From the NCBI GenBank assembly GCA_039928925.1, contig JBDSSF010000003.1, positions 62,001 to 126,000 on the forward strand: a DNA stretch of 64,000 nt, read 5' to 3'. Shown here in pieces: positions 1 to 64,000 of this stretch. Position 1 is the first letter of the stretch, and every line of letters begins with the position of its first letter. A program made the translations under genes and the position numbers. This DNA comes from Candidatus Saccharimonadales bacterium (GTDB taxonomy: Bacteria; Patescibacteriota; Saccharimonadia; Saccharimonadales; Saccharimonadaceae). The notes below the pieces were generated by a model. The model saw nothing but the letters and a program-made list of their open reading frames with translations, did not search any database and had not been told where the DNA came from.

Positions 1-1562
1 GTAACACCAATATTGTCGCCAAGCTGGTCAATGATACGTTCAATTGGCCTTCGAGATAATTTATACTTTTCGACTAATCCTTGTAAGCTTAGATATCCTT
101 CCTGTGCAAATTCAGCAAAATTTCCTCTTTCTTCTAAGTATATTCGAATTATCTCCTGTTGACTCGGAGAGAATGCATCCGCAACTCTGGCGCCAAACTT
201 AGATCTCACAACATCTCCAAGCTGAGGACGAAGTATTTTTATAGCCTTTTCAACCGTCATCCTGTTTAAGCAAAACTTCTTACTTAGTTCATTGATCCCC
301 TTGAAGTTATCTGGCATATCTGGAAGTATTATCTCCATACTTACAAGGTAATCCTCCAACATTGCTTGTTGGTACGTCGAATAAACGGCAGTGACATGAC
401 CACTTAATTTTGCTTGTGCAATTTCCCCTAAAACCTCTTCTATTTTACCAAGCGCATTTACTACAGTAGTGTAATCAATTTTCCATTTCCTAGCCATAGC
501 CGATACAGTGAGATAACCTTTTGGTGGTTTTTCGTTAAATAAGCCTCTTTGTTCAAGGTAAACTTCAATCGTCTGTTGTTGTTCATGAGAAAATACGTTT
601 TGTGTAGCGCGCCCTTTTTTCGCAGTTATCACTACCCCAAGTTGACCTATTAAAGCATCTACAGCCTTGATGATTGTCTTCCTATCTACTGAGAATTTTT
701 TAGCAGTTTCACCCGCAGTTAAGAAACCTTCTGGAGCAAACTCTGCAGATTGCAAATAATTATTTTTAATCTCTTCTGATTTATGCTCAGTTTCAGACAA
801 GCCTATTTCATCAATACTACTTTTCATATCATTCATGAAGTTGCTTGAATATACTATACGTTTACCTATTCCAGGAACGTTAGTAATAAGTTCATTTAAT
901 TCAGCCTTTGTAAGCTGAGTTAAGTCTAACTCTGAATTGTATTCAACAACTACCGAAGTGTCGAATACATACGTAACGTTCCCTTCCTCGTCGCACACCA
1001 ATATAGATCGTTCTAATTCAGTAACCTCAATAAAATTATAACTTGATTTTCTCATCATTCCATCAGTGCTAGCAGTTTTTAGGATTAAAGATTCTTTATT
1101 GTGAATATCGATACCAAAATCTTGTTCTAACAAAAATAATGTTGTTTTGAGACGGTTAATAATATTTTTTTCAATGAATGAAGTTTCGCCTACTCTAATA
1201 TCAACAAAAGTATCACGAGTAGGAACAATCGGACCTACCAAAGTCGTAGCACTCTTCATTATCGTATCTATTGACTGAATTGACTCCGACAAGTCTGCAA
1301 TATGATCGAGAGACTTTTCTAACTCACCAAGCTCAAAATAACTAAAAGAGAAATCTTCTGACTGAGCATTAGTCGAACCCGCTACTGTAGGCTGTTGGTC
1401 ATAAGAGCTTGTGACCTTAATCGTGAGCTCTATCAAGTCATCTAGCGCATCACTAGCATATGTATCAATTGTCTCAGGCGTGAGTTGTCGTGAAAGAATA
1501 TTATCAAGATTTGATTTAAAATTTTCGGGTTGAAAAGGAGCTATTTCTATTTTATTGTTCAT
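1..1562 (-). CDS. Partial protein with tandem 70-residue HTH-like repeats
   Basis: An open frame runs from the ATG at 1560-1562 to the window edge without a stop (520 codons, C-terminus missing). I do not recognise the family. Residues 1-270 form a divergent, helix-rich N-terminal region. From about residue 279 a unit repeats with exact 70-residue spacing: Gly/Asn anchors fall at residues 279, 349, 419 and 489. Each unit carries a G-Y/F-L-T/S start, an A-K-K-F ... D-R-x-T-I-x-K-A helix pair that looks like a helix-turn-helix, an L-G-x-V stretch, then Q-Q-x-x-I-x-x-Y-L-E-x-R-G. This suggests an array of DNA-binding or scaffold modules, but the function is inferred. A consensus promoter sits directly upstream and gives a nearly leaderless transcript. 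Confidence 0.85.
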   Translation of the reverse strand, partial: MNNKIEIAPFQPENFKSNLDNILSRQLTPETIDTYASDALDDLIELTIKVTSSYDQQPTVAGSTNAQSEDFSFSYFELGELEKSLDHIADLSESIQSIDTIMKSATTLVGPIVPTRDTFVDIRVGETSFIEKNIINRLKTTLFLLEQDFGIDIHNKESLILKTASTDGMMRKSSYNFIEVTELERSILVCDEEGNVTYVFDTSVVVEYNSELDLTQLTKAELNELITNVPGIGKRIVYSSNFMNDMKSSIDEIGLSETEHKSEEIKNNYLQSAEFAPEGFLTAGETAKKFSVDRKTIIKAVDALIGQLGVVITAKKGRATQNVFSHEQQQTIEVYLEQRGLFNEKPPKGYLTVSAMARKWKIDYTTVVNALGKIEEVLGEIAQAKLSGHVTAVYSTYQQAMLEDYLVSMEIILPDMPDNFKGINELSKKFCLNRMTVEKAIKILRPQLGDVVRSKFGARVADAFSPSQQEIIRIYLEERGNFAEFAQEGYLSLQGLVEKYKLSRRPIERIIDQLGDNIGV

Positions 1563-1574
1563 GAATTTAATTAT

Positions 1575-1603
1575 ATTGTATCAGAATAATGTATATATGT
1601 CAA
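1575..1603 (-). promoter_or_regulatory. Sigma70-type promoter of the repeat protein
   Basis: Read on the minus strand, a perfect TTGACA box (1598-1603) and a TACAAT box (1575-1580) are separated by 17 bp. The expected transcription start lies about 6 nt before the ATG at 1562, and there is no Shine-Dalgarno sequence, so the mRNA is probably leaderless. Confidence 0.8.
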
Positions 1604-1649
1604 TATAGTAAACGTTTAGATACGATAACTTTTACAACTATTCTAATAC

Positions 1650-1685
1650 AAATAAAAAATAGAGATTAGCTTAATACTAATCTCT
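1650..1685 (-). terminator. Intrinsic terminator after tRNA-fMet
   Basis: A 9-bp stem (AGAGATTAG / CTAATCTCT) with a 7-nt loop is followed on the minus strand by a T-rich tract. It lies directly downstream of the tRNA on the same strand. Confidence 0.75.
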
Positions 1686-1701
1686 AAATAATATCTTTTC
1701 T

Positions 1702-1779
1702 TGGTTGCGGGGGTAGGATTTGAACCTACGACCTGTTGGTTATGAGCCAACCGAGCTGACCAGACTGCTCCACCCCGCG
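1702..1779 (-). tRNA. Initiator tRNA-fMet (CAT)
   Basis: A complete cloverleaf with encoded CCA. The acceptor strands CGCGGGG and CCCCGCA leave a C1-A72 mismatch, and the D stem has A11-U24. Both are hallmarks of bacterial initiator tRNA. The anticodon loop is CTCATAA. The last three anticodon-stem pairs are U-A, G-C, G-C rather than the usual three G-C pairs, a minor deviation. It is followed by an intrinsic terminator. Confidence 0.93.
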
Positions 1780-1826
1780 GCACGTGTACTATTCTAACAG
1801 AGTGAAGAGCAGTTTACAAGTTTGGT

Positions 1827-2267
1827 CTATTGCTGTTTATTACCACCAAAAATAAAGTTCATCCACTGTTGAAACTTACTCTGTTGAGCTACGGGCTTTG
1901 CGGTAATAGTCGCTATTGATTGGATATCAGCATTTTTTGCAGCTTCACTATTTTGAGGTAGTATAAGTACACTCTCACCTGGCGTTACAAGTCCGAGACG
2001 GTCACGAACGGCTAGCTCTTGATACTCGTTACTCTGATAATATTTCTTTTCAAATGCGAGGCTCTGCACTTCTAAATCTGCTAATTTTTGCTGTCTTGAC
2101 TTACCGTCAACTTCTTTTTGAAGATCATAATTTCGTTGCATGACCCCTATCGATCCCCATGCCCAACTTGCTCCAATAAGTAGTGCAATCGTAATTACAA
2201 CGTTATTAATCGTGAAATAACGATGTGAAATATGGTAATATGTTTTTCGGATGTTTATTTTTTTCAT
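1827..2267 (-). CDS. DivIC/FtsB-family septum formation initiator
   Basis: A 146-residue single-pass membrane protein: basic N-terminus, one transmembrane helix at about residues 22-42, then a coiled coil to about residue 80. The block Y-Q-E-L-A-V-R-D-R-L-G-L-V-T-P-G-E that follows is diagnostic of the DivIC/FtsB family. These proteins join FtsL and FtsQ/DivIB in the divisome and regulate septal peptidoglycan synthesis. The C-terminal tail of about 35 residues is low complexity. A TATAAT box lies about 16 nt upstream of the ATG on the minus strand. It sits between two tRNA genes, away from other division genes. Confidence 0.85.
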   Translation of the reverse strand: MKKINIRKTYYHISHRYFTINNVVITIALLIGASWAWGSIGVMQRNYDLQKEVDGKSRQQKLADLEVQSLAFEKKYYQSNEYQELAVRDRLGLVTPGESVLILPQNSEAAKNADIQSIATITAKPVAQQSKFQQWMNFIFGGNKQQ

Positions 2268-2325
2268 GATTTAACTACATTCATTATAGCCCACTATGCT
2301 AGCAATAGGCTATAATATATCGAAC

Positions 2326-2401
2326 GGGGGCGTAGCTCATCGGTCAGAGCAGGCGGCTCATAACCACTTGGTAGGTGGTTCAACTCCACCCGCCCCCACC
2401 A
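2326..2401 (+). tRNA. tRNA with CAT anticodon (Ile2 or elongator Met)
   Basis: A 76-nt cloverleaf with encoded CCA, a perfect GGGGGCG/CGCCCCC acceptor stem and loop CTCATAA. It is not the initiator, since G1-C72 pairs. The anticodon arm context (AGCAGGCG...CTTGGT) resembles tRNA-Ile2, whose C34 is converted to lysidine by TilS, but elongator Met cannot be excluded. One anticodon-stem position (29-41) is a C-A mismatch. A TATAAT box at 2311-2316 lies about 10 nt upstream, and a terminator follows. Confidence 0.88.
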
Positions 2402-2414
2402 GTCATGATGAATT

Positions 2415-2433
2415 GCCTCTTCGGAGGCTTTTT
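2415..2433 (+). terminator. Intrinsic terminator of the tRNA
   Basis: A GCCTC-TTCG-GAGGC tetraloop hairpin followed by TTTTT, 13 nt after the tRNA CCA end. Confidence 0.85.
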
Positions 2434-2497
2434 GTATCTGTACAGGCATGGTTATGACCATATCAAGTTCGTTGCTGCGGCAACCACAGATTCAAAT

Positions 2498-2911
2498 ATG
2501 CGTGAAAATGCGTCCCAATATGCGGTTGGAACGTTTCTTGATAAACCTGATGCCCTAAGAACTCTTAGGAATACCGGCGTTCTCGAAGGTGATCTTGGTG
2601 CCATAGTAACAAACGCGACCATCTTTGCGATTGCAGCAACTACTACCTATTATATTAAAGGTACTAAGCTATTTGGGGGCGGAGTCATTAGCTTCAAAAC
2701 AGAAAATGGCGAAAAGCCTTTTAAGCCAACTATGGCATGGGGAGACTATATTGCTTACATGGAGAAAAATCACCCTGATGCAACAGCAGTTGCTCGTCAT
2801 ATAAGAGTTGGGGCTACGAAAAAAGCCAACGAGAACGTCATTGCAGTCATGGGTTATTTGATTGAGCAAGGAATCATAAATGAACAACTCATCATCAATA
2901 GCTACAAGTAG
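2498..2911 (+). CDS. Hypothetical protein, possibly a truncated gene remnant
   Basis: The frame is open from inside the tRNA, but translation from there would cross the tRNA and its terminator, so I place the start at the first later in-frame ATG (137 residues). No Shine-Dalgarno sequence precedes it. I do not recognise the family. The product is soluble with an Ala-rich centre and the C-terminal stretch K-K-A-N-E-N-V-I-A-V-M-G-Y-L-I-E-Q-G. Its position immediately 3' of a tRNA and the lack of a clean start suggest either a gene that lost its N-terminus on insertion or an unusual start codon. Its stop overlaps the next small ORF by 32 nt. Confidence 0.45.
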   Translation: MRENASQYAVGTFLDKPDALRTLRNTGVLEGDLGAIVTNATIFAIAATTTYYIKGTKLFGGGVISFKTENGEKPFKPTMAWGDYIAYMEKNHPDATAVARHIRVGATKKANENVIAVMGYLIEQGIINEQLIINSYK

Positions 2912-3017
2912 TATTTCTCCTGATTTCTCAGAAGAAGACTTAAAAGTTCTTGTTGAATATTTCGAGCTGCTTATCGAAATTGATCGTGATTTAAAGAATA
3001 AAGTTGTTAATACTTAA
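2880..3017 (+). CDS. Small acidic protein, 45 residues, hypothetical
   Basis: An ATG at 2880 overlaps the end of the upstream ORF by 32 nt in another frame, which suggests translational coupling. The peptide has a Ser-rich N-terminus (about residues 3-13) and then a single acidic amphipathic helix with the core E-E-D-L-K-V-L-V-E-Y-F-E-L-L. It could be an antitoxin-like or partner peptide of the preceding protein, but there is no direct evidence. Confidence 0.4.
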   Translation: MNNSSSIATSSISPDFSEEDLKVLVEYFELLIEIDRDLKNKVVNT

Positions 3018-3059
3018 AGCGACAATATCTTAAGTGAGTATGGTTTTAAACTTTAATAA

Positions 3060-3572
3060 CTATCTTTTAGCTGGTGGACAAATCTCGTGTTTTCGATCAA
3101 ACCAAATCACGTTAAAAACGCTGTCTTCCAAAACACCAAAAACTCTGTGAGTTCCATCTAGCCTCAAAGAAAATAACTCATCCTCTACAATTCCTAACTG
3201 CGTTGCCCTATCTTGAGCACTTTTAATTAGCTCGTGCATTGGGATGTGGTGACTATTCGTGCCGCGAGTTCGTCCTCCGGAAGCAGTAGCTAAAGCTCCC
3301 CAGGTTGTGCTTTCTCGTGCCTTTAATGCATCCAATAAGACGTGATCAATTGACTTTGAAAATTGATGCAAAATAGCAGTTCCGCTAGCATCATTAGGAT
3401 CCTCCACAACGTCATTAAAACTGTCGAGGACAGACCAATCCTTATGCTCGGTATCAGCACGAGAGAATCTCCATGATGGACTCATATGATAAGAGCTTTC
3501 AACTTTTTCTGTTGACCTAGGTGTCTTATTGCTAGAAACATCTACCGCAATAACAGGAACTTTAGCACTCAT
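3060..3572 (-). CDS. Candidate toxin of a Panacea toxin-antitoxin pair
   Basis: A 170-residue protein whose ATG follows the stop of the Panacea antitoxin by one nucleotide. The first 100 residues are polar and not recognised. The last 45 hold an L-R-L-D-G-T-H-R-V-F-G-V strand followed by V-I-W-F-D-R-K-H-E-I, a strand-turn-strand pattern seen in small toxins that bind or cleave RNA and in phage-associated proteins. Panacea antitoxins are known to pair with many unrelated toxins, so the toxin role is inferred from position and size. Which biochemical activity it has cannot be read from the sequence. Confidence 0.55.
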   Translation of the reverse strand: MSAKVPVIAVDVSSNKTPRSTEKVESSYHMSPSWRFSRADTEHKDWSVLDSFNDVVEDPNDASGTAILHQFSKSIDHVLLDALKARESTTWGALATASGGRTRGTNSHHIPMHELIKSAQDRATQLGIVEDELFSLRLDGTHRVFGVLEDSVFNVIWFDRKHEICPPAKR

Positions 3573-3573
3573 T

Positions 3574-4023
3574 TTATCGTGATGAAATTCCAGTGTAATA
3601 ATCTTGCATTACATCTTTAGAAATAACCGCGTTTGAGGATTCACCCATTGGTGTCTCGCCCCTTGCATCTTTCCAAGGACGCTCTCTATGCGTAAGCTCA
3701 CTTAGATAAAAAGGTTCTTTTTCTCCGTAAAATGCTAAAACTACATCAATCGTGTGTGTATCTTCTGCGCTAAATTCATGGTCTGAATAATCGGACAAAA
3801 AACTCTTTTCAAGGACATAGAGACCTTTATGTTTAGCGTACAGTTCAACACTCACAGGACCATTAGCCCATGCTTGGAAATCCTCATCAAAAAGGGGTTT
3901 TCCTTCCCACACCAAAGACCACGCTTGTGAATAGTACGCAAGCTTTTGAAGCTTTAGGGGAGTTAAGTTATCACCAGACGACTCAATGATCTTTCTGGCA
4001 ACGTGCAAAATTGATTGTTTCAT
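3574..4023 (-). CDS. Panacea (SocA/GepA-like, DUF4065) antitoxin
   Basis: 149 residues from the second Met; the first in-frame ATG at 4041 only adds M-L-Y-N-L-D. The N-terminal half carries the Panacea signature: L-T-P-L-K-L-Q-K-L-A-Y-Y-S-Q-A, then P-L-F-D-E-D-F-Q-A-W and N-G-P-V-S-V-E-L-Y. Panacea domains occur in phage GepA proteins and in the SocA adaptor, and they neutralise diverse toxins in bacterial and prophage toxin-antitoxin operons. Here the antitoxin is the first gene and the candidate toxin follows after 1 nt. The pair lies in an accessory island, as expected for a mobile defence or addiction module. Confidence 0.8.
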   Translation of the reverse strand: MKQSILHVARKIIESSGDNLTPLKLQKLAYYSQAWSLVWEGKPLFDEDFQAWANGPVSVELYAKHKGLYVLEKSFLSDYSDHEFSAEDTHTIDVVLAFYGEKEPFYLSELTHRERPWKDARGETPMGESSNAVISKDVMQDYYTGISSR

Positions 4024-4107
4024 ATCTAAATTGTACAACAATTAACTATTTATGAACACAAATCCCCTTACCCGTTATTGTGGACGCGTCTTTCCATTCT
4101 AATAGCA

Positions 4108-4130
4108 CCCGACATAAAATCGGGCTTTTT
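4108..4130 (+). terminator. Orphan plus-strand terminator
   Basis: A CCCGA/TCGGG hairpin followed by CTTTTT. It works only on the plus strand, yet no plus-strand gene lies upstream. A short T/C-rich stretch ending in AGCACCC just before it weakly resembles the 29-bp repeats at 6474, 6958 and 7713, which also precede terminators. Confidence 0.55.
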
Positions 4131-4177
4131 GTTACATTTTTATAACTGTCTTTATTTGAAGTGCAGACAATTCCTAT

Positions 4178-5554
4178 CTAAAACCAGCGATATGAGTCTC
4201 GAATATCATGATACGAGTACCCTGCCTCACCAGGAATAGCACGCTTGCGGGCAAACTCTGCAACCGAAACAATATATTCAACAGAGAAAAATTCATGAAG
4301 CATAATTGCAATTAAACTTGCAGCAGGGAACATAAATCCCGATTCAATATGTCGAATATGTATCCACGGCTTATCCTCAAAATCATCTGGAAATAATTGT
4401 TCGCTAGATAAAAAATCTACTGAGTTTTTCTTGCTACTATTATCATAATTTTCATCCAAAATAGCTTCATCAAGTTTAAGTTCGTAACCAAGCTGAAGAA
4501 ATGCAGCCTTTAGCGGTTCCTTGAATAAAAAAGTTCGCGTCATCATCATTCCTGAGATTAGTTTTGCGATAACAGAACTTGTAAAAGGAAAGATTGTATA
4601 TGGGGCAACAGCCCTTAGTACCTCTGTTTTATGAAGTGCGTCTAGGTTGTCGTAATTTGAGTGCATAACAAAATGATCAGATCGATCCGGTGGTTTGTAA
4701 AGATCCAATTTCTCGGTCAATTCCTCAATTGATTTGCCCACAAGACTAGTAAAATCAAAAGCATCTACGTAGAGGTAAGGGGCGATGTATTTTCCATAAA
4801 CACCTTTACGCTCAGCTTGCTTCATGATCGCACCTGCAGATGGTAGAAAATCCAACTTTGAAGGATACACATCCTCTACAGCTATAGTCTGCACGCCGTA
4901 CCATCGTCTAGTTGAGATCATAATTTGAGCTTGCCACAGCCGAAACTCTTGTTTTGTTATCGGTTTTTTCGCATCAAGCTTCTCTTGAATTTGTTTCGCG
5001 GTGGCAAGATCCTTGTTTGATTTTACCTCTGAAAGATAGGGGGTGATATCGGGTACAGGATTGTACAAGCTTAAATCACCCACGCGAAGTGTATTAGTAA
5101 TATCATGTATCATAACGTATCCACCGTTAAGTACGGCATTTTTTGCCCATTCAACTTCACGTTTTCTGCCAGACTTGTCGTTGGCAGCACCTGGTGATCT
5201 TGCTTGAGACAGGACGCTTATGACAAACCTCGTATAACCATTAGATCGCCATGCCATGCCGTCACCTACCGTCCTAAAAGCATAGGCTAAAGTCTTGTTC
5301 CTCTTTCTTTGTTTGAGTATTTCATTATTTCCTGACTTTCGAGCTTCTTGCTTGCCCTCAGACACCACCTTATCAGTACTCTCAATCAACTCAAGTAAAC
5401 CTAGCTGCAACTCTAGGTGCCTTTTTGGGTTATTGTAGAACTCTGCTTTCTTTGCCTGTTTAACAAGGTCAATAAGTGACGGTAAGAAAGACAAGTAGTA
5501 TGGATCGGTAAATAGACCATACCCGTCTTTCATGAATTGATGTGTCTCGTACAT
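4178..5554 (-). CDS. Uncharacterised protein, possible PD-(D/E)XK nuclease
   Basis: 458 residues, no signal peptide or membrane segment. I do not recognise a named family. Around residues 145-195 there is a D-I-T-N-T-L-R-V-G-D-L-S-L stretch, then Y-L-S-E-V-K-S and a helix T-A-K-Q-I-Q-E-K. An Asp strand, an E-x-K strand and a Gln-bearing helix are the layout of PD-(D/E)XK nucleases, so a nuclease core is plausible but unproven. The rest is helix-rich. The neighbouring 229-residue gene lies 32 nt upstream on the same strand, and both sit in a tRNA-linked accessory region beside a toxin-antitoxin pair, which suggests a two-gene defence-like module. Confidence 0.7.
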   Translation of the reverse strand: MYETHQFMKDGYGLFTDPYYLSFLPSLIDLVKQAKKAEFYNNPKRHLELQLGLLELIESTDKVVSEGKQEARKSGNNEILKQRKRNKTLAYAFRTVGDGMAWRSNGYTRFVISVLSQARSPGAANDKSGRKREVEWAKNAVLNGGYVMIHDITNTLRVGDLSLYNPVPDITPYLSEVKSNKDLATAKQIQEKLDAKKPITKQEFRLWQAQIMISTRRWYGVQTIAVEDVYPSKLDFLPSAGAIMKQAERKGVYGKYIAPYLYVDAFDFTSLVGKSIEELTEKLDLYKPPDRSDHFVMHSNYDNLDALHKTEVLRAVAPYTIFPFTSSVIAKLISGMMMTRTFLFKEPLKAAFLQLGYELKLDEAILDENYDNSSKKNSVDFLSSEQLFPDDFEDKPWIHIRHIESGFMFPAASLIAIMLHEFFSVEYIVSVAEFARKRAIPGEAGYSYHDIRDSYRWF

Positions 5555-5586
5555 TGTTCCAGTATAGATCTAGTAATCAATTCACA

Positions 5587-6276
5587 CTATAAGAGCCGGG
5601 TACCAAACTCCTGCACCTCAGTAATCCTCATTTCACTATCGATTTTTACTAACCCTGCGTCCACATTTTTTAATGCCCTAATTTTTTGAGCAAAATCATA
5701 CTTAGGATAAAACAGCTTCGAAAAACTATTAGGTATATATAAGTAACCAGGTTCAGGGTAAAGTTTGATCAACCTGTGTCCAGTTTCGTTGCCATACTGC
5801 ATAACTAAACTCAGCTCAGAAATATTTGGACTTAAGTCCTTGATCTTTTCCGCTAAGGACGAGAAATCTAAAGACCGCAAAGGCTTGTAAGCGTAGCAAA
5901 CAAAGATAGTTTGAGGTGAAGTATATTTCATTACTTTTTTCTTGAGCGCTTCATACAACTCATCCGTTGAATTTAAACCCCATTCAAATACCTCTATTTC
6001 GAAATTTTCACCAGTAGTGATGCCGTCACCATTCACAACCCTAAACCCAAAGTAATCCGGTTGGGAATCGATTGGATTAGGCCTCAGATAAATTAGGTTG
6101 CTCATGGCTTTACTCGCAGCCTTTGCATACATCGCAGCAATCCAGCCCTCGCGTAAGACTTTATATTTTCTTGATATGAAAGCATCATCACCAACCTCTT
6201 TAATTGTTGACTGCATAAGCTCTATCAAGATTCGAGGGTTTGTATAAGTCTTCTCATTATTAGTTCTACTACTCAT
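5587..6276 (-). CDS. Uncharacterised accessory protein paired with the downstream gene
   Basis: 229 residues, soluble, not recognised. The middle (about 70-125) has strands Y-F-G-F-R-V-V-N-G-D-G and F-E-I-E-V-F-E-W followed by a helix and the strand T-I-F-V-C-Y-A. This alternating alpha/beta pattern would fit a degenerate restriction-endonuclease-like fold. It is the first gene of the pair, followed by the 458-residue gene 32 nt downstream, so the two are probably co-transcribed. The final R-L-L is close to the stop. Confidence 0.65.
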   Translation of the reverse strand: MSSRTNNEKTYTNPRILIELMQSTIKEVGDDAFISRKYKVLREGWIAAMYAKAASKAMSNLIYLRPNPIDSQPDYFGFRVVNGDGITTGENFEIEVFEWGLNSTDELYEALKKKVMKYTSPQTIFVCYAYKPLRSLDFSSLAEKIKDLSPNISELSLVMQYGNETGHRLIKLYPEPGYLYIPNSFSKLFYPKYDFAQKIRALKNVDAGLVKIDSEMRITEVQEFGTRLL

Positions 6277-6473
6277 TTACTTTGATTATGATACCGAAAA
6301 TCTTTTTTTTAAATATTCAACGGCACTTTACATGATGAATGTTTTTGTGGGTGTAAATTTATCACCCCCCCGACAACCTAAACTAACTAGGATCGACACG
6401 GTGGTTGCGCTCTTTCTGTCCTGCTTTACAGAGATATTCACTTTATTTACTAATAGAATAACCGACCAAAGCG

Positions 6474-6502
6474 GTTCTGACTTCGTGCATAATGCCCCAC
6501 CA
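6474..6502 (+). repeat. 29-bp direct repeat, copy A
   Basis: Begins GTTCTGACTTCG and ends ATGCCCCACCA. Copies B (6958-6986) and C (7713-7741) lie in the same orientation with 24-25 of 29 bases conserved. Each copy is followed within about 20 nt by a hairpin terminator. On the opposite strand each copy reads TGGTGGGGCATT followed by ATG/GTG-x-GAA-GT(C/T)-AGA-AC. About 200 nt lie between this copy and the start of the minus-strand 229-residue gene; I see no gene in that gap. Confidence 0.85.
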
Positions 6503-6518
6503 ACCATAGGCACTATAG

Positions 6519-6544
6519 AAAAGTCTCCAGTTTGGAGGCTTTTT
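6519..6544 (+). terminator. Hairpin terminator after repeat copy A
   Basis: AAAAGTCTCC / GGAGGCTTTT stem with a 5-nt loop, ending in a T run. It is nearly symmetric and could act on both strands. No plus-strand gene precedes it. Confidence 0.65.
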
Positions 6545-6558
6545 GCTATTATAGGTTT

Positions 6559-6957
6559 ATGTACCCATCCACAATATATCGAGTTGTAGCAAAAGCATTA
6601 ATCACAGACACCAATGGCAAAGTACTTGTAGTAAAAGAAAATAATGACTTCTGGAGTCTTCCTGGGGGTGGGCTTGAGCATGGAGAGTCGGCGACAGATT
6701 GTCTTAAACGTGAGATTAAAGAAGAAATAGGCATCAAAGAAGTGTCTGTCGGCGGCATTCTGTACTCAACTAATGTTTACCTCGATCGAATTGATACCTG
6801 GATGACGTGGATTGTATACAAAGTAGCTATTAGCTCTTCTAACTTTGTAGTTGGCTACGGCGTAACTGATGCACAGTATATAGATATTCAGGATTTACAA
6901 GATACTACAGACCTTCTCGAAAAACTTATAGTTGAAACCGTTCAAGCAATTAAATAA
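6559..6957 (+). CDS. NUDIX hydrolase
   Basis: 132 residues from the ATG at 6559; the earlier ATG at 6532 lies inside the terminator and adds an atypical extension. A perfect Nudix box (G-x5-E-x7-R-E-x-x-E-E-x-G) covers residues 37-59, with metal-binding glutamates R-E-I-K-E-E. The family cleaves nucleoside diphosphates linked to another moiety; the substrate cannot be inferred. The gene occupies the whole space between repeat copies A and B, and its stop codon abuts copy B directly, so it looks like a single-gene cassette. Confidence 0.88.
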   Translation: MYPSTIYRVVAKALITDTNGKVLVVKENNDFWSLPGGGLEHGESATDCLKREIKEEIGIKEVSVGGILYSTNVYLDRIDTWMTWIVYKVAISSSNFVVGYGVTDAQYIDIQDLQDTTDLLEKLIVETVQAIK

Positions 6958-6986
6958 GTTCTGACTTCAATCATAATGCCCCACCA
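6958..6986 (+). repeat. 29-bp direct repeat, copy B
   Basis: Starts at the base after the NUDIX stop codon and ends ATGCCCCACCA. Same orientation as copies A and C, 484 bp from A and 755 bp from C. Confidence 0.85.
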
Positions 6987-7003
6987 GATTAGCCACTCAT
7001 GAT

Positions 7004-7030
7004 AGTCAGAACTTTTCTGACTCTTTTTTT
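7004..7030 (+). terminator. Intrinsic terminator after the NUDIX gene and repeat B
   Basis: AGTCAGAA / TTCTGACT stem followed by a run of seven T. Confidence 0.8.
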
Positions 7031-7138
7031 GTTACAAGTCACTTCCGATAGGCATGAAAATACCCCGTAGAACGGCCGCTATGGTATTTCCACATGGCTT
7101 ATTTACGGGGTAGCGGACCCTTTTTCTCGTTGGCGTGG

Positions 7139-7591
7139 TTACGCTCGAAGCAGTTCGTACGACATCGACTTGAGCTTCTGTCGCTTCGATTGATTCGCCA
7201 TCTCCCTTTTGATATCAGGGGACATGGGTATTCCTTTGAAGAGGAGCGTCACGTACTGATGTCCCAAAGTTTGCAAGCTGTCCGCGACATCAGACGCAGT
7301 CAGAGTCAGCTGAAGGGCGATTCGCTCACGCGCCTCGGCATCACCGTATCCACGATCGCTACCGAATCGACTTCCCACGACCAGGTCGTAGTAGTACTCA
7401 CGTGATGACTTGAGGGTCGTCACGCTGATTCGAACTACCTGATCGAAGTTTCCGATTGCTCCCACGGAAGCAGTGCCAGACACACCATGCGCGACACTTC
7501 CACTGTCTACTGTGACATTGTGACCTTGGTTCTGAAGGAAATGCAAGAACTTCTCCTTGGAACGGAACCTACGAAAGAGTGGCATTGTCAT
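7139..7591 (-). CDS. Hypothetical protein, GC-rich orphan
   Basis: 150 residues, no family recognised. The N-terminus is M-P-L-F-R-R-F-R-S-K-E-K-F-L-H-F-L; the centre is Gly/Val/Ser-rich with predicted strands, followed by Y-Y-Y-D-L-V-V-G-S-R and a charged helical C-terminus rich in Lys, Arg and Met. The gene is visibly more GC-rich than the surrounding AT-rich sequence, which suggests recent transfer. It fills the space between repeats B and C. An inverted repeat (TACCCCGTA ... TACGGGGTA, about 7061-7110) followed on the minus strand by TTTT may terminate it. Confidence 0.7.
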   Translation of the reverse strand: MTMPLFRRFRSKEKFLHFLQNQGHNVTVDSGSVAHGVSGTASVGAIGNFDQVVRISVTTLKSSREYYYDLVVGSRFGSDRGYGDAEARERIALQLTLTASDVADSLQTLGHQYVTLLFKGIPMSPDIKREMANQSKRQKLKSMSYELLRA

Positions 7592-7712
7592 ACCCCGATC
7601 TGTTCGAAATGAAAAGGACTAGTTATATTATATAATAATGATTACATTTGTTCAATAGCTATCTAAAGGCTCTGCGAAGGATCCTTCTCAAGATTATTTA
7701 TGATGTAGCTTT

Positions 7713-7741
7713 GTTCTAACTTCGTTCACAATGCCCCACCA
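7713..7741 (+). repeat. 29-bp direct repeat, copy C
   Basis: Begins GTTCTAACTTCG and ends ATGCCCCACCA. The 120 nt between this copy and the start of the minus-strand orphan gene is AT-rich and holds nothing else I recognise. Confidence 0.85.
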
Positions 7742-7743
7742 AT

Positions 7744-7781
7744 AAAATAGGCGGACTAATTTGTCCGCCTATTTTATTTTT
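7744..7781. terminator. Bidirectional intrinsic terminator
   Basis: A 13-bp perfect stem (AAAATAGGCGGAC / GTCCGCCTATTTT) with A and T tracts on both sides. It serves the minus-strand gene that stops at 7780 and abuts repeat copy C on the plus strand. Confidence 0.85.
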
Positions 7782-8058
7782 AGCTATTATACCCTTTTGG
7801 TGGATGAATTCCAGCCTGAGCGAGAGAGGCCTTGGCAAGTGTTGCTGAACCATATTTATCTAATGCAATGTCGAGTACTTTGTCATATTGCTCTATTGCA
7901 TCTTGATCTACAGGTTCAACGCCGATACTATCAGGTTCTGCATCGTCATGATCATCTGAGACTTCTGGAATGTCATACTCTATGTATCCATTAACTGGGA
8001 TATCGTACTCATCGCTCGGTAGATCTGCGCCTGGAAGATGATCAATCGTCTGTGTCAT
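7780..8058 (-). CDS. Small acidic hypothetical protein
   Basis: 92 residues from the Met at 8058; the upstream in-frame ATG adds seven residues and is less likely. Strongly acidic centre (E-V-S-D-D-H-D-D-A-E-P-D), no signal peptide or membrane segment. The C-terminal 40 residues form a predicted helix (A-I-E-Q-Y-D-K-V-L-D-I-A-L-D-K-Y-G). No family recognised. It ends at a bidirectional terminator. Confidence 0.65.
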   Translation of the reverse strand: MTQTIDHLPGADLPSDEYDIPVNGYIEYDIPEVSDDHDDAEPDSIGVEPVDQDAIEQYDKVLDIALDKYGSATLAKASLAQAGIHPPKGYNS

Positions 8059-8100
8059 ATTAATAATACTATAACACACTATATGCTATTTTGTCAATAT

Positions 8101-8505
8101 TTATACTGTAGTGTGGTGTTGTGAGCCAATTGTGAAGAGCTTTGCAAATCCCCAGCCGACGAGTGTGTAAACAATAATACCGACAATAGTGCCAATCTCA
8201 AGTGTTGATGCACCATAAGTAGGCTGGTAGCTAAACATACCAAAGAATGGTGCCGCAAAAATACCACTAAGAGAGTAGACGAAATCTACGAACCCATTTC
8301 CCTGATTTGCGCCAAGGAGTTGAAGGACAATACGAACTGCAAGAAGCGCAACGATGACTCCAACTATATACCAGACGACTCGCTGAGCAATTATGCTACC
8401 CGAAAGGCTGCTTCGTGTCTCTACGGCTTGCCTGCGAACTTTCGTATCGCCTGCTTGTTGGTTTGTTTCACGGACCTCAGTAACTTGCGTTTGTTTCTCA
8501 TCCAT
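8101..8505 (-). CDS. YggT-family membrane protein
   Basis: 134 residues: a charged cytoplasmic N-terminus of about 45 residues, then two or three membrane helices (about 43-65, 80-95, 107-128) with the YggT-like V-Y-S-L-S-G-I-F-A-A-P-F block between them. YggT proteins are small integral membrane proteins of unclear role, often near cell-division or osmotic-response genes. Stands alone on the minus strand, with a good AGGAGGTAG-type ribosome binding site before the ATG. Confidence 0.75.
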   Translation of the reverse strand: MDEKQTQVTEVRETNQQAGDTKVRRQAVETRSSLSGSIIAQRVVWYIVGVIVALLAVRIVLQLLGANQGNGFVDFVYSLSGIFAAPFFGMFSYQPTYGASTLEIGTIVGIIVYTLVGWGFAKLFTIGSQHHTTV

Positions 8506-8594
8506 AACTTCTACCTCCTGGTTTTGCTTATGATAATAATCATATCACAATTATTAAATGTTCACGGAGCGCCAATAGATAAGTGAGTACCCTT

Positions 8595-9704
8595 CTATTC
8601 CCAGCGGAAAACTCTAAACGCAATCGTGTAGATGATTATCATCCATAGACCGATAAGACCAACTTGAGGAAGAATATCGACTAAGTGCTTACCTTCAGTT
8701 GCAATGAGGCGAATACCATCAATGACTGGTGTTAGCGGAAGAAAGCTAGATATATTCTGAACCCATTCCGGCATAAGGAAACGTGGGAAGAAAGTACCCG
8801 ATAGAAACATCATAGGAAAGACGATGATGTTTGCGAGTGGCGCAACCTGTCGTTCATTCTTAGCCCATCCACCTAGCGCGAGGCCAATACCAAGTATCAT
8901 AACGATACCAAAAACGAGAAATACAGCTAACTCGAGATAATTACCTACAACATTAAGATGGAAGATACTGAGTGCAACGACAAACATAATACCTAAGCTA
9001 ATAAGACCTATGAAGGCTTGGCCAATCATGACAGATAGGAAATATTGCCAAACTTTTAATGGAGTCGTTGATAGGCGACGCAAAATTCCCATTTTTTTGA
9101 GTTCTGGAAAAACATTGACTGGACCAAAAATTCCCATACCTATAATTGCGAACCCAAGCAGGCCTGCAAATGCATAGTCGAAGCCCGATAGACTACGTTC
9201 ATTTAGTTGTTCGCTCACAACGCTAAACGGTGTTTCATTTTTAACAAGTGTCGAGTTAATGCCATTGAACTGCACAGTCAAAACCGAGCTTAACGCCTGA
9301 GCCGACTGCTGATTATTTTGTGTAAAAACAATCTTTGCCTGTCCACTAGGGATCGTTGCACCCTGCCTCACTTGTCCAAAGTCACTCGGTAGTACAATTG
9401 CAGCATCAAGCTCCGAACGGGTCATTTTATCTTTTGCAGCATCGAGAGTCTTTACGTCCTTATCGACTTTGAGTATCGTGCTGTCAGCTGCTTTTGCGGT
9501 AAAGTCTTTAGCAAAACTACTGGTCGATTCATTAATAATTGCGACTTTGAATGAAACATTGCCCGAACCACTGTTGAGGCCACCAAAAACAAATAAGAAA
9601 ATAAGCGGGAAACCGATACTAAAAAATAGGGCTAACTTATCACGGAAAAAGCGTCGAGTGTTGATCTTGACGAACGTCATGACAGTGAAGAGTGATTTAT
9701 TCAT
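8595..9704 (-). CDS. ABC-2 type transporter permease
   Basis: 369 residues with the ABC-2 topology: one N-terminal helix (about 22-42), a large extracytoplasmic domain (about 45-170), then five helices to the C-terminus. The stretch F-P-M-M-F-L-S-G-T-F-F-P is the typical ABC-2 signature near residue 295. It forms the membrane half of an exporter with the ATPase encoded 2 nt upstream. Substrate is unknown; the DrrA-type ATPase partner suggests lipids, drugs or peptides. Confidence 0.88.
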   Translation of the reverse strand: MNKSLFTVMTFVKINTRRFFRDKLALFFSIGFPLIFLFVFGGLNSGSGNVSFKVAIINESTSSFAKDFTAKAADSTILKVDKDVKTLDAAKDKMTRSELDAAIVLPSDFGQVRQGATIPSGQAKIVFTQNNQQSAQALSSVLTVQFNGINSTLVKNETPFSVVSEQLNERSLSGFDYAFAGLLGFAIIGMGIFGPVNVFPELKKMGILRRLSTTPLKVWQYFLSVMIGQAFIGLISLGIMFVVALSIFHLNVVGNYLELAVFLVFGIVMILGIGLALGGWAKNERQVAPLANIIVFPMMFLSGTFFPRFLMPEWVQNISSFLPLTPVIDGIRLIATEGKHLVDILPQVGLIGLWMIIIYTIAFRVFRWE

Positions 9705-9706
9705 AA

Positions 9707-10468
9707 TTATTGACCCTCCCTAAGCCCTTTACCTGTGAGATCAATGAAAACATCTTCGAGATTTGCCTGTTCAACATGTTGTTTTTTTGAAAAGCCACGT
9801 TTTAGCAACTGTTTGATCAAATTTTTTGGCGTATCAATAGCTACAATTTTACCGTTGTCCATAACGGCAATTCGATCACATAGAATTTCTGCTTCATCCA
9901 TATAATGTGTTGTCATAATAACACTAATACCTTTATCACGAACTTGTTTAATAAGATCCCAAAGATGACGGCGAGCCTGTGGATCCAGACCTGTCGTTGG
10001 CTCATCGAGGAAGAAGACTTTTGGTCCGTGCACAAGAGCTGTTGTAATGCTGAGCCGTTGTTTTTGACCACCTGATAGATTTTCAACATAGCTATTTGCT
10101 TTGTCTTCAAGTTCGACATCACGAAGGAATGCCATTGCATCAACTTTTTCACCATAGGCAGCCCCAAACATCTCAACGACTTCAATCAACTTGGTTTTGT
10201 CTTGAAATGCAGGTGTCTGCGGTTGAACACCAATAAGGTATTTGATTGCTTGAGGTTCTTTTGCGACGTTGATACCATCGATAATCACACTACCGCCGTC
10301 AATTGGACGAAGTGTTTCCATCATTTCAAGGGTCGTCGTTTTACCTGCACCGTTTGGGCCAAGAATACCGAATATCTCGCCTTTTTTAACCGAAAAGCTA
10401 ACACCATTGACAGCTTGTTTATCGCCATATCGCTTCTTTAGATCTTTTACCTCAATCATCATGCTCAT
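9707..10468 (-). CDS. ABC transporter ATP-binding protein (DrrA/NodI type)
   Basis: 253 residues with Walker A G-P-N-G-A-G-K-T-T near residue 40, Q-loop, signature L-S-G-G-Q-K-Q-R, Walker B V-F-F-L-D-E-P-T-T-G-L-D and H-loop T-T-H-Y-M-D-E-A-E. The C-terminal L-E-D-V-F-I-D-L-T-G is typical of ABC-2 exporters. Powers the permease gene that starts 2 nt downstream; the two form an operon. Confidence 0.92.
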   Translation of the reverse strand: MSMMIEVKDLKKRYGDKQAVNGVSFSVKKGEIFGILGPNGAGKTTTLEMMETLRPIDGGSVIIDGINVAKEPQAIKYLIGVQPQTPAFQDKTKLIEVVEMFGAAYGEKVDAMAFLRDVELEDKANSYVENLSGGQKQRLSITTALVHGPKVFFLDEPTTGLDPQARRHLWDLIKQVRDKGISVIMTTHYMDEAEILCDRIAVMDNGKIVAIDTPKNLIKQLLKRGFSKKQHVEQANLEDVFIDLTGKGLREGQ

Positions 10469-10504
10469 ATGTTTTTATTTTACACCGTTTTTACATCAAA
10501 GCAT

Positions 10505-10546
10505 CAAAAAAGCCCCTTTGATATTATGTGAATATCTTCCGGGGCT
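10505..10546 (-). terminator. Two-part hairpin terminator
   Basis: AGCCCC/GGGGCT outer stem and GATATT/AATATC inner stem, followed on the minus strand by TTTTTT. Terminates the 68-residue gene. Confidence 0.75.
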
Positions 10547-10604
10547 CATTTGGCACCTGTTTGTTTGATACTACTGTATCATCAAAGTGCTTGCGGCTGC
10601 AAGA

Positions 10605-10811
10605 TTATTTTTTCTTGCTAATTGTAAGGAACCCGTTACGTGGGTTTTCCTTTACTTCACGGTCTTCTGGAAGATCGGTTGGTACACCTTTTGCGTTCTT
10701 TTCTACCTTTGCGAAGAAGTAGATTGTCTGTGGCTTGCCACCGCGTAGTGTTACGTCAGTTTTGTGCAAGTAGTATGTTACGCCTTTTGAGTTTGTGTGC
10801 TTGTAAGCCAT
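10605..10811 (-). CDS. Small conserved-looking protein, 68 residues
   Basis: Lys-rich soluble protein with the core Y-Y-L-H-K-T-D-V-T-L-R-G-G-K and T-I-Y-F-F-A-K, ending in S-K-K-K. A strong AGGAGG lies 12 nt before the ATG and a clean terminator follows, so it is a free-standing expressed gene. I have the impression that similar small proteins are common in Saccharibacteria, but I cannot verify this. The basic charge would fit nucleic-acid or ribosome association; that is inference. Confidence 0.7.
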   Translation of the reverse strand: MAYKHTNSKGVTYYLHKTDVTLRGGKPQTIYFFAKVEKNAKGVPTDLPEDREVKENPRNGFLTISKKK

Positions 10812-10879
10812 AAGTTCTTATAACCTCCTATTAGTTCTTACAATTGCTAGATTAGCGCCTCTTGAGACCGGTGTCAACA

Positions 10880-11512
10880 TTAAATAGCCTTGTAGTGGCG
10901 ACGAAGGAGAAGACGAAGAATCATGAGCCCAAGTAATCGAGCGACTATAATGACCACTATTCCAAGAGCAAGCAAGACAAAGGAACCTGCAAAATCAGCT
11001 GACCATAGCGGCGAAGTTGTCTCATGTCTGTAAAGCTCTGTGTTTGGAAAAACTAAGTTCTGTTGCGGATTAGGTGAAGGCGGATATTTGGCAAGCTCAT
11101 CTCTTACGCAGCGGACATATGCCTGGGAATATTGACTGTACTGAGTCTTGCATGCTGCGTCAGCTTGTACGTTAACATTGCCATTAGGATTGACGTCACT
11201 GTTCTTTGCTTCTTCGACACTTTTTTGTACATCACGGCGATACTGCTGCTCAAGGTAGAAGGCGCCACTGCCAGCATTCATATGCTCACTTGAGTACCGT
11301 TGTAGATCATACAACCTGCTCTGAATATCATCAACATTTCCCGCTTTATCTGCAGCTATGACGGCTGTTCTGCGTTCATACATACCAATATTATTAAGAC
11401 GTAGGAAAGTTGCCGCAATGAGACTAATAATAAAAAAGAGCACAACTAACTGCCACGTCTTAATACGCCTTAATCTTCTGATGCCCTTTTTTACGCTTCT
11501 TTTATCTGCCAC
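10880..11512 (-). CDS. Hypothetical two-helix membrane protein
   Basis: 210 residues, GTG start. Basic N-terminus (K-K-G-I-R-R-L-R-R), transmembrane helix at about 20-40, an extracytoplasmic helical domain with two Cys (about 120 and 135), and a second helix at about 175-200 with a basic cytoplasmic tail. Cys pairing outside the cell would fit the DsbA-like protein encoded at 22.8 kb. Function unknown. A TACAAT box lies about 40 nt upstream on the minus strand. Confidence 0.7.
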   Translation of the reverse strand: MADKRSVKKGIRRLRRIKTWQLVVLFFIISLIAATFLRLNNIGMYERRTAVIAADKAGNVDDIQSRLYDLQRYSSEHMNAGSGAFYLEQQYRRDVQKSVEEAKNSDVNPNGNVNVQADAACKTQYSQYSQAYVRCVRDELAKYPPSPNPQQNLVFPNTELYRHETTSPLWSADFAGSFVLLALGIVVIIVARLLGLMILRLLLRRHYKAI

Positions 11513-11579
11513 TGAAAAATCCCACCCCTTCTCGGGTTCTCACACTATTGTAGCATGAGGGGAATGCTATACTGAGGCT

Positions 11580-13214
11580 ATGAATGTGTATTTTTCTGGG
11601 ATTGGTGGAGTTGGGATAGGTCCACTTGCTGAGATTGCTTTTGATGCTGGCTACGATGTCCAGGGATCAGATCAGCAGGCTAGTCTCATGACAGCAAAAC
11701 TGAGTGAACGAGGCATTACTGTAAATATCGGTCAAGACGGCAATTTTTTAGAGGCTTGTCACGAGAAAAATCCAGTTGATTGGCTCATATACACTGCGTC
11801 ACTACCCTCTGATCATCCAGAGCTACTATGTGCCCAGGCTCTTGGTATTAAAACCGCAAAACGTGATGAGCTACTCGCACACATCATAAAAGAACGGGAT
11901 CTTAAACTCATCGCTATTGCGGGCACCCACGGAAAAACTACTACTACAGGCATGTTGATATGGGTGCTAAAAGAACTAGGTATTCCTGTAAGCTACTCCG
12001 TAGGCTCAACTCTGAGCTTCGGTCCTAGTGGAAAATATGATCCAAACAGTGAATATTTTGTTTATGAATGTGATGAGTTCGATGAGAATTTTTTACACTT
12101 TTCTCCTTTTTTATCACTCATAACCTCCATAGACTACGATCATCCTGATACATATCCAACGAAACAAAATTACCTCGATGCATTTGCACAATTCGGGCGA
12201 CAGTCTACACAGCTTATTGCATGGCAATCTCAACACGGGGAACTATTTCATGATCATCCAAATGCATGGCTACTCGATCAGACACTTACGGTTCAAATTC
12301 CAGGTGAACATAATCGTCGGAACGCAACACTTGTGATTAAGACAATCGAGAAATTAGCTATCCAGGGTGATGCTGGTACAATTCTCAGCCACTTCCCTGG
12401 AACTGATCGCCGATTTGAACGTCTCGCTGACAATCTTTACTCCGATTACGGCCACCACCCTGTTGAAATTGCAGCAACGCTACAGCTTGCTTGTGAATTA
12501 TCTGAGCATGTCGTGCTTATCTATCAACCTCATCAAAATGTTAGACAGCATGAAGTTCGAGATCAGTATACAAACTGCTTTGAGTCAGCTGAGGAAGTAT
12601 ACTGGCTACCAACCTACCTTTCGCGTGAAGATCCTAACTTACCTATTTTGCCTGCCGAAGCTTTGACACGAAATATCACTAATCGCAACGCCGTTCACAT
12701 TGTTGATTTGAATGACGAATTATGGAATGTTATCCAGAAATCTCTTGACGAAGGAAAATTAGTACTTTGTATGGGTGCCGGGTCAATAGATGGATGGATC
12801 CGCGAACACATTGCGGTTAATCGGGTCGCTAATGTCCTTGTTTCAACTCCTGAAGGAACACTCGTGATGCAGCAGCGAGACAACACACCCGGGATCACTA
12901 ATCCCGGTATGATTACCGGCTTTGGTGGTGCTGTTGAGCCAGGAGAGACAACGAGGGAAGCTGCAATTCGAGAGCTACATGAAGAAACTAACTTAAAGTT
13001 TAACGAAAATGAACTGACTTATCATCGAACTATTTTTCAGCCAATCGTAAATGATGGGACAAGTAGATGGGTTACGTATTACCGTCTACGCGATCAGAAT
13101 ATAGACGGTCTTGAGATTTATGAGGGTGCCGGATACGCGCTCGTTGATCCAAGTGTTAATTTGTCCGAGTTAAACATATCTGAAACTGCCAAAAAAGCAA
13201 TTTCTTTTATCTAG
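11580..13214 (+). CDS. murC: MurC/Mpl-type Mur ligase fused to a NUDIX domain
   Basis: 544 residues. Residues 1-430 are a Mur ligase: G-I-G-G-V-G-I-G-P-L at 8-17, the ATP loop G-T-H-G-K-T-T-T-T at 115-123, E-C-D-E-F-D-E near 163, and the C-terminal D-Y-G-H-H-P-V-E-I block. MurC adds L-Ala to UDP-MurNAc; Mpl adds recycled tripeptide. MurC is the more likely role here. Residues 431-544 are a NUDIX domain with box G-x5-E-x7-R-E-L-x-E-E at 449-471 (Thr where the last Gly is usual). The fusion is unbroken in frame. A TATACT box 6 nt upstream of the ATG implies a leaderless mRNA. Confidence 0.88.
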   Translation: MNVYFSGIGGVGIGPLAEIAFDAGYDVQGSDQQASLMTAKLSERGITVNIGQDGNFLEACHEKNPVDWLIYTASLPSDHPELLCAQALGIKTAKRDELLAHIIKERDLKLIAIAGTHGKTTTTGMLIWVLKELGIPVSYSVGSTLSFGPSGKYDPNSEYFVYECDEFDENFLHFSPFLSLITSIDYDHPDTYPTKQNYLDAFAQFGRQSTQLIAWQSQHGELFHDHPNAWLLDQTLTVQIPGEHNRRNATLVIKTIEKLAIQGDAGTILSHFPGTDRRFERLADNLYSDYGHHPVEIAATLQLACELSEHVVLIYQPHQNVRQHEVRDQYTNCFESAEEVYWLPTYLSREDPNLPILPAEALTRNITNRNAVHIVDLNDELWNVIQKSLDEGKLVLCMGAGSIDGWIREHIAVNRVANVLVSTPEGTLVMQQRDNTPGITNPGMITGFGGAVEPGETTREAAIRELHEETNLKFNENELTYHRTIFQPIVNDGTSRWVTYYRLRDQNIDGLEIYEGAGYALVDPSVNLSELNISETAKKAISFI

Positions 13215-13540
13215 CGGTTGTCACCACTGCCTGAAATTTGGTCCCGCTGCTGGCGACTTGCGAGCTTTGCTATGTTTTTACTACCAACATCATCAAGTTT
13301 AATATCGAAGTGATCAGCCAGCACAGCAACGTACCAAAGAACGTCGCCGAGCTCTTTTGTTAGGTCGCTAACATCCAGCTTGCCAAAGTCACTGCCGTGA
13401 TCACGAATAATCTTTTTTGCCTTTTCTGCAATCTCACCAGTTTCACCGCATAATCCAAGTAATAAATGAAATACTTCATTTGGAGTTTCGTGTGGATTTG
13501 CGGTACGTAAAGCGGCTACTTGATAGTCATTTAAATTCAT
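13211..13540 (-). CDS. MazG-like nucleotide pyrophosphohydrolase
   Basis: 109 residues forming the all-helical MazG fold: G-E-T-G-E-I-A-E-K-A-K-K (E-x-x-E metal site) near 33-44 and E-L-G-D-V-L-W-Y (E-x-x-D) near 65-72. These enzymes hydrolyse non-canonical or excess NTPs to NMP and pyrophosphate. The gene overlaps the end of the convergent murC-NUDIX gene by 4 nt. The C-terminus is a polar tail. Confidence 0.87.
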   Translation of the reverse strand: MNLNDYQVAALRTANPHETPNEVFHLLLGLCGETGEIAEKAKKIIRDHGSDFGKLDVSDLTKELGDVLWYVAVLADHFDIKLDDVGSKNIAKLASRQQRDQISGSGDNR

Positions 13541-13582
13541 ATGTTAAGTATACCAAGCGAGTACATGCACGGCAAAAATTAA

Positions 13583-14134
13583 CTACCGTAGCTGCTTGAG
13601 AGTATCACCTTCCAACTGATACAAGCGAGATGGATTTGTGTCGGTAACCGTACCCCCGTCAACATATACATCGACATCATCACCGAAATAGGCAATGGCT
13701 TCGTCAATTGTTATAGCAGGTGGTAATGATTCAGGATTTGCAGATGGAGCAACAAGGGGTCCCGTCTTACGTAGCAGAGCACGCAACGTATCATCATCTG
13801 GTACTCGATATGCGAGTGAATCTCCCCCACGTAGTAGCCATGCGGCAGCTTGAGTAGATGGTAAGATAACACTATTTCTTCCAGGCCAGAGTGGCGCCAA
13901 GATATCCAAGACTTCCTGTGAGGAATCGTCAGATACATCATCAACCGAGTTAATTAAAACAATTAATTGCTTATGGGGTTGTCGTGACTTTACGGTGTAG
14001 ATAAGCTCGACAGACTCTTCACTTGAAGCGACTGCGACAACTCCATAAATCGTGTCCGTTCGAATCACAGCAATTCCACCAGAGGTCAAAATATCTGATA
14101 AACGGGGGTCGGTGAGGTCGTGAAGTAGTAACAT
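13583..14134 (-). CDS. tsaC: Threonylcarbamoyl-AMP synthase (TsaC/Sua5/YrdC)
   Basis: 183 residues from the ATG at 14134; the longer frame from 14281 runs across the divergent mscS gene and is not used. Features: G-G-I-A-V-I-R-T-D-T-I-Y-G (substrate loop), K-S-R-Q-P-H-K-Q (the K-x-R-x-x-x-x-P-like ATP site), L-W-P-G-R-N-S-V, and P-S-A-N-P near 145. The enzyme makes the TC-AMP intermediate for t6A37 of ANN-decoding tRNAs. Promoter shared back-to-back with mscS; the mRNA is probably leaderless. Confidence 0.88.
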   Translation of the reverse strand: MLLLHDLTDPRLSDILTSGGIAVIRTDTIYGVVAVASSEESVELIYTVKSRQPHKQLIVLINSVDDVSDDSSQEVLDILAPLWPGRNSVILPSTQAAAWLLRGGDSLAYRVPDDDTLRALLRKTGPLVAPSANPESLPPAITIDEAIAYFGDDVDVYVDGGTVTDTNPSRLYQLEGDTLKQLR

Positions 14135-14141
14135 AACACAT

Positions 14142-14149
14142 GTTATACT
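14142..14149. promoter_or_regulatory. Overlapping divergent -10 boxes of tsaC and mscS
   Basis: The 22-bp gap between the two start codons contains TATACT on the plus strand (14144-14149) and TATAAC on the minus strand (14147-14142). Both boxes lie 7 nt from their start codons, so one AT-rich core seems to fire in both directions and give leaderless mRNAs. Confidence 0.65.
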
Positions 14150-14156
14150 ACCACAT

Positions 14157-15011
14157 ATGGATATGATAAATAATTGGTTTTCGCACCATGTTGCTGACAT
14201 AGGGACGATACTCCTTATTGGAGCTGTTACATACTGGGTAGGAAACCTTCTACTAGGCAAGGTTGTTACGAAATTCCTCATCAGTGCCAGACACCGAAAT
14301 TGGCATCCTAAAGATATCGAGAAACGTCAAAAAACACTATCTGCATTGTTTGCAGGTGTGTGGCGCATACTCGTTATTGTTCTTACTGGTGTAGCACTTT
14401 TCCAGTCGATCTTCCCTGACTATAACCTCGCGCCACTTTTTGCTAGCGCAGGTATCATCGGTATCGCTCTTGGTTTTGGTGCGCAATCACTCGTCAAAGA
14501 TTTTCTCTCAGGTTTATTTATAATTTCAGAAAATCAATACAGGGTTGGTGACATTATCGATATTGAAGGATCTAGTGGAACAGTTGAACGCATCGGTACC
14601 CGCTCAACTGTTTTGCGTGATGCTGATGGTAATGTACACTACTTCCCAAATGGTATGGTTATGCATGTCATTAATAAAACTATGGGGTACAGTATGGCAC
14701 GCTTTTCTGTTGCTGTTCATCCGACAAGTGATCTAGAAGAGGTTATTGAAATTATTAATACAATCGGCCTAAAGCTTGCTAGTGAAGAAAACTGGGACCA
14801 AAAGATTATTGAACCACCTGCTTTTGTATCCGTTGGAGAATTCACGGCCACATCAGTAGATCTACTGATTGCAGGCAAGACACAACCGTCTGACCAATGG
14901 TCTGTCACCGCACAAATGCGTCGTCGAATCTTACTAGAATTTGAAAAACGACATATTCAACTTGCTGTTGCGCCAATTTTTCCAGGACAATCACAAAAAG
15001 CGAAAAAATAG
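14157..15011 (+). CDS. mscS: MscS-family mechanosensitive channel
   Basis: 284 residues. Helices at about 15-35, 60-85 and the pore-lining TM3 with A-G-I-I-G-I-A-L-G-F-G-A-Q-S-L-V-K-D at about 102-120, the Gly/Ala-packed MscS signature. It continues into the beta domain (R-V-G-D-I-I-D-I-E-G) and the alpha/beta vestibule. Opens under membrane tension to release osmolytes. Length matches the short MscS class (E. coli 286). Convergent with the two small membrane or secreted genes that follow. Confidence 0.93.
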   Translation: MDMINNWFSHHVADIGTILLIGAVTYWVGNLLLGKVVTKFLISARHRNWHPKDIEKRQKTLSALFAGVWRILVIVLTGVALFQSIFPDYNLAPLFASAGIIGIALGFGAQSLVKDFLSGLFIISENQYRVGDIIDIEGSSGTVERIGTRSTVLRDADGNVHYFPNGMVMHVINKTMGYSMARFSVAVHPTSDLEEVIEIINTIGLKLASEENWDQKIIEPPAFVSVGEFTATSVDLLIAGKTQPSDQWSVTAQMRRRILLEFEKRHIQLAVAPIFPGQSQKAKK

Positions 15012-15398
15012 CTACTGAGATGGTGGCGTATCAGATGCAGGTGGATCTATCTGTAGTGATTGGTCACTCAGTACGTCGCCACCATAGCTATCAACACCTA
15101 TAACTTGTTTTGATGATTTGTTAAAAAGTGTTCGAAAATCATCAATAGCTTGTTTATCGAGAGTACCGGTTGATGAATATGTATCAAACTTATCAGATGG
15201 GATTACTTTGTCGCGCACAGCTTGATAGCCGGGACGACTAAGGTCAAGCTGTGCTGCTCCGCTTGAAGCATATAGTGCAAGTGCACTTCCTACCATAACA
15301 AGAGAAACGATAATGACAGTAACAATCATAATGATGAAGCGGTGCTGGGACCATGGGCTTACTTCATCGCCATCTTTAATTAATTGGTCTTCACTCAT
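15012..15398 (-). CDS. Hypothetical single-pass membrane protein
   Basis: 128 residues: polar N-terminus, one transmembrane helix at about 22-46, then an extracytoplasmic domain with D-L-S-R-P-G-Y-Q-A-V-R and a Pro/Ser-rich tail. Its ATG overlaps the stop of the upstream secreted protein by 4 nt, so the two are translationally coupled and probably interact at the cell surface. No family recognised. Confidence 0.7.
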   Translation of the reverse strand: MSEDQLIKDGDEVSPWSQHRFIIMIVTVIIVSLVMVGSALALYASSGAAQLDLSRPGYQAVRDKVIPSDKFDTYSSTGTLDKQAIDDFRTLFNKSSKQVIGVDSYGGDVLSDQSLQIDPPASDTPPSQ

Positions 15399-15934
15399 TT
15401 TGTTACCTCAATTGTTTTTGCCAATGTTTCAAATGAAGCTTGATAGGCTTTAATCATAGATTCGAGATTTATAGTATGGTTATGAACGATATCTCGTTTC
15501 GCCCGTGCATCAGCCACACCATCGTAAAATGCAACTGGTTGATTTGCACAGTTCATTGTGAGAAGCGCTGAGAGAGATTCTTCGTAGCTAATATAACTCG
15601 CTCTAAACTGGTCAAGCTCTCGCTCATAATCGGCTGCAGTCGTGACCAGAGCGACACCATCGAGGCGATTCAAACTAACACGAGCATTAAAAGGAGCCAT
15701 GAGGCGTGTGAGGATCGACTCATAAAGTTGTCCCCTGTTAACACGTAGTAGTGCGTCACTCGCATGAATACGAGACAAGGAGGATTGAGCATCTATGCAA
15801 TTTGCACGTATCCGTTCAACATGCGCACTGTCCATAGGTGTCGTCGACTCGGCATGGACTGAAGAAAAAAGCCCGGCAAGACTAAGCGTCATAACTGAAC
15901 ATATTGTAAATAAAATGAATCGACGAGTTTGCAT
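15395..15934 (-). CDS. Hypothetical secreted protein
   Basis: 179 residues with a classical signal peptide (R-R-F-I-L-F-T-I-C-S-V..., cleavage near V-H-A at residue 28). The mature part is helical and contains two Cys (near 46 and 133) that could form a disulfide. First gene of a two-gene unit with the 128-residue membrane protein. Function unknown. Confidence 0.7.
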   Translation of the reverse strand: MQTRRFILFTICSVMTLSLAGLFSSVHAESTTPMDSAHVERIRANCIDAQSSLSRIHASDALLRVNRGQLYESILTRLMAPFNARVSLNRLDGVALVTTAADYERELDQFRASYISYEESLSALLTMNCANQPVAFYDGVADARAKRDIVHNHTINLESMIKAYQASFETLAKTIEVTK

Positions 15935-15960
15935 TAGTATTTATTATCCAACACTACGTG

Positions 15961-16761
15961 CTAGTTGGTCAAATGCAATTTGTTAGCCGTGCGCATAACA
16001 AGTCCATCTTTTAACAAGCCACTGAGCGCAGGATCGAATCGTGTGTCAGCCGTGACAGCCACTTTTAGCTGTGCAGCCGTCATATCACCGTTTGTTAAAT
16101 GTCGGATAATGTCCCCACGAACTTCACGAATGCTCCCTTTTAGTGGTGCTTGTTTTTTATAATGTTTGCTCTGCTGGAGCCGGCCAGCACCATTTTTCTT
16201 TAACCAGCTACCGTAATCCATTAGTGCCCAATAGAACTCACGAGGATGGCTGTGATCAATTGTTTCTTGTACAAGTCGAACTAGTTCTTTATCACTTACT
16301 TTCTCTCCATCCTTAAAAAAGTGTTGAAAATAAACTGTACGAATATTTGTTTCAATAAATACAATCGGTTTATTGAAAGCATACGCCATGATCGCGCCCG
16401 CTGTATTCGGCCCCACGCCAGGCAGCATTAAAAGCTCCTCATACGTATCAGGTATTTTACCTTCAAACGTATCAATAATTTTTTTTGCACTCTCATAAAG
16501 AAACTTTGCTCGACGATTATAGCCAAGCCCGCTCCAATGAATTAATACATCAGATAGAGTTGAGGCCGCAAGCGCATGTTCGTCTGGAAAGCTTTGAATA
16601 AATGATTCAAATTTAGGAATCACCCTATCTACTTGAGTCTGCTGCAGCATTAATTCACTGACAATAATATAATACGGCCTTGTATCCTGGCGCCAAGGCA
16701 TATCACGATACAGCTCAATTCCCTTGTGGTGTATCTCTGCTTGAAATTCGCTTTTATTCAC
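15961..16761 (-). CDS. mutY: MutY-like A/G-specific adenine glycosylase lacking the FeS cluster
   Basis: 266 residues, GTG start. The helix-hairpin-helix GPD core is clear: S-E-L-M-L-Q-Q-T-Q-V near 33-42 with the catalytic Glu of MutY, and L-P-G-V-G-P-N-T-A-G-A-I near 117-128. The position of the usual catalytic Asp reads I-E-T-N-I-R, that is Glu. The four cysteines of the [4Fe-4S] loop are absent, and the MutT-like C-terminal domain is replaced by a short winged-helix-like tail. Removes adenine mispaired with 8-oxoG if active. It shares a symmetric promoter with msrA, another oxidative-damage gene. Confidence 0.82.
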   Translation of the reverse strand: MNKSEFQAEIHHKGIELYRDMPWRQDTRPYYIIVSELMLQQTQVDRVIPKFESFIQSFPDEHALAASTLSDVLIHWSGLGYNRRAKFLYESAKKIIDTFEGKIPDTYEELLMLPGVGPNTAGAIMAYAFNKPIVFIETNIRTVYFQHFFKDGEKVSDKELVRLVQETIDHSHPREFYWALMDYGSWLKKNGAGRLQQSKHYKKQAPLKGSIREVRGDIIRHLTNGDMTAAQLKVAVTADTRFDPALSGLLKDGLVMRTANKLHLTN

Positions 16762-16767
16762 CAGAAT

Positions 16768-16775
16768 AGTATACT
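16768..16775. promoter_or_regulatory. Palindromic bidirectional -10 box between mutY and msrA
   Basis: The 20-bp gap between the GTG of mutY and the ATG of msrA is centred on AGTATACT, which reads TATACT on both strands. On each side six bases separate the box from the start codon. Both transcripts should be leaderless and arise from the same core. Confidence 0.7.
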
Positions 16776-16781
16776 AGATAT

Positions 16782-17312
16782 ATGACAACTTTAACTGTTG
16801 CAGGTGGATGCTTCTGGTGTGTAGACGCTGTTTTTAGACGTATTAAGGGAGTATCGACATCAATTTGCGGTTATGCAGGTGGTGAGCAGGGTGATGCAAA
16901 TTACTATAGAGTAGCAAGTGGCCACACTGGACATGCTGAAAGCGTTCAGGTCACTTTTGATGAAGCAGTTATACCTGCCGACATACTTCTTGATATATTC
17001 TTCTTAATTCACAACCCGACCACGCTAAACCGCCAAGGTAATGACGAGGGCCCTCAGTATCGGTCAGCTGTATTCTATGCCGATGAAGCTCAAAAATCCC
17101 TCTTTGATCAAGCTATTGAGCGCGCAACAAAGACCTGGGACGACCCAATTGTGACAGAAGTGGTGCCACTCGAAACTTTCTATGAAGGAGAGCCAGAACA
17201 CCAAGATTATTTCAATAACAATCCGGGTAACGGGTATTGTTCGATTGTTATTTTGCCAAAAATTATCAAAGCTCGGAAAGAATATCTCAGCTGGTTTAAG
17301 GAGGAGTCTTGA
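16782..17312 (+). CDS. msrA: Peptide methionine sulfoxide reductase MsrA
   Basis: 176 residues starting almost directly at the catalytic motif G-G-C-F-W-C (residues 8-13), followed by G-Y-A-G-G and Y-R-S-A-V-F-Y. Reduces methionine-S-sulfoxide in proteins. Full family length. The stop codon overlaps the TTG start of the downstream hydrolase gene, so it heads a small operon. Confidence 0.95.
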   Translation: MTTLTVAGGCFWCVDAVFRRIKGVSTSICGYAGGEQGDANYYRVASGHTGHAESVQVTFDEAVIPADILLDIFFLIHNPTTLNRQGNDEGPQYRSAVFYADEAQKSLFDQAIERATKTWDDPIVTEVVPLETFYEGEPEHQDYFNNNPGNGYCSIVILPKIIKARKEYLSWFKEES

Positions 17313-17938
17313 TACTAACGAAATATTTACATGCATGTTTTACTGTTGAAAAAGATGGCAAGTTAATTGTCGTTGATCCAGGTGCATTTAGTACTGATTT
17401 TATTACGCCAGGTAATGTCTTGGCTGTCATTGTAACTCATGCGCATGGAGATCATTTTGACCATGATCAACTTGAAGCTATTATTGATAAAAATCCTGAT
17501 GCAATTATTATTGGCGATGATTCAATTACATCTAAAATCGATGTGTTTGAAACACACACAGTAAAAGCCGGTGATCACATGGTGGTTGGACAGTTCGAAC
17601 TTGACTTTACGGGTGGAGAACATGCATTAATACATGAAAGTATTCCACGCGCGACAAACGTCGGAGTAATTATAAACGAATTACTTTACTATCCTGGTGA
17701 CTCATTCGTATCACCTGGTATGGCAATCGATACCCTTGCTATCCCGGCAGGTGCACCTTGGATGAAAACCGGTGAAGCAATGGACTTCATAAAAGCCGTA
17801 AAACCACGTTTTGCATTTCCTACGCATGACGTACTCTTATCAGAAAGCGGCAAAGCAATTGCCGATCAAATGCTTAGTACGATCGCAAAAAGTAATGATA
17901 TTGAATACCGCCGTCTTGAAGAGCCGATAGAAATCTAG
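17309..17938 (+). CDS. Metallo-beta-lactamase-fold hydrolase
   Basis: 209 residues. The start is TTG at 17309, fixed by a strong AAGGAGG a few nucleotides upstream, and it overlaps the msrA stop by 4 nt. The zinc motif T-H-A-H-G-D-H-F-D-H lies near 44-53, followed by G-G-E-H near 107 and Y-P-G-D-S-F near 128. Resembles the UlaG-like/YtnP-like L-ascorbate lactonase relatives (DUF-type MBL), substrate unknown. Co-transcribed with msrA and the following glycosylase. Confidence 0.85.
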   Translation: MILTKYLHACFTVEKDGKLIVVDPGAFSTDFITPGNVLAVIVTHAHGDHFDHDQLEAIIDKNPDAIIIGDDSITSKIDVFETHTVKAGDHMVVGQFELDFTGGEHALIHESIPRATNVGVIINELLYYPGDSFVSPGMAIDTLAIPAGAPWMKTGEAMDFIKAVKPRFAFPTHDVLLSESGKAIADQMLSTIAKSNDIEYRRLEEPIEI

Positions 17939-17939
17939 T

Positions 17940-18581
17940 GTGAATAGCAAAATCAGCCTAGCAGTAGAGCACCTCATTAAAAATGATGTGGTGCTAGCCG
18001 CGGTTATTAGGAATAACGATCTACCTCGTTTTTCGCCCCACACGCAGTATTACCAAGAATTAGTTAGTAGTATCGTAAGTCAACAACTCAGCGTCAAAGC
18101 AGCGGCAACAATTCAAAAGCGTTTTGTAGATAATCTGTTTGACGGGGCATTCCCTACGCCCAAGATGATCCTCACCTACTCAATTGAACAGCTACGAAGT
18201 GTGGGACTTTCTCGAGGCAAAGCAACCTACATCCAAGATTTAGCGCGTCACATCATTGATGGAACATTGCAACTCGATGGGCTTAATAGATTATCAAACG
18301 ATGAAATTATTCAAAAACTGACGCAAGTAAAAGGTATAGGTACGTGGACAGCACATATGTTTTTGATGTTTTGTATGGGTCGACTAGATATTTTACCAGT
18401 CGGCGATTTAGGTATTCGAAATGGTATTAAAGCCCTTTATAAGTTCGATGATATTCCAACGATTTTTGAAGTTGAAGATGTTGCAAAAAAATACAACTGG
18501 CATCCTTATGAGTCAGTTGCGGCATGGTATGTATGGAGATCGCTTGAAAATGTCCCTATTCTCGTACCACAAGACGAATAA
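17940..18581 (+). CDS. AlkA-like DNA-3-methyladenine glycosylase II
   Basis: 213 residues, GTG start one base after the upstream stop. HhH-GPD architecture: I-V-S-Q-Q-L-S-V-K-A-A near 44-54, the hairpin L-T-Q-V-K-G-I-G-T-W-T-A-H near 124-136 and P-V-G-D-L-G-I-R near 152 with the catalytic Asp. Removes alkylated bases to start base excision repair. It is the short AlkA form without the N-terminal domain. Its end overlaps the convergent hydrolase gene by 26 nt. Confidence 0.88.
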   Translation: MNSKISLAVEHLIKNDVVLAAVIRNNDLPRFSPHTQYYQELVSSIVSQQLSVKAAATIQKRFVDNLFDGAFPTPKMILTYSIEQLRSVGLSRGKATYIQDLARHIIDGTLQLDGLNRLSNDEIIQKLTQVKGIGTWTAHMFLMFCMGRLDILPVGDLGIRNGIKALYKFDDIPTIFEVEDVAKKYNWHPYESVAAWYVWRSLENVPILVPQDE

Positions 18582-19131
18582 CCAAAAAACCATAGAAAAG
18601 CAACGTTACTGCAATTGCGCCAATGTGGCCCACTGCAAGCATGCGATGTGTCCGAACACCCTTAATAACAGTGTCGCTTACTCCAACGACTGGATCATAA
18701 AGTGAACGCAGTACTGTAATATCACGACGACGCTCGACCTTAATATTACTAAGAGAAGATCTTAAGTGCTGAAGTGATGTTTTAAATGATGGACTTCGAG
18801 CTAATATACGTGGTGATACTGGAGTATTAGGGTTATTGACGGCACATATTGATATAAGCCGGTGCAGATCCGTGTCTTTAGAAAAAACGTTTAAGGCAAT
18901 CGCACCTCCCGCACTTTCAGATATTAAAGAAACAGTCTTTCCTTCTAGTTTTGCGCGTTCAATCGCCTGTTTAATACGTAACTCACGGTCTTCGTAGGAT
19001 CCACCCTTATACCAACCCATAGGAACATACTCAACACTAGCGCCGTAAAAACGCCATGAAGAGAGTACTCTGCGACGGAAACCATCGTAAGAATCGCCCA
19101 GCCCTGGAATATAAATAATATGATGTTTCAT
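18556..19131 (-). CDS. Alpha/beta-hydrolase-like protein with C-terminal membrane anchor
   Basis: 191 residues. N-terminal strand H-I-I-Y-I-P-G-L-G-D-S and a nucleophile-elbow-like I-S-E-S-A-G-G-A near 72-79, where the first Gly of G-x-S-x-G is Ser. A hydrophobic helix at about 168-188 would anchor it. The fold is likely; catalytic activity is uncertain because no clear acid or His partner is visible apart from H-I-G near 168. Confidence 0.7.
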   Translation of the reverse strand: MKHHIIYIPGLGDSYDGFRRRVLSSWRFYGASVEYVPMGWYKGGSYEDRELRIKQAIERAKLEGKTVSLISESAGGAIALNVFSKDTDLHRLISICAVNNPNTPVSPRILARSPSFKTSLQHLRSSLSNIKVERRRDITVLRSLYDPVVGVSDTVIKGVRTHRMLAVGHIGAIAVTLLFYGFLVIRLVVRE

Positions 19132-19206
19132 AGTAATAAAATAGTGAACTCTTATACTAAGTATACCACCTACAGACTAAACAGACTGACTGGTATAATA
19201 GATGGA

Positions 19207-19869
19207 ATGGACACTCATCTTCGTCGATTTATTATAAGCTGCGGCCTTCTATCATTACTTGGTCTCATGCTATTTGCTGTTGGTGCCATCACTAATGACC
19301 GGCTCACCCATGTTTACCTATTTTGGAATTTACTCTTAGCATGGATTCCACTTCTAGATGCGCTTCTTATTCGTTATTTATTTAAAAAAGATATGAAACA
19401 ACCTTTCATCCTGGTGTCTCTAGCTTTTGTATGGCTTCTCTTTCTACCAAATACATTTTACATGCTGACCGATTATGTACATATCATGGAAGTAGCGCGC
19501 GTTGATCCAATCTCTGATAGCGTCATGTTTAGTGTCGTTATTACTACAGGCTTCATACTCGGTATTGCAAGCGTATTTCTTATTCACACAGCACTTCTGC
19601 GTATTATTAGTCAGAGATTAGCAGCTATAGTAATAGGACTGGTATTAGCAGCCAGTAGTTTTGCTATCTATCTCGGACGAGAATTACGTTTTAATAGTTG
19701 GGATATTATTACTAACCCACTACGGCTAACCCGTGATGTAGTTCATATCCTATTTCGACCACATCAAAACATTGATGCATATGTTACTAGTTTAACGTTT
19801 TTTATCGTAACTATCGTTGTCTATGCGCTCGTATGGTACATACTCGGAACACGCACTAAAAAAGCTTAA
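19207..19869 (+). CDS. DUF1361 membrane protein
   Basis: 220 residues from the ATG at 19207; the longer frame from 19120 overlaps the divergent gene and its promoter. About six or seven transmembrane helices. The DUF1361 signature F-L-P-N-T-F-Y-M-L-T-D-Y-V-H lies near 80-95, with N-L-L-L-A-W-I-P before it. Function of the family is unknown. TATAAT at 19194-19199 implies a leaderless mRNA. Confidence 0.85.
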   Translation: MDTHLRRFIISCGLLSLLGLMLFAVGAITNDRLTHVYLFWNLLLAWIPLLDALLIRYLFKKDMKQPFILVSLAFVWLLFLPNTFYMLTDYVHIMEVARVDPISDSVMFSVVITTGFILGIASVFLIHTALLRIISQRLAAIVIGLVLAASSFAIYLGRELRFNSWDIITNPLRLTRDVVHILFRPHQNIDAYVTSLTFFIVTIVVYALVWYILGTRTKKA

Positions 19870-21614
19870 AGACCGAGTTCTTTTAATTGTTTTGAATCTA
19901 CGAAGCTTGGTGAGTTCATCATAAGATCAACACCGGAACCATTTTTTGGAAAGGCTACAACTTCTCGAACATTTGATTCATCGAGTAATTCCATTAAAAT
20001 ACGATCGACACCAAACGCACAGCCTGCGTGTGGTGGTGCACCAAATTTAAAGGCATTTAGCATTGCGCCAAATTTATCTTCAACGTACTGCTTATCGTAT
20101 CCAAGAATACCAAATACTTTATAGAGTACGTCTGGATTATGGTTACGGACACCACCTGAACAGATCTCGTAGCCGTTCATAACCATATCATACTGATCAG
20201 CAACGATGGATAATTTATCCTCTACGTTATCAAGCACCTCCGAGCCACCTCGAGGCATGCTAAATGGGTTGTGACCAAAGTCAAGTTTGTTAGTACTTTC
20301 ATTCCACTCATAAAACGGAAAATCAACAATCCAGGCAAGAGCGACAATTGTTGGATCTTTTAGTTTAAAGTGAACGGCAAACTCATTACGTAAGCGCCCA
20401 AGAACCTTATTAACAAGTGACCTGAGATCTGCACCAAAGAATACAGCATCACCATCTTCAGCGCCAGTTTCACGCTTAATAGCATCAAGCTCTTCGACCG
20501 ATAGGAATTTCGCAATTGGTGATTTTACTTCACCATCTTCATACGTAATATATGCAAGACCACCAGCACCTTCAGATTTAGCAATTGCCGTAAAGTAGTC
20601 AATTTGCTTACGGCTAAGACTCCCGCCATTCTTAACACAAATTGCTTTAACGACCTTACCATCGGTTGTAGCATTTTTGAAAACACCAAATTCAGAGTTC
20701 ATAAATATATTTGTTAGGTTGATCAGCTTCATGTCATAACGAAGGTCAGGCTTGTCAGAACCATATGTCTCAATTGCATCTGCATGCGTTATTCGTGGAA
20801 TTGTTTCACTGAGTAATTTTTTGGATGCAAAACCGGTAACCAAACTTTTAATCAGAGGCTCCATAGTATTGCGCACCTCTTCACCATCCTCAACAAATGA
20901 CATTTCGAGGTCTAACTGATAAAACTCACCGTACAAACGATCTGCGCGTGGATCTTCATCACGAAAACATGCAGCAATTTGGTAGTAACGTGGGATACCG
21001 CCAACCATGAGCAGTTGTTTAAATTGTTGAGGAGCCTGCGGTAGTGCATAAAATTTTCCCTCTTGAAGACGTGATGGAATTAAGAAGTCACGGGCACCTT
21101 CAGGGCTTGAGTTAGCTATAATAGGTGTTGTCACCTCAATAAACTCGCGCTCTTCCATGTAGTCACGAATGACTTTGTAGTACTGTGCTCGACGACGCAT
21201 AATTTCCTGCATTTTTGGACGACGCATATCCAGGTATCGATATTTTAGCCGTAGCTCTTCACCTGCTTGGGCTTCGGAAAAAGGTTGAATTGGGAGTGTT
21301 TCGGATTTATTAAGAATGATTATCTCTTCTGCCGCAAGTTCTACACCACCGGTGGCTATATTATCATTTTTAAGTTCTAGCGAACGCTCACGAACCATAC
21401 CGGAAACACGGACTACAAACTCATCCCGTACATCCTCAGCGATAGCGAATGCCTCAGTTGCTTCTGGATTAATAACAAGTTGAAGTAGGCCCTTGTGATC
21501 GCGAAGGTCAATAAATATGAGACCACCATGGTCTCGTCGAGCATGCACCCAACCTGAAACGCTGACTGTCTGGCCGATTTCATGAACAGCATCTATTGTA
21601 AGTGTTCGTATCAT
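19866..21614 (-). CDS. aspS: Aspartyl-tRNA synthetase
   Basis: 582 residues, bacterial type: N-terminal OB-fold anticodon domain (V-S-G-W-V-H-A-R-R-D-H-G-G), class II motif 1 region near 140-160, motif 2 F-R-D-E-D near 216, the GAD insertion at about 285-410, and motif 3 G-V-D-R-I near 530. Charges tRNA-Asp; whether it also charges tRNA-Asn cannot be told here. Convergent with the DUF1361 gene, overlapping by 4 nt. Confidence 0.96.
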   Translation of the reverse strand: MIRTLTIDAVHEIGQTVSVSGWVHARRDHGGLIFIDLRDHKGLLQLVINPEATEAFAIAEDVRDEFVVRVSGMVRERSLELKNDNIATGGVELAAEEIIILNKSETLPIQPFSEAQAGEELRLKYRYLDMRRPKMQEIMRRRAQYYKVIRDYMEEREFIEVTTPIIANSSPEGARDFLIPSRLQEGKFYALPQAPQQFKQLLMVGGIPRYYQIAACFRDEDPRADRLYGEFYQLDLEMSFVEDGEEVRNTMEPLIKSLVTGFASKKLLSETIPRITHADAIETYGSDKPDLRYDMKLINLTNIFMNSEFGVFKNATTDGKVVKAICVKNGGSLSRKQIDYFTAIAKSEGAGGLAYITYEDGEVKSPIAKFLSVEELDAIKRETGAEDGDAVFFGADLRSLVNKVLGRLRNEFAVHFKLKDPTIVALAWIVDFPFYEWNESTNKLDFGHNPFSMPRGGSEVLDNVEDKLSIVADQYDMVMNGYEICSGGVRNHNPDVLYKVFGILGYDKQYVEDKFGAMLNAFKFGAPPHAGCAFGVDRILMELLDESNVREVVAFPKNGSGVDLMMNSPSFVDSKQLKELGL

Positions 21615-21659
21615 ATGATATTTATTCTACCATTAACCCCTTAAATTGTCACTCTTGGG

Positions 21660-22676
21660 CTAGACGTCTTCGCGTGTATCAGGATGGTTATTACCACGAG
21701 GATTACGGGCGGCGACTATTCGCAAATCATCATGGGCATCAAATTCATCAATTATCTTATGGCCAATCATCGCTTCTATGACATCTTCAAGACTGAGAAG
21801 ACCGACTGTTTCCCTAAATTCATTCACTACTACAAATAAATGATGGTGTGTACGTAAAAATGCAGCTAGAGCATGTCCGAGTGTTTGATCAGACTTGATG
21901 TAATACACTCGTTGCTCCATAGCCATTTCGGCAGTGACCGATTTTTTGTTCGTTAAGGATAATAAATCATGAACATGTAGCATCCCTATAATGTGGTCAA
22001 TATCCTGTGAAGTAACCGGAAACCTACTGTGTCCTGTTTTGTGCAAATCGTCGAGCGCTAGTGGCCCGAGCAATTCAGTGTGGCTCACTGAATCAATTAC
22101 GCTACGAGGTGTCATAACAGATTCTACTAATTGATCGTCAAAGCTAAGGCTGTGTTTTATAAATTGTTTCTCATCACTACTAAGTAATGTACCGCTGCTC
22201 GCAACAAGGTGGAGCAGCTCTTCTCGTGACTCGAGTCTCATCTCTGCTGATGTGTTAGGTGGCACACTGCGAAGAAAAGTAAAAATTTTCGGAAACTTTT
22301 CAACTATTCGCAATAGGTCCTGCTCATATTTCTCATATATTTTTTGTGACTGATTTTGGATAAATGTAAGTCTTGCAACAGCACCATACTCTAGCGCGAG
22401 CAAGACTGCGACGATCACGCCAATTGCCCAGCCAAAGCGCGCTACAGCCAGTAATACTGCTAGTACGAGTAGCAAAGCGGTTATGAGACGCTGTAGCGAT
22501 ATAATATCAACTAATAAATGTTCACGACGTATTATTGCCGCCGTGGCCTTGTCTCCACTCTTCATACGACGCTCGAGTTCAAATTGGCTCATCGTGCTAC
22601 GAACAGGCCGAAAACCGGCTACGATAAATAGGCCCGTGACAGATAAAATCAGAAGGATAGTTATAAGCAATACCAT
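21660..22676 (-). CDS. CorC/HlyC-type CBS-pair membrane protein
   Basis: 338 residues. Helices at about 2-22, 55-75 and 77-97 are a reduced DUF21/CNNM-like membrane part, followed by a CBS pair that begins at V-M-T-P-R-S-V-I near 193 and ends near 310. The C-terminal CorC_HlyC domain usually present is missing. Relatives are implicated in Mg2+ or Co2+ efflux. The tail is polar with D-D-L-R-I-V-A-A-R. Confidence 0.8.
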   Translation of the reverse strand: MVLLITILLILSVTGLFIVAGFRPVRSTMSQFELERRMKSGDKATAAIIRREHLLVDIISLQRLITALLLVLAVLLAVARFGWAIGVIVAVLLALEYGAVARLTFIQNQSQKIYEKYEQDLLRIVEKFPKIFTFLRSVPPNTSAEMRLESREELLHLVASSGTLLSSDEKQFIKHSLSFDDQLVESVMTPRSVIDSVSHTELLGPLALDDLHKTGHSRFPVTSQDIDHIIGMLHVHDLLSLTNKKSVTAEMAMEQRVYYIKSDQTLGHALAAFLRTHHHLFVVVNEFRETVGLLSLEDVIEAMIGHKIIDEFDAHDDLRIVAARNPRGNNHPDTREDV

Positions 22677-22756
22677 TAGCTTTATTGTACCTTATGTTGT
22701 TTGTGCTGTCCCCCTCTTTTAGGCTATACTAAGTACAGTAAGAAAAAGGAGTATAT

Positions 22757-23461
22757 GTGAGTAAAAAGACATGGATTATTTTCGTAGCAGCTGTTGTTGT
22801 GCTATTTGGCGGATTAATTTTCCTATCGAACAAAAGTAAGATTGATGTTAGTCAAGTTGACACAAATAAAATAAACCCAGCATCTGTACAATCAGGTGAT
22901 ATTGCTGATCACGTTTTTGGTAAAGCTGATAGTAAAGTCGTCGTGATTGAATATGGTGACTTCCAATGTCCTACGTGCGGAAGTGTATATCCAAATATGA
23001 AAACCGTCACTGATAAATACAAAGATCAGATTGCGTTTGTATTTCGTAACTTCCCGATTACAACTATCCACCCTAATGCCCGTGCTGCTGCTGCAGCAGT
23101 AGAAGCAGCTGGTCTACAGGACAAGTACTGGGACATGTATAACAGGCTCTATCAGGCGCAGACTCAGTGGAGTAGCTTGTCGGCAACCGACCGCACATCA
23201 TACTTTGATGCAGCAGCAAAAGATCTTGGCCTAAATCTTGATACATTTAATACTGATATAGCTAGCGATAAGGTTAATCAGAAGATTTCGTATGACCAAG
23301 CAGTTGCAAAGAAAATTAATGTTACCGGTACACCAACTGTTTATATGAACGGTAAAGTCGTTGAACTTGATACTCTTAACGATAGTGGAAAGCTTGATTC
23401 AGTCGTCAGTGCTGAACTTACAGCAAAAGGTATTGCGCTACCAGCTACAACAGCTAAGTAG
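22757..23461 (+). CDS. DsbA/BdbD-like membrane-anchored thiol oxidoreductase
   Basis: 234 residues. GTG start fixed by AAAAAGGAG 6 nt upstream; an ATG two bases before is followed by TGA. One N-terminal helix (about 5-23) and then a thioredoxin fold with D-F-Q-C-P-T-C near 71-77 and the cis-Pro loop V-T-G-T-P-T-V-Y near 194. It should introduce disulfides in exported proteins. The surface-protein clusters nearby contain conserved Cys pairs and are likely clients. No DsbB-like partner is in the window. Confidence 0.88.
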   Translation: MSKKTWIIFVAAVVVLFGGLIFLSNKSKIDVSQVDTNKINPASVQSGDIADHVFGKADSKVVVIEYGDFQCPTCGSVYPNMKTVTDKYKDQIAFVFRNFPITTIHPNARAAAAAVEAAGLQDKYWDMYNRLYQAQTQWSSLSATDRTSYFDAAAKDLGLNLDTFNTDIASDKVNQKISYDQAVAKKINVTGTPTVYMNGKVVELDTLNDSGKLDSVVSAELTAKGIALPATTAK

Positions 23462-23477
23462 TTATCTCTTAAAAGCA

Positions 23478-23511
23478 AAAACACCCCGGTGCCTTGGGGT
23501 GTTTTCTTTTT
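23478..23511. terminator. Bidirectional terminator after the DsbA-like gene
   Basis: AAACACCCC / GGGGTGTTT stem flanked by A and T tracts. It also serves the minus-strand 30-residue ORF. Confidence 0.85.
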
Positions 23512-23529
23512 GGATGAACCTAAACGGTT

Positions 23530-23622
23530 CTAATGTGCGATATACAGTTGCCATTCGGCAGGCACCACATCCACTGCAATCTTTTTGCGTCGCGTAGACA
23601 CAAATTCGACAGCTATTGGCAT
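23530..23622 (-). CDS. Candidate 30-residue small protein
   Basis: ATG at 23622 with AAGGAG 10 nt upstream, 30 codons, and a terminator just downstream. The peptide has the basic patch S-T-R-R-K-K and ends E-W-Q-L-Y-I-A-H. An in-frame ATG 36 nt upstream would extend it. The rest of the 443-nt gap (23623-23904) holds a small hairpin (GTGCC-TATC-GGCAC) and no other gene I can see. Confidence 0.4.
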   Translation of the reverse strand: MPIAVEFVSTRRKKIAVDVVPAEWQLYIAH

Positions 23623-23904
23623 GTGATTGGTACTCCTTGTACTATGTGCAGCCATGCGTACTTCGACCTTTAGTTTAGTGTTTGACGCAAGGCACATCAC
23701 TAATAGTATCAGGTGCCTATCGGCACGTCAAGATTTGCGCTATTTACATAACGCTACTGTTTTTATAATAAAATACTTTTAAGCATTTAACAAGAACATA
23801 AATAGATAAAATTAACAACACTATACAAGCTAAAGCACCTTCCTCTGTCAGTGATAGACAATAAAAAATGAGCTACTTTGTAGCTCTTTTTTTATTTAGG
23901 ATTA

Positions 23905-25590
23905 TTATTCGCCGGGTGTTTGCTCAGGAGAGGCAGATCTTAGGACACGTTCTTTAATAAACAATGTCAAGATCAGTCCCACGCCCATCAGACCTGATGT
24001 CACGATAAACACGCTATGCATACTCTTAGCAAACGCATTGACAATCTTATCGCTAAACGTCTGCTGATTGCTGTTAAAGGTGTCTGTTGCTTTCTTTGCT
24101 ACTGGAGTAGGAAGGTTTTTTACTTGTTGCTGCACGCCGTCACTTGCAAGTTTCTTCATTGTTGGCGTGTTCACGTTAAGTAGTGTATTAGGGTCATAAA
24201 GATCACCAAGTTTCTTCACTTCAGATGACTGTGAAAGTGACTGCAAATATGCATCCTGGTGCATATCAGGTAGTGCCGCAACGATTCCCATAGTGAGCAT
24301 ACTACCAAAGACAGCCGTACCGATTGTTGAACCTAAGCCCCGGAATAACTGACTTGAGCTTGTTGCTTGTCCAAGATCTTCCTGTGAGAACTCAGCCTGT
24401 ACAGCAATGGTAAGTAGAGGCATTGCAACACCAATACCGATACCGACACCGACCATAATGAGGGCCTCCTGGATAAATGGACTTGTAGGAGTAAGTGTCG
24501 TTAGAAGTGCGAGTGAAACAGTTCCAACGATGAAGCCAATCGTCATAAATCGTTTATACTTACCAATTCTTGACACCAATTGACCAGTCGTAATACTTGC
24601 AGCCATAAGTCCACCAATCATCGGAAGAAGCATTAGACCTGATTCAGTAGGGCTGGCACCGAAGACTTGTTGGTTGAACTGAGTAAGGTACAAAATAGAG
24701 CCTAACATTGCTGCACCAACGAGTGTTGCGATACCCATGATAAGTAGGAAGTTACGGTTCTTAAAGAAATTGAGATCAATGATCGGTTCTTTTACGCGCT
24801 TCTCTACCCATATCAGTGTACCGACGCTAATAGCCACGATGGCAAACATAATGACACGTAGTTCAGCGAGGCTGAGGCTAAGTGTTGTCATCACGTCTTT
24901 AAATATAGACTCCGTGTTATCGACAGCAAGAATCAATGTCCCGAGTCCAAGTACTAGTAACGCAGCACCGACGTAGTCAACACGTGGCTTCTTGTCATGT
25001 TTTAGTGGTGGACAGAATATCGCGATAATTGTAAACGCAGCAATACCAACTGGTATATTGATAAAGAATGTCCATCGCCAATCAGTGATGAGACCAAAGA
25101 AGTTATGACTATCGGTGAGGAATCCACCAAGTAGCGGGCCAATGACAGAAGAGATGCCAAATACCGCACCGATTAGTCCCTGCCATTTACCTCTTTCACG
25201 AGCCGCAAAGAGGTCGCCAACAATAGTAAAGGCATTTGCAGTAATAATGCCACCGCCGATACCTTGTACTGCTCGCCACAGGATCAACTGCCCGACATCA
25301 GCGCTTGTGCCACTTAGGAGAGAGCCGATCGCAAAAATTGCTACACCAATAAGAAGGATATTGCGTCGCCCAAATAGGTCGGAGAGTTTACCTGCAATAG
25401 GTACAGTGATCGTTGTAGTGATAAGATACGCAGTAACAATCCAGCTTAATGAGCTGAACGCATTAAACTCTTGGACGATCTTGCCAAGTGCTGTTGAAAT
25501 AATAGTCTGGTCAAGCGCCACTAAAAAGAGACTCGCCATAACTGAGATCATGATGATTAATTTACTGCGTAGATTTAGATGATGGTTCAT
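23905..25590 (-). CDS. MFS drug exporter, DHA2 (EmrB/QacA) family
   Basis: 561 residues with 14 predicted membrane helices. The MFS loop motif G-K-L-S-D-L-F-G-R-R lies near 66-75, and L-F-L-V-A-L-D-Q-T-I-I-S-T-A-L near 20-34 is typical of the DHA2 family (motif D1). Exports toxic compounds by proton antiport. The ATG overlaps the stop of the upstream AbrB-like gene by 4 nt, so the regulator and pump are translationally coupled. A loop of about 100 residues between the last helices is unusually long. Confidence 0.92.
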   Translation of the reverse strand: MNHHLNLRSKLIIMISVMASLFLVALDQTIISTALGKIVQEFNAFSSLSWIVTAYLITTTITVPIAGKLSDLFGRRNILLIGVAIFAIGSLLSGTSADVGQLILWRAVQGIGGGIITANAFTIVGDLFAARERGKWQGLIGAVFGISSVIGPLLGGFLTDSHNFFGLITDWRWTFFINIPVGIAAFTIIAIFCPPLKHDKKPRVDYVGAALLVLGLGTLILAVDNTESIFKDVMTTLSLSLAELRVIMFAIVAISVGTLIWVEKRVKEPIIDLNFFKNRNFLLIMGIATLVGAAMLGSILYLTQFNQQVFGASPTESGLMLLPMIGGLMAASITTGQLVSRIGKYKRFMTIGFIVGTVSLALLTTLTPTSPFIQEALIMVGVGIGIGVAMPLLTIAVQAEFSQEDLGQATSSSQLFRGLGSTIGTAVFGSMLTMGIVAALPDMHQDAYLQSLSQSSEVKKLGDLYDPNTLLNVNTPTMKKLASDGVQQQVKNLPTPVAKKATDTFNSNQQTFSDKIVNAFAKSMHSVFIVTSGLMGVGLILTLFIKERVLRSASPEQTPGE

Positions 25591-25844
25591 ACTTTTTCCT
25601 CTTGAGTGTTATTTTTAATTGCACGAAAATTGTCTGCTTCAGTTGTAAGATGTTCAACCATTCTTTCAAGTGCCGCTTCTTTAAGTAAGCCAAGGAATCC
25701 ACTATCGGCTGATCCAACAACATAGAGGCGATCACCGGGTTCAATACCCATACTTTCGCGGGCTTCAGCAGGTATAACAACCTGACCTTTTGTGCCAACA
25801 GTTGCGGTACCGTATAGTTTTTTGTTATATAATGGTGATCCCAT
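25587..25844 (-). CDS. AbrB/SpoVT-family transcription regulator
   Basis: 85 residues with the swapped-hairpin AbrB motif T-V-G-T-K-G-Q-V-V-I-P-A-E-A-R near 15-29 and G-D-R-L-Y-V-V. The dimer binds DNA and probably controls its own operon with the downstream pump. AAAGGAG lies 8 nt before the ATG. The C-terminal half is helical and may form a sensor or dimer interface. Confidence 0.88.
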   Translation of the reverse strand: MGSPLYNKKLYGTATVGTKGQVVIPAEARESMGIEPGDRLYVVGSADSGFLGLLKEAALERMVEHLTTEADNFRAIKNNTQEEKV

Positions 25845-25874
25845 ACAATATCTCCTTTGTACTATTCATTGAAT

Positions 25875-25912
25875 ATAGTACTCCAAGTATGAAATGTATG
25901 TCAAGTATACTT
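25875..25912 (-). promoter_or_regulatory. Promoter and palindromes of the AbrB-MFS operon
   Basis: Minus strand: TTGACA (25899-25904), 18-bp spacer, TACTAT (25875-25880). A perfect palindrome AAGTATACTT (25903-25912) overlaps the -35 edge, and a related ATACTTGGAGTACTAT lies over the -10 box, plausible operators for the AbrB-like regulator. Confidence 0.65.
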
Positions 25913-25919
25913 TTTAAGT

Positions 25920-26621
25920 TCAAGCTGACTTTAGAGGTTCTATCTCTACTGTTAGCGCCCTATGGTCGGATAAACCGTCACCAGAAACTACTATACTAAC
26001 AAAAGAGTAAGATTTTGGAATGAGTACATAGTCATTTCTCTTATTCATTGAGGGGTAGGAGATATACGGAGCGGAGGTAGATGCTTTATACGTATCGCTC
26101 CACATGTATGATAGATCTTCAAGGTGATTCATATTAAAATCACCGATGATAATTCTTTCTTCACCTTTTTTTCTAATAATTTCAAGCGTTTCTTCAAGAT
26201 GAGCTGTCGCAAAATCAACCGTGTCCGTTAGTGAAAATTGAATATTTGCTAACTTGACTAATTGACCGTTCATATCGACATCAATACATTGGACTATCCT
26301 GTTATGCTCATCCCCTGCTGCTTGCTTTAATATTATCGTGTCTGTCTTTACTACCGTGTACCTACTCAGTACTGCAAGACCTTCACGAAAAACATCGTAA
26401 TCAGGACTATCCTGTAAGCGAGTGACCGAACTATGCTCATGAGGATAGTTCAGGTGTTGATTTAAAATCTGAACCTGATTGTAAGGCGAGATTACAGGGA
26501 GGTAGACTACCTCTTGAAATAAAATAATATCAGGATTCTCAGTGCGCAAATAGTCTAGAATGACAGGTTGGCGTTTATCCCAATTATTAAATGCCAACAA
26601 ATTAAGAGATGTGAGTTTCAT
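25920..26621 (-). CDS. Endonuclease/exonuclease/phosphatase-family protein
   Basis: 233 residues. Metal-dependent EEP fold motifs: N-L-L-A-F-N near 7, P-D-I-I-L-F-Q-E-V near 30-38, I-G-D-F-N-M-N near 155, and G-L-S-D-H-R-A-L near 219. Family members cleave phosphodiesters in nucleic acids or lipids; the substrate is unknown. No signal peptide, so probably cytoplasmic. Confidence 0.87.
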   Translation of the reverse strand: MKLTSLNLLAFNNWDKRQPVILDYLRTENPDIILFQEVVYLPVISPYNQVQILNQHLNYPHEHSSVTRLQDSPDYDVFREGLAVLSRYTVVKTDTIILKQAAGDEHNRIVQCIDVDMNGQLVKLANIQFSLTDTVDFATAHLEETLEIIRKKGEERIIIGDFNMNHLEDLSYMWSDTYKASTSAPYISYPSMNKRNDYVLIPKSYSFVSIVVSGDGLSDHRALTVEIEPLKSA

Positions 26622-26681
26622 GTTACCCAGTTTAACAGGGTTCTACAATAAAGTGACTAGTCTATTCTTTAAGAACGCCTC

Positions 26682-27140
26682 TTAGATAATCTTTTCGCTT
26701 TCAAGGACATGTAAGATTTTTTTCGATGTACCCAAGATACGACCAAAAAGAGCACTCGTGATAAGGACGAGACCAATTGAGCCAATACTATCTCCAGAAG
26801 AAAATATCTCTGCAATGCGAGTACGATTTAACTCGAAAACGACAAATAGCACTAGCACAATGCCGCCGTATATATCTATTCTTCCTATTACTTTTGATTC
26901 GTCCTCACTCCATGATATTTTATACATCCTTGCAGAAATGATTCCAGCTGTGAGGCCAATTAGTATCGCTAGAATGACTTGCCAGAACGTAGTCTGGGCG
27001 ATAACAAGATTGTACATAGTGATGATAAACAGAATAAGGTACACGATACTTAAAATACGAAGGTTATTTCGTAACTTTTTACTAGCATTTGTGCGAATAT
27101 GTTTAGCTGAAGTGTGACGGTCTCTCATATTGCCTATCAT
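26682..27140 (-). CDS. Hypothetical four-helix membrane protein
   Basis: 152 residues with four predicted helices (about 27-47, 50-70, 88-105, 118-135) and basic cytoplasmic ends. No family recognised. Stands alone between the EEP protein and the DUF1801 protein on the same strand. Confidence 0.65.
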   Translation of the reverse strand: MIGNMRDRHTSAKHIRTNASKKLRNNLRILSIVYLILFIITMYNLVIAQTTFWQVILAILIGLTAGIISARMYKISWSEDESKVIGRIDIYGGIVLVLFVVFELNRTRIAEIFSSGDSIGSIGLVLITSALFGRILGTSKKILHVLESEKII

Positions 27141-27189
27141 AGCAGATGGAACTCCGTTATCCTTGTGCCGAGAAAGTTTCGATTACAAT

Positions 27190-27543
27190 CTAGCCTTTGA
27201 TTTGTTCAACTGATTGTATAATGAGAGCTTTAAGATTTTTTTCATCGATTATTGCTGATTCTTTTAGGTCAATGCCGCGAGATTTTTTTGATTCAAAACC
27301 ATTATTAAAAAGTTTGTGCTTGTCGTCCAGCAAAGCACCATTTGTAATAAAATTATACTTTGTGTGCGCCTTGAAGCCAGACATGGCAAAGATCATCTTA
27401 CTATCTAGCACAAAGACCGGGACATTCCATTTCCATTCTTCTTTGATATTTGGATCAGCCTCGTGAATAAGTTTCCTGAATAATCTTAGGTGGCTTTGCT
27501 GCCATTCGGGTAGGCTATTTATATAGTTATCAATTTTTTCCAT
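27190..27543 (-). CDS. DUF1801 (YdhG-like) protein
   Basis: 117 residues. The family pattern I-D-x-Y-I-N-S-L-P near the start, then W-K-W-N-V-P-V-F and M-S-G-F-K-A-H-T-K-Y-N-F is characteristic of DUF1801. The fold is known; the function is not established. Soluble. Confidence 0.8.
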   Translation of the reverse strand: MEKIDNYINSLPEWQQSHLRLFRKLIHEADPNIKEEWKWNVPVFVLDSKMIFAMSGFKAHTKYNFITNGALLDDKHKLFNNGFESKKSRGIDLKESAIIDEKNLKALIIQSVEQIKG

Positions 27544-27594
27544 ATTCGATTATCGCTCTTCATTATTTACTTATAATAATTAATTGCGGTCAGA

Positions 27595-28137
27595 CTAAAG
27601 GCTTTCGAGAAATAATTTTATTTTATCAAACGGCTTAATCTGCTGGTATGTCTTTCTGTCGTCGTCCTCACTTAATGATGCACGAGTTACTGAGTATCCT
27701 TCAGGTATAAATATTTTATCCCAACCAAAGCCATTCTCGCCTTCAGGGTGCTCAGATATCCGCCCGGCAAGACTGCCTTCAAAATACTCTAATCGTTCTC
27801 CGTCATAATATCCAAAAACACATCGTGCCGTTGCATCACGGCTCATGCCATCCAGTGTTCGACATATAGTCTCAAACGGTACTTCTTCGACATAAAACTT
27901 GATGAATGTGCCTGGTAATTTTCCTAGAGCACTAAATTCGAGCGAGACATCCTCAACCAACACGGGTCCTTGAACTTCTGCATACGCCTGCTTTACTTTA
28001 TGTTCAACGATTTCATGTAGGTCTAGCGACTGAATTTCATCAAGATTTAACTTATGGTGAGTAATCGGAAGTCCAAGATATTTCGCAAGATAATCAGCTT
28101 TTGACTGGTTACCCGTAATAAATGTGATGTTCTTCAT
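27595..28137 (-). CDS. rdgB: Non-canonical purine NTP pyrophosphatase (HAM1/ITPase type)
   Basis: 180 residues. T-G-N-Q-S-K near 7-12 (phosphate loop), L-V-E-D-V-S-L near 60, P-G-T-F-I-K-F near 75, and G-F-G-W-D-K-I-F near 140 are the HAM1 motifs. Removes ITP, dITP and XTP. The F-I-K-F-Y-V-E-E segment looks closer to archaeal and eukaryotic ITPA than to E. coli RdgB. Confidence 0.87.
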   Translation of the reverse strand: MKNITFITGNQSKADYLAKYLGLPITHHKLNLDEIQSLDLHEIVEHKVKQAYAEVQGPVLVEDVSLEFSALGKLPGTFIKFYVEEVPFETICRTLDGMSRDATARCVFGYYDGERLEYFEGSLAGRISEHPEGENGFGWDKIFIPEGYSVTRASLSEDDDRKTYQQIKPFDKIKLFLESL

Positions 28138-28161
28138 TTCTATTTTCTTTCCGGCTTACTG

Positions 28162-28941
28162 TTACTTCTTAAGCCAAAATGGAATTAGTAAATTTGTTCT
28201 TTTTTTATACAGTTGGAACTTAGGGTCTGTTCCCCACCGTTTTTCAGCTGATTCTTCTAGCGGTGGAACGCCAGATATGAATCGTAGAGTTATAAAGATC
28301 ATTAGTGGACTGACAAGCCCAATAATCTGCTCGATACCACTGAGTGATGATACGACTGTTATATATACACCAATCCAGACGCAGATCTCACCAAAATAGT
28401 TCGGGTGACGAGAATAGTGCCAGACACCATTCGCAATCCACTTTCCCTTGTTTGCTGGATTCTGAGAGAACTGATATTTTTGTAAATCTGCAAAACCTTC
28501 AACGATAAGACCGAGTAACCAAATGGCAATTCCAACAAATGAAAGTGTACTCCATTCACCATTCTCTTTTGCCAAAAATAGGATTGGTAAAAGTAGGAGC
28601 CAAGCAACAATACCCTGTCCAAGCCAGAATTTCAAAAATTTGAAGAAATCTTCACGAATACCGTCAAACCGTGCATCCTTACCTGTTTTACGAATTCGAT
28701 ATACAAGAAATATACCGAGACGAAGTGCCCATACGATGACCATCCCGACTGTTACAGTCAGTAGTGCTGATCGCTGGCTGCTAAGCAGAAGTGCAGCAAT
28801 AGCAACAACAATGAAGCTCAGTGCGTATGAGAAATCCGTTAACTTGTCTGACTGGCGCGTATAGGCAACGCCAAAAAGGCCAGCATTAATGACAATGACA
28901 ATGATGAGGCTGATAATTAATAGCATAAGCTCACTATACAT
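28162..28941 (-). CDS. DUF1295 / steroid 5-alpha-reductase-like membrane protein
   Basis: 259 residues with about six or seven membrane helices. The C-terminal signature W-H-Y-S-R-H-P-N-Y-F-G-E near 166-177 is diagnostic of DUF1295 and the isoprenylcysteine methyltransferase-like fold, which bind NADPH or SAM. The true substrate is unknown. It is followed on the same strand by the surface locus. Confidence 0.85.
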   Translation of the reverse strand: MYSELMLLIISLIIVIVINAGLFGVAYTRQSDKLTDFSYALSFIVVAIAALLLSSQRSALLTVTVGMVIVWALRLGIFLVYRIRKTGKDARFDGIREDFFKFLKFWLGQGIVAWLLLLPILFLAKENGEWSTLSFVGIAIWLLGLIVEGFADLQKYQFSQNPANKGKWIANGVWHYSRHPNYFGEICVWIGVYITVVSSLSGIEQIIGLVSPLMIFITLRFISGVPPLEESAEKRWGTDPKFQLYKKRTNLLIPFWLKK

Positions 28942-28961
28942 ACATATCTCAGTTAGTTCAA

Positions 28962-29972
28962 CTAAGGGCGATAGTGCCGATGTCTACGTGACCTACGCTT
29001 TCGTATAAATAGCCAGATGATTATAATTATCCCAATGAAGATAATGATACCAATACCTGCAGCGATGATCAGACTCTGCGGGATTACCCAAAACGATTTT
29101 GAAACTTCAATTGTCTGATTGTTTTTGCCATAAGTAAACGTTGCTATCACCGTATACTGACCAAAGCCTCCAGTGTTACTAAGTGGAATGTCCCACCTGC
29201 GAGCACCATCGGGCAATATCACATCGCGAGGATCTTTAGTATTAAAATCTGTATCATATACAACTTTGTCACCCTGCTTAACTGATACTTTACCAAAAGG
29301 ACCAATCTGTATATTGCCCTTATTTTCGAAGCGAACAGTAGCTTGTAGATTGTCCAAGCTACTAAAGTTCGAACCGGTCATGCCATTTTGCTGAATATCA
29401 AAATTTGTAAGTGCAAGTTTTTCCACCGTATTGCCTGGTACGGACAATAGAATTAATGATGCGACACTTGCACTAAGATTCACCTGGCCACCACCATCTG
29501 GTGAAGTTGGGGCAAAACGAATTGCGCCAAAATATCCACCTGCTTGTGCACTTAGCGGGACAGTTATAACGACATTAATCGTCTTTGCTTGTTTTGGAGG
29601 AATTGTCACACTTGGCAGCGGTGTCATGAAACGCTTGAGACTATGAGTTGGGGCATATGTATTTGCATCTAAAATCAGTGATGGTGTTCCTCGTTCATCA
29701 CCTGAGACAAAATCGTTCTCTATCGGACTGACGGTAATTGGTAAGCTTGTGAGATTTGTTACAGTTGTTTTGACCGTCTTATTTTCACCTGGCTTAATTT
29801 CGATGTCTGTACGTACTGGTGAGACCTTTAAGGTATTTGCTGTATTAATTTCAATTGCCGCTACCGAATGTAAACCCGTGAGTATAGCTATGATTGCAAA
29901 TGTCATCAGCACTGCCATAATCATTCGGATGTTTATTTGTATGCGCTGGGCTTTTAACACTTTTAACTCCAC
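28962..29972 (-). CDS. DUF916-like membrane-anchored surface protein 1
   Basis: 336 residues: N-terminal membrane or signal segment (about 17-40), two Ig-like beta domains, C-terminal helix at about 298-320 and a basic tail with R-K-R-R-S-R-R-H-R-H. The first domain has the DUF916 pattern: V-S-P-V-R ... I-K-P-G-E-N-K-T-V-K-T-T-V-T-N and I-P-P-K-Q-A-K-T-I-N-V, then A-G-G-Y-F-G-A-I. In Gram-positive bacteria DUF916 proteins accompany WxL surface proteins and bind peptidoglycan. A second copy is encoded at 32252-33313. Confidence 0.8.
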   Translation of the reverse strand: MELKVLKAQRIQINIRMIMAVLMTFAIIAILTGLHSVAAIEINTANTLKVSPVRTDIEIKPGENKTVKTTVTNLTSLPITVSPIENDFVSGDERGTPSLILDANTYAPTHSLKRFMTPLPSVTIPPKQAKTINVVITVPLSAQAGGYFGAIRFAPTSPDGGGQVNLSASVASLILLSVPGNTVEKLALTNFDIQQNGMTGSNFSSLDNLQATVRFENKGNIQIGPFGKVSVKQGDKVVYDTDFNTKDPRDVILPDGARRWDIPLSNTGGFGQYTVIATFTYGKNNQTIEVSKSFWVIPQSLIIAAGIGIIIFIGIIIIIWLFIRKRRSRRHRHYRP

Positions 29973-30038
29973 TCTACGTCATTATCTTTCATCATAACAG
30001 ACAGTTTCGCGTTTACTGTATAGTGCCGTTATCATGTG

Positions 30039-31175
30039 TTAAAACTTTCCGGTAGCAACCAAGCTAAGATCCGCTGAATATAAACCAGCTGGTGTATTAT
30101 TGCTTACACTGGCACCAAACGTAATAGTCATATTCTTATTATTAACTGGCGCACCTGCTGTATCGAGAAATGGGTCTCCGTAAGCGCTTGTGACACCACT
30201 TGCGCCACCTGAAAAATAATTGAGTGCATACGTAGTATTGTTATATCCAGACCCAGCAACAGGCTGGAGTGTCCCTGATGCATCGGTAACACCAACGGAA
30301 CTCGTTGCGGCTGTTGTCTTAATACCAAACTTCGCTTGGCCCACAGATATATCACTTTGAAGAGCTGGAACAATATCACAGACACTCGCACCAGTACGCC
30401 GTAGGCCGCCACAGCTAACGCTATTCTTAAGATTGACAACTGCACCACTCGCAGCATTCGTGGAAATTTGGGTATTAATCGTGCCTTCACTGACAGTAGA
30501 TGCGTTGAGCGCGACTGTATCGCCAACAGTTTCACCAAGTTTCAGTGTGGGAGGATCATTTCCTGTAAGATTACAGTTTGCACTAATAGTATTTTTTGCG
30601 ACACAAAAAGTCATGCTCTCAAGTACAGATCCGGCTACGCCTACAGTTGGTGTGATATACATAGCAACACCGCCCTGATCTTCTGCACCAGTATTCAGAT
30701 CTGTTGATGTATATGCCTGAGCGCTTGTTTTATCAGTGTATGTCACAATACGTGCGTACAGAGGGCCAGCATCTGGAGGGTTTGTTATGCCTGTAAGCGC
30801 TACTGAAATGGGCGCTCCTGCGCCTATAGTGCCAGTGATGACCGCTTGTGTCGTGCTACCTATCACATCAGTAAAACCAGATGTTGTAGAAGCTGCAGAA
30901 CTGACATCAAAGCCTGTCGAAGGCGCAGTGCACGTTTCGCCGATGACAGGGCTGTTTTTGCAAAAATCAATTACAAATGCACCAGCGGCTTGAACTGCCG
31001 TAAAATTAATAGTATACGTAACATTAGTTGCAGAAATTGAGGAGCTACTAAGAGCAATGGATCGTTCCGTCACCTGAGCAGCCGAGACGAGCGCAGACGT
31101 GGCAGTCGTTAATAGTAATGCAGCTGCTATAACTAAATACGCAGCTTGGCGGCTAAATGATCGAATAGAATTCAT
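30039..31175 (-). CDS. Secreted beta-sandwich surface protein, paralogue 1
   Basis: 378 residues from the Met at 31175 (AAAAGGA just upstream). Signal peptide to about residue 34. Two beta-rich domains with Cys pairs (F-V-I-D-F-C ... C-T-A-P and M-T-F-C-V-A ... N-C-N-L). The C-terminus reads N-T-P-A-G-L-Y-S-A-D-L-S-L-V-A-T-G-K-F, the motif shared by all four paralogues in this locus. No C-terminal membrane anchor, so it is probably retained by partners such as the DUF916-like proteins. Role in adhesion or envelope structure is inferred. Confidence 0.72.
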   Translation of the reverse strand: MNSIRSFSRQAAYLVIAAALLLTTATSALVSAAQVTERSIALSSSSISATNVTYTINFTAVQAAGAFVIDFCKNSPVIGETCTAPSTGFDVSSAASTTSGFTDVIGSTTQAVITGTIGAGAPISVALTGITNPPDAGPLYARIVTYTDKTSAQAYTSTDLNTGAEDQGGVAMYITPTVGVAGSVLESMTFCVAKNTISANCNLTGNDPPTLKLGETVGDTVALNASTVSEGTINTQISTNAASGAVVNLKNSVSCGGLRRTGASVCDIVPALQSDISVGQAKFGIKTTAATSSVGVTDASGTLQPVAGSGYNNTTYALNYFSGGASGVTSAYGDPFLDTAGAPVNNKNMTITFGASVSNNTPAGLYSADLSLVATGKF

Positions 31176-31284
31176 TTTCCTTTTCCCTACATCCACTTTG
31201 CTATTTGTCTTCCCCGGTAACGATTTCAGTGTATCATGATACTGCTTATTTTTGTCAAGTTTGTTACTATATTTTGCATCGTAA

Positions 31285-32202
31285 CTACTTTTCCTGGTAG
31301 CTATCTCGTTCTTTTAGCATTTTATTACGAAGTGATACTATTTGGCTACGTCGGCCTAACCAATACGTAGGTAGGAGTAGTATAAGTCCTACGAGAGTAG
31401 GAACCCAGAGTACTTTTGCTGCTGGAGTTGTTGGCGCCGTATCAGTTGCAACGGTTGCATCAACCTTACCACTCGCAAGTGCGATTACCTGCAAAAAAGC
31501 ACTCACGCCATTAACGTCAGTTACTCGTATATTTACCTGATATATTCCTGCATTCTTATAAGTATGCTTAATTGTTACAATCCCAGCAGAAGGTTGACTC
31601 TTAAGCTCGGCTGGTGATCCATCACCCCAATCGAGGCTGAAAGCATATGGACCAGCACCCCCAGATAGTTGTAGAGGCCAGGTCAACTCAGTTCCTGCAG
31701 GGGCGGATCTTCGACCGTACGAGCTCGTAAGCGTCACTAGTGCGCCAAATGCTGTAAAACGCGTATCAGTATAATTAATAGTAACAATATTGGAGGTCGG
31801 TCCTGCCTGATCTAGATCGTCGTATACGATTGCGCTTAGTTCGTTTACTCCTGCAAATAGACTTATTTGTAAACTAAAGCTGCCAGCCTTACATATAACT
31901 GAGCCAACCATGACTCCATTATCATATACCTGAACAAGTAGGTCGTTAGCACAAATACCGTTAACTGTCGTTGTTGGTGACGTAAATGAGGAACCATTCC
32001 CGGGTGTTGTTATGGTTGCGCCAACTGTCGGAGGCGGTTGTGTTTTTGTCGCCTCAAGACCATATGACCCTGGCTTTGGATTGGGCGTGGGAAGTGCAGT
32101 AATCGCAGATACTGGCTGAACGTAAACAAACAGCGCCAGCATACACATACCCGTTGCTACCAGGCGTGTCCACTGTGCGCTGAAATGTATTTTATACGTC
32201 AT
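31285..32202 (-). CDS. Ig/PKD-domain surface protein with C-terminal anchor
   Basis: 305 residues: signal peptide (to about 33), a Pro-rich linker, an Ig-like domain at about 60-148 (two Cys at the expected strand positions), and a PKD domain at about 160-245 with L-D-W-G-D-G-S and H-T-Y-K-N-A-G-I-Y. A membrane helix follows at about 263-283, then a basic cytoplasmic tail. PKD and Ig domains act as spacers or binding modules on cell surfaces. Confidence 0.78.
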   Translation of the reverse strand: MTYKIHFSAQWTRLVATGMCMLALFVYVQPVSAITALPTPNPKPGSYGLEATKTQPPPTVGATITTPGNGSSFTSPTTTVNGICANDLLVQVYDNGVMVGSVICKAGSFSLQISLFAGVNELSAIVYDDLDQAGPTSNIVTINYTDTRFTAFGALVTLTSSYGRRSAPAGTELTWPLQLSGGAGPYAFSLDWGDGSPAELKSQPSAGIVTIKHTYKNAGIYQVNIRVTDVNGVSAFLQVIALASGKVDATVATDTAPTTPAAKVLWVPTLVGLILLLPTYWLGRRSQIVSLRNKMLKERDSYQEK

Positions 32203-32251
32203 ACTTATGCTTATTGTAGCGTGCTGGGGCTACATGCGAAAGTGCTAGCTG

Positions 32252-33313
32252 CTATTTTCGACGTGATGACTTTTTAAGCTGTGGACCGTATATTTTTCGA
32301 CGAATTGCACGGACAGTACGAAGAACAACATACGCAAGAATGATAAGAACTACGATGAACAGGAATATGAACCACATTGGTAAGTACCAAAATGTAGCTG
32401 TCTTTACAATTTCCTGTGTTTTATTACCGTTTTGACCATAAAATACATCAAGTGTAGCCGTGTAAACTCCTGGCCATAGACCAGGTGATGCACATGTATT
32501 TGTCTGCGTATTTGAGCCATTGAAGTTTACGTCTTGTGCCTGAATTTTAATACATGTCGTAAATGTACGCGTTTGACCAATAAGGGCAAGTGAGCCACTT
32601 GGGTTAACATTATTGATCGTCTGTTCTTTACCAAAAATATCTTTTAATACAATACTACCTACCGGTGCCTCAGTAACGTTACCGTTGTTTTGTAGTGTGT
32701 ATGCAAGGTTTTGTGGCTCGTTACCCGTTATGAAAAGGTAGCCAGAATCTTTACCTTGTGCGGCCGTATCATATGCGCCAAAGTTTTTAATCTTAAGATC
32801 TTCATTAACTTGTCCTGGGATTGAGGTGAAAACAAGCGTCGCACCTGATGCGCTTAGGCCGACGTTACCACCATCTCCAGGGGCACCTGATGAATACAGG
32901 ATTGCACTGTAGTAGCTACCCGCACCATGATTTGCTGGAATTTTAACACTCATGTCAACTGTCTTACTACTGTTTGGTGGAATAGTAACGCTCTCAGGTA
33001 CAGTAAGGAATGGCTTTAGTGACCAAGTTGTCTCCGGTGCATCCGTAGCAAGCATTAGCTTAGGAGTACCACCATTATCTGTATAGGTAAAATCAATAAC
33101 ACGTAGGTTAAGCTCAAGAGGCTGCGCTGGATCAAGGTTGCGGATAGTTAACTTGTCATTAACAGATTTACCGGGCTCAATCGTGTAGTTCTTTTTTGGC
33201 ACTATACTAAGTGATGCCGATGACGCTGCCGAAGCTTGATGCGCAGGAACAATGTATGCCGCCCCCACTAAAACCACAAACGCGGCTATAAAAATGCTTA
33301 TAAGGCGTTTCAT
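32252..33313 (-). CDS. DUF916-like membrane-anchored surface protein 2
   Basis: 353 residues, paralogous to the protein at 28962-29972: signal peptide (cleavage near residue 29), Y-T-I-E-P-G-K-S-V-N-D-K-L-T-I-R-N-L-D-P, I-P-P-N-S-S-K-T-V-D-M, and G-A-G-S-Y-Y-S-A-I-L-Y. It ends with a membrane helix at about 313-335 and a Lys/Arg-rich tail. Differs by a Cys pair in the second domain (T-C-I-K ... N-T-C-A-S). Probably a wall-facing scaffold for the secreted paralogues encoded on both sides. Confidence 0.8.
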   Translation of the reverse strand: MKRLISIFIAAFVVLVGAAYIVPAHQASAASSASLSIVPKKNYTIEPGKSVNDKLTIRNLDPAQPLELNLRVIDFTYTDNGGTPKLMLATDAPETTWSLKPFLTVPESVTIPPNSSKTVDMSVKIPANHGAGSYYSAILYSSGAPGDGGNVGLSASGATLVFTSIPGQVNEDLKIKNFGAYDTAAQGKDSGYLFITGNEPQNLAYTLQNNGNVTEAPVGSIVLKDIFGKEQTINNVNPSGSLALIGQTRTFTTCIKIQAQDVNFNGSNTQTNTCASPGLWPGVYTATLDVFYGQNGNKTQEIVKTATFWYLPMWFIFLFIVVLIILAYVVLRTVRAIRRKIYGPQLKKSSRRK

Positions 33314-33369
33314 TATTTTATTTTTCCCTCACATTATTACAATTCTTAAGTATAAGCTGTATTTTATCA

Positions 33370-34443
33370 TTAAAATCGCCCGCTGGCTATGTAGGTAATC
33401 GTTGTACTATACACACCAGCACGTAAATCTTCACTTGAATTCACTATGTAACTAACGGTAAATTTTTTCATCAGGCTAACGTTAGGTGAATATGCTACGA
33501 CGTCACCTGATACATACTTATACTGATTAGGAATACCGTAGTCAGGCGATGGAACTGCATTTGTCCAGTCGCCTTCAGGGTCGCTTCCAATTGACGGGCT
33601 GTCGTTTGCGACTAAATTAATACCAAACTGATTACTGCCCTGTTTGCTTACAGATGGCACTGATGACGAGTCGATAACGTTTGTACCTGCGCTCATTGAG
33701 TCACCGTTTGCGGTGATCGCAAATCCCCCACTCGCATTTGTGCCAACAGCCATCTGAGATTGTGCCAGTAGAGTCGATTTCGCGCTCAGCTGCCCCATGT
33801 CAGTGTAGTTGATTGCATTCGTGTCAGTACAGTTATCAGCGACCTGACCAGCTACGCAAAATAAAAGCATTGGTGGAACTTGAGTTTCGAGTGTAATATC
33901 GGTGGTCACCTGGCCTTCAACAGAACCAAAGTCAATTTGTGGTCCTGTAGCGTCGGGCGTAGAGTGACTTCGCAGACGAATTGAGAATGACTCACTAGTA
34001 TCTGTCGGGTTTACGATATTATCAAACTTATATGATGACCCGTCTGCCGTTATCATGCTACTCGGGCGTGTCAGTACAATATGGTTTGCTGTTTTAGACA
34101 AGATCGAAAAGCCCGTCTCTCCCGACTGAGCACTTAGTACAGCATTAGACACATCGAGACCAGGTGGCGTCACACAGGGATGGTACGGAATAGGGTCAAC
34201 GCAAAATAGCATATCCACTGAGCCTACGGGAATCGGAGTTACGTATCGAAACGACAGCGTATATGATGTTGTGACACCGGGTCGCGTGCTATTCATATAA
34301 AGTCCGCGCTCCTGAAAACGTGTCGCAGCTGATACGGGTACAACAAATACGAACAAAGCTAATAATAAGGCTAGAAATTCCTCAGACCATAAATTACGCC
34401 ATGAAAAGATGTGCGCATGAAATCGTAACAACTTATGCTGCAT
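33370..34443 (-). CDS. Secreted beta-sandwich surface protein, paralogue 2
   Basis: 357 residues from the Met at 34443; the first in-frame ATG (34509) lies in the terminator of the upstream gene. A TACAAT box just upstream suggests its own promoter. Signal segment ends near V-S-A-A-T. Same two-domain plan as paralogue 1: M-L-F-C-V-D ... P-C-V-T-P-P-G-L-D-V-S, then L-L-F-C-V-A ... N-C-T-D, V-G-T-N-A-S-G-G-F, and C-terminal L-R-A-G-V-Y-S-T-T-I-T-Y-I-A-S-G-R-F. Confidence 0.72.
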   Translation of the reverse strand: MQHKLLRFHAHIFSWRNLWSEEFLALLLALFVFVVPVSAATRFQERGLYMNSTRPGVTTSYTLSFRYVTPIPVGSVDMLFCVDPIPYHPCVTPPGLDVSNAVLSAQSGETGFSILSKTANHIVLTRPSSMITADGSSYKFDNIVNPTDTSESFSIRLRSHSTPDATGPQIDFGSVEGQVTTDITLETQVPPMLLFCVAGQVADNCTDTNAINYTDMGQLSAKSTLLAQSQMAVGTNASGGFAITANGDSMSAGTNVIDSSSVPSVSKQGSNQFGINLVANDSPSIGSDPEGDWTNAVPSPDYGIPNQYKYVSGDVVAYSPNVSLMKKFTVSYIVNSSEDLRAGVYSTTITYIASGRF

Positions 34444-34494
34444 ACCTATCATTGTACTAAATAATAGAGATAATGCGTAGCTACTGATACACAA

Positions 34495-34525
34495 AGAATA
34501 ACCGGCCAAAACGGCCGGTTATTCT
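34495..34525 (-). terminator. Strong symmetric terminator
   Basis: A 13-bp stem (AGAATAACCGGCC / GGCCGGTTATTCT) with a 5-nt loop. Ends transcription of the large paralogue 3 gene on the minus strand. Confidence 0.85.
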
Positions 34526-34568
34526 CATATTAACAATCTCTTTGCTATGTCTTAGCTAAACGTTATGT

Positions 34569-36311
34569 CTAGTACTGAGGAGCAGCGATGTAGTTAATTT
34601 TAGTTGTGTAGATACCAGCTGGAGTCGTTGCTGCAATGTTTGCAATGTAACGAACTTTACCAGTTACACAGTCGACAACCTGGTTGCTCTCAGAAGCAAG
34701 TGGAGTCGGGATCAAGTTTGAATCAGGATCAAATGCGTACTTTGTGTTAACAGAGCCGTATTGTCCAGGTCCACCGTTTACAACACCCGCACCTTGGTCG
34801 TAATTGACTTCTGGGATAAGTGGGTATAGTTGTGGATCATGGTATCCTGAAAGTCCCTGAGCTGTAACATCTGCTGCAACACTTGCGTGTAGACCAGATA
34901 CCGCAGCATCTGCACCATTTTCGAAGGCACCTTTTCCGGCGTTTCCACCAAGGTTATCTTCTTTATTGTAGTTAAGCGTGTAGAGGTTACCAGCACCACC
35001 TACAAGGCCGTTAGCTGCACGTGTACCGTTTGTCAGTGCTAGTCCAAATTGTGGTGTACCACGGCTTGGAGCTACTGATGAAGTACCGATTGCTCTAATT
35101 TCGTCACCAACGGTGTTTTTAAGTGTCACACCTGAGTAGTAAACTGTTGCACCAGCACTAGAGTTCGAGCTTAGACGCCAGTACGAGTGTGTACTGTAAG
35201 TTGCAGCTGTACTTAGTGAGTTTTCACCAGTTGTATCACCAAGTTGCAGAACGTTTGGCTGAGCAGGATCTGCTAGCATACCTTTTGCAATTGGATCACA
35301 TTGACCGTGTTTTGTTGCGTTGTTGTCGCCTACTGGTGTAGTAACAAGTGCATTTTCTAGTTGACTTGGAGTTGAAACGCTACCGTTAGAACTATCAAGT
35401 GTGTATGGGTCAACCGTTCCAACAGAGAAGTCCATAGTTTCAAGGACCTTTGTTTGAATTTCGATTGATTGGTTCATGATGTTAGCAACAGTAACACCAC
35501 CGTCAACTACTGTCGTAGCAGCTGTGTCACTATAGTCGTTAATCTTTACGAAGAACGCACTTGCACCAGGGTTAGTGATGTAGTTTGTATCTGTACCGAA
35601 GAAGATAACTTTCACAAAATCACCAGCAGCAAGTGTCTGACCACCTGAGTTCGATAGCGTAATGTAGTTAGCTTTTCCTGTTGATGTACCACCAACAACC
35701 GTACCAGCAGAACCACCTGAAGTTTGGTTCACACTAGAAGCCATTGTCCATCCAGTGCTTGCAGTCCAAGGATCACCTACAAGAGTTTTGTGCATAACAA
35801 TGTAGTTACCTTCGCTGTTGTCGGCTTTTGGAACATTTGCAGAACTGCTTGGAACACCAGTTGTTGCGTTAAATTTTGTACCGAATGTTGAGACTGCAGC
35901 TGGAGTTGCAGTTACTACTTCAAGGTCACTTTGCTTAGCTGCAAATGCCGTAGCATCGTTTGCGTTAGCATGGTCTGCAATATTACCAGGTCCCATACAG
36001 TCACCAGCTGGGTGAGTACAGTACTGGAATGTCATTGCCTTAATAGATGCGCCTGAGCTTACATTAAAGGCAAATGTGTTACCAGTTTGTCGACCATTTG
36101 CACCGCTGTTTGGCTGTGCGTAGGTTGCATTACCTGAACCGTCTTTGTAACTCCATCCAGGTGATGAGCTCGAAAGCGTCAAGCTACGGTTTGTTAGTGG
36201 ATTCAATGCGTCCGCGAAAACTGCCGTTGATGGAACGACGGCAGCAAGCACAAGTGCTGCTGCGGCGCCCATAAGCGTGCCTCGCTGAGCGATTGATTTT
36301 AGTGTATACAT
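34569..36311 (-). CDS. Large secreted surface protein, paralogue 3
   Basis: 580 residues from the Met at 36311 (AAGGA upstream); a longer frame begins at 36440 but has no signal-like start. Signal peptide M-Y-T-L-K-S-I-A-Q-R-G..., cleavage near V-F-A. Ser/Thr/Asn/Gly-rich beta protein with Cys at F-Q-Y-C and D-C-M-G. C-terminus T-P-A-G-I-Y-T-T-K-I-N-Y-I-A-A-P-Q-Y matches the other paralogues. It has its own strong terminator and may be an abundant S-layer-like or adhesin protein; that is inference from size and composition. Confidence 0.75.
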   Translation of the reverse strand: MYTLKSIAQRGTLMGAAAALVLAAVVPSTAVFADALNPLTNRSLTLSSSSPGWSYKDGSGNATYAQPNSGANGRQTGNTFAFNVSSGASIKAMTFQYCTHPAGDCMGPGNIADHANANDATAFAAKQSDLEVVTATPAAVSTFGTKFNATTGVPSSSANVPKADNSEGNYIVMHKTLVGDPWTASTGWTMASSVNQTSGGSAGTVVGGTSTGKANYITLSNSGGQTLAAGDFVKVIFFGTDTNYITNPGASAFFVKINDYSDTAATTVVDGGVTVANIMNQSIEIQTKVLETMDFSVGTVDPYTLDSSNGSVSTPSQLENALVTTPVGDNNATKHGQCDPIAKGMLADPAQPNVLQLGDTTGENSLSTAATYSTHSYWRLSSNSSAGATVYYSGVTLKNTVGDEIRAIGTSSVAPSRGTPQFGLALTNGTRAANGLVGGAGNLYTLNYNKEDNLGGNAGKGAFENGADAAVSGLHASVAADVTAQGLSGYHDPQLYPLIPEVNYDQGAGVVNGGPGQYGSVNTKYAFDPDSNLIPTPLASESNQVVDCVTGKVRYIANIAATTPAGIYTTKINYIAAPQY

Positions 36312-36512
36312 GTTTGTATATATCCTTTTTTGTTTTAATATTTTATTCCTTTTGCAAGGGGTACAGCCGCATCTTACCATTAGAAGTATGTGGAGCGCAA
36401 TAGGTTTTCCACAGGATTTTTTATATTTTCTTAATTTCATACATAGCCACTACTATACGAGACTCGTTTGCTCATTGGATTTATAGTAATACTGCTATAC
36501 TATAAGCAAATT

Positions 36513-37070
36513 ATGAATCATTACATCCAAACCGTAAAAAATTATTTATCAGAACATAAAAATATATTCCTTATTAGCGCCTTGATTATAGTCATTCTCG
36601 CAGTAATGGCTGCTCTGTTCATGTATAACAGTCCTCAAAAACATACCTATAAGGCTACAAATGCTTGCGATCTTTTTAGTCCCAAGAAAGCACAAGATCT
36701 ACTCGGTGAGAAAGTCATTAGTGTCGACACAAAGGGAGTTATCGTTTCTGGTGACATAGCTACGAGTAAGTGTAGCTATACAGATAGTAATCAAGACACC
36801 ACTAAGCTACGTGTTGCAGCAGTTGCTGTTCGCTCCGGCATTAACGAAAAGGGTATACAGCAAAATATAACTGAGTTTACGAATAGTAAAACTGGCAAAA
36901 CTGTTGAAGATGTCAATGACATTGGTGACAAAGCCTATTTTAACCAAACGCTTGGTCAACTCAATGTACTAAGAGGACGTGACTGGATTATACTCAGCTA
37001 TGGCCTCGGGTCAGCACCAGAAACAAATGAACTTAGCAAAAATATTGACCTAGCAAAAAACCTTTTTTAA
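36513..37070 (+). CDS. Hypothetical membrane-anchored protein
   Basis: 185 residues from the ATG at 36513; TATACT at 36496-36501 is the likely -10 box. One helix at about 19-40, then an extracytoplasmic domain with N-A-C-D-L-F-S and S-K-C-S-Y (a Cys pair, about 55 and 88). The domain resembles DUF3558-type lipoprotein-like folds (C-x-L-L-S ... A-x-x-L-L-G), but I cannot confirm the family. The only plus-strand gene inside the surface locus. Confidence 0.65.
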   Translation: MNHYIQTVKNYLSEHKNIFLISALIIVILAVMAALFMYNSPQKHTYKATNACDLFSPKKAQDLLGEKVISVDTKGVIVSGDIATSKCSYTDSNQDTTKLRVAAVAVRSGINEKGIQQNITEFTNSKTGKTVEDVNDIGDKAYFNQTLGQLNVLRGRDWIILSYGLGSAPETNELSKNIDLAKNLF

Positions 37071-37080
37071 GTAAACAACT

Positions 37081-37821
37081 CTAATAGACCGGTATGACAA
37101 CTGCCGAAAAATCGCCAGAATAATGACCCGCTGGTGTTGAATTAGAAATATTAACAATCATACTGATTGTGTAGCTTGTCTGGCCAGACGCACTACTGCT
37201 ACGAGCGACTATATCCCCACTAACATATTTAAATAAATCTGCAGTTCGGTAATCAGTAGTAGCAATGCCGAAGCTTGTTTGGTTTGAAGGTACCTGGATA
37301 GGATCAGCTCCAACATGCGGGGTGGTATTTGTAGCAGCATTTATCGCGAACTGTTCAGTACCTGGCGTAGCTCTTACTGGTGTACTCGGCGTACTGAGTG
37401 TGTGGTTTCCATACTTTGGTGGTGTACCGACGATTTGAAGTATATACCCATCACTAAGATAATTTCGTACCTGTACTGTCGTTGTCTTAGTCGCAGTACT
37501 CTCAGTGGTAAGTACACCGAGATTCGACACGCCTGGATCAACAATAACTTCAAGTAACGGGTCGCTATTGGTAATAGGACCAAATACGGCGGACGTGCCA
37601 CTGCTCGCAGCACTGCCAGCCCCCGCATCACCGATCGAAGCCTGCGCGCAGTACTGAGTTGAACAGTTTTGTGACGATGACGATGCGCCAAACTGTGTTT
37701 CAGTTACCTGATAATTGTTTGAAGTTGCTGTCTGCGCGTCTGCAATACCTGGGGTGCCACTAACAATTACTGCGATTGTCAGTATTTGTTTTACATAGTG
37801 CACCAATCTCCGTTTTTGCAT
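37081..37821 (-). CDS. Short secreted surface protein, paralogue 4
   Basis: 246 residues from the Met at 37821 (M-Q-K-R-R), signal peptide cleaved near A-D-A. One Cys pair (N-C-S-T-Q-Y-C). It corresponds to only the second domain of paralogues 1 and 2: F-A-I-N-A-A-T-N, F-K-Y-V-S-G-D-I-V-A, and C-terminal T-P-A-G-H-Y-S-G-D-F. The upstream frame to 37866 is extra. Confidence 0.68.
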   Translation of the reverse strand: MQKRRLVHYVKQILTIAVIVSGTPGIADAQTATSNNYQVTETQFGASSSSQNCSTQYCAQASIGDAGAGSAASSGTSAVFGPITNSDPLLEVIVDPGVSNLGVLTTESTATKTTTVQVRNYLSDGYILQIVGTPPKYGNHTLSTPSTPVRATPGTEQFAINAATNTTPHVGADPIQVPSNQTSFGIATTDYRTADLFKYVSGDIVARSSSASGQTSYTISMIVNISNSTPAGHYSGDFSAVVIPVY

Positions 37822-37926
37822 AAGCCTTATGGTACGTATTATCACTGATAGAAGGTAAAAATACAACTAGCGCCGAGCTGATAAGTATAGTAAGCTATAC
37901 GTAAACATAATCGAAATAATAAAAAT

Positions 37927-38949
37927 ATGGAACCCGACAAAAATACTACTCCGTCTACAGAAGATAAATCGCCTGAAGAAGATCGAGGTGCTCCTGTTGA
38001 CGCACTGAGTCGCACTCCTGATGATCTTGATAGCGAGAAAGCCGAACAGACTGCAGCTGACAAGTTAGATCATCCGACCGACGAACCAGGCGTGAAAAAA
38101 ATCTCCCCTTTTAAGAAGTTCTTTCGTAAAGTGAATCTTTATTTTCTCATGTTTTTACTTGTTATTGTTATCGCAGGCGTTGTTACTGCTGTCAATTATT
38201 TAAATAGCACAAAGGTTACTCCTGAACCCAGTATTGCAACCCAAGGATTAAGCCAAGATGCCCTCAAGCAGCTCGCTAATAAAGATGCGACTGTTGGCAA
38301 CACGTCACAGACACTTACAATTCAAGGTAACGCGATTATAGCTGGTCAAACACTTCTTCGCGGCAACCTAAATGTCGCTGGCAATATACAGAGTGGCGGT
38401 AGTATTCAAGGCCCAAGCCTAACTATTTCTGGTCAATCAAATCTCGGTGCAACACAGATTAATAGTCTTCAGGTTGCCACCAATACCGCAGTCCAAGGTA
38501 GCACAACTCTTCGAGATCTTAATGTCGCCGGTACGTCTTCATTTAGCGGTGCAATGACCGCTTCACAGATCACTGTGTCGCGATTAATCTTAAGTGGTAA
38601 CGCGGTTCTTCAAATCCCTAATCATATTAGCTTCACAGGGCCATCCCCAAGTCGAACGATTAATACTAGTGTCCTTGGAAGTGGAGGCTCAGCATCCGTC
38701 AATGGATCTGACACCTCGGGCGTTGTTAATATCAATACTGGTGGCGGACCGATAGCTGGCTGTTTTGCGCGCATTAACTTTCAACAAGCTTTTGTAAATC
38801 AGCCCCATGTTATCATTAGCCCGGTTGGTTTAGCTGCTGGACAAACTGAATACTATGTTGATCGTAATACGACTGGATTTAGTATCTGTACTGCAAACCC
38901 TGCTCCAGCAAACCAAGTTTTTGCATTTGATTACTTCGTGACAAACTAG
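37927..38949 (+). CDS. Membrane-anchored fibre-like protein
   Basis: 340 residues. Acidic cytoplasmic N-terminus (about 1-65), transmembrane helix at about 75-95, then repeated short beta units (G-N-L-N-V-A-G-N-I, S-L-T-I-S-G-Q-S-N-L, R-D-L-N-V-A-G-T-S-S-F-S-G) like those in trimeric tail fibres and autotransporter stalks. A compact C-terminal head of about 80 residues with two Cys follows. It is a type II membrane protein with a surface stalk and head. It is convergent with the ATPase operon, ending 3 nt from the epsilon-like gene. Confidence 0.72.
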   Translation: MEPDKNTTPSTEDKSPEEDRGAPVDALSRTPDDLDSEKAEQTAADKLDHPTDEPGVKKISPFKKFFRKVNLYFLMFLLVIVIAGVVTAVNYLNSTKVTPEPSIATQGLSQDALKQLANKDATVGNTSQTLTIQGNAIIAGQTLLRGNLNVAGNIQSGGSIQGPSLTISGQSNLGATQINSLQVATNTAVQGSTTLRDLNVAGTSSFSGAMTASQITVSRLILSGNAVLQIPNHISFTGPSPSRTINTSVLGSGGSASVNGSDTSGVVNINTGGGPIAGCFARINFQQAFVNQPHVIISPVGLAAGQTEYYVDRNTTGFSICTANPAPANQVFAFDYFVTN

Positions 38950-38952
38950 TGC

Positions 38953-39269
38953 CTAAACGTCTACGAACACAACGACACGGTCAGCTTTCACGTGCACCAA
39001 TGCCCTATGGATCTTAATAATTTTTTGTTCACCCTCGACTGGTAAAATCGTAAGATTACACGGCACAAGCATTGATAAGAACTGGTGATGATGTGGAAGA
39101 ATATCAAATGGCCCAGTTGTGTTTACCGCACTGACACTAAAGGCATCACCCTCAAAATATACCTGGAATGGCGCATATACCTTTACCGCCATAGTCGGCT
39201 TACCGCCGTGTACTTTAAGTGTGGTCGACTCTGACTCGACTACTTCAGGATTTATCACTTCATCTGCCA

Positions 39270-39270
<1 letters not shown>
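38953..39270 (-). CDS. atpC: F1 ATPase epsilon-like subunit, lacking the C-terminal helices
   Basis: 105 residues. After a 25-residue N-terminal tail comes the epsilon beta-sandwich: V-Y-A-P-F-Q-V-Y-F-E-G-D-A, G-P-F-D-I-L-P-H-H-H-Q-F-L-S-M-L, and V-K-A-D-R-V-V-V-F. The two C-terminal helices that inhibit ATP hydrolysis in canonical epsilon are missing, as the protein stops at the sandwich. Last gene of the operon; overlaps the beta stop by one base. Without the inhibitory arm the enzyme may run freely as an ATPase. Confidence 0.82.
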
Positions 39271-41608
<2,338 letters not shown>

Positions 41609-43156
41609 CTACTTCTTCTCCTCTTTGACAGGTTGTGTTGGAGTATTTGCTTGTGCTTCCGCCTGGGCAGCTTCGTCAGCTTGGCGCTTCTTCTCTATTT
41701 CGTTCTTTGCCGCTTTCTCAATAGCTGCTCGCTTCACCTCATCAATCGTGGTAACTTCAGCTTTTAATGCCGTTTCAAGCTCTTCATAATTGCCCTTCAT
41801 ATCCTTGTCTTCTTGTAGTTTTGGAGCATACTCATGCACTTTTTCTTTTAGCATATCGACATTAATAATTTCTTCAGGAGTACTCCCAAGTACAATACTC
41901 ATAAGGAATTGTTGTTCAGCAAAGCTATAGATTTCACCAATTCCCTGATTCATCAATTTAAACAGCACCTTACCTTTATCGTAATTAGCCTGAGCGTCAG
42001 GACTTAGTTCTGTACCAAAGTGAGCGTACTCCTCTGCAGTTCGATAGCCTGCGAGCGTTAGGTTAAGTTTATCGGCAAAACCTTTTTGTCGTTTATTTTG
42101 ACCAACACCACCAACGCGAGTCACGGAAAGTGCCGTACTAACTGCTGGACGCATTGTATCTTTAAAGATTTTTTCATCCAAAATCCATTGACCATCCGTA
42201 ATAGACATAATGTTGGTTGGTAGGTAGGCGGTGATATCACCACCCGGTGCATAAACAATCGGGATAAGTGTTTGACTTGCATGATTTGACTCTGTCTTGC
42301 CACCACGCTCCAAAAGGCTAGAGTGTGTGTAGAACATGTCACCTGGGTATGAATCACGTCCTGGTGAGACACCTGCGATTAAGGAGATTTCACGGTAGGC
42401 CTGGGCGTGTGCTGTCAGGTCATCATAAATAACGAGTGTATCCATATTACACTGATGCCAAAAGTATTCACCGTGCGCAGCACCAACATACGGCACTAGG
42501 TAGGTGAGAATCAATGATTCAAAAGAGTTACTTACAACGACAACAGCCTTTTTGAGTGCATCATTTCTTTCTAGGTTACTCACAAGCTCTGCGACGTCAT
42601 GTTGACGCTTGGCAATTAGCACGTAGATAACTGTGATGTCACTGTTTTTCTGGTTAATAGCAACTTGCGCTGCTAGTGCTGTCTTACCTACTTTACTATC
42701 TCCGAGCATCGCCATACGCTGTCCACGTGCAAGTGAGTACTCAAGATCAAGAATTGTGACACCTGTCTCGACAGGGGTATCGAGTAGTTCGCGCTCATAA
42801 AGCATCGGCGCAGAGTGGAACACATCCCATTCTTGGTCAGTAACAATCTCGCCCTTGCCATCAAGCGGTTCACCAAATACATTAACAACCCGGCCAATAA
42901 AGTTCTTACCAACGGGAATCATAATATCAAGCGCTTCGATGACACAGACCATACCAGTATGAAGTGGCGTTGCGTCAAGTTTCATCACAACAACATGATC
43001 TTCAAGTACCTGGTGGACATATCCGCGGGTACCGTTTTCGAAACGTACGGTCGCATGAACGTTTGTTGGCTGAAGACCTTTAATACTCACCATGAATGAG
43101 TCGATACCAATAATCTCTCCTACCGGATTACCGTCAGCAACTAGTTTCTCAAACAT
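41609..43156 (-). CDS. atpA: F1 ATPase alpha subunit
   Basis: 515 residues from the ATG at 43156, one base after the delta stop; the longer frame overlaps delta. P-loop G-D-S-K-V-G-K-T at 152-159 (canonical G-D-R-Q-T-G-K-T), Y-D-D-L-T-A-H-A near 270, P-G-R-D-S-Y-P-G-D, and the arginine finger in S-V-T-R-V-G-G. The N-terminal segment that docks on delta is shortened (starts M-F-E-K-L-V). The C-terminus ends in an Ala/Glu/Lys-rich helix and tail of about 50 residues not usual in AtpA. Confidence 0.92.
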   Translation of the reverse strand: MFEKLVADGNPVGEIIGIDSFMVSIKGLQPTNVHATVRFENGTRGYVHQVLEDHVVVMKLDATPLHTGMVCVIEALDIMIPVGKNFIGRVVNVFGEPLDGKGEIVTDQEWDVFHSAPMLYERELLDTPVETGVTILDLEYSLARGQRMAMLGDSKVGKTALAAQVAINQKNSDITVIYVLIAKRQHDVAELVSNLERNDALKKAVVVVSNSFESLILTYLVPYVGAAHGEYFWHQCNMDTLVIYDDLTAHAQAYREISLIAGVSPGRDSYPGDMFYTHSSLLERGGKTESNHASQTLIPIVYAPGGDITAYLPTNIMSITDGQWILDEKIFKDTMRPAVSTALSVTRVGGVGQNKRQKGFADKLNLTLAGYRTAEEYAHFGTELSPDAQANYDKGKVLFKLMNQGIGEIYSFAEQQFLMSIVLGSTPEEIINVDMLKEKVHEYAPKLQEDKDMKGNYEELETALKAEVTTIDEVKRAAIEKAAKNEIEKKRQADEAAQAEAQANTPTQPVKEEKK

Positions 43157-43157
43157 T

Positions 43158-43676
43158 TTATTTGCTTCCACGAAGCATCTCCAATTCCTTAACGAGTAAT
43201 CCGTGACCACCAGCCAACATAGCGCGGAGACTAAAGTCATGCACGTGGTTTGGTGTCCTAAGATACACACCAGCAATTAAGGCAGGCTGAAGACCAACTG
43301 TAATAACTGCCTGTTGATGTACGGACGAACGAAGCCATCCAACGAGTTGACCCAGACTTTCACGATCAGCTGGTACGGCAAATGTCATATGAATAATAGG
43401 AACTTTATCTTTTAGCAAACGGAGTTCACTAATAAGATTACTCCGCTCACGTGAAGTAGCGAGTGTGAGTTTATTCTGTTCCAAAAAGTCTGACAATTGT
43501 CCTGATGGTGTTGCATCGGTATGTTCGGAAACCCCTGCCTTCGTACGAACAACTGTTGCAGTCAGTTCGTTATCGAGTCGTTCAATTTCATTTAAAAGAC
43601 GTGATATATCAACCTTACTGATAACACTAAGTGGAAGTACAAAGTCAGTGTATGTTTTCACTACTGATTCGCTCAT
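43158..43676 (-). CDS. atpH: F1 ATPase delta-like subunit
   Basis: 172 residues. The C-terminal third (I-T-V-G-L-Q-P-A-L-I-A-G-V-Y-L-R-T-P-N-H-V-H-D-F-S, split by eye) matches the OSCP/delta C-terminal domain that ties the peripheral stalk to alpha. The N-terminal part is helical but not clearly the canonical six-helix bundle. Stop is 1 nt from the alpha start, and the ATG overlaps the upstream coiled-coil gene by 4 nt. Confidence 0.75.
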   Translation of the reverse strand: MSESVVKTYTDFVLPLSVISKVDISRLLNEIERLDNELTATVVRTKAGVSEHTDATPSGQLSDFLEQNKLTLATSRERSNLISELRLLKDKVPIIHMTFAVPADRESLGQLVGWLRSSVHQQAVITVGLQPALIAGVYLRTPNHVHDFSLRAMLAGGHGLLVKELEMLRGSK

Positions 43677-44578
43677 AATTTCATGTCATCCATAATCGCC
43701 TGCTTACTCGTCTCCATCTGCTTAATGATGGAAGGTAATTGTGCCTTAATGTCATATTGATCGCCGAGTGAACCGAGTAGGTAGTGCTCAATAACTTGGG
43801 CCATATTATCTTCAAAAGCAGTTACCAGCATAGATTCTTGAGATACGACACTATTTTCAAGCATTGCACTCATCTGTTTATATTGCTCCTTCAAAGCTTC
43901 TGCACTACTATTCAAAGACTGAAGTGCAGTGTCTTGAACTTCTTTTGTTGCCGTCACCCGGGTCATATTTTCCTCAAATACTTTTGTGAGAAGTGCTTGT
44001 TGATCAACGATGGTTTTTTGAAGTGACGTCGTAAGCTGCTTCGATTGCTCTTGGGAGACCTGCGCACTAGCCTTGAGTGCTTGTAAAATAACTTCTTGTG
44101 CATTTTGTGTTGTCGTCATGCGTGATTTGTTTTCTTCAAAAACACCAATCATCATAACTTCTTGGCTAGCAATGCTTTGTTGTAAGGTTTGGCTCAACTG
44201 CTGGTATTTGTTATACAGCGTTTGAGCATTACGGTTGAGTGACTGAACTGCAAGATCTTGAGCGTCTGTTGTTATGCGGTCATATTCAGTTAGTCGCTCG
44301 TCGAGCTGTTTGGTCATTTCAGTATTGATATGTGCAATTGTTGCGTCGAGCTGTTTGGTCATGTACTCTTTAAGATCTGCGCCGACTTGAGTGATCGTCG
44401 TATCAAGATCATGCTTGAAGCTTATAGCATTCTCGCTAATAATTTGTTCAAAATACTCATGACCTTGACGGCGTAACTCTTCTCGATACTCTTCGTCAAA
44501 GGCTTGGGATACTAAAGCAGCAGCATCGTCTTGTGGCGACTTTTTTTTCGATTGTTTTTTGCTTTGAAATAATCCCAT
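43673..44578 (-). CDS. Coiled-coil protein in the b-subunit position, no membrane anchor
   Basis: 301 residues, almost entirely helical, with no hydrophobic segment. A charged start (K-K-Q-S-K-K-K-S) is followed by long heptads. A 54-residue unit repeats almost exactly: F-E-E-N-K-S-R, F-E-E-N-M-T-R and F-E-D-N-M-A-Q are spaced 54 residues apart, with a partial unit before. It overlaps the delta gene by 4 nt and takes the place of atpF. Canonical b anchors by an N-terminal membrane helix; this protein cannot. It may be a peripheral stalk tethered by another protein, or a filament-like linker. Confidence 0.8.
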   Translation of the reverse strand: MGLFQSKKQSKKKSPQDDAAALVSQAFDEEYREELRRQGHEYFEQIISENAISFKHDLDTTITQVGADLKEYMTKQLDATIAHINTEMTKQLDERLTEYDRITTDAQDLAVQSLNRNAQTLYNKYQQLSQTLQQSIASQEVMMIGVFEENKSRMTTTQNAQEVILQALKASAQVSQEQSKQLTTSLQKTIVDQQALLTKVFEENMTRVTATKEVQDTALQSLNSSAEALKEQYKQMSAMLENSVVSQESMLVTAFEDNMAQVIEHYLLGSLGDQYDIKAQLPSIIKQMETSKQAIMDDMKL

Positions 44579-44603
44579 GTTCGTTAACCCACCTTAATGT
44601 ACA

Positions 44604-45446
44604 TCATAGCTTCAGTAGTAAATATACCGCAAATAGGCCAATAATTAAAATTAATATACTAGTCAATATAATCTCGATTAATGCTCTGAAAATTGACTTT
44701 TTTGACATCGGATTACGGCCGATTGAGACAACACCATTACGCACCCCCGAATATAAAATGGCAATTGCAGCGATAATACTAACGGCCGTAATACCCATAC
44801 TAAGATAAATACGTATTGGGCTAACCTGCTTTTCAGCAATTGCCTGACCAATCCTTTCAAGGATATCTGGCACGTCTACTTTCGTGCTTTTGTCGTTTGG
44901 GTTGTGTTTAATATCGATAGTAACCGGGATTGAACCCAAGGTCACAGTTTTGGTTGTGTTACCAGATGTGTCTTTGAGTGTAGTTGTGCCCAAGTTAACA
45001 CCCTTACCATCAAAAGAACCTGCCGTTCGACCAAACACTGTTTTTTCTTCAGTACCTGCCTTCATGGCAACACCATCTATTGATGATAACGTTAGATAAT
45101 CACCAACTGCAATCGGACCAGCCTGATTACTTACCAAGACGTTGTATGTTCCAGATACGGCGACAAATGTCTCATTTTCAATGCCTTCGTTCGTCAAGGT
45201 TAAGGGTAGCTGAGTACGATCAACAGTTACGCCAAACATGTTTTGAAGTTCTTTTTGACCAACAATTTTGACACGGTTTGAATCTTTGCCAGTTAGCTGG
45301 ACAATTGTACCGTTATCAAGAGGTTTATCAGACGCATAGCCCTGGACGCTTCCACCTCCGTAATTATCCGCGAGTACTGGCAAAGTAGCGACGATGGTCA
45401 GACCGACCATAACCGCCATACTCACAATAATTCGCGATACTCTCAC
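44604..45446 (-). CDS. Exported protein with C-terminal c-subunit-like membrane hairpin
   Basis: 280 residues, GTG start. Signal or anchor segment at 1-26 (ends L-A-D). An exported beta-rich domain at about 27-190 contains V-S-G-T-Y-N-V-L-V-S and G-D-Y-L-T-L-S-S, like the head domains of CPR and phage fibre proteins. A two-helix hairpin (about 212-234 and 255-279) has the loop I-G-R-N-P at 242-246. In F-type c subunits the loop is R-Q-P and an ion-binding Asp or Glu lies about 18 residues after Pro; here that position is Ile264, with Glu258 and Thr262/Ser263 nearby. First gene of the F1 operon, in the place of a and c. Confidence 0.8.
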   Translation of the reverse strand: MRVSRIIVSMAVMVGLTIVATLPVLADNYGGGSVQGYASDKPLDNGTIVQLTGKDSNRVKIVGQKELQNMFGVTVDRTQLPLTLTNEGIENETFVAVSGTYNVLVSNQAGPIAVGDYLTLSSIDGVAMKAGTEEKTVFGRTAGSFDGKGVNLGTTTLKDTSGNTTKTVTLGSIPVTIDIKHNPNDKSTKVDVPDILERIGQAIAEKQVSPIRIYLSMGITAVSIIAAIAILYSGVRNGVVSIGRNPMSKKSIFRALIEIILTSILILIIGLFAVYLLLKL

Positions 45447-45487
45447 TGTTTGTTTATCTCCATACTCAACGCTGATGCACTTACGGC

Positions 45488-45493
45488 TTATTA
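45488..45493 (-). promoter_or_regulatory. -10 box of the F1-like ATPase operon
   Basis: TATAAT with upstream TATGG (extended -10 character) on the minus strand, about 40 nt before the GTG start. GGAG lies 11 nt before the start codon. Confidence 0.6.
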
Positions 45494-45624
45494 TACCATA
45501 ACCTCAATGCATTTCTGGCCGGTTTACTGTGCGTGATGATCAAACAAAAATGTATCAATTTGACTCTCAAAAACACATGACATCTAACTGTAGTAGAAAG
45601 CTACTTAATAATGGCCCTAAAATG

Positions 45625-45653
45625 TTGTTATGCTTTTGTGCTTATGCTACAAT
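45625..45653 (+). promoter_or_regulatory. Promoter of the large fibre gene
   Basis: TTGTTA (45625-45630), 17-bp spacer, TACAAT (45648-45653). The expected start is near 45660, giving an 80-nt leader. Confidence 0.6.
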
Positions 45654-45670
45654 AGTCCCAAGCTTTTTGA

Positions 45671-45750
45671 TGGCACCACACATCTAAGTGAAATAAACAT
45701 ATTACTCACATCTCACAGATGTAGAAATAAAATGTAGAAATGTGGTGCCA
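45671..45750 (+). promoter_or_regulatory. Long hairpin in the leader that covers the start codon
   Basis: TGGCACCACA (45671-45680) is a perfect inverted repeat of TGTGGTGCCA (45741-45750), and a second inner pair (CATCT 45681-45685 / AGATG 45717-45721) extends the stem. The 3' arm overlaps the ATG at 45740, so the folded RNA would hide the start codon. May be translational control. Confidence 0.5.
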
Positions 45751-48700
45751 CCTCCCCACTGGTATTGGACGTCTTCGTTCCCTACGATTTGTAGCGGTAA
45801 TGTTGATGATCGTAGCGTTAATCACAACGCTATTATTTGCTAGTGTTACACACGCAGCGCCTGGTATAAGCAAAACGATTAGCTTCCAGGGACGACTTAT
45901 GACCGCAGCAGGTGCTGTGGTTGCTGATGGTCACTACAATATGCAGTTCAAAATCTACCAGGACGGCACGGGAGCAACTGCGGGCAACCCTGGTGGAACT
46001 TTGAAGTGGACTGAAACATACAACAATAATGGCGGGATTGATGGCGTCGATGTAAAAAATGGGTTCTTCTCAGTCACCCTTGGATCGGTTAATCCATTCG
46101 GTACAAGTGTTGACTGGAACCAAGATACACTGTTCTTATCTATGAATGTCGCAGGAAAAGCGGCGGCATGTACCACTTTTGGTACTGCGCCATGTGCAGC
46201 TGATGGCGAAATGCTCCCGATGAAACGCATCACCGCTACCCCATTCTCTCTCAATTCAGGTGCTGTTGGTGGCAAAACTGCAGACAACTTCGTGCAGCTT
46301 GGTCAAGGTATTCAAACTGATGCTAGTACTAACACGAGTAGTATTTTTATAAACAAAACAAGTACTGGTAACTTGATTCAACTTCAAAATACAGCAGTAG
46401 ATATTTTCACTGTCTCAAATACTGGAGATATAGCGCTCGGTAATAACGCAAATAAATCAATCTCAATCACTGACGCTGATGCAAATACAACTGGTCGTCA
46501 ACTATCAGTCGTAGCAGGTGGTGGTGGATCTGGCTCCGGAGCAGATGGAGGAAACTTGGTACTTCAAGGTGGAGCAGCTGGCGGCACCAATGGTAATGGT
46601 GGCGACGTACAAATTGACGCAGGTGTAAAAACTGGTACAGGTTCAGATGGCTCGATCGCGATTGGTGAAACTAATGCTAGCTCAATAACAATTGGTAGCA
46701 CTACTGGCTCTCGCACTCAAGATATTAGCATTGGAACCAATAACACTGCTGGAAGCGTATCAAATGTAACGGTTGGTTCTGGTGGGTCTGCGGCTGCTGG
46801 TACGACAAAAATTCAGGCTAAGAATGCTGTCACTATTGAAACCAATGGAACAACTCGTGCGACATTCTCTGATACGACCAACACTGTTTATTTCGGAAAC
46901 GGAGTTATGTCAGCTGCACCAACCGACTCAACTCTGCAAGGTACAAATAGTTCTGCAACTGCCGTCGCGGGTGGATCACTCAATGTTCAGGGTGGTAATG
47001 CAACAACAGGCAATGCCAACGGTGGCAACGTAACGATTGCAGGTGGTAGTGGTAGCGGTTCTGGTAGCAATGGACTCGTTGTACTTACTACTCCAACTTT
47101 CTCAACTGTGACAAATGATGCAAACTGTTATACAAGCGGCGCGGCCGTTGCAAGTAGTTGTACAATTACTGCAAGCAGTGTTAATAATTCCTCAGCAGTA
47201 CTTGTCGGCTTCAGTGCCGATGGCAAAACAGCGACACTTCCAAATCCAACAATCACAACTGCTGGACGAATCATGTATATTATGGCCGCTAGTGGGTCTA
47301 AGGATTTTACACTGTCAGTTAACGGTGGCGGTGCTGGTAACCAAATAACACTACGTCAAAACACAACTGCGACAGTGCTATGGAATGGCTCTGCCTGGAC
47401 TTCGGCGAACACTTCTAGCTCTACGACGCTACAGGATGCATACAATAATACCCCACAGACTGATAGCGGGAGTAGCCTCACACTAAGTAATAGCGGTGAC
47501 TCTGCCACTCAAGGTATCAGTATTCAGGATAGTAATACTAATCCAGTTAACGATGCGCTACTTGAGGTTAAGAATGCAAGTAGTACGACATTATTCTCAG
47601 TTAATAGTAACAATGCGGATCATCAAACAGATGGAAATGTACACGATGGTGTCAATTTCAGCACGAACTGGCCAGCAGCTGGAAGTGCATCTACTGCACG
47701 TATTACTACCGATGGCCAGGAGGCAAGTGACAGTGCCGAGGTTACTGCAGGAACTACCGCTGGCAATGGAGTAAAAAATAAACTATTTGTTAAACCGCTC
47801 GTCAGCACACATTACCGCACGTCAGTGTATGCAAAACTTGCAACAGGTAGTGCCTTTACTGATTTCACTGTGCGATACTCACCTGACAATGGGACAACAT
47901 TCGTCGATTGTAGTAACTACAATACTCAAACCGTTGTGACGACAGGCTGGACACAAATAACCTGTGATTTCACCACTGGCACTACACCAGTTACAAACCC
48001 ATACGTCTACTTTACCCAGGCGACAAGCCCTGCAAGTGCCAGAACCTATCTTGTTGATAGCTTCTCATTAACACTTGCGATAAGTAGTAATCCAAATGTT
48101 CAAATCGGCAGTGGAGCAGGCGGAGACCAAACAACATTATTTACTGTTGATAAAGCAGCTGCAGCACCTACAGCATCAGACAGCAATGCACTTCTTGGTA
48201 GCATGTACTACGACACCACACTCGGCAAACTTCAGTGCTATGAGGCTGCTGGTTGGGGTGCCTGTGGTGCAAGTCCTGATACATTTATTACACAGAGCCC
48301 GCAGTATACAAATGCTGTCACCCATGACACAGGTATAGGTACCATGACATCTGACTTATGTTCTGACTCACTAAACATAAATGACGGTAGCTCTTCTCAG
48401 CCAACAATTTGTGGGACCAATGAGACATATAACTTCTACAAGTGGACTTCGTCAGAAGCAACCACTCAGACTCGCAGCATCTTTGTGACATACCAGTTGT
48501 CATCAACCTTTAAAGAATTTGTTCCTGAGTCAACCTCAGTTCTTGGACGTACCGACAGCACTAATTCTGGCGTTACCTACCAAGTGTATCGTAACCACTC
48601 ATCAGGATTAACAGCCTGTGGTTCAGCCGTACCTGTATCATCTGGCGTTCAGACTGCTTGGCAAACTGCTGTCGCGACTGGTAGTTCTGATCCATCAAAC

Positions 48701-48808
48701 TGTGGTTTTGTAGCGGGTGATAGCATTGTTATTAGAATCAATCTCACAAGTAATACAGACGCTAATGCCTACATTAGTAACCTTAGTTTCATCTACAGTA
48801 ACCACTAG
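45740..48808 (+). CDS. Giant secreted fibre/adhesin-like protein
   Basis: 1022 residues. Signal peptide ending near V-T-H-A (about 39). An N-terminal module with I-S-F-Q-G-R-L, D-G-H-Y-N-M-Q-F-K-I-Y and N-G-F-F-S-V-T-L-G-S follows, a module I associate with CPR surface proteins. Then comes a long Gly/Ser/Thr/Asn-rich region of short beta repeats (S-I-T-I-G-S-T, G-G-N-L-V-L-Q-G-G) like tail fibres. A jelly-roll carbohydrate-binding-like domain lies at about 632-780, and a Cys-containing C-terminal head at about 860-1022. No membrane anchor at the C-terminus. Divergent from the F1 operon. Confidence 0.8.
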   Translation: MWCHLPTGIGRLRSLRFVAVMLMIVALITTLLFASVTHAAPGISKTISFQGRLMTAAGAVVADGHYNMQFKIYQDGTGATAGNPGGTLKWTETYNNNGGIDGVDVKNGFFSVTLGSVNPFGTSVDWNQDTLFLSMNVAGKAAACTTFGTAPCAADGEMLPMKRITATPFSLNSGAVGGKTADNFVQLGQGIQTDASTNTSSIFINKTSTGNLIQLQNTAVDIFTVSNTGDIALGNNANKSISITDADANTTGRQLSVVAGGGGSGSGADGGNLVLQGGAAGGTNGNGGDVQIDAGVKTGTGSDGSIAIGETNASSITIGSTTGSRTQDISIGTNNTAGSVSNVTVGSGGSAAAGTTKIQAKNAVTIETNGTTRATFSDTTNTVYFGNGVMSAAPTDSTLQGTNSSATAVAGGSLNVQGGNATTGNANGGNVTIAGGSGSGSGSNGLVVLTTPTFSTVTNDANCYTSGAAVASSCTITASSVNNSSAVLVGFSADGKTATLPNPTITTAGRIMYIMAASGSKDFTLSVNGGGAGNQITLRQNTTATVLWNGSAWTSANTSSSTTLQDAYNNTPQTDSGSSLTLSNSGDSATQGISIQDSNTNPVNDALLEVKNASSTTLFSVNSNNADHQTDGNVHDGVNFSTNWPAAGSASTARITTDGQEASDSAEVTAGTTAGNGVKNKLFVKPLVSTHYRTSVYAKLATGSAFTDFTVRYSPDNGTTFVDCSNYNTQTVVTTGWTQITCDFTTGTTPVTNPYVYFTQATSPASARTYLVDSFSLTLAISSNPNVQIGSGAGGDQTTLFTVDKAAAAPTASDSNALLGSMYYDTTLGKLQCYEAAGWGACGASPDTFITQSPQYTNAVTHDTGIGTMTSDLCSDSLNINDGSSSQPTICGTNETYNFYKWTSSEATTQTRSIFVTYQLSSTFKEFVPESTSVLGRTDSTNSGVTYQVYRNHSSGLTACGSAVPVSSGVQTAWQTAVATGSSDPSNCGFVAGDSIVIRINLTSNTDANAYISNLSFIYSNH

Positions 48809-48920
48809 ACCTCTATTGGCGAGCCATCCCTGTTATGCTAAACTATCCACAGTAGTTACGTGATGGTTTTTAGTTGGTTTCAAGCAAGAATCATTATTCA
48901 AATAAGCTGGGTATATCGCA

Positions 48921-49604
48921 ATGGAGTTTAAAAAATCTAAGAGATACGACGAGGGACGACCAAAACTCAACGTGCCACAACGTGGCTCTGAGTCTATTAA
49001 TACTCACTCAGCAAAACACACAAAGCCAGCTGAAAAAATAGTCGCTACCAAGCAACAAAAAAGAGTACCCCTATCGCAGGTTCGAAAGGTGCTCATTACT
49101 AGGAAGTCTATTGTTATAGCAGGCATTGGGGCTACTGTGATAATTTGCTCACTTGTTATTGGTTCTTCGATGTACGGACATAACGTGACAAAAAGTCCTA
49201 CTACTGCTGATGCTAATAAAATCATTGAAAATCTTGAGTATCAAACAGTTCTACCGGTAGGTAAAACAATTAATACGCTTGGCGGGTGGAAGAGAGTGAG
49301 CCCCCCAGATAGTGACCCTGTCTATGCATATATCGATGCCATAGACGGTATCGCAGTCAGCGTCAGTCAACAACCACTCCCAAAATCATTTGAGGGTGAT
49401 GTCGACAGTAAAGTTGCCGAGCTTGCGAAAAAGTTCAATGCAACAACAAAAGTTGACGCCAGCGGAACAACGGTATACATCGGAACATCTGCGAAAGGCC
49501 CGCAGTCTATTATTTTTACGAAAAATGGCATCTTAATACTGGTGAAATCTCAAGAAAAGATTACTGACGCTAGTTGGATAAAGTACGCAAAGTCACTTAG
49601 TTAG
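48921..49604 (+). CDS. Hypothetical type II membrane protein
   Basis: 227 residues: basic cytoplasmic N-terminus (about 1-68), one helix at about 70-90, and an extracytoplasmic domain of about 130 residues with G-G-W-K-R-V-S-P-P and T-V-Y-I-G-T-S-A-K. Predicted alpha/beta fold, no family recognised. Same topology as the neighbour encoded convergently (195 residues), which suggests related envelope roles. Confidence 0.7.
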   Translation: MEFKKSKRYDEGRPKLNVPQRGSESINTHSAKHTKPAEKIVATKQQKRVPLSQVRKVLITRKSIVIAGIGATVIICSLVIGSSMYGHNVTKSPTTADANKIIENLEYQTVLPVGKTINTLGGWKRVSPPDSDPVYAYIDAIDGIAVSVSQQPLPKSFEGDVDSKVAELAKKFNATTKVDASGTTVYIGTSAKGPQSIIFTKNGILILVKSQEKITDASWIKYAKSLS

Positions 49605-49610
49605 TAACGA

Positions 49611-50198
49611 CTACGGTTTTTTATATTTATCAATTGACTGGGCAACTTTGCCATCAGTTTTGAGGTTTTCATAGAATAGTAGTTGGCTTTTTGCAATAAT
49701 CATTTGATCCTCTGGACCATGGATTTCGTCACCGAGCTTTATAAGCTGGACGTTGCTTTGGTCTGTCGAAGTCTGCTGAGGGTTTTTAGAATCTGCCCCA
49801 GTTGCTGTCTGAGTCTGTAAATAATAGATATCGGTTAGCTTTAAATAGTCGCTATTAAATGACTGTAGTTTACCAAAGTAGACCTGGCCATTTGTAAAGA
49901 ATACAGCTTGGTATTTGCTACTGTCGATTGCGGTACTGGTAGATTGTGTGTTGTTTGACCATAGAAACCAACCTGTTATGCCTATAATGACAAGGACTAG
50001 GCCAATGATGATAGGTAACAAGAAACGTTTCACTGATTTCTCCTTCTTTGGGGAGTGACGTGGCGCAGATGGTCTTTGCGGGACTTCGGGAGTTTCACTA
50101 AAAGACTGCAGCCCTTCGGGTTGCCGACGAGTCGGTTCTGGTCTTTCAATAGCACCTCTCTCTGCCGGTCGTGGCACTCGTAACCCTCCGTCCATCAT
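49611..50198 (-). CDS. Hypothetical type II membrane protein
   Basis: 195 residues. Pro/Arg-rich cytoplasmic N-terminus (R-P-A-E-R, P-E-P-T-R-R-Q-P), helix at about 58-80, then an extracytoplasmic domain with A-V-F-F-T-N-G-Q-V-Y-F-G-K-L near 93-106, a motif common in small envelope proteins of CPR bacteria in my recollection. Ends in Y-K-K-P. Convergent with the preceding gene with a 6-nt gap. Confidence 0.7.
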   Translation of the reverse strand: MMDGGLRVPRPAERGAIERPEPTRRQPEGLQSFSETPEVPQRPSAPRHSPKKEKSVKRFLLPIIIGLVLVIIGITGWFLWSNNTQSTSTAIDSSKYQAVFFTNGQVYFGKLQSFNSDYLKLTDIYYLQTQTATGADSKNPQQTSTDQSNVQLIKLGDEIHGPEDQMIIAKSQLLFYENLKTDGKVAQSIDKYKKP

Positions 50199-50325
50199 CT
50201 CTGTTTCTCCAATTACCTATTCTTACTTGCCTTATCATAGCATAAGGGGCATGGCTTCATCAATCACAATACCCCTATGTTATTCGTGTGTATCATTTAT
50301 TACCCGGTAAGCTGATTGCTCTATT

Positions 50326-51375
50326 TCAAGCCGCTAGTGAGAAGTCACTTTTGGTTGGCTGCATTCTCGCAAGTACTGGCTGATCACCAGCAGTAAGCGT
50401 CGATGAGACAGCAAGTGTACGGATCAGAAAGTCAGCATATGCAGTTGCCCGCGCTTCTTCAAAGTTTGTTTCTGGAATGACTTCAGCTGCAAGTTGAGCC
50501 ATCGCGTCGGAGTACATACGACCACGCCATATATCCACAACGAACACCTGTAGCTCAGAACGAATTCCAGCCTGACTGAACTTAATATCGAGAGCTCGCT
50601 GATCAAGTGTTGTGCCGTCGATATCATTGAGAACAACGTATGCTTCAAGATGATGGTCTGCCAGTTCTTTAACAACAGCACCACTTTCTTCAATGAGGCC
50701 CATGGTTTTACTACCAGCAGCATTTGAAAAATAGTTCTCATCATCTACAACGACGTCATAGGTAGCAAAAACCTTATCAATGAATTCTTTATTTTCTTCG
50801 TATGAATCTCCATATAGGACCTGAAGAGTTGCCTCAATTGAAGATCGATGTGTCAAAATATTCTGTGTAATGAGTGGGTACTTATCAATAGCACCGCAGC
50901 CGCAGTTATCACCACTTGCATGGCTATCTGTATGAGCTCCAAAACTGATATGTAATTTCTCAAGTTTATCTGCAATATAGGCACGGTCACCATACACTGT
51001 TTCTTGGTGCTGTGCTGGACCGTTAATTGCCCTCCACATACTTGATGCGACAACAAGACCGCCACCAAATACCTTTGCACGTCGCCTAGAGGCGTTGAAC
51101 TCCTCAGTTAGACCTGTCTCTTTATTTATACGAAAGACCCGTGCCGCTTGTCTCCCATCACCGCAGCCATCATCATCTGCATCGGCATCTACTGATACAA
51201 AAACACCGTCGGCATTTTTAATAATATCGATTCCCGTTCGCAGCTCATCTGCACTAAGCTCGCCAGACTCGATACGCTTATTGACGCTAATCGAGCCTTC
51301 GCCAAAACCAAGACCCTTCTCAGTAATACATGCAACTTCGATAGTTTTATCATACTCAAGAGTTTCGTCTGGCAT
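50326..51375 (-). CDS. Putative cadmium/zeta-type carbonic anhydrase
   Basis: 349 residues from the Met at 51375, which has AGAGG 8 nt upstream (an earlier ATG at 51399 adds eight residues). C71-x-D73-x-R75 is the Cys ligand plus Asp-Arg dyad of beta/zeta carbonic anhydrases, and H148 and C158 (10 apart) fit the remaining two ligands of the zeta (CDCA) class. H152 and C160 lie beside them. It would interconvert CO2 and bicarbonate. Distances between the Cys and His ligands differ from the diatom enzyme, so this is a family-level guess. Confidence 0.55.
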   Translation of the reverse strand: MPDETLEYDKTIEVACITEKGLGFGEGSISVNKRIESGELSADELRTGIDIIKNADGVFVSVDADADDDGCGDGRQAARVFRINKETGLTEEFNASRRRAKVFGGGLVVASSMWRAINGPAQHQETVYGDRAYIADKLEKLHISFGAHTDSHASGDNCGCGAIDKYPLITQNILTHRSSIEATLQVLYGDSYEENKEFIDKVFATYDVVVDDENYFSNAAGSKTMGLIEESGAVVKELADHHLEAYVVLNDIDGTTLDQRALDIKFSQAGIRSELQVFVVDIWRGRMYSDAMAQLAAEVIPETNFEEARATAYADFLIRTLAVSSTLTAGDQPVLARMQPTKSDFSLAA

Positions 51376-51536
51376 ACTATATACCTCTTTTTCCTTCACT
51401 ATAATGTCCCTAACTTTTTATATTTTTTTGTGACTTACTTAATTAATTTATACGCCAACATAAAACAAAAGTAAACCCATACAAAACAGACCATTTACTA
51501 TGAATTTTTCATTTATAGATAGTATATTGAAATATT

Positions 51537-51548
51537 TAGATATATCTA
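51537..51548 (+). promoter_or_regulatory. Palindromic operator candidate before the ArsR-type gene
   Basis: TAGATATATCTA, a perfect 12-bp palindrome 13 nt upstream of the ArsR-type start codon, in a very AT-rich promoter region. A plausible autoregulation site. Confidence 0.5.
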
Positions 51549-51561
51549 TATAATTGAACGT

Positions 51562-51843
51562 ATGAGTAAACCAACAACTGCCGATATATTAAAAAGTCTT
51601 GCCGACGATACTCGTCTCGCACTTGTACGTAAACTTGTTAGTCAAGGAGATGAAGTTGCTGGAAGTGAGCTCATTAGTGGTTGCAGTGAGGTACTAAAAC
51701 TAGCACAGCCGACATTAAGTCATCACTTTTCAAAGCTCGTTCAAGCTGGCGTCTTACTTGGGCGTAAATCTGGAACTGAAAAATACTATCGACTTAATAC
51801 CGATCTTCTACGCTCCATCGGCATCGATCCAACAAAACTTTAA
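51562..51843 (+). CDS. ArsR-family winged-helix regulator
   Basis: 93 residues: D-I-L-K-S-L-A-D-D-T-R-L-A-L-V near 8-22 and the recognition helix A-Q-P-T-L-S-H-H-F-S-K-L near 48-59, then R-K-S-G-T-E-K-Y-Y. Only one Cys (in S-G-C-S), so a metal site is not obvious; it may sense redox or a small molecule. Heads an operon with two oxidoreductase genes 11 nt downstream. Confidence 0.88.
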   Translation: MSKPTTADILKSLADDTRLALVRKLVSQGDEVAGSELISGCSEVLKLAQPTLSHHFSKLVQAGVLLGRKSGTEKYYRLNTDLLRSIGIDPTKL

Positions 51844-51854
51844 AGGAGATCTTC

Positions 51855-52907
51855 ATGAAAAAAACTACATCAAACGATAAACACATACTATTTGGTCTCG
51901 ACTCCTTTGGTGATATTCCACGAGGTAATGACGGAAAACTAATGACCCACGCTGCTGCTATTCGCCAAGTTGTTGATGAGGCGGTCTTAGCTGACAAACT
52001 AGGTATTGATGTTATTGCGCTTGGCGAACATCACCGTGCTGACTTTTCAATCAGTAGCCCGGAAACAGTACTCGCAGGTATCGCTACAAAAACGAAAAAT
52101 ATTAAACTTGCTTCTGGTGTCACAGTACTAAGCTCGGATGATCCTGTAAGAGTCTTTGAGAGATTTGCTACGCTTGATGCGCTTTCCAATGGTCGAGCAC
52201 AGGTTATTCTTGGACGTGGTTCTTTTACTGAATCCTTTCCACTTTTTGGCTTCAATTTAAAAGATTACGAAGTTTTATTCGAAGAGCGAGTCGAGCTGTT
52301 TGCTGAGATTATCAAAGAAGAGCCGGTCACATGGGAAGGTACGACACGTGCAGCACTAAATCGTGCAGATATTTTTCCAAAAACAGAATCTGGCCGCATT
52401 CATACATCGATCGGTGTCGGGGGCTCTCCTCAGTCAGTCGTACGAGCTGCTAAATATGGTTTTCCTCTAATGCTTGCCGTTATTGGTGGCTCCCCAGAAC
52501 GCTTCGTGCCGTATGTTGAGCTTTACCGCCAAGCGGCTAAAGAAATGGGTACTAGTAGTAACGAAGTTGGCATACATTCTCCTGGGTTTATAGCAGATAC
52601 GGATAAAGAGGCTCGAGATATCGCATGGCCAGCTCACAAAGTTAACTTCGACCGCATCGGGCGAACACGTGGATGGCCACCAGTTGAACGAAAACATTTT
52701 GATGATGAGATCGAACATGGTTCGCTATATATTGGATCGCCTGAAACAGTCGCAAAGAAAATAGCAAAGACAATAAAAACACTTGGAGTTACACGATTTG
52801 ACCTTGTATATGGTGGTGGCCCAATGCCAGCAAGTGCTCGCCTTCATATGATTGAGTTATATGGAACAAAAGTTATTCCACGTGTTCGCGAGCTACTTAG
52901 TGAATAA
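51855..52907 (+). CDS. LLM-class flavin-dependent oxidoreductase
   Basis: 350 residues, luciferase-like TIM barrel: D-V-I-A-L-G-E-H-H-R-A-D-F near 55-67, A-S-G-V-T-V-L-S-S-D-D-P-V-R near 85-98, L-G-R-G-S-F near 115, and Y-I-G-S-P-E-T-V near 294. Uses FMN or F420. AAAGGAG precedes the ATG. The next gene starts inside its 3' end and looks like an F420- or NADP-dependent reductase, so the two may act together. Confidence 0.9.
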   Translation: MKKTTSNDKHILFGLDSFGDIPRGNDGKLMTHAAAIRQVVDEAVLADKLGIDVIALGEHHRADFSISSPETVLAGIATKTKNIKLASGVTVLSSDDPVRVFERFATLDALSNGRAQVILGRGSFTESFPLFGFNLKDYEVLFEERVELFAEIIKEEPVTWEGTTRAALNRADIFPKTESGRIHTSIGVGGSPQSVVRAAKYGFPLMLAVIGGSPERFVPYVELYRQAAKEMGTSSNEVGIHSPGFIADTDKEARDIAWPAHKVNFDRIGRTRGWPPVERKHFDDEIEHGSLYIGSPETVAKKIAKTIKTLGVTRFDLVYGGGPMPASARLHMIELYGTKVIPRVRELLSE

Positions 52908-53535
52908 ACCTGTTATCGGAATTTTGGGTGCTGGCAAGCTTGGCGTCGTAATTGCCCAGTTAACTGTTAAGGCTGGGTACGCAGTCTATATTGCAGGTTC
53001 TGGTGATCCAGAAAAGATCGCTTTGACAGTAAAAGTTATAACTCCCGGTGCTATAGCTGTTTCTGGTATGCAGGCAATCACCAAAGCTGATATCGTCATA
53101 CTCGCCTTGCCTCTTAGTAAATATAAGAACCTCGATGTATCGGCATTAAAAAATAAATTAGTAATTGATGCTATGAACTACTGGTGGGAAGTTGATGGTG
53201 ATATGCCAGATCTTCAGTTATCTGACTCATCGAGTGAGATGGTGCAGGACTTTCTGACTAGCTCACGAGTAGTGAAGGCTTTTAGCCACATTGGCTACCA
53301 TAATCTACTCGATGACGCTCGGCCAAAAGGTACCCGAGATCGAAAAGCAATGGCCATCGCCGGGAATAATATCGCCGATAATACATCAATATCTCAACTA
53401 GTAGATGGTATTGGTTTTGATCCTGTTGTTATTGGTGACTTGTCTACTAGTCAGTTACTCGAGCCTGGAAACCCACTCTTTGGCTCTAGTGTCACAAAAG
53501 ATGAAATTTTAAAATTAAAAAAGAAGAAGACTTAA
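52900..53535 (+). CDS. F420/NADP-dependent reductase-like (NADP_oxidoreductase, PF03807)
   Basis: 211 residues from the GTG at 52900, which overlaps the stop of the LLM gene by 8 nt; the longer frame lacks a real start. N-terminal Rossmann loop I-G-I-L-G-A-G-K-L-G (residues 5-14) and D-I-V-I-L-A-L-P-L near 63. Similar to the F420H2:NADP oxidoreductase and prephenate-dehydrogenase-like NAD-binding proteins. Third gene of the ArsR operon. Cofactor is not certain. Confidence 0.82.
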   Translation: MNKPVIGILGAGKLGVVIAQLTVKAGYAVYIAGSGDPEKIALTVKVITPGAIAVSGMQAITKADIVILALPLSKYKNLDVSALKNKLVIDAMNYWWEVDGDMPDLQLSDSSSEMVQDFLTSSRVVKAFSHIGYHNLLDDARPKGTRDRKAMAIAGNNIADNTSISQLVDGIGFDPVVIGDLSTSQLLEPGNPLFGSSVTKDEILKLKKKKT

Positions 53536-53608
53536 TTAAAGTTCTTATTTAAGCAGCAGTTTCACCCACACTATGAAGGCGTACATCTAGCTTGCTATAA
53601 TAAGGTTA

Positions 53609-55009
53609 ATGACAGACGTGCGGAAACTTATAATAAAGAACGGGCAGTTTAAAGGTGACTCGGTAGTTTACGTTATGTCTCGTGACCAGAGAGTGCAAGA
53701 CAACCATGCACTTCTAGCCGCACAGGAGCTTGCGATCACCGAAAAAGTGCCCCTCTATGTATTATTTGTACTCCAACTAAAACACTCACGAAGCCGCGAA
53801 CACTATGTATTTATGCTAGATGGGCTTAAAGAGGTTGCGGCAGATCTTCAATCACATAATATATCTTTTATTATGCGCAGTGGCAACGCAACGGAAGCCG
53901 TTACGAGTATCGTAAAAGGGGTTAATTGTGGAGCATTATTTTTTGATTTTAGCCCTTTAAGATATGCCCGCGCAACAATAAAACAGATTGCAGGCAAGGT
54001 GAACTGCCCAGTCACAGTTGTCGATACGCATAATAGTATCCCCTTATGGGTTACTTCGAACAAGCAGGAGTTTGCTGCGCACACTATAAGGAGAAAGGTA
54101 CACCAACATTTAAGTAAGTTCCTTGTTGCACCCGCACCAATCAAGCAGCATCCTTTTAGTGCAAACCAACTTGATAATATGAGTTTCGATAAAGCACTTG
54201 CATTTATAGATACAATACCAGCCTCAGGTATTACTATTAGCCATAAGTCTGGTGAAAAGGCAGCGCGAAAACATTTAGAAAAATTTCTAGAAAAAGACTT
54301 AGATCAATATGCTCTTCTTAGAAATGATATCGTCAATGACCATCAAAGTGGACTTAGCCCATACCTTCACTTTGGTCAAATTTCATCGCTACGGGTGGCA
54401 ATTGAAACAATGGCCCAAGTAAAACAACCCCCATTACTATTTGAGATGAATAAACTTGCACAAGGTAGTGGTGTCACAAGTGCGATTGATGGTATGAACG
54501 CGCTCCTTGAAGAGATGATTGTTAGAAAAGAACTATCTGATAATTTCTGTTTTTATAACGAAAACTATGACTCAATCGAAGGTGCGCCTGCATGGGCGAT
54601 AGACTCTCTTAAAAGTCACCTGGCCGATCCTCGAGAGCATGTATATGAGCTTGGTGACTGGGAGGCATGCAAAACGCATGATGATATATGGAATGCCGCA
54701 CAAATGGAAATGATGAAAACAGGTAAAATGCACGGTTACCTACGAATGTACTGGGCGAAGAAGATTCTTGAATGGTCAACATCACCTGCCGCAGCAATAA
54801 AAACCGCGGTCTACCTTAACGATAAATATTCTATAGATGGTGGTGACCCTAACGGTTATGTGGGAATACTTTGGTCAATCGCTGGTCTCCATGATCGTCC
54901 ATGGTTCGAGCGAACTGTATTTGGAAAGATCCGTTTTATGAATGCAGCCGGTCTACGACGCAAATATGATGTCGACAAATACATCCATCGGATTAAACTA
55001 CTCCCATGA
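53609..55009 (+). CDS. phr: Class II CPD photolyase
   Basis: 466 residues. Class II signatures: M-S-R-D-Q-R-V-Q-D-N-H-A-L near 24-36, Y-L-H-F-G-Q-I-S near 251, R-K-E-L-S-D-N-F near 308, W-N-A-A-Q-M-E-M and R-M-Y-W-A-K-K-I-L-E-W near 365-390, D-P-N-G-Y-V-G near 412. Repairs cyclobutane pyrimidine dimers with blue light using FAD. TATAAT 7 nt upstream implies a leaderless mRNA. Its presence suggests an environment or host exposed to light. Confidence 0.93.
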   Translation: MTDVRKLIIKNGQFKGDSVVYVMSRDQRVQDNHALLAAQELAITEKVPLYVLFVLQLKHSRSREHYVFMLDGLKEVAADLQSHNISFIMRSGNATEAVTSIVKGVNCGALFFDFSPLRYARATIKQIAGKVNCPVTVVDTHNSIPLWVTSNKQEFAAHTIRRKVHQHLSKFLVAPAPIKQHPFSANQLDNMSFDKALAFIDTIPASGITISHKSGEKAARKHLEKFLEKDLDQYALLRNDIVNDHQSGLSPYLHFGQISSLRVAIETMAQVKQPPLLFEMNKLAQGSGVTSAIDGMNALLEEMIVRKELSDNFCFYNENYDSIEGAPAWAIDSLKSHLADPREHVYELGDWEACKTHDDIWNAAQMEMMKTGKMHGYLRMYWAKKILEWSTSPAAAIKTAVYLNDKYSIDGGDPNGYVGILWSIAGLHDRPWFERTVFGKIRFMNAAGLRRKYDVDKYIHRIKLLP

Positions 55010-55218
55010 AAGTTGGTTCAGAAGTAGGTTGGCTCTGGATAGGATCACTCACGACAGGTGTGATTAAAGAGATACATCCTAACCGCCATGAAATCATCAG
55101 TAAGGGTAAACTAATAGTACGAAATGGAACAATGGAAGATCCTGCGTTGGTAATTATGCACAGCAATGGTTCTTTGGTTTTAAAGCTTCAACATGAGGTA
55201 CAAGAATTAAGAAAATAA
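55006..55218 (+). CDS. DUF2945-like (hypervirulence-associated TUDOR) small protein
   Basis: 70 residues, ATG overlapping the photolyase stop by 4 nt. Predicted SH3/TUDOR barrel: G-S-E-V-G-W-L-W ... T-G-V-I-K-E-I-H, K-G-K-L-I-V-R-N-G-T, D-P-A-L-V-I and S-L-V-L-K-L. This pattern fits DUF2945. Function unknown. Coupled to the photolyase. Confidence 0.62.
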   Translation: MKVGSEVGWLWIGSLTTGVIKEIHPNRHEIISKGKLIVRNGTMEDPALVIMHSNGSLVLKLQHEVQELRK

Positions 55219-55276
55219 GAATACGTCATCATTCTATTTTGTTAATATTATTAAGCTTTAGCAGTATACTAAGATC

Positions 55277-55660
55277 ATGATTAAAACATCAAACCGTTCA
55301 ACTGCTTCCGCAGTCCCTGCTCCAAATATAAAACTTATTTCCTTGTTTTTACGATTAGGGTTGGCTTTTACATTCGCCTATGCCGCAATCGATGCACTAC
55401 TAGAGCCAGAAGCTTGGGTCGCTTACATTCCGAGCTTTAGCGCAAACTTCATTAACGCTAAGCTTGCACTCGATATACTATCTGTAGCCCAATTAGTACT
55501 GGTTGTGTTTTTACTATTTAAGATACAAATTAAGTTTTGCGCACTGGCAGCTATCGCTTTTCTAGTTGGCCTGACGGTCTTCAATCTCCCTACGTTTTTT
55601 ATTACTTTCAGGGATATTGGGCTAGCTCTAGCGGCCGTTGCCTTATTCTACACTGAGTAG
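55277..55660 (+). CDS. DoxX-like small membrane protein
   Basis: 127 residues with four helices (about 20-40, 58-80, 82-100, 105-124). L-F-L-R-L-G-L-A-F-T-F-A-Y-A-A-I-D-A at the first helix resembles DoxX/DoxD-like proteins. TATACT 6 nt before the ATG, so leaderless. Exact role unknown. Confidence 0.65.
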   Translation: MIKTSNRSTASAVPAPNIKLISLFLRLGLAFTFAYAAIDALLEPEAWVAYIPSFSANFINAKLALDILSVAQLVLVVFLLFKIQIKFCALAAIAFLVGLTVFNLPTFFITFRDIGLALAAVALFYTE

Positions 55661-55718
55661 CCTCTTTAATTGATACTGTTTTCAGGCCTAAAAGTGTTCT
55701 GTTTGGGAATTATACCCA

Positions 55719-56324
55719 TTACTTATGTGCGTATAATGCATTCACCGCGTGCGCATGGTATCCACGAGCAGCAGCGTGCTTCATATTACACTTACTAATC
55801 GTTTCAATGATAGTCTTTGCTTCACTATAGCGATAAACCTTTTGATCATATCCAGTGATCGTATTGATGAGATCGTTCATTGAGCCAATGTTATCGTATC
55901 CATCTATAAAGAATTTACCTGCTGACGGAAAAACAACTACGTTTACGATTGGTGACTTTACTTTACTGCCAAGTACCGCAAGCAATGCTTTAATATGGGC
56001 GTTGTTTTGCTCTACTGGATTTGGCTGAATGTTAAATCTACTTTTAAACAAAACTTGCGTAAACAATTTTCTAACTTTTGATGCATATATCCAACCTAAA
56101 TGGGATTTTGTTTCTATGCAAAAAATACCATAAAGCGAGACAACAATATGATCTATTTGTGACGAACCTATACGGCCATCGTATGGCAATAGAATATCGT
56201 TCAGCACAGCATAGTCTCCAGCGGGAAAGCTTTTCGTTAATTGCAGTTCCACGTATCGCTCATCAATATCAGCGAAGTAGGAGATCTTATTTATATTATG
56301 TGGTGTGCGAAATAATGATTTCAT
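55719..56324 (-). CDS. NERD-domain (nuclease-related) protein
   Basis: 201 residues. N-terminal NERD fold: Y-A-V-L-N-D-I-L-L, G-S-S-Q-I-D-H-I-V-V-S, and G-I-F-C-I-E-T-K-S-H-L-G-W-I near 69-82, the D ... E-x-K catalytic triad of the restriction-endonuclease-like fold. The C-terminal half is an unassigned extension. NERD proteins are often part of DNA processing or defence genes. Lies just upstream of the IS insertion, with its start 66 nt from the target duplication. Confidence 0.8.
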   Translation of the reverse strand: MKSLFRTPHNINKISYFADIDERYVELQLTKSFPAGDYAVLNDILLPYDGRIGSSQIDHIVVSLYGIFCIETKSHLGWIYASKVRKLFTQVLFKSRFNIQPNPVEQNNAHIKALLAVLGSKVKSPIVNVVVFPSAGKFFIDGYDNIGSMNDLINTITGYDQKVYRYSEAKTIIETISKCNMKHAAARGYHAHAVNALYAHK

Positions 56325-56397
56325 ATATGTTTTTGTTTATTATAGATACTAATAGTTAAAATAACATAAATATTTACATAAGTCAATATATTGCTTA

Positions 56398-56415
56398 GGC
56401 AATTATATACTTGAC
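56398..56415 (+). repeat. Left terminal inverted repeat of the IS1595 element
   Basis: Starts GGCAATTA; preceded by target duplication ATTGCTTA. Confidence 0.9.
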
Positions 56416-56449
56416 ACACCTAACTTAGTTAGCTATACTAAGGATAGAT

Positions 56450-57340
56450 ATGGCAGAAGTTTCATCAATAATACAGTTTTACGAGAAGTTCAGAGATGAA
56501 CAAGTTTGTCGTGACTACCTCGAACAAGCTCGCTGGGATGGCGAACCGATCTGCCCCCACTGCGGTAGCTATAAAACATACAAGTTCACTAACGGTCGCC
56601 TGTTCAAGTGCGGTGACTGCAAGAAACAGTTCACTGTACGCGTAGGAACTATCTTTGAGGATAGCAAAATCTCTCTTCAAAAATGGTTCTTAGCGGTCTA
56701 TCTTGCCACATCATTGAAAAAGGGCATCAGCTCTGTCCAGTTGAGCAAGTACCTCGGCATCACACAAAAGACGGCATGGTTCATGTTGCAGCGTATTCGT
56801 TATGCTATCGAAAGTGGCAGCTACGACAAGCTAGGCGGCGAAGTTGAAATTGACGAGACATACGTTGGCGGCAAGAGCGAAAACCGCGCATACCAACCAG
56901 CGAAGCGAAAAGAAGTCGTCTTTGGCATGGTTGAACGTGACGGCAGTACAACTATCAAACATGTCAAAAGTTCTGGCGCTCGTATTCTGTTACCGACAAT
57001 CAAAGAAAACGTTAAACAAGGTTCGATGATTTATAGCGACCAGTGGCAAGCATACAAAACGCTGCCGTACCGTGGCTATCAGCATGCAGTCGTCAACCAT
57101 AGTGAACAGCAGTATGTCATTGGGCGTATATACACGCAGAACATCGAAAACGTGTGGTCGCAGCTAAAGCGCAGTGTCTATGGCGTGTACCACCATGTTA
57201 GTCCGAAGCATTTGCAGAAGTATTGCAGCGAGACCGAGTATCGCTATAACACACGCAGAATGACTGATGGCGAGCGGTTCGACGATTGGTTTGGCAATAT
57301 TAATAAAAGACTTGGGTATAAGGAGTTGATCAATGGTTAA
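56450..57340 (+). CDS. IS1595-family transposase
   Basis: 296 residues. N-terminal zinc ribbon (Cys35, 38, 54, 57), helix-turn-helix V-Q-L-S-K-Y-L-G-I-T near 96, then the DDE-like core: V-E-I-D-E-T-Y-V-G-G near 131-140, I-Y-S-D-Q-W near 194 and N-I-E-N-V-W-S-Q-L-K-R near 228. These are the ISXO2-type IS1595 motifs. Intact and presumably active. A TATACT box (56434-56439) lies about 10 nt upstream. Confidence 0.93.
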   Translation: MAEVSSIIQFYEKFRDEQVCRDYLEQARWDGEPICPHCGSYKTYKFTNGRLFKCGDCKKQFTVRVGTIFEDSKISLQKWFLAVYLATSLKKGISSVQLSKYLGITQKTAWFMLQRIRYAIESGSYDKLGGEVEIDETYVGGKSENRAYQPAKRKEVVFGMVERDGSTTIKHVKSSGARILLPTIKENVKQGSMIYSDQWQAYKTLPYRGYQHAVVNHSEQQYVIGRIYTQNIENVWSQLKRSVYGVYHHVSPKHLQKYCSETEYRYNTRRMTDGERFDDWFGNINKRLGYKELING

Positions 57341-58349
57341 TAAAAGTTTACCAGCACCACTAGAGGGTGAAAGTAAGATAGATATATTTCAAGGTCAAGA
57401 AGTCCGAAAGGTGTACTACAACGGCGAGTGGTGGCTTGTTATTAACGATGTTATCGCAAGACTTACAGATTCTAAAGACCCTGCTGGATATATTCGTGAT
57501 ATGCGTCGTCGCGGTGATGATGAGATTTCCAAACTGCTTGAGCCTGTGGAAAAAGGGGGTGGGCAATTTGCCGCGCCCCTTCGGCTTGAAATTGAAACAC
57601 TAGGTGGCGCGCAAAGAATGCTATGTATGAATATCGAAGGTATTTTCAGGCTTGTACAATCGATCCCAAGCAAAAAAGCTGAACCCTTCAAGCGCTGGTT
57701 AGCGAAAGTTGGCTTTGAGCGGATTCAGGAAATGGAAAATCCTGACCTAGCTGTTAAACGTGCCGTAGTGCTTTACAAAGCAAAGGGCTACTCTGATGAA
57801 TGGATTGAGAATCGTATCAGTAATAAGGCTAGTAGAATGGCTCTAACTTCGGCATGGAAGGAATATGGCATGGACAAGGCGCATCATATTGCCGTTCTTA
57901 CTGACGCGGTATCGATTAAGGCATTAGGTATTACAACAAATGACCATAAAGCATTCAAGGGACTTGTTGGCCAGAACTTGCGTGACCATATGACGCCTAT
58001 TGAAATGACATTGATGACACTCGGTGAACAAGCTACGACGCAAATCGTAAAAGCTAGAAAACCAGTTGGACTGGCGGCGCATCGTGTAGCAGCAACCGAA
58101 GGTGGCGGCATCGCTGGTAATGCACGAAAACAAATCGAGGAAGCAAGTGGCACGTCAGTTATTTCACCTATAAACTTCCTTACGGACAGACAGAAGCTAA
58201 ACAATGCCAAGAAGCTAGCAGAGCGCGTCAAGATTGACGATAGAAAACCGGCGCTCCCAGCCGACAAACCTCTCAAGATTGATATGGATATGGATAAGGC
58301 GCTCCAGCAGATTGTCCAAGCACCAAAACCCGAAAAAGACGCGGCGTGA
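57333..58349 (+). CDS. Bro-N domain protein, DinD-like, passenger gene
   Basis: 338 residues, ATG overlapping the transposase stop by 8 nt. Bro-N fold at about 20-120 (V-R-K-V-Y-Y-N-G-E-W-W-L-V-I-N-D-V, then F-K-R-W-L-A-K-V-G). The middle (about 195-245) reads K-A-F-K-G-L-V-G-Q-N-L-R-D-H-M-T, like the damage-inducible DinD protein. Bro-N proteins are common in phages and DNA viruses and bind DNA. Its role in the IS is unknown. Confidence 0.82.
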   Translation: MVNKSLPAPLEGESKIDIFQGQEVRKVYYNGEWWLVINDVIARLTDSKDPAGYIRDMRRRGDDEISKLLEPVEKGGGQFAAPLRLEIETLGGAQRMLCMNIEGIFRLVQSIPSKKAEPFKRWLAKVGFERIQEMENPDLAVKRAVVLYKAKGYSDEWIENRISNKASRMALTSAWKEYGMDKAHHIAVLTDAVSIKALGITTNDHKAFKGLVGQNLRDHMTPIEMTLMTLGEQATTQIVKARKPVGLAAHRVAATEGGGIAGNARKQIEEASGTSVISPINFLTDRQKLNNAKKLAERVKIDDRKPALPADKPLKIDMDMDKALQQIVQAPKPEKDAA

Positions 58350-58531
58350 TTGCCGTTGCACTCAATATTGTCGGCATCGTGTTGCTGTTTGTCGGCAATA
58401 TGATTGTCACGCAAGCAGTTACTCGTTATAACGCTGGAGGCAATCCGCGTTTTATTTGGGGCAATAGATTACAGGCAGTTGGGTTTGCATTGTCCTTGGT
58501 CGCGATACTATTGGGTGTGTTAAGTATGTAA
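58346..58531 (+). CDS. Small two-helix membrane protein, passenger gene
   Basis: 61 residues, GTG start overlapping the Bro-N stop by 4 nt. Two helices (about 3-24, 41-60) with a Arg/Asn-rich loop. The stop codon lies inside the right terminal repeat. No family recognised. Coupled translation suggests it functions with the Bro-N protein. Confidence 0.68.
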   Translation: MIAVALNIVGIVLLFVGNMIVTQAVTRYNAGGNPRFIWGNRLQAVGFALSLVAILLGVLSM

Positions 58532-58536
58532 TTGCC
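58519..58536 (-). repeat. Right terminal inverted repeat of the IS1595 element
   Basis: Reads GTTAAGTATGTAATTGCC on the plus strand; followed by target duplication ATTGCTTA. Confidence 0.9.
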
Positions 58537-58579
58537 ATTGCTTATTCTTTTTGATATTTTTGAGTGGTATAATCAGATT

Positions 58580-58984
58580 ATGTCTACCATAAGAAGGGAG
58601 TTACGAACATATCGTGATCGTGCTGAGTACCTAAAGTTAGCCGTCACAAAACGACGTCGTTTACTCAAGCTAAGAGCAATAGCGACCATGGGTAGTTCGT
58701 GCGTCATCTGCCACTATGACAAACATCCTGGCGTTTTAGATTTTCACCACGTTGATCCAACATCAAAGTTATTTGCTATCAGTGGTGGCGGGTTCTCTCG
58801 CTCATGGTCAGCTATAGAGCTTGAAATTAAAAAATGTATTCTTGTTTGCGCTAATTGCCATCGTGAGATTGAACTTGGCTTACATAAAAAAGAAGCTGTC
58901 GAGAAGTTATTTCAACAGCTTCATTTTCAAAAATCAACAAACAAACACTTGGCTCCGGCAGCTGGGCTCGAACCAGCGACCTAA
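58580..58984 (+). CDS. HNH endonuclease-like protein
   Basis: 134 residues from the ATG at 58580; TATAAT 6 nt before it implies a leaderless mRNA. Zinc site C41-x2-C44 and C90-x2-C93-H94, with the HNH metal residues D54-x-H56-H57 (L-D-F-H-H-V-D-P). Cleaves DNA; relatives include homing and restriction endonucleases. The last dozen codons run antisense through the 3' exon of tRNA-Asn and encode the artefact-like A-P-A-A-G-L-E-P-A-T, so the C-terminus is accidental. Outside the IS element but immediately next to it. Confidence 0.75.
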   Translation: MSTIRRELRTYRDRAEYLKLAVTKRRRLLKLRAIATMGSSCVICHYDKHPGVLDFHHVDPTSKLFAISGGGFSRSWSAIELEIKKCILVCANCHREIELGLHKKEAVEKLFQQLHFQKSTNKHLAPAAGLEPAT

Positions 58985-59262
58985 TCGTTACACGTATCCA
59001 CTATTTTCATAATGGCGTGGACTATCTCATCACCCACTCTTTCAAGTTAGGGTGCGGGGCGCTTCCCGCCCGATAAATCAGGAGGTACTTCCTCGCGGAA
59101 TAGTCTCTGAACCTTCAATATAATTACTTATAAAGCTTGGCTGCGGATCAGCATATCTATAAAAGACGTAGCTTTCCCGCAATTCACCCCGTTCTTCACC
59201 ACCAGATTACGCTGGTGGGCTGCAATTTACAGCGATCCGCTCTACCACTGAGCTATGCCGGA
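58950..59262 (-). tRNA. tRNA-Asn(GTT) interrupted by a group I intron
   Basis: 5' exon 59229-59262 (34 nt, ends in C-T-G-T of the anticodon loop), intron 58991-59228, 3' exon 58950-58990 with encoded CCA. Joined, the loop is CTGTTAA (anticodon GTT, Asn) with a perfect TCCGGCA/TGCCGGA acceptor and a G discriminator. The 5' exon alone looks like GTA because the intron begins with A. The exon matches the standard bacterial tRNA-Asn sequence well. Confidence 0.92.
58991..59228 (-). ncRNA. Group I intron (IC3-like) in tRNA-Asn
   Basis: 238 nt between positions U35 and U36. P1: exon G-C-U-G-U pairs with the internal guide GCAGC, giving the required U-G at the 5' splice site. Core elements in order: TTGCGGGAAA (P4 side), TCCGCAG-CCAAG (P4-P6), TTCAGAGACTA (P7 5' strand) and GATAGTCC (P7 3' strand). 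The last base is the omega G (ACGTG|TAACG). No ORF inside. Self-splicing in vitro is expected. Confidence 0.9.
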
Positions 59263-59308
59263 TTACGGCCAAGAATTTGGTTGTCGATTTATCAATGTAC
59301 AAGGGTCA

Positions 59309-59698
59309 TTATACCTGTTCTGCCTCTGGTTGGTCAAGTATGTTCAGAGCACCTTTTAGAACTTCAAGTTGTTGCTGTGATTCAACTGATGTTTCGTCTG
59401 CTCGTTTATCGACTTCTGATTTTAGCCACGCTATATGGCTGTCTCGAACCGCGTGTGTTTTTTTCACTTCAGCTGGACCGGCTATAACCATTTCGAGTGA
59501 ACGTGCAGAGTGAGTAGTTTTGCGTAAGAACCCTCGTGTGATTAAGCCGTCAATATGAGTGGCAACTGTTGAAACAGACTTATACTCAAGTGCGCGCATA
59601 ACTTCACGGTAGCTTGGGCCATAGCCAGTGCCTTTGATAAAACCATCTATGAAACTAAGTAGTTCTCGTTGCTTTTTTGTTGGTCTTTGTTGTTCCAT
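59309..59698 (-). CDS. LexA-type HTH protein without a protease domain
   Basis: 129 residues from the second Met (59698). Residues 1-65 are the LexA winged helix: R-E-L-L-S-F-I-D-G-F, P-S-Y-R-E-V-M-R-A-L, S-V-S-T-V-A-T-H-I-D-G-L and G-F-L-R-K. The rest is a charged helix; the S24/LexA self-cleavage domain is absent. It should bind DNA but cannot be inactivated by RecA-stimulated cleavage. Its 5' end overlaps the O-antigen-ligase-like gene by 44 nt. Confidence 0.75.
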   Translation of the reverse strand: MEQQRPTKKQRELLSFIDGFIKGTGYGPSYREVMRALEYKSVSTVATHIDGLITRGFLRKTTHSARSLEMVIAGPAEVKKTHAVRDSHIAWLKSEVDKRADETSVESQQQLEVLKGALNILDQPEAEQV

Positions 59699-61007
59699 GA
59701 ATTTCCTTTCCTGCAATCGCAACAGCCGCTAGACCAAACCAAACAATTGAAACAGTATCGTCAGCCCAAACTGGTAATAACAGTCCAATGAAGGCAAGCC
59801 CTATACCGCTTGCAAAGAGGCCAAGCGCCAAATAATCACGTCTTTGTTTCCATAAGCGACCAAGAATGATAATAAATAGTGCGATAAATAAACCTAGCCC
59901 GAGCCAACCAGATTCATGCGCGACAAACAGATACTGGTTTTCGATAATGAGGCTATCATCACCAAACAGTGATGCGGAACCAGTACTACCGATACCCGCA
60001 CCAACTGGTTGTGTGACAACTCGACGCAGTCCATCACTAAGAGATGAGATGTGACCATCATTAGAACTAACACTACTTCCACCATTAGGATTTTTATGAA
60101 GAACAACATTTGATATTACTGAGTTATCTTTTGCTGCGACGAAGCCACCGACTAAAGCAAAAATAATAATTAGCGACATGATCCAAATTCGGCGAGAAAA
60201 CCGTGGTGCAAGTTTTATTACAATAACAAACGATGCCGCACCAATACCAGCAATGAGCGCACTTCTCGAATAGCTGACCCAAAGAGCCACGCTAGCCGCA
60301 AAAGCAAGCCAGTAAACAAAATAACGTATCCGAGGAATATCAAGCTTCTTCACTCGACTAAGTGAAAAAGCAGTCGCAACAGTAAGTACCATACCAGCAT
60401 ATGCACCTAACGGATTTGGCCCTCGGAGTGTACTATTGATACGAACGAAGCTAGCATTTTGATCAACCGTCATATACGGAACTATCGTATCATTACCGTA
60501 CCCAATGTATTTGAGAATGTCTGCTGGTAAAAATAACTGCATCACTGCAAACGTTACGACGACAAACGCTCCGAATGCACTCGTCCATAAGATCAATTTT
60601 CGATACCGTGGAGCAATCTTTACAAGAATATATACAAGCGAAAAGAATAATACATAGCGTAAATCAATCGCCAGCCCAGCGCTTGTTTCACTGATACTGT
60701 GACGAAATGCAACTGCAAGTATTAAATGTAGCGCCCCATATGCGGCAACTAGCCGTAATAAGATGTCCTGTGATAACTCTATCCACATCTTGCGGTTACT
60801 AATAATTATAATAACGATGACAGACGCGACTAAAAGAAGGATTTCTTTCCATGATTTTATAAGTAAAGTGTAGTCAGGAAATAATGTTCCTAGCCCAACG
60901 CTTAGTGGTGCATGAACAACAATACCCGCAAAGACCACGATCAATATGAGGCCAAATACTTTCTCTGAAACACTTAGTTTCTTACCTGGATCGTGACTAT
61001 CTACCAT
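59655..61007 (-). CDS. O-antigen ligase/polymerase-like membrane protein
   Basis: 450 residues with about 12 membrane helices. The segment R-G-P-N-P-L-G-A-Y-A-G near 204-214 and R-S-A-L-I-A near 255 are typical of the Wzy/WaaL_O-ant_lig family, together with a large extracytoplasmic loop (about 290-345) containing G-A-G-I-G-S-T-G. It would join or polymerise cell-surface glycans. Divergent from the sugar transferase at 61050, pointing to a glycan locus. TACACT 7 nt before the ATG suggests a leaderless mRNA. Confidence 0.82.
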   Translation of the reverse strand: MVDSHDPGKKLSVSEKVFGLILIVVFAGIVVHAPLSVGLGTLFPDYTLLIKSWKEILLLVASVIVIIIISNRKMWIELSQDILLRLVAAYGALHLILAVAFRHSISETSAGLAIDLRYVLFFSLVYILVKIAPRYRKLILWTSAFGAFVVVTFAVMQLFLPADILKYIGYGNDTIVPYMTVDQNASFVRINSTLRGPNPLGAYAGMVLTVATAFSLSRVKKLDIPRIRYFVYWLAFAASVALWVSYSRSALIAGIGAASFVIVIKLAPRFSRRIWIMSLIIIFALVGGFVAAKDNSVISNVVLHKNPNGGSSVSSNDGHISSLSDGLRRVVTQPVGAGIGSTGSASLFGDDSLIIENQYLFVAHESGWLGLGLFIALFIIILGRLWKQRRDYLALGLFASGIGLAFIGLLLPVWADDTVSIVWFGLAAVAIAGKEIHGTTKTNKKATRTT

Positions 61008-61049
61008 AGCATCTAGTGTAACGTAAAAAATGGTATAATAGCAGCACTA

Positions 61050-62486
61050 ATGCCAACCAAAAACACCAAATTTTACAGTTTAGTTCTTATATTCGCTGAT
61101 TTTATCGTTCTTTTAATTGCATTTGCGGCAGCATATGTCCTTAGGGTTCAATATGACCCTCGCCCACTCCTCAATCATATTTATGCAACTGACTACCTCA
61201 CTAGTTTTATATTTATCGTACCTTTTTGGATTATTATCTTTGCTACGCTCGGGCTTTACCAGTCGAATACCTACAATCGACGTTTGGTTGAATGGGGTAA
61301 GATTGCGCTTGGTACATTTATAGGTATACTTCTTGTCATTGGATGGGAGTATATAAGTGGCAAAAGTCTTTTCCCGGCACGCCTCGTAACTGTCTACGCT
61401 TTTGCTGCCTCGTTCTTACTCATTCTTCTCGAACGTGAGGTGCTCCGCATTACTCGAAGCCTGCTATTCTACTTCAATCGTGGTATCAGTCGTGTCCTTA
61501 TTGTTGGCGATAGTGGTGCAACAAAAGACATCGCAAGTAATCTCGCTGAGACCCACAAAAGTGGCTATAAGATAATTGCTATCGCGGGACCAAAACGTGT
61601 TATTCCTCCTGGCCTTGAGGTAGAACATTTTACGTCTGTCGAAGAGGCATTAAAATGTATTCAATCACTGCGAATCACCACAATCATTCAAACAGACCTT
61701 TATGATTCAACCGAGCGTAATCAACGTATATTAAGTGCTGCTCAAACAAGTCATATTAGCTATAATTTTATTCCAGGTGAACCTGAGTTTTATGCTGGTA
61801 AAAATACAGTCGATGTTTTCCTTGGCTATCCAATGATTACCGTAAGCCAAACTCCGTTAATCGGTTGGGGTGCTATAACTAAGCAGGTCTTTGATGTAAT
61901 CGTTTCATTCCTATTACTCGTCGTCCTGTCTCCTGTATTTTTGATTATTATCATTATTCAGTTCATATCTAGCCCTGGGCCAATCTTTTATGTCAGTAAG
62001 CGACTGAGTCAATTCTCAAAACCTGTAAACCTCATTAAATTCCGCAGTATGGGCGCAAAATATGGCAAGAAAGACGCGAGCCTTGAATTCATTGATATGG
62101 GTCGCCAGGATTTAGCTGATGAGTACACAAAAAACCACAAGGTTGAACATGATCCAAGAATCACTAAATTTGGTAGATTCCTACGAAACACATCACTTGA
62201 TGAACTCCCTCAGCTGGTAAATGTATTAAAGGCAGATCTAAGCCTTGTTGGTCCTCGTCCTATTCTGCCCCAGGAGGCGAAGTTCTCACCAAATCGAACA
62301 GCACTTCTCCATAGTGTTAAATCTGGTATTACGGGTTTATGGCAAGTGTCTGGAAGAAGCAACTTATCATTCGATGAGCGTATCGAGCTAGAACTTTTCT
62401 ATGCACAAAACTGGAGTTTTTGGTTAGATATTAAAATACTCTTTAAAACCATTGGCGTCGTTCTAAATAAAAGAGGTGCGAAGTAG
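61050..62486 (+). CDS. Polyprenyl glycosylphosphotransferase (sugar transferase)
   Basis: 478 residues. Five N-terminal helices, a CoA-binding-like cytoplasmic domain (about 150-240), a further helix near 285, and the catalytic bacterial-sugar-transferase domain: I-K-F-R-S-M-G near 328, D-P-R-I-T-K-F-G-R-F-L-R near 367-378, S-L-D-E-L-P-Q-L, S-L-V-G-P-R-P and G-L-W-Q-V-S-G-R-S. Transfers the first sugar phosphate to undecaprenyl phosphate. TATAAT (61034-61039) gives a leaderless mRNA. Confidence 0.93.
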   Translation: MPTKNTKFYSLVLIFADFIVLLIAFAAAYVLRVQYDPRPLLNHIYATDYLTSFIFIVPFWIIIFATLGLYQSNTYNRRLVEWGKIALGTFIGILLVIGWEYISGKSLFPARLVTVYAFAASFLLILLEREVLRITRSLLFYFNRGISRVLIVGDSGATKDIASNLAETHKSGYKIIAIAGPKRVIPPGLEVEHFTSVEEALKCIQSLRITTIIQTDLYDSTERNQRILSAAQTSHISYNFIPGEPEFYAGKNTVDVFLGYPMITVSQTPLIGWGAITKQVFDVIVSFLLLVVLSPVFLIIIIIQFISSPGPIFYVSKRLSQFSKPVNLIKFRSMGAKYGKKDASLEFIDMGRQDLADEYTKNHKVEHDPRITKFGRFLRNTSLDELPQLVNVLKADLSLVGPRPILPQEAKFSPNRTALLHSVKSGITGLWQVSGRSNLSFDERIELELFYAQNWSFWLDIKILFKTIGVVLNKRGAK

Positions 62487-63604
62487 TGGCAAAAGCTCCG
62501 AAAATTGCTATCGTTACTGATTGGCTTACCAATATGGGCGGCGCCGAGCCATTACTACTAGAATTACACAATATATATCCAGATGCTCCTATCTATACGT
62601 CTGTCTACAACAAAGATGCAATGCCAGCTTTTGATGGCTGTGACGTAAGGACAACCTATCTCCAAAAGCTTTTACCAAAATCACTTCGTTATAAACATGT
62701 TCTTTGGCCTGTACTTCGCGCGTTTGCATTTCGCAGGTTAGATCTTAGTGAGTATGACATTATTATAAGCACCGCCAGTGCTGAGGCAAAGTCTGTTAAA
62801 AAAAGACCCGATGCGGTTCATATTTGCTACTGCCATACTCCGACACGCTATTACTGGAGTCATTACGAAGAGTTTAAAAATGAGTTTAACTTTGGTCTGC
62901 TCACTCCTGTTATTCGACCTTTTATCCCTTCATTCGTAAGATGGATGCGTAAACTTGACCTAGAATCAATTGAGGGTGTGGACTATTTCATTGCAAACTC
63001 AACAGTAACTCAGTCGCGTATAAAAAAATACTATGGTCGGCCGAGTACGATCGTGTATCCACCAGTTGAAACCGCTAAATTTACTCCACCTCCAAAAACT
63101 GACCGTCAAGGTTTTGTAATGTGGGGACGACACGTACCATATAAGCGATTTGATCTAGCTATTAAAGCATGCAATAAGCTTGGCCTACCCTTGAAGGTCA
63201 TTAGTTCAGGTCCTGATACAGATCGACTTAAAAAACTTGCAGGCCCTACTATTACGTTTACTGGACGCGTAAGCGACAAAGAGCTAGTCACTATTGCTCA
63301 GCACAGTAAGGCGTTTCTATTCCCAAACGAAGAGGACTTTGGTATGTCTGCAGTTGAAAGCCTTGCTGCGGGCACACCCGTGGTAGCCTACGCAAAAGGT
63401 GGTGCGCTTGATATAGTTCAAGACGGCGAAACGGGTGTTTTGTTTGACAAGCAAACCGTTGACTCACTCATTGGAGCTATCAAACGACTCGACGACTTTA
63501 CCTTCCTACCCGCAACGCTACATCGTAAATCAAAACGTTTTGATAAAAGTCTATTTGTCACACAGATAAAAAAGATTGTCGGTGACCGTACTACTCGACG
63601 GTAA
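62486..63604 (+). CDS. Glycosyltransferase family 4-like
   Basis: 372 residues, GTG start sharing a base with the stop of the sugar transferase. GT-B fold: N-terminal W-L-T-N-M-G-G-A-E near 11-19 and C-terminal GT1 domain with E-E-D-F-G-M-S-A-V-E-S-L-A-A-G-T-P-V near 283-300 (E-x7-E). Adds a sugar to the lipid carrier started by the preceding enzyme. Activated donor unknown. Its 3' end overlaps glmS by 14 nt. Confidence 0.92.
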   Translation: MAKAPKIAIVTDWLTNMGGAEPLLLELHNIYPDAPIYTSVYNKDAMPAFDGCDVRTTYLQKLLPKSLRYKHVLWPVLRAFAFRRLDLSEYDIIISTASAEAKSVKKRPDAVHICYCHTPTRYYWSHYEEFKNEFNFGLLTPVIRPFIPSFVRWMRKLDLESIEGVDYFIANSTVTQSRIKKYYGRPSTIVYPPVETAKFTPPPKTDRQGFVMWGRHVPYKRFDLAIKACNKLGLPLKVISSGPDTDRLKKLAGPTITFTGRVSDKELVTIAQHSKAFLFPNEEDFGMSAVESLAAGTPVVAYAKGGALDIVQDGETGVLFDKQTVDSLIGAIKRLDDFTFLPATLHRKSKRFDKSLFVTQIKKIVGDRTTRR

Positions 63605-64000
63605 CGCTCTTAGCGAGGTTACGCGGCTGGTCGACGTCGTTACCTCGTGCAACTGCAACGTAGTAAGCGAATAATTGCTGCACGACATTTAATGCCATAG
63701 GCGAAAGGAGATCCAGTTTCGTATCTACTCGAATGACTGTTTCAGCATCAATTTCTTTCTTACTGTTTGTGATTGCAATCACATGACCGCCGCGTGCATT
63801 AATTTCAGAAAGTCCACTAAGTGACTTATCAAATAGCCAGCCTTCGTTAAGAATAATTACTTCAAAAAAACGATCATCTATTAGCGCAATTGGTCCATGC
63901 TTCAGCTCACCCGTCGCATATCCTTCGGCTTGAATATAGCTGATCTCTTTTAATTTAAGCGCGCCTTCAAGTGCGACTGGAAAAGCCGTGTCACGACCTA
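63591..64000 (-). CDS. glmS: Glucosamine-6-phosphate synthase, C-terminal part (partial)
   Basis: The frame stays open to the window edge, giving the last 136 residues. The SIS domain end: A-L-E-G-A-L-K-L-K-E-I-S-Y-I-Q-A-E-G-Y, G-E-L-K-H-G-P-I-A-L-I and the C-terminal D-Q-P-R-N-L-A-K-S-V-T-V-E are diagnostic. Makes glucosamine-6-phosphate for peptidoglycan and other glycans. N-terminal glutaminase domain lies outside. Confidence 0.95.
   Translation of the reverse strand, partial: GRDTAFPVALEGALKLKEISYIQAEGYATGELKHGPIALIDDRFFEVIILNEGWLFDKSLSGLSEINARGGHVIAITNSKKEIDAETVIRVDTKLDLLSPMALNVVQQLFAYYVAVARGNDVDQPRNLAKSVTVE

Follow-up and report, generated by a model that had tools for sequence, protein, structure and literature searches.

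The window analysed here, 64,000 nucleotides of contig JBDSSF010000003.1 from a Candidatus Saccharimonadales bacterium, carries at 28962-37866 a saccharibacterial Pam pilus-type surface system, whose four predicted Sec-exported beta-sandwich subunits have in common a C-terminal domain that we call Pam_C. The genes of the operon lie on the minus strand and, in the order of transcription, encode PamT (37081-37866), the smallest secreted paralogue, with Pam_C at its C-terminus; a large secreted paralogue (34569-36440, an ORF of 623 aa) whose C-terminal Pam_C contains an insert; a paralogue composed of an N-terminal beta domain and Pam_C (33370-34509); a membrane-anchored protein of the DUF916/WxLIP type (32252-33313, 353 aa); PamR (31285-32202), with Ig-like and PKD domains (PF00801, 32.7 bits) and hydrophobic segments at its N- and C-terminus; a further secreted paralogue with F-C-x-C pairs and Pam_C at C-terminal residues 225-385 (30039-31196); and, last in the operon, a second DUF916/WxLIP-type anchored protein (28962-29972, 336 aa). 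A plus-strand ORF, 36468-37070, interrupts the otherwise minus-strand row. The mature chain of the 33370-34509 product probably starts at 34326, following signal cleavage, and the real start of the large paralogue is probably the Met codon at 36311. The PamT signal peptide was recognised by eye, there being no hydrophobic peak above the cut-off used.

On the plus strand at 37927-38949 lies a divergent gene for a membrane protein with a bactofilin-like stretch (PF04519, 16.5 bits, under the cut-off). Its type adjoins and diverges from a PamT-type gene in all 12 of the 12 loci where it was found, and by this synteny it is a probable member of the locus.

The protein inventory of the initial annotation stands: two DUF916 proteins, both hydrophobic at the N-terminus and ending in a hydrophobic C-terminal helix; four secreted paralogues, none of which has a second hydrophobic stretch; and one Ig/PKD protein. 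It had also described DUF916 genes and paralogues as alternating; both types are present, but the minus-strand gene order does not alternate strictly.

Pam family membership and paralogue motifs

The Pam pilus system of Patescibacteria is already defined in NCBIfam by models for PamR (NF058578, cut-off 300 bits), PamT (NF058579, 240 bits) and the pilin C-domain (NF058581, 55 bits). PamR and PamT pass their models at 377.4 and 293.3 bits, respectively. The pilin C-domain model matches all four paralogues, three of them above its cut-off (33370-34509 at 156.0 bits, PamT at 147.7 and the large paralogue at 60.6) and the fourth, 30039-31196, below it at 43.0 bits; our own HMM gives 91.7 bits for this last protein and 89.2 bits for residues 405-623 of the large paralogue. 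Pam_C was absent from 14 control genomes, and a tblastn search for the Pam-type domain in plasmids returned a single chance-level match. NF058580 proved to be an unrelated lipase model.

The motifs that had been ascribed to the paralogues hold in part. The supposedly common Cys pairs take the form F/Y-C-x(6-9)-C in three of the four, whereas PamT has only C68/C73; A-G-x-Y occurs near the end of all four, but the full A-G-x-Y...Y-x-A motif in just two. Of 110 Pam_C domains, 76 have [AP]-G-x-[YF] within their last 22 residues; among 504 background ORFs the count is 10. Terminal A-G-x-Y was nevertheless rejected as a marker and is by itself a weak motif, because DUF916 has a similar P-x(n)-G-x-Y stretch, as do other Ig-like domains.

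The DUF916 proteins and their Pam_C partners

Both anchored proteins are indeed DUF916 proteins, homologous to WxLIP over both Ig domains. In profile-profile comparison (hhalign) with an Enterococcus/Streptomyces DUF916 set they align over 250-267 columns spanning both domains, with probabilities of 99.2 and 99.5%. A genome search with PF06030 (the PGBD domain, cut-off 27.3 bits) gives 31.2 bits for 28962-29972 and 27.8 bits for 32252-33313; as whole proteins they score 29.8 and 26.1 bits, the last slightly under the cut-off; our own HMM gives 345.7 bits for 28962-29972. The solved structure closest to the AF2 model of 32252-33313 is the Enterococcus faecium WxLIP, 9i25/9i1y (Z 12.6, 225-226 residues), and the chaperone-usher chaperones CsuC, CfaA, FimC and PapD are among the next-best folds, with Z of 7.6-8.4. 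The Pfam model DUF3324, for the second Ig domain (HBD), is unmatched in these proteins at E <= 1; that domain is covered by both the hhalign alignment and the structure match. Searching the sequences of solved structures with an Enterococcus DUF916 query recovered 9i1y and 9i25, whereas an Enterococcus WxL query found none and the WxL-like, DUF916 and pilin alignments nothing significant. The C-terminal hydrophobic peak lies at residue 301 in 28962-29972 and at residue 313 in 32252-33313, where the model has a helix at 313-341.

WxLIPs are described as having a conserved NQIDKxxxYFDLK near the N-terminus (PMC10599100); it is missing from the 14 sequences aligned here. Residues 144-157 of the model lie between two strands at pLDDT <50. 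We considered, and set aside, a strongly conserved, disordered donor loop at this site, since the conservation of loop 143-164 is only slightly above average (1.60 versus 1.48 bits) and the most conserved stretch lies elsewhere.

The association of DUF916 with such paralogues in relatives, on which the first reading of the locus had been staked, is present: in a survey of 244 genomes of the class, counted at the level of the genome only, 96 of 98 Pam_C genomes have a DUF916-like gene. The Fisher tests used treat the genomes as unrelated. Among 192 Patescibacteria genomes surveyed, Pam_C lies within 2 kb of 33 of the 48 DUF916 matches in Pam_C-bearing genomes, in all 33 cases on the same strand and upstream of DUF916, and 29 of the 48 follow a Pam_C domain directly at <400 bases. 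The gap is <=150 bp in 51 of 52 modules. A count of 52 of 87 obtained from 67 loci is not usable as a rate, because these loci were picked partly for Pam_C and partly for DUF916 without Pam_C. The two-gene module, a Pam_C protein followed by a DUF916 protein, holds. At the locus itself, 28962-29972 stands directly behind the Pam_C gene 30039-31196, and 32252-33313 behind 33370-34509, so that only two of the four Pam_C genes have a DUF916 gene of their own.

The full seven-gene set, with the divergent gene, is conserved in eight of eight close loci. Neighbouring Pam_C and DUF916 proteins also co-diverge (Mantel r 0.777, against a mean of 0.418 for partner swaps within genomes, with 0 of 2000 swaps reaching it); without the block of close loci the figures are 0.525 and 0.397, and two of 2000 swaps reach the observed value. 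Joint duplication of both genes can also give rise to such co-divergence.

Proposed function and rival readings

We start from what is established, namely family membership, the Pam_C-then-DUF916 pairing, synteny, neighbour co-divergence and the WxLIP fold of the DUF916 protein, and propose, at about even confidence, a Pam pilus-type system in which WxLIP serves as chaperone or anchor by lending a strand and the outer domains touch the host. WxLIP would be tethered to the membrane and dedicated to Pam-type beta-sandwich subunits, as their chaperone or anchor. From its first Ig domain a loop may lend a strand to the Pam_C sandwich, much as in a published AF2 prediction the WxL sandwich is completed by a DUF916 hairpin that has no structure on its own (PMC10599100). 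WxLIP might then pass the subunit to the growing fibre via strand exchange, as TapA, described as a strand-lending chaperone in a Gram-positive (PMC10151520), does for TasA; alternatively, it might hold the base of the subunit on the cell. The exposed N-terminal domains and PamR would contact the host bacterium. Speaking against this reading, a cryo-ET study of TM7x distinguishes two filament types and ascribes both to type IV pili, although no genes could be assigned to the thick type (PMC12206443).

The AF2 model of 33370-34509 is all-beta, with a mean pLDDT of 84.5. Its Pam_C part resembles TLP-1b, so named by the PDB title, with Z 8.2 over 126 residues at 2.5 A, as well as the CfaE pilin domain (Z 7.3); scores of Z 7-8 are close to those that the comparison tool describes as common by chance. 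It is unlikely that the WxLIPs of Patescibacteria correspond to the chaperones of pili, but tethered to the membrane and working without an usher, with each one suited to the Pam_C subunit of the gene just upstream, and that Pam_C, WxL domains and donor-strand pilins all branch from a single beta-sandwich superfamily that WxLIP holds; were this so, the WxL clusters of Gram-positives would be relatives of a pilus system.

Possible, if doubtful, is a WxL-like anchored scaffold, in which Pam_C and WxLIP fix single adhesins to peptidoglycan, no polymer forms and the name pilus is wrong. Pam_C stands at the C-terminus of proteins from ~240 to >1700 aa, and its place at the end of proteins of 958-1712 aa suits an anchoring role no less well than that of a pilin; similar ends, sub-threshold and seen by eye, occur on frames of 1820, 2681 and 3826 aa that immediately precede DUF916 genes. 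The architecture is that described for the large and small WxL proteins (PMC9772566), for which peptidoglycan anchoring has been proposed, and the order of partner then DUF916 is that of Enterococcus clusters. However, four paralogues in one operon, two of them without a DUF916 of their own, together with PamR and PamT exceed the needs of one anchor pair, and the NCBIfam curators do use the name pilus, though our literature search found no paper on the Pam pilus and none giving the evidence behind that name.

That the paralogues are divergent WxL family members whose motifs have been lost, which would make this strictly a WxL cluster, is distinctly improbable. The initial annotation likened the locus to a WxL/DUF916 cluster, and the likeness extends to the DUF916 part and to a partner gene directly upstream as in Enterococcus, but not to the paralogues as WxL domains. 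At E 0.001, PF13731 (WxL) has no match in this genome, while eight of 192 Patescibacteria genomes match elsewhere; profile comparison of the paralogues with four Enterococcus WxL proteins gives a probability of 0.5%. W-x-L is not wholly missing, as had been thought: the large paralogue carries one W-R-L, kept in eight of eight orthologues, which a by-eye alignment places in the strand preceding the glycine turn, where WxL domains have it after the turn. Among 110 Pam_C domains 13 have one W-x-L and none has two. On this sequence evidence strict WxL membership was rejected.

A distant kinship is, however, weakly hinted at by a terminal hairpin, above-decoy scores and one bridging sequence. In other Patescibacteria true WxL relatives occupy the slot beside DUF916, and the WxL-like set from this group aligns to Enterococcus WxL at 96.9%. 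Of 108 Pam_C domains, 31% score >5 bits with a profile of 38 such WxL-like proteins, compared with 1% of domains that were reversed or shuffled, and the best matches are co-linear over most of the domain. The bridging protein (L102, 3808-4428) reaches 53.2 bits with the Pam_C and 19.5 bits with the WxL-like profile, having been taken out of both before cross-scoring. Against this, hhalign joins Pam_C and the WxL-like profile only in the terminal hairpin, over 25-40 columns, with a probability of 57-68%, and Pfam searches of 21 pilin-type members and 10 selected proteins of the WxL-like or bridging kind turned up no supporting family apart from one sub-threshold WxL match (13.7 bits). A WxL-bound solved structure exists (9i25); no WxL chain was among the 50 matches listed for the pilin model.

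A surface complex that captures or breaks down polysaccharide, a role reportedly suggested in the past for cell-surface clusters of Lactobacillus, in which PamR would be the part that binds carbohydrate, would agree with the PKD and sub-threshold glucodextranase-B domains of PamR but is very improbable, the operon having no recognised enzyme.

The group of tiny bacteria to which this one belongs lives on other bacteria, and little is settled about the means by which Saccharibacteria and other Patescibacteria attach to their hosts and stay attached. Adhesins are reported as essential in Southlakia (PMC10633639); among the literature matches listed, none joins Saccharibacteria with WxL or DUF916. 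An anchor gene behind a Pam_C gene suggests how such cells might build and hold host-touching structures, and the firm Pam_C-WxLIP pairing gives each anchor a predicted partner, so that a simple binding test is possible. WxL research, in turn, gains relatives that retain WxLIP with a differing partner domain.

Comparison with known systems

The DUF916 model resembles the two-Ig-domain chaperones of chaperone-usher pili (Z up to 8.4), and Pam_C weakly resembles their pilin domain; the locus differs in having no usher among its genes and a membrane-tethered companion, and the fold likeness is near chance level. The TasA/TapA fibres of Bacillus subtilis likewise combine a secreted beta-sandwich subunit with a companion, and strand complementation is proposed, but the companion here is a membrane-anchored, two-domain WxLIP and the sequences do not match.

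With the Gram-positive clusters of WxL and WxLIP (DUF916-DUF3324) the locus has in common a full-length WxLIP homologue that combines two Ig domains with a membrane helix, a partner gene directly upstream, and small and large partners with a common C-terminal domain. It differs from them in that this domain is Pam_C and not WxL, NQIDKxxxYFDLK is lacking, and PamR and PamT are additional. In common with the Pam pilus system of NCBIfam are PamR and PamT over their cut-offs, the pilin C-domain in all four paralogues and the synteny in relatives; the difference is that neither the DUF916 proteins of the locus nor the bactofilin-like gene has an NCBIfam match of its own.

Organisation and conservation of the Pam locus

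The locus, part of a five-contig genome of 984,634 bases, consists of seven minus-strand genes (28962-37866): four code for secreted proteins, two for DUF916 proteins and one for an Ig/PKD protein. It is real and conserved, and NCBIfam already catalogues it as a pilus system; the present analysis adds the specific partnership of this system with WxLIP-type proteins. The Ig/PKD protein is PamR (31285-32202, minus strand; 377.4 bits, NCBIfam cut-off 300) and the gene at 37081-37866 on the minus strand is PamT (293.3 bits, cut-off 240). Each of the four secreted proteins matches the Pam pilin C-domain (Pam_C, NF058581), with scores of 156.0, 147.7, 60.6 and 43.0 bits for a cut-off of 55; every match to it in this genome, at five places in four genes, falls within the locus, and 14 control genomes gave none. 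Named relatives of PamT come from six Candidatus Saccharibacteria MAGs, with 53-68% identity across most of its length; a seventh match, a short fragment, comes from a contig with the label Proteiniphilum. Judged by these relatives, the organism is probably a saccharibacterium.

The gene order (a divergent bactofilin-like gene, PamT, the large Pam_C paralogue at 34569-36440, Pam_C, DUF916, PamR, Pam_C, DUF916) is kept in all eight close loci, namely that of the window, L028-L033 and L055. Loci L056, L057, L059 and L061 keep it minus the last Pam_C/DUF916 pair; in them, two or three Pam_C genes separate the PamT-type gene from DUF916. Elsewhere Pam_C forms the end of proteins as long as 1712 aa, and in most cases DUF916 comes next. 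Where no Pam_C was recognised, DUF916 often stands, by eye, behind either a small secreted WxL-like protein or a giant one whose end is similar.

The divergent gene (37927-38949, plus strand) encodes one membrane helix, has a sub-threshold bactofilin match and no specific NCBIfam match, and adjoins the PamT-type gene, pointing away from it, in 12 of the 12 loci in which it was found; it is likely to be an unnamed component of the Pam system. A plus-strand ORF (36468-37070) that interrupts the operon between the genes of PamT and the large paralogue encodes a membrane-anchored protein of 200 aa; in close relatives a short gap is all that stands at this place, and tblastn of all collected loci returned its own copy alone.

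DUF916 proteins and their pairing with Pam_C

The DUF916 proteins (28962-29972 and 32252-33313) are WxLIP homologues, which bears out the call made in the initial annotation. PF06030 matches both, and the Patescibacteria DUF916 profile aligns over 250-267 columns, at 99.2-99.5% probability (hhalign), with a plasmid-borne reference set of two Enterococcus proteins and one from Streptomyces. The structure predicted for 32252-33313 (mean pLDDT 72.8) has E. faecium WxLIP as its top match in both VIA-align (Z 12.6, 225-226 residues, rmsd 4.5-4.9) and Foldseek (E 1.6e-10 and 2.4e-10), followed by RbmA (Z about 9) and chaperone-usher chaperones (Z about 8). Pfam recognised no DUF3324 in the second domain, and the NQIDKxxxYFDLK signature of WxLIP given in PMC10599100 is missing from the 14 sequences aligned.

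The saccharibacterial-type profile gives the Streptomyces plasmid protein (L164, 3893-4846) 81 bits, versus 22-45 for the two Enterococcus ones. The known hosts of cultured Saccharibacteria are actinobacteria (PMC10633639). A third DUF916 group (L085, L087 and similar loci of other Patescibacteria) is longer, with a LysM-like tail, and by eye lies behind a large glycosyltransferase-like membrane protein; there the domain is put to another use. The genome also holds two further DUF916 sites on contig C3 (L161): at 14801-18069 a secreted 348-aa protein precedes two tandem DUF916 genes, and at 4252-5683 a DUF916 gene is convergent with that of a secreted protein of 186 aa. By eye, each of these two secreted proteins ends in a Pam/WxL-like hairpin.

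The association of DUF916 with the paralogues extends to relatives. Across the class (244 genomes, surveyed with a more sensitive DUF916 profile than the phylum), DUF916 occurs in 96 of 98 genomes with Pam_C versus 76 of 146 without, relatedness being ignored; the exceptions are G198 (87% complete) and G340. Among 192 genomes of the phylum, 52 have Pam_C, 62 DUF916 and 31 both (odds ratio 5.2, p 1.8e-6, in a test that ignores relatedness). Within the Pam_C-bearing genomes, 33 of 48 DUF916 matches have Pam_C at most 2 kb away, upstream and on the same strand in every one of the 33 pairs, and at less than 400 bases for 29 of the 48; for the other 15, Pam_C is absent within 2 kb or from the contig.

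Pam_C and its neighbouring DUF916 evolve as a matched unit: over 52 modules the distances among the Pam_C domains and those among their DUF916 neighbours correlate with r 0.777, against a mean of 0.418 when partners are swapped inside the 18 genomes with two or more modules (0 of 2000 swaps reach 0.777). Leaving out the eight close loci gives r 0.525, a value reached by 2 of 2000 swaps, versus a swap mean of 0.397. Such matching would be expected both from binding and from joint duplication.

Pam_C and the WxL domain

The resemblance to a WxL cluster proposed initially stands in part: PF06030, hhalign and fold uphold the WxLIP identity of the DUF916 proteins, and by sequence the partner is not a WxL domain. 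PF13731 has zero matches in this genome (it matches in 8 of 192 across the phylum) and Pam_C scores 0.5% probability against four Enterococcus WxL proteins (hhalign). The large paralogue (minus strand) has one W-R-L, kept in all eight orthologues at a position unlike that of WxL motifs.

Compared with WxL-like proteins of other Patescibacteria, Pam_C reaches a probability of 57-68% in hhalign, with 25-40 columns aligned at the last hairpin. The score tests lean further towards a relationship. Among 108 Pam_C domains, 31% score above 5 bits with the WxL-like profile, versus 1% of the 108 reversed sequences and 1% of the 324 shuffled ones; the share is 9% for 46 DUF916 proteins and 3% for 591 other ORFs, the highest-scoring of which named here has 27.3 bits. 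Reciprocally, the Pam_C profile detects 18% of 38 WxL-like proteins versus 0% reversed and 1% shuffled, and a single protein (L102, 3808-4428) bridges the sets. A distant kinship, rather than membership, is possible from these comparisons.

The model of 33370-34326, the probable mature chain of the paralogue at 33370-34509, has a mean pLDDT of 84.5 and two beta domains, the N-terminal resembling YcnI (Z 10.2) and also BslA and cohesins. Its Pam_C part resembles TLP-1b, as the entry is titled (Z 8.2, 126 residues, 2.5 A), and the CfaE pilin domain (Z 7.3); since both values are near the tool's common level, the model supports, and does not prove, a pilin-like sandwich.

A possible role at the membrane and fibre precedents

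In the sections of PMC12206443 consulted, TM7x has two filament classes, a thin one lost on deletion of a type IV pilin gene and a thick one ascribed to type IV pili with no genetic link; no report of a Pam filament was found in those sections. Adhesin-type proteins are reported to be essential in Southlakia (PMC10633639).

An AF2 prediction described in PMC10599100 has a DUF916 hairpin, unstructured by itself, completing the WxL sandwich, and the title of PDB 9i25 names a WxLIP bound to a long WxL. Residues 144-157 of the DUF916 model have pLDDT below 50 and are flanked by two strands, the sort of site that would be expected for a donor loop. The hairpin prediction, this loop and the precedent of TasA lead us to propose that each DUF916 protein may hold its cognate Pam_C subunit at the membrane via strand complementation, for assembly or anchoring; taken whole, the proposal seems to us about evenly balanced, with assembly rated below holding. 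In the Gram-positive TasA fibres, as presented in PMC10151520 and PMC9674648, strand donation builds the fibre and TapA helps.

Follow-up and report, generated by a model that had tools for sequence, protein, structure and literature searches.

A Saccharibacterial F1-like ATPase operon encodes an exported protein with a subunit c-like hairpin, the putative rotor of a proposed ion-independent rotary device

The window, i.e. the whole stretch of 64,000 nucleotides that was analysed, belongs to a Saccharibacteria genome of 0.98 Mb. It contains an operon with the gene order X - b-like - delta - alpha - gamma - beta - epsilon, which is the order of ATP-synthase genes with X, the first gene, in the place where a and c belong. 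The features of this operon and of two flanking genes are the following:

44604..45446 (-): X, exported protein with a fused ATP-synthase-c-like hairpin, 280 aa (from sequence and family profiles)
45369..45446 (-): signal peptide of X, residues 1-26 (from sequence and hydropathy)
44847..45368 (-): exported beta-rich domain of X, residues 27-200, with GDYLTLSS at residue 115
44607..44834 (-): c-like hairpin of X, residues 205-280 (from profile and PDB matches)
44709..44717 (-): RNP loop of X, residues 244-246, the same in all 40 divergent X compared
44655..44657 (-): Ile264 of X, at RNP+18, where subunit c has its ion-binding Glu/Asp
43673..44578 (-): coiled-coil stalk protein occupying the subunit b position, without a transmembrane segment (TM) in this clade
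43158..43676 (-): delta/OSCP-like subunit, only the C-terminal half recognisable
41609..43156 (-): F1-like alpha, 515 aa, Arg finger present, N-terminus short
40742..41608 (-): F1-like gamma
39270..40742 (-): F1-like beta, Walker A/B and catalytic Glu present
38953..39270 (-): F1-like epsilon, 105 aa, beta-sandwich only
45740..48808 (+): 1022-aa surface protein, divergent from X, candidate external partner
37927..38949 (+): membrane-anchored repeat protein with a weak bactofilin match, candidate partner

The original prediction had described X as a single polypeptide consisting of a signal peptide, an exported beta domain with a G-D-Y-L-T-L-S-S motif and a membrane hairpin with an RNP loop facing the cytosol. 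All of these elements were recovered, and the domain limits proposed at the time, including residues 205-280 for the hairpin, were correct. The accompanying idea, that F1 rotation could reach a structure outside the cell if the hairpins oligomerise like a c ring, is supported to the extent that sequences allow, a cognate F1 being encoded in the same operon. The signal peptide has an R-rich n-region, a hydrophobic core and VLA|D, and hydropathy places hydrophobic stretches at approximately residues 1-28, 210-240 and 250-280. Because the loop of the hairpin is basic, it should be cytosolic with both hairpin ends outside; charge and signal peptide together predict an N-out/C-out topology like that of a canonical c subunit. 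RNP is the rotor-contact motif of subunit c. The GTG start of X coincides with the starts of 20 orthologues in the alignment. X is 57-80% identical across 20 Saccharibacteria contigs, with identities down to 22% across the phylum, and given this conservation it is judged to be a genuine gene and not a chance open reading frame.

The coiled-coil gene starts within 25 nt of X, and the genes of the operon abut or overlap, the ATG start of alpha lying 1 nt past the delta stop. This order was kept in 20 of 20 close Saccharibacteria loci, as far as the contigs extend, and the cultured strain TM7i, the genome of which is complete (CP075337), has the operon unbroken. The 1022-aa surface protein adjoins X in all 20 Saccharibacteria loci (in one through a weak match only), the repeat protein is the convergent neighbour of the operon wherever the contigs extend that far, and the surface-protein neighbours of the operon have the same order in 20 other Saccharibacteria contigs, again as far as these extend. 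Within the Saccharibacteria clade, the mean identity is 83-84% for alpha and gamma, 65% for X and 44% for the stalk protein. In most lineages the b-like protein has one N-terminal TM followed by a coiled coil; the TM has been lost in the clade of the window, close relatives of which have it. The epsilon subunit is devoid of the inhibitory C-terminal helices. In addition, all subunits of a complete second ATP synthase, a, c and b included, are encoded elsewhere in the same genome, and that operon contains the only copies of PF00137 and PF00119 in the genome, one of each.

The catalytic core of alpha, beta and gamma is of the F1 type and its active-site residues are intact: the Walker A Lys, the catalytic Glu and Arg and the Walker B Asp of beta, as well as the Arg finger of alpha, are conserved in 40 of 40 cases. 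In phylogenetic trees, F1-like alpha and F1-like beta were each separated by a single branch (SH-aLRT 100) from a canonical set that included the second copy of the same genome and E. coli sequences, and they are therefore no recent duplicates. Sequences were assigned to alpha or beta by the better-scoring profile, and the alpha and beta trees separate cleanly. It should be noted that a few alpha sequences probably contaminate the Saccharibacteria beta profile, in which the minimum identity is 25%.

The spread of the system was assessed by running a profile of X, and then a profile of the hairpin only, against 380 Patescibacteria genomes. Among the matches listed, the X-type hairpin occurs in about 71 of these genomes (about a fifth) and in 33 family-level groups. 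In 34 of 40 distant loci, X adjoins F1-like alpha, gamma, beta and epsilon, and in one further locus it lies beside delta at a contig edge. The five loci at which X has no adjacent F1 genes (L060, L063, L064, L065 and L070) are in genomes with F1-like alpha/beta elsewhere. The F1-like pair was absent from 23 of 24 genomes without X, while one genome rated 100% complete (G149, locus L140) has a full F1-like b-delta-alpha-gamma-beta-epsilon cluster and no detectable X. In four genomes of one family (L066, L067, L077 and L078), two different X flank one F1-like operon, possibly for a mixed ring or for two alternative rotors.

The likeness of the hairpin to subunit c, as originally proposed, was borne out by profile searches, which gave significant similarity at the level of the family. 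R244, N245 and P246 are invariant across 40 X that are 22-74% identical to the X of the window. The latter itself matched the NCBIfam c subunit weakly (E=0.05, and 0.014 for the hairpin alone) and did not match Pfam ATP-synt_C. Proteins in the same operon slot of loci L121-L126 score 27.7-32.1 bits against Pfam ATP-synt_C, which has a cut-off of 24, and reach E-values down to 1.1e-11 against PRK06876, the relatives that pass the Pfam threshold in this slot being those with Ig-like domains, which end in such a hairpin; the X of L053 matches NCBIfam c at 2.9e-6. The next-best matches of the hairpin profile were canonical c subunits from at least 66 genomes (best 1.2e-10), such as G206:C47:4406 and G197:C44:36310, which are also PF00137 matches, and all six PDB matches up to E=1 were c-ring subunits. 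An hhalign comparison of 40 X with 18 canonical c subunits gave a gapless alignment with a probability of 92% and a score of 35.2, versus 11.8 for reversed c. However, shuffled c profiles in which GRNP was kept fixed scored up to 34.2, so most of the score of the whole X set stems from GRNP. The subgroup L053, L058 and L074-L076 scored 51.9 versus at most 37.4 for shuffles, and still reached 87% with RNP masked. For the clade of the window, homology of the hairpin to subunit c is thus transitive, running through L053, L121-L126, the hairpin profile and the PDB matches, and the similarity is weak outside GRNP. Since the glycine motif of c is mostly gone from the first TM in this clade, the packing of a ring would be uncertain there.

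In canonical c subunits, the ion-binding Glu/Asp resides in the second TM at RNP+18. An acid at this position was found in none of the 40 X and 12 further hairpins compared, the X of the window having Ile264. Likewise, no subunit a is encoded in the F1-like operon, the single a of the same genome being part of the other operon. Of 24 genomes in which X occurs together with F1-like alpha/beta, 21 gave no match to subunit a (PF00119); some of these 21 are single-contig, and two have alpha/beta-type genes of another rotary type. The joint absence of the ion-binding acid and of subunit a makes ion coupling very unlikely, and the loss of the acid favours the proposed passing of rotation to the outside over ion transport.

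The membrane part of X is constant, but the exported part varies by lineage and may be a beta domain of about 170 aa, an Ig-like array of 600-760 aa (Big_1, Invasin_D3) or an NHL propeller. Such swapping of the exported part, with the hairpin kept, is expected if hairpins of one standard type drive different exported loads. The label 'fibre-head', which had been attached to the exported domain, is only loosely justified: the X of the window gave no significant family match in Pfam, PHROGs or PDB, fibre-head families included, although the beta domain recurs throughout Patescibacteria within open frames 600-4400 aa long (e.g. G227:C2:109904 and G072:C4:4352). The best PHROGs match of its relatives was head scaffolding, which is weak (1.6e-4, in 4 of 40). 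AlphaFold models of X and of the exported domain, built with 20 close sequences, had pLDDT values of 56 and 48, too poor for a fold.

Based on these sequence comparisons, we consider it fairly probable that the operon encodes a rotary ATPase whose F1 part, by hydrolysing ATP, drives round an ion-dead ring that derives from subunit c and bears surface domains. The cytosolic alpha3-beta3 head would hydrolyse ATP and drive gamma-epsilon round as in F1, and the X hairpins would build a membrane ring whose RNP loops seat gamma-epsilon. The ring would have no ion-binding acid and the system no subunit a, and no ion flow would be coupled to its turning. As X would be inserted with its N-terminus out, every hairpin would bear an exported domain, and the ring would turn a crown of surface domains and so deliver torque outside the cell. 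The b-like coiled coil and delta would keep the F1 head stationary. Several points were counted against this rotor reading, namely the weak similarity to c outside GRNP and the uncertain ring packing in the clade of the window, the stalk without TM in the window, which makes it less evident how the head would be held, the five loci where X has no adjacent F1 genes, and the genome with an F1-like cluster and no X. Crowding would also be expected with ten or so ectodomains per ring, which counts against it as well. The biological task, at a guess, could be attachment, gliding, or acting on the wall or on a host surface.

Alternatively, the c-like ring might be a static or stepping coupler, such that ATP hydrolysis makes the exported domains change shape or assemble differently, for instance in adhesin release or pulling, and no continuous rotation takes place. 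In canonical F1, a long N-terminus of alpha binds delta; with neither this extension nor the TM of the stalk in the window, the stator may be loose. A mycoplasma F1-like X0 ATPase with the same layout drives a surface process that depends on the Walker lysine, and non-rotary coupling has been proposed for the mycoplasma MIB-MIP system (PMC12994834). Nevertheless, gamma, epsilon, delta, the b-like protein and the c loop are all present, which is the full set for rotation, and we regard a static or stepping coupler as rather unlikely. Even less probable is a pore or export device, in which surface proteins would be secreted or inserted by way of the c-like ring or next to it, powered by the F1-like ATPase. 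Numerous surface proteins are indeed encoded nearby, and alpha and beta are also distantly related to type III secretion ATPases, but the operon showed no genes for an export apparatus, and an exported part that varies by lineage and is covalently tied to the ring subunit fits a carried load better.

The presence of all F1 subunits together with b, delta and c-like parts could also mean that the operon encodes an ion-pumping or ATP-making F1Fo paralogue with a divergent c. This is highly improbable in view of the missing subunit a in the operon and in 21 of the 24 F1-like genomes, the complete ATP synthase already present in the genome, and the absence of the ion-site acid from every X compared; with no acid at RNP+18 and no subunit a, the ion-pump reading was rejected. 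The truncated epsilon and the drifted hairpin of the window clade might finally point to a decayed ATP-synthase remnant or to a misassembly of the metagenome-derived sequence. The conservation of alpha and gamma in the clade, the catalytic residues retained in all 40 cases, the intact operon in complete genomes such as that of TM7i, and the 33 family-level groups among the matches listed contradict this idea, the probability of which we consider negligible.

The rotary ATPase that we favour is most closely matched by the mycoplasma F1-like X0 ATPases, i.e. Type 2 (gliding, G1-ATPase) and Type 3 (MIB-MIP). These have extra F1-like alpha, beta, gamma and epsilon without subunit a, and their ATPase is tied to a surface function (PMC3369863, PMC12994834, PMC11864180), a tie that we only infer for the X system. 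Their operons encode a protein with a signal peptide, an ectodomain and two C-terminal TM (PMC3369863), and in this 'Protein 5' (MSC_0620, MMCAP2_0577, MMOB1650), which is laid out like X, the ectodomain is large and the loop between the two TM short. Unlike the X operon, however, the mycoplasma clusters are devoid of b and delta and include a 12-TM protein, no counterpart of which was seen in the X operon, and Protein 5 was reported to be non-homologous to any Fo subunit, whereas the X hairpin is c-related. The alpha and beta of the window scored 236-396 bits against the mycoplasma NCBIfam models MSC_0618/0619 and MMOB1660/1670, which have cut-offs of 520-850. At L119 and L120, where X has an NHL propeller and the F1-like cluster is without a b-like gene, the alpha and beta frames are 600-690 aa long; the larger beta is reminiscent of the mycoplasma gliding motor, in which beta is extended.

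The alpha, beta, gamma, delta and epsilon of the X system, like its b-like and c-like parts, have homologues in F1Fo ATP synthase, and the gene order is the standard one; the X system differs in the missing subunit a and ion-binding acid, the fusion of c to an exported domain, an epsilon without C-terminal helices, and alpha and beta that form a separate clade. N-ATPases (alternate F1F0) likewise come from an additional F-type operon next to the usual one, but these are ion pumps with a and c subunits of their own. Against the NCBIfam alt_F1F0 models, alpha and beta of the window scored 303 and 396 bits, with cut-offs of 750.5 and 752.

The gene set of X seems undescribed so far. Among the open-access articles searched, which include few preprints, none was found that links an F1-like ATPase to Patescibacteria or Saccharibacteria. 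In Southlakia epibionticum, the predicted F-type ATP synthase was dispensable (PMC10633639). A census of rotary ATPases demanded both a and c (PMC11738941) and would consequently miss an X-type system.

Whether there is a phylum-wide class of motors, in which F1, acting across a single membrane, spins surface adhesins or fibres by way of an exported, ion-dead c rotor, and of which mycoplasma gliding and MIB-MIP are reduced versions, appears to us evenly balanced. Rotation is known to be delivered outwards by flagella, archaella and the type 9 secretion motor. If true, the present reading would add a further route, through a rewired ATP synthase, in a phylum that depends on hosts and of whose surface mechanics little is understood. 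It would also offer a reason why F1 genes are kept in some Patescibacteria without an ion-translocating Fo, and it cautions that F1 genes in Patescibacteria genomes do not prove an ATP synthase. Moreover, it suggests a degenerate c as the identity of the unexplained Protein 5 in the mycoplasma gliding and MIB-MIP ATPases.

Lastly, a run of surface proteins (WxLIP peptidoglycan-binding, PKD) is encoded downstream of the operon at 28962-36440 (-) of the window, which might represent a load or anchor of a motor. A 357-aa protein encoded at 50326-51399 (-) matches a cadmium-carbonic-anhydrase repeat (PF18484, 6.4e-9).
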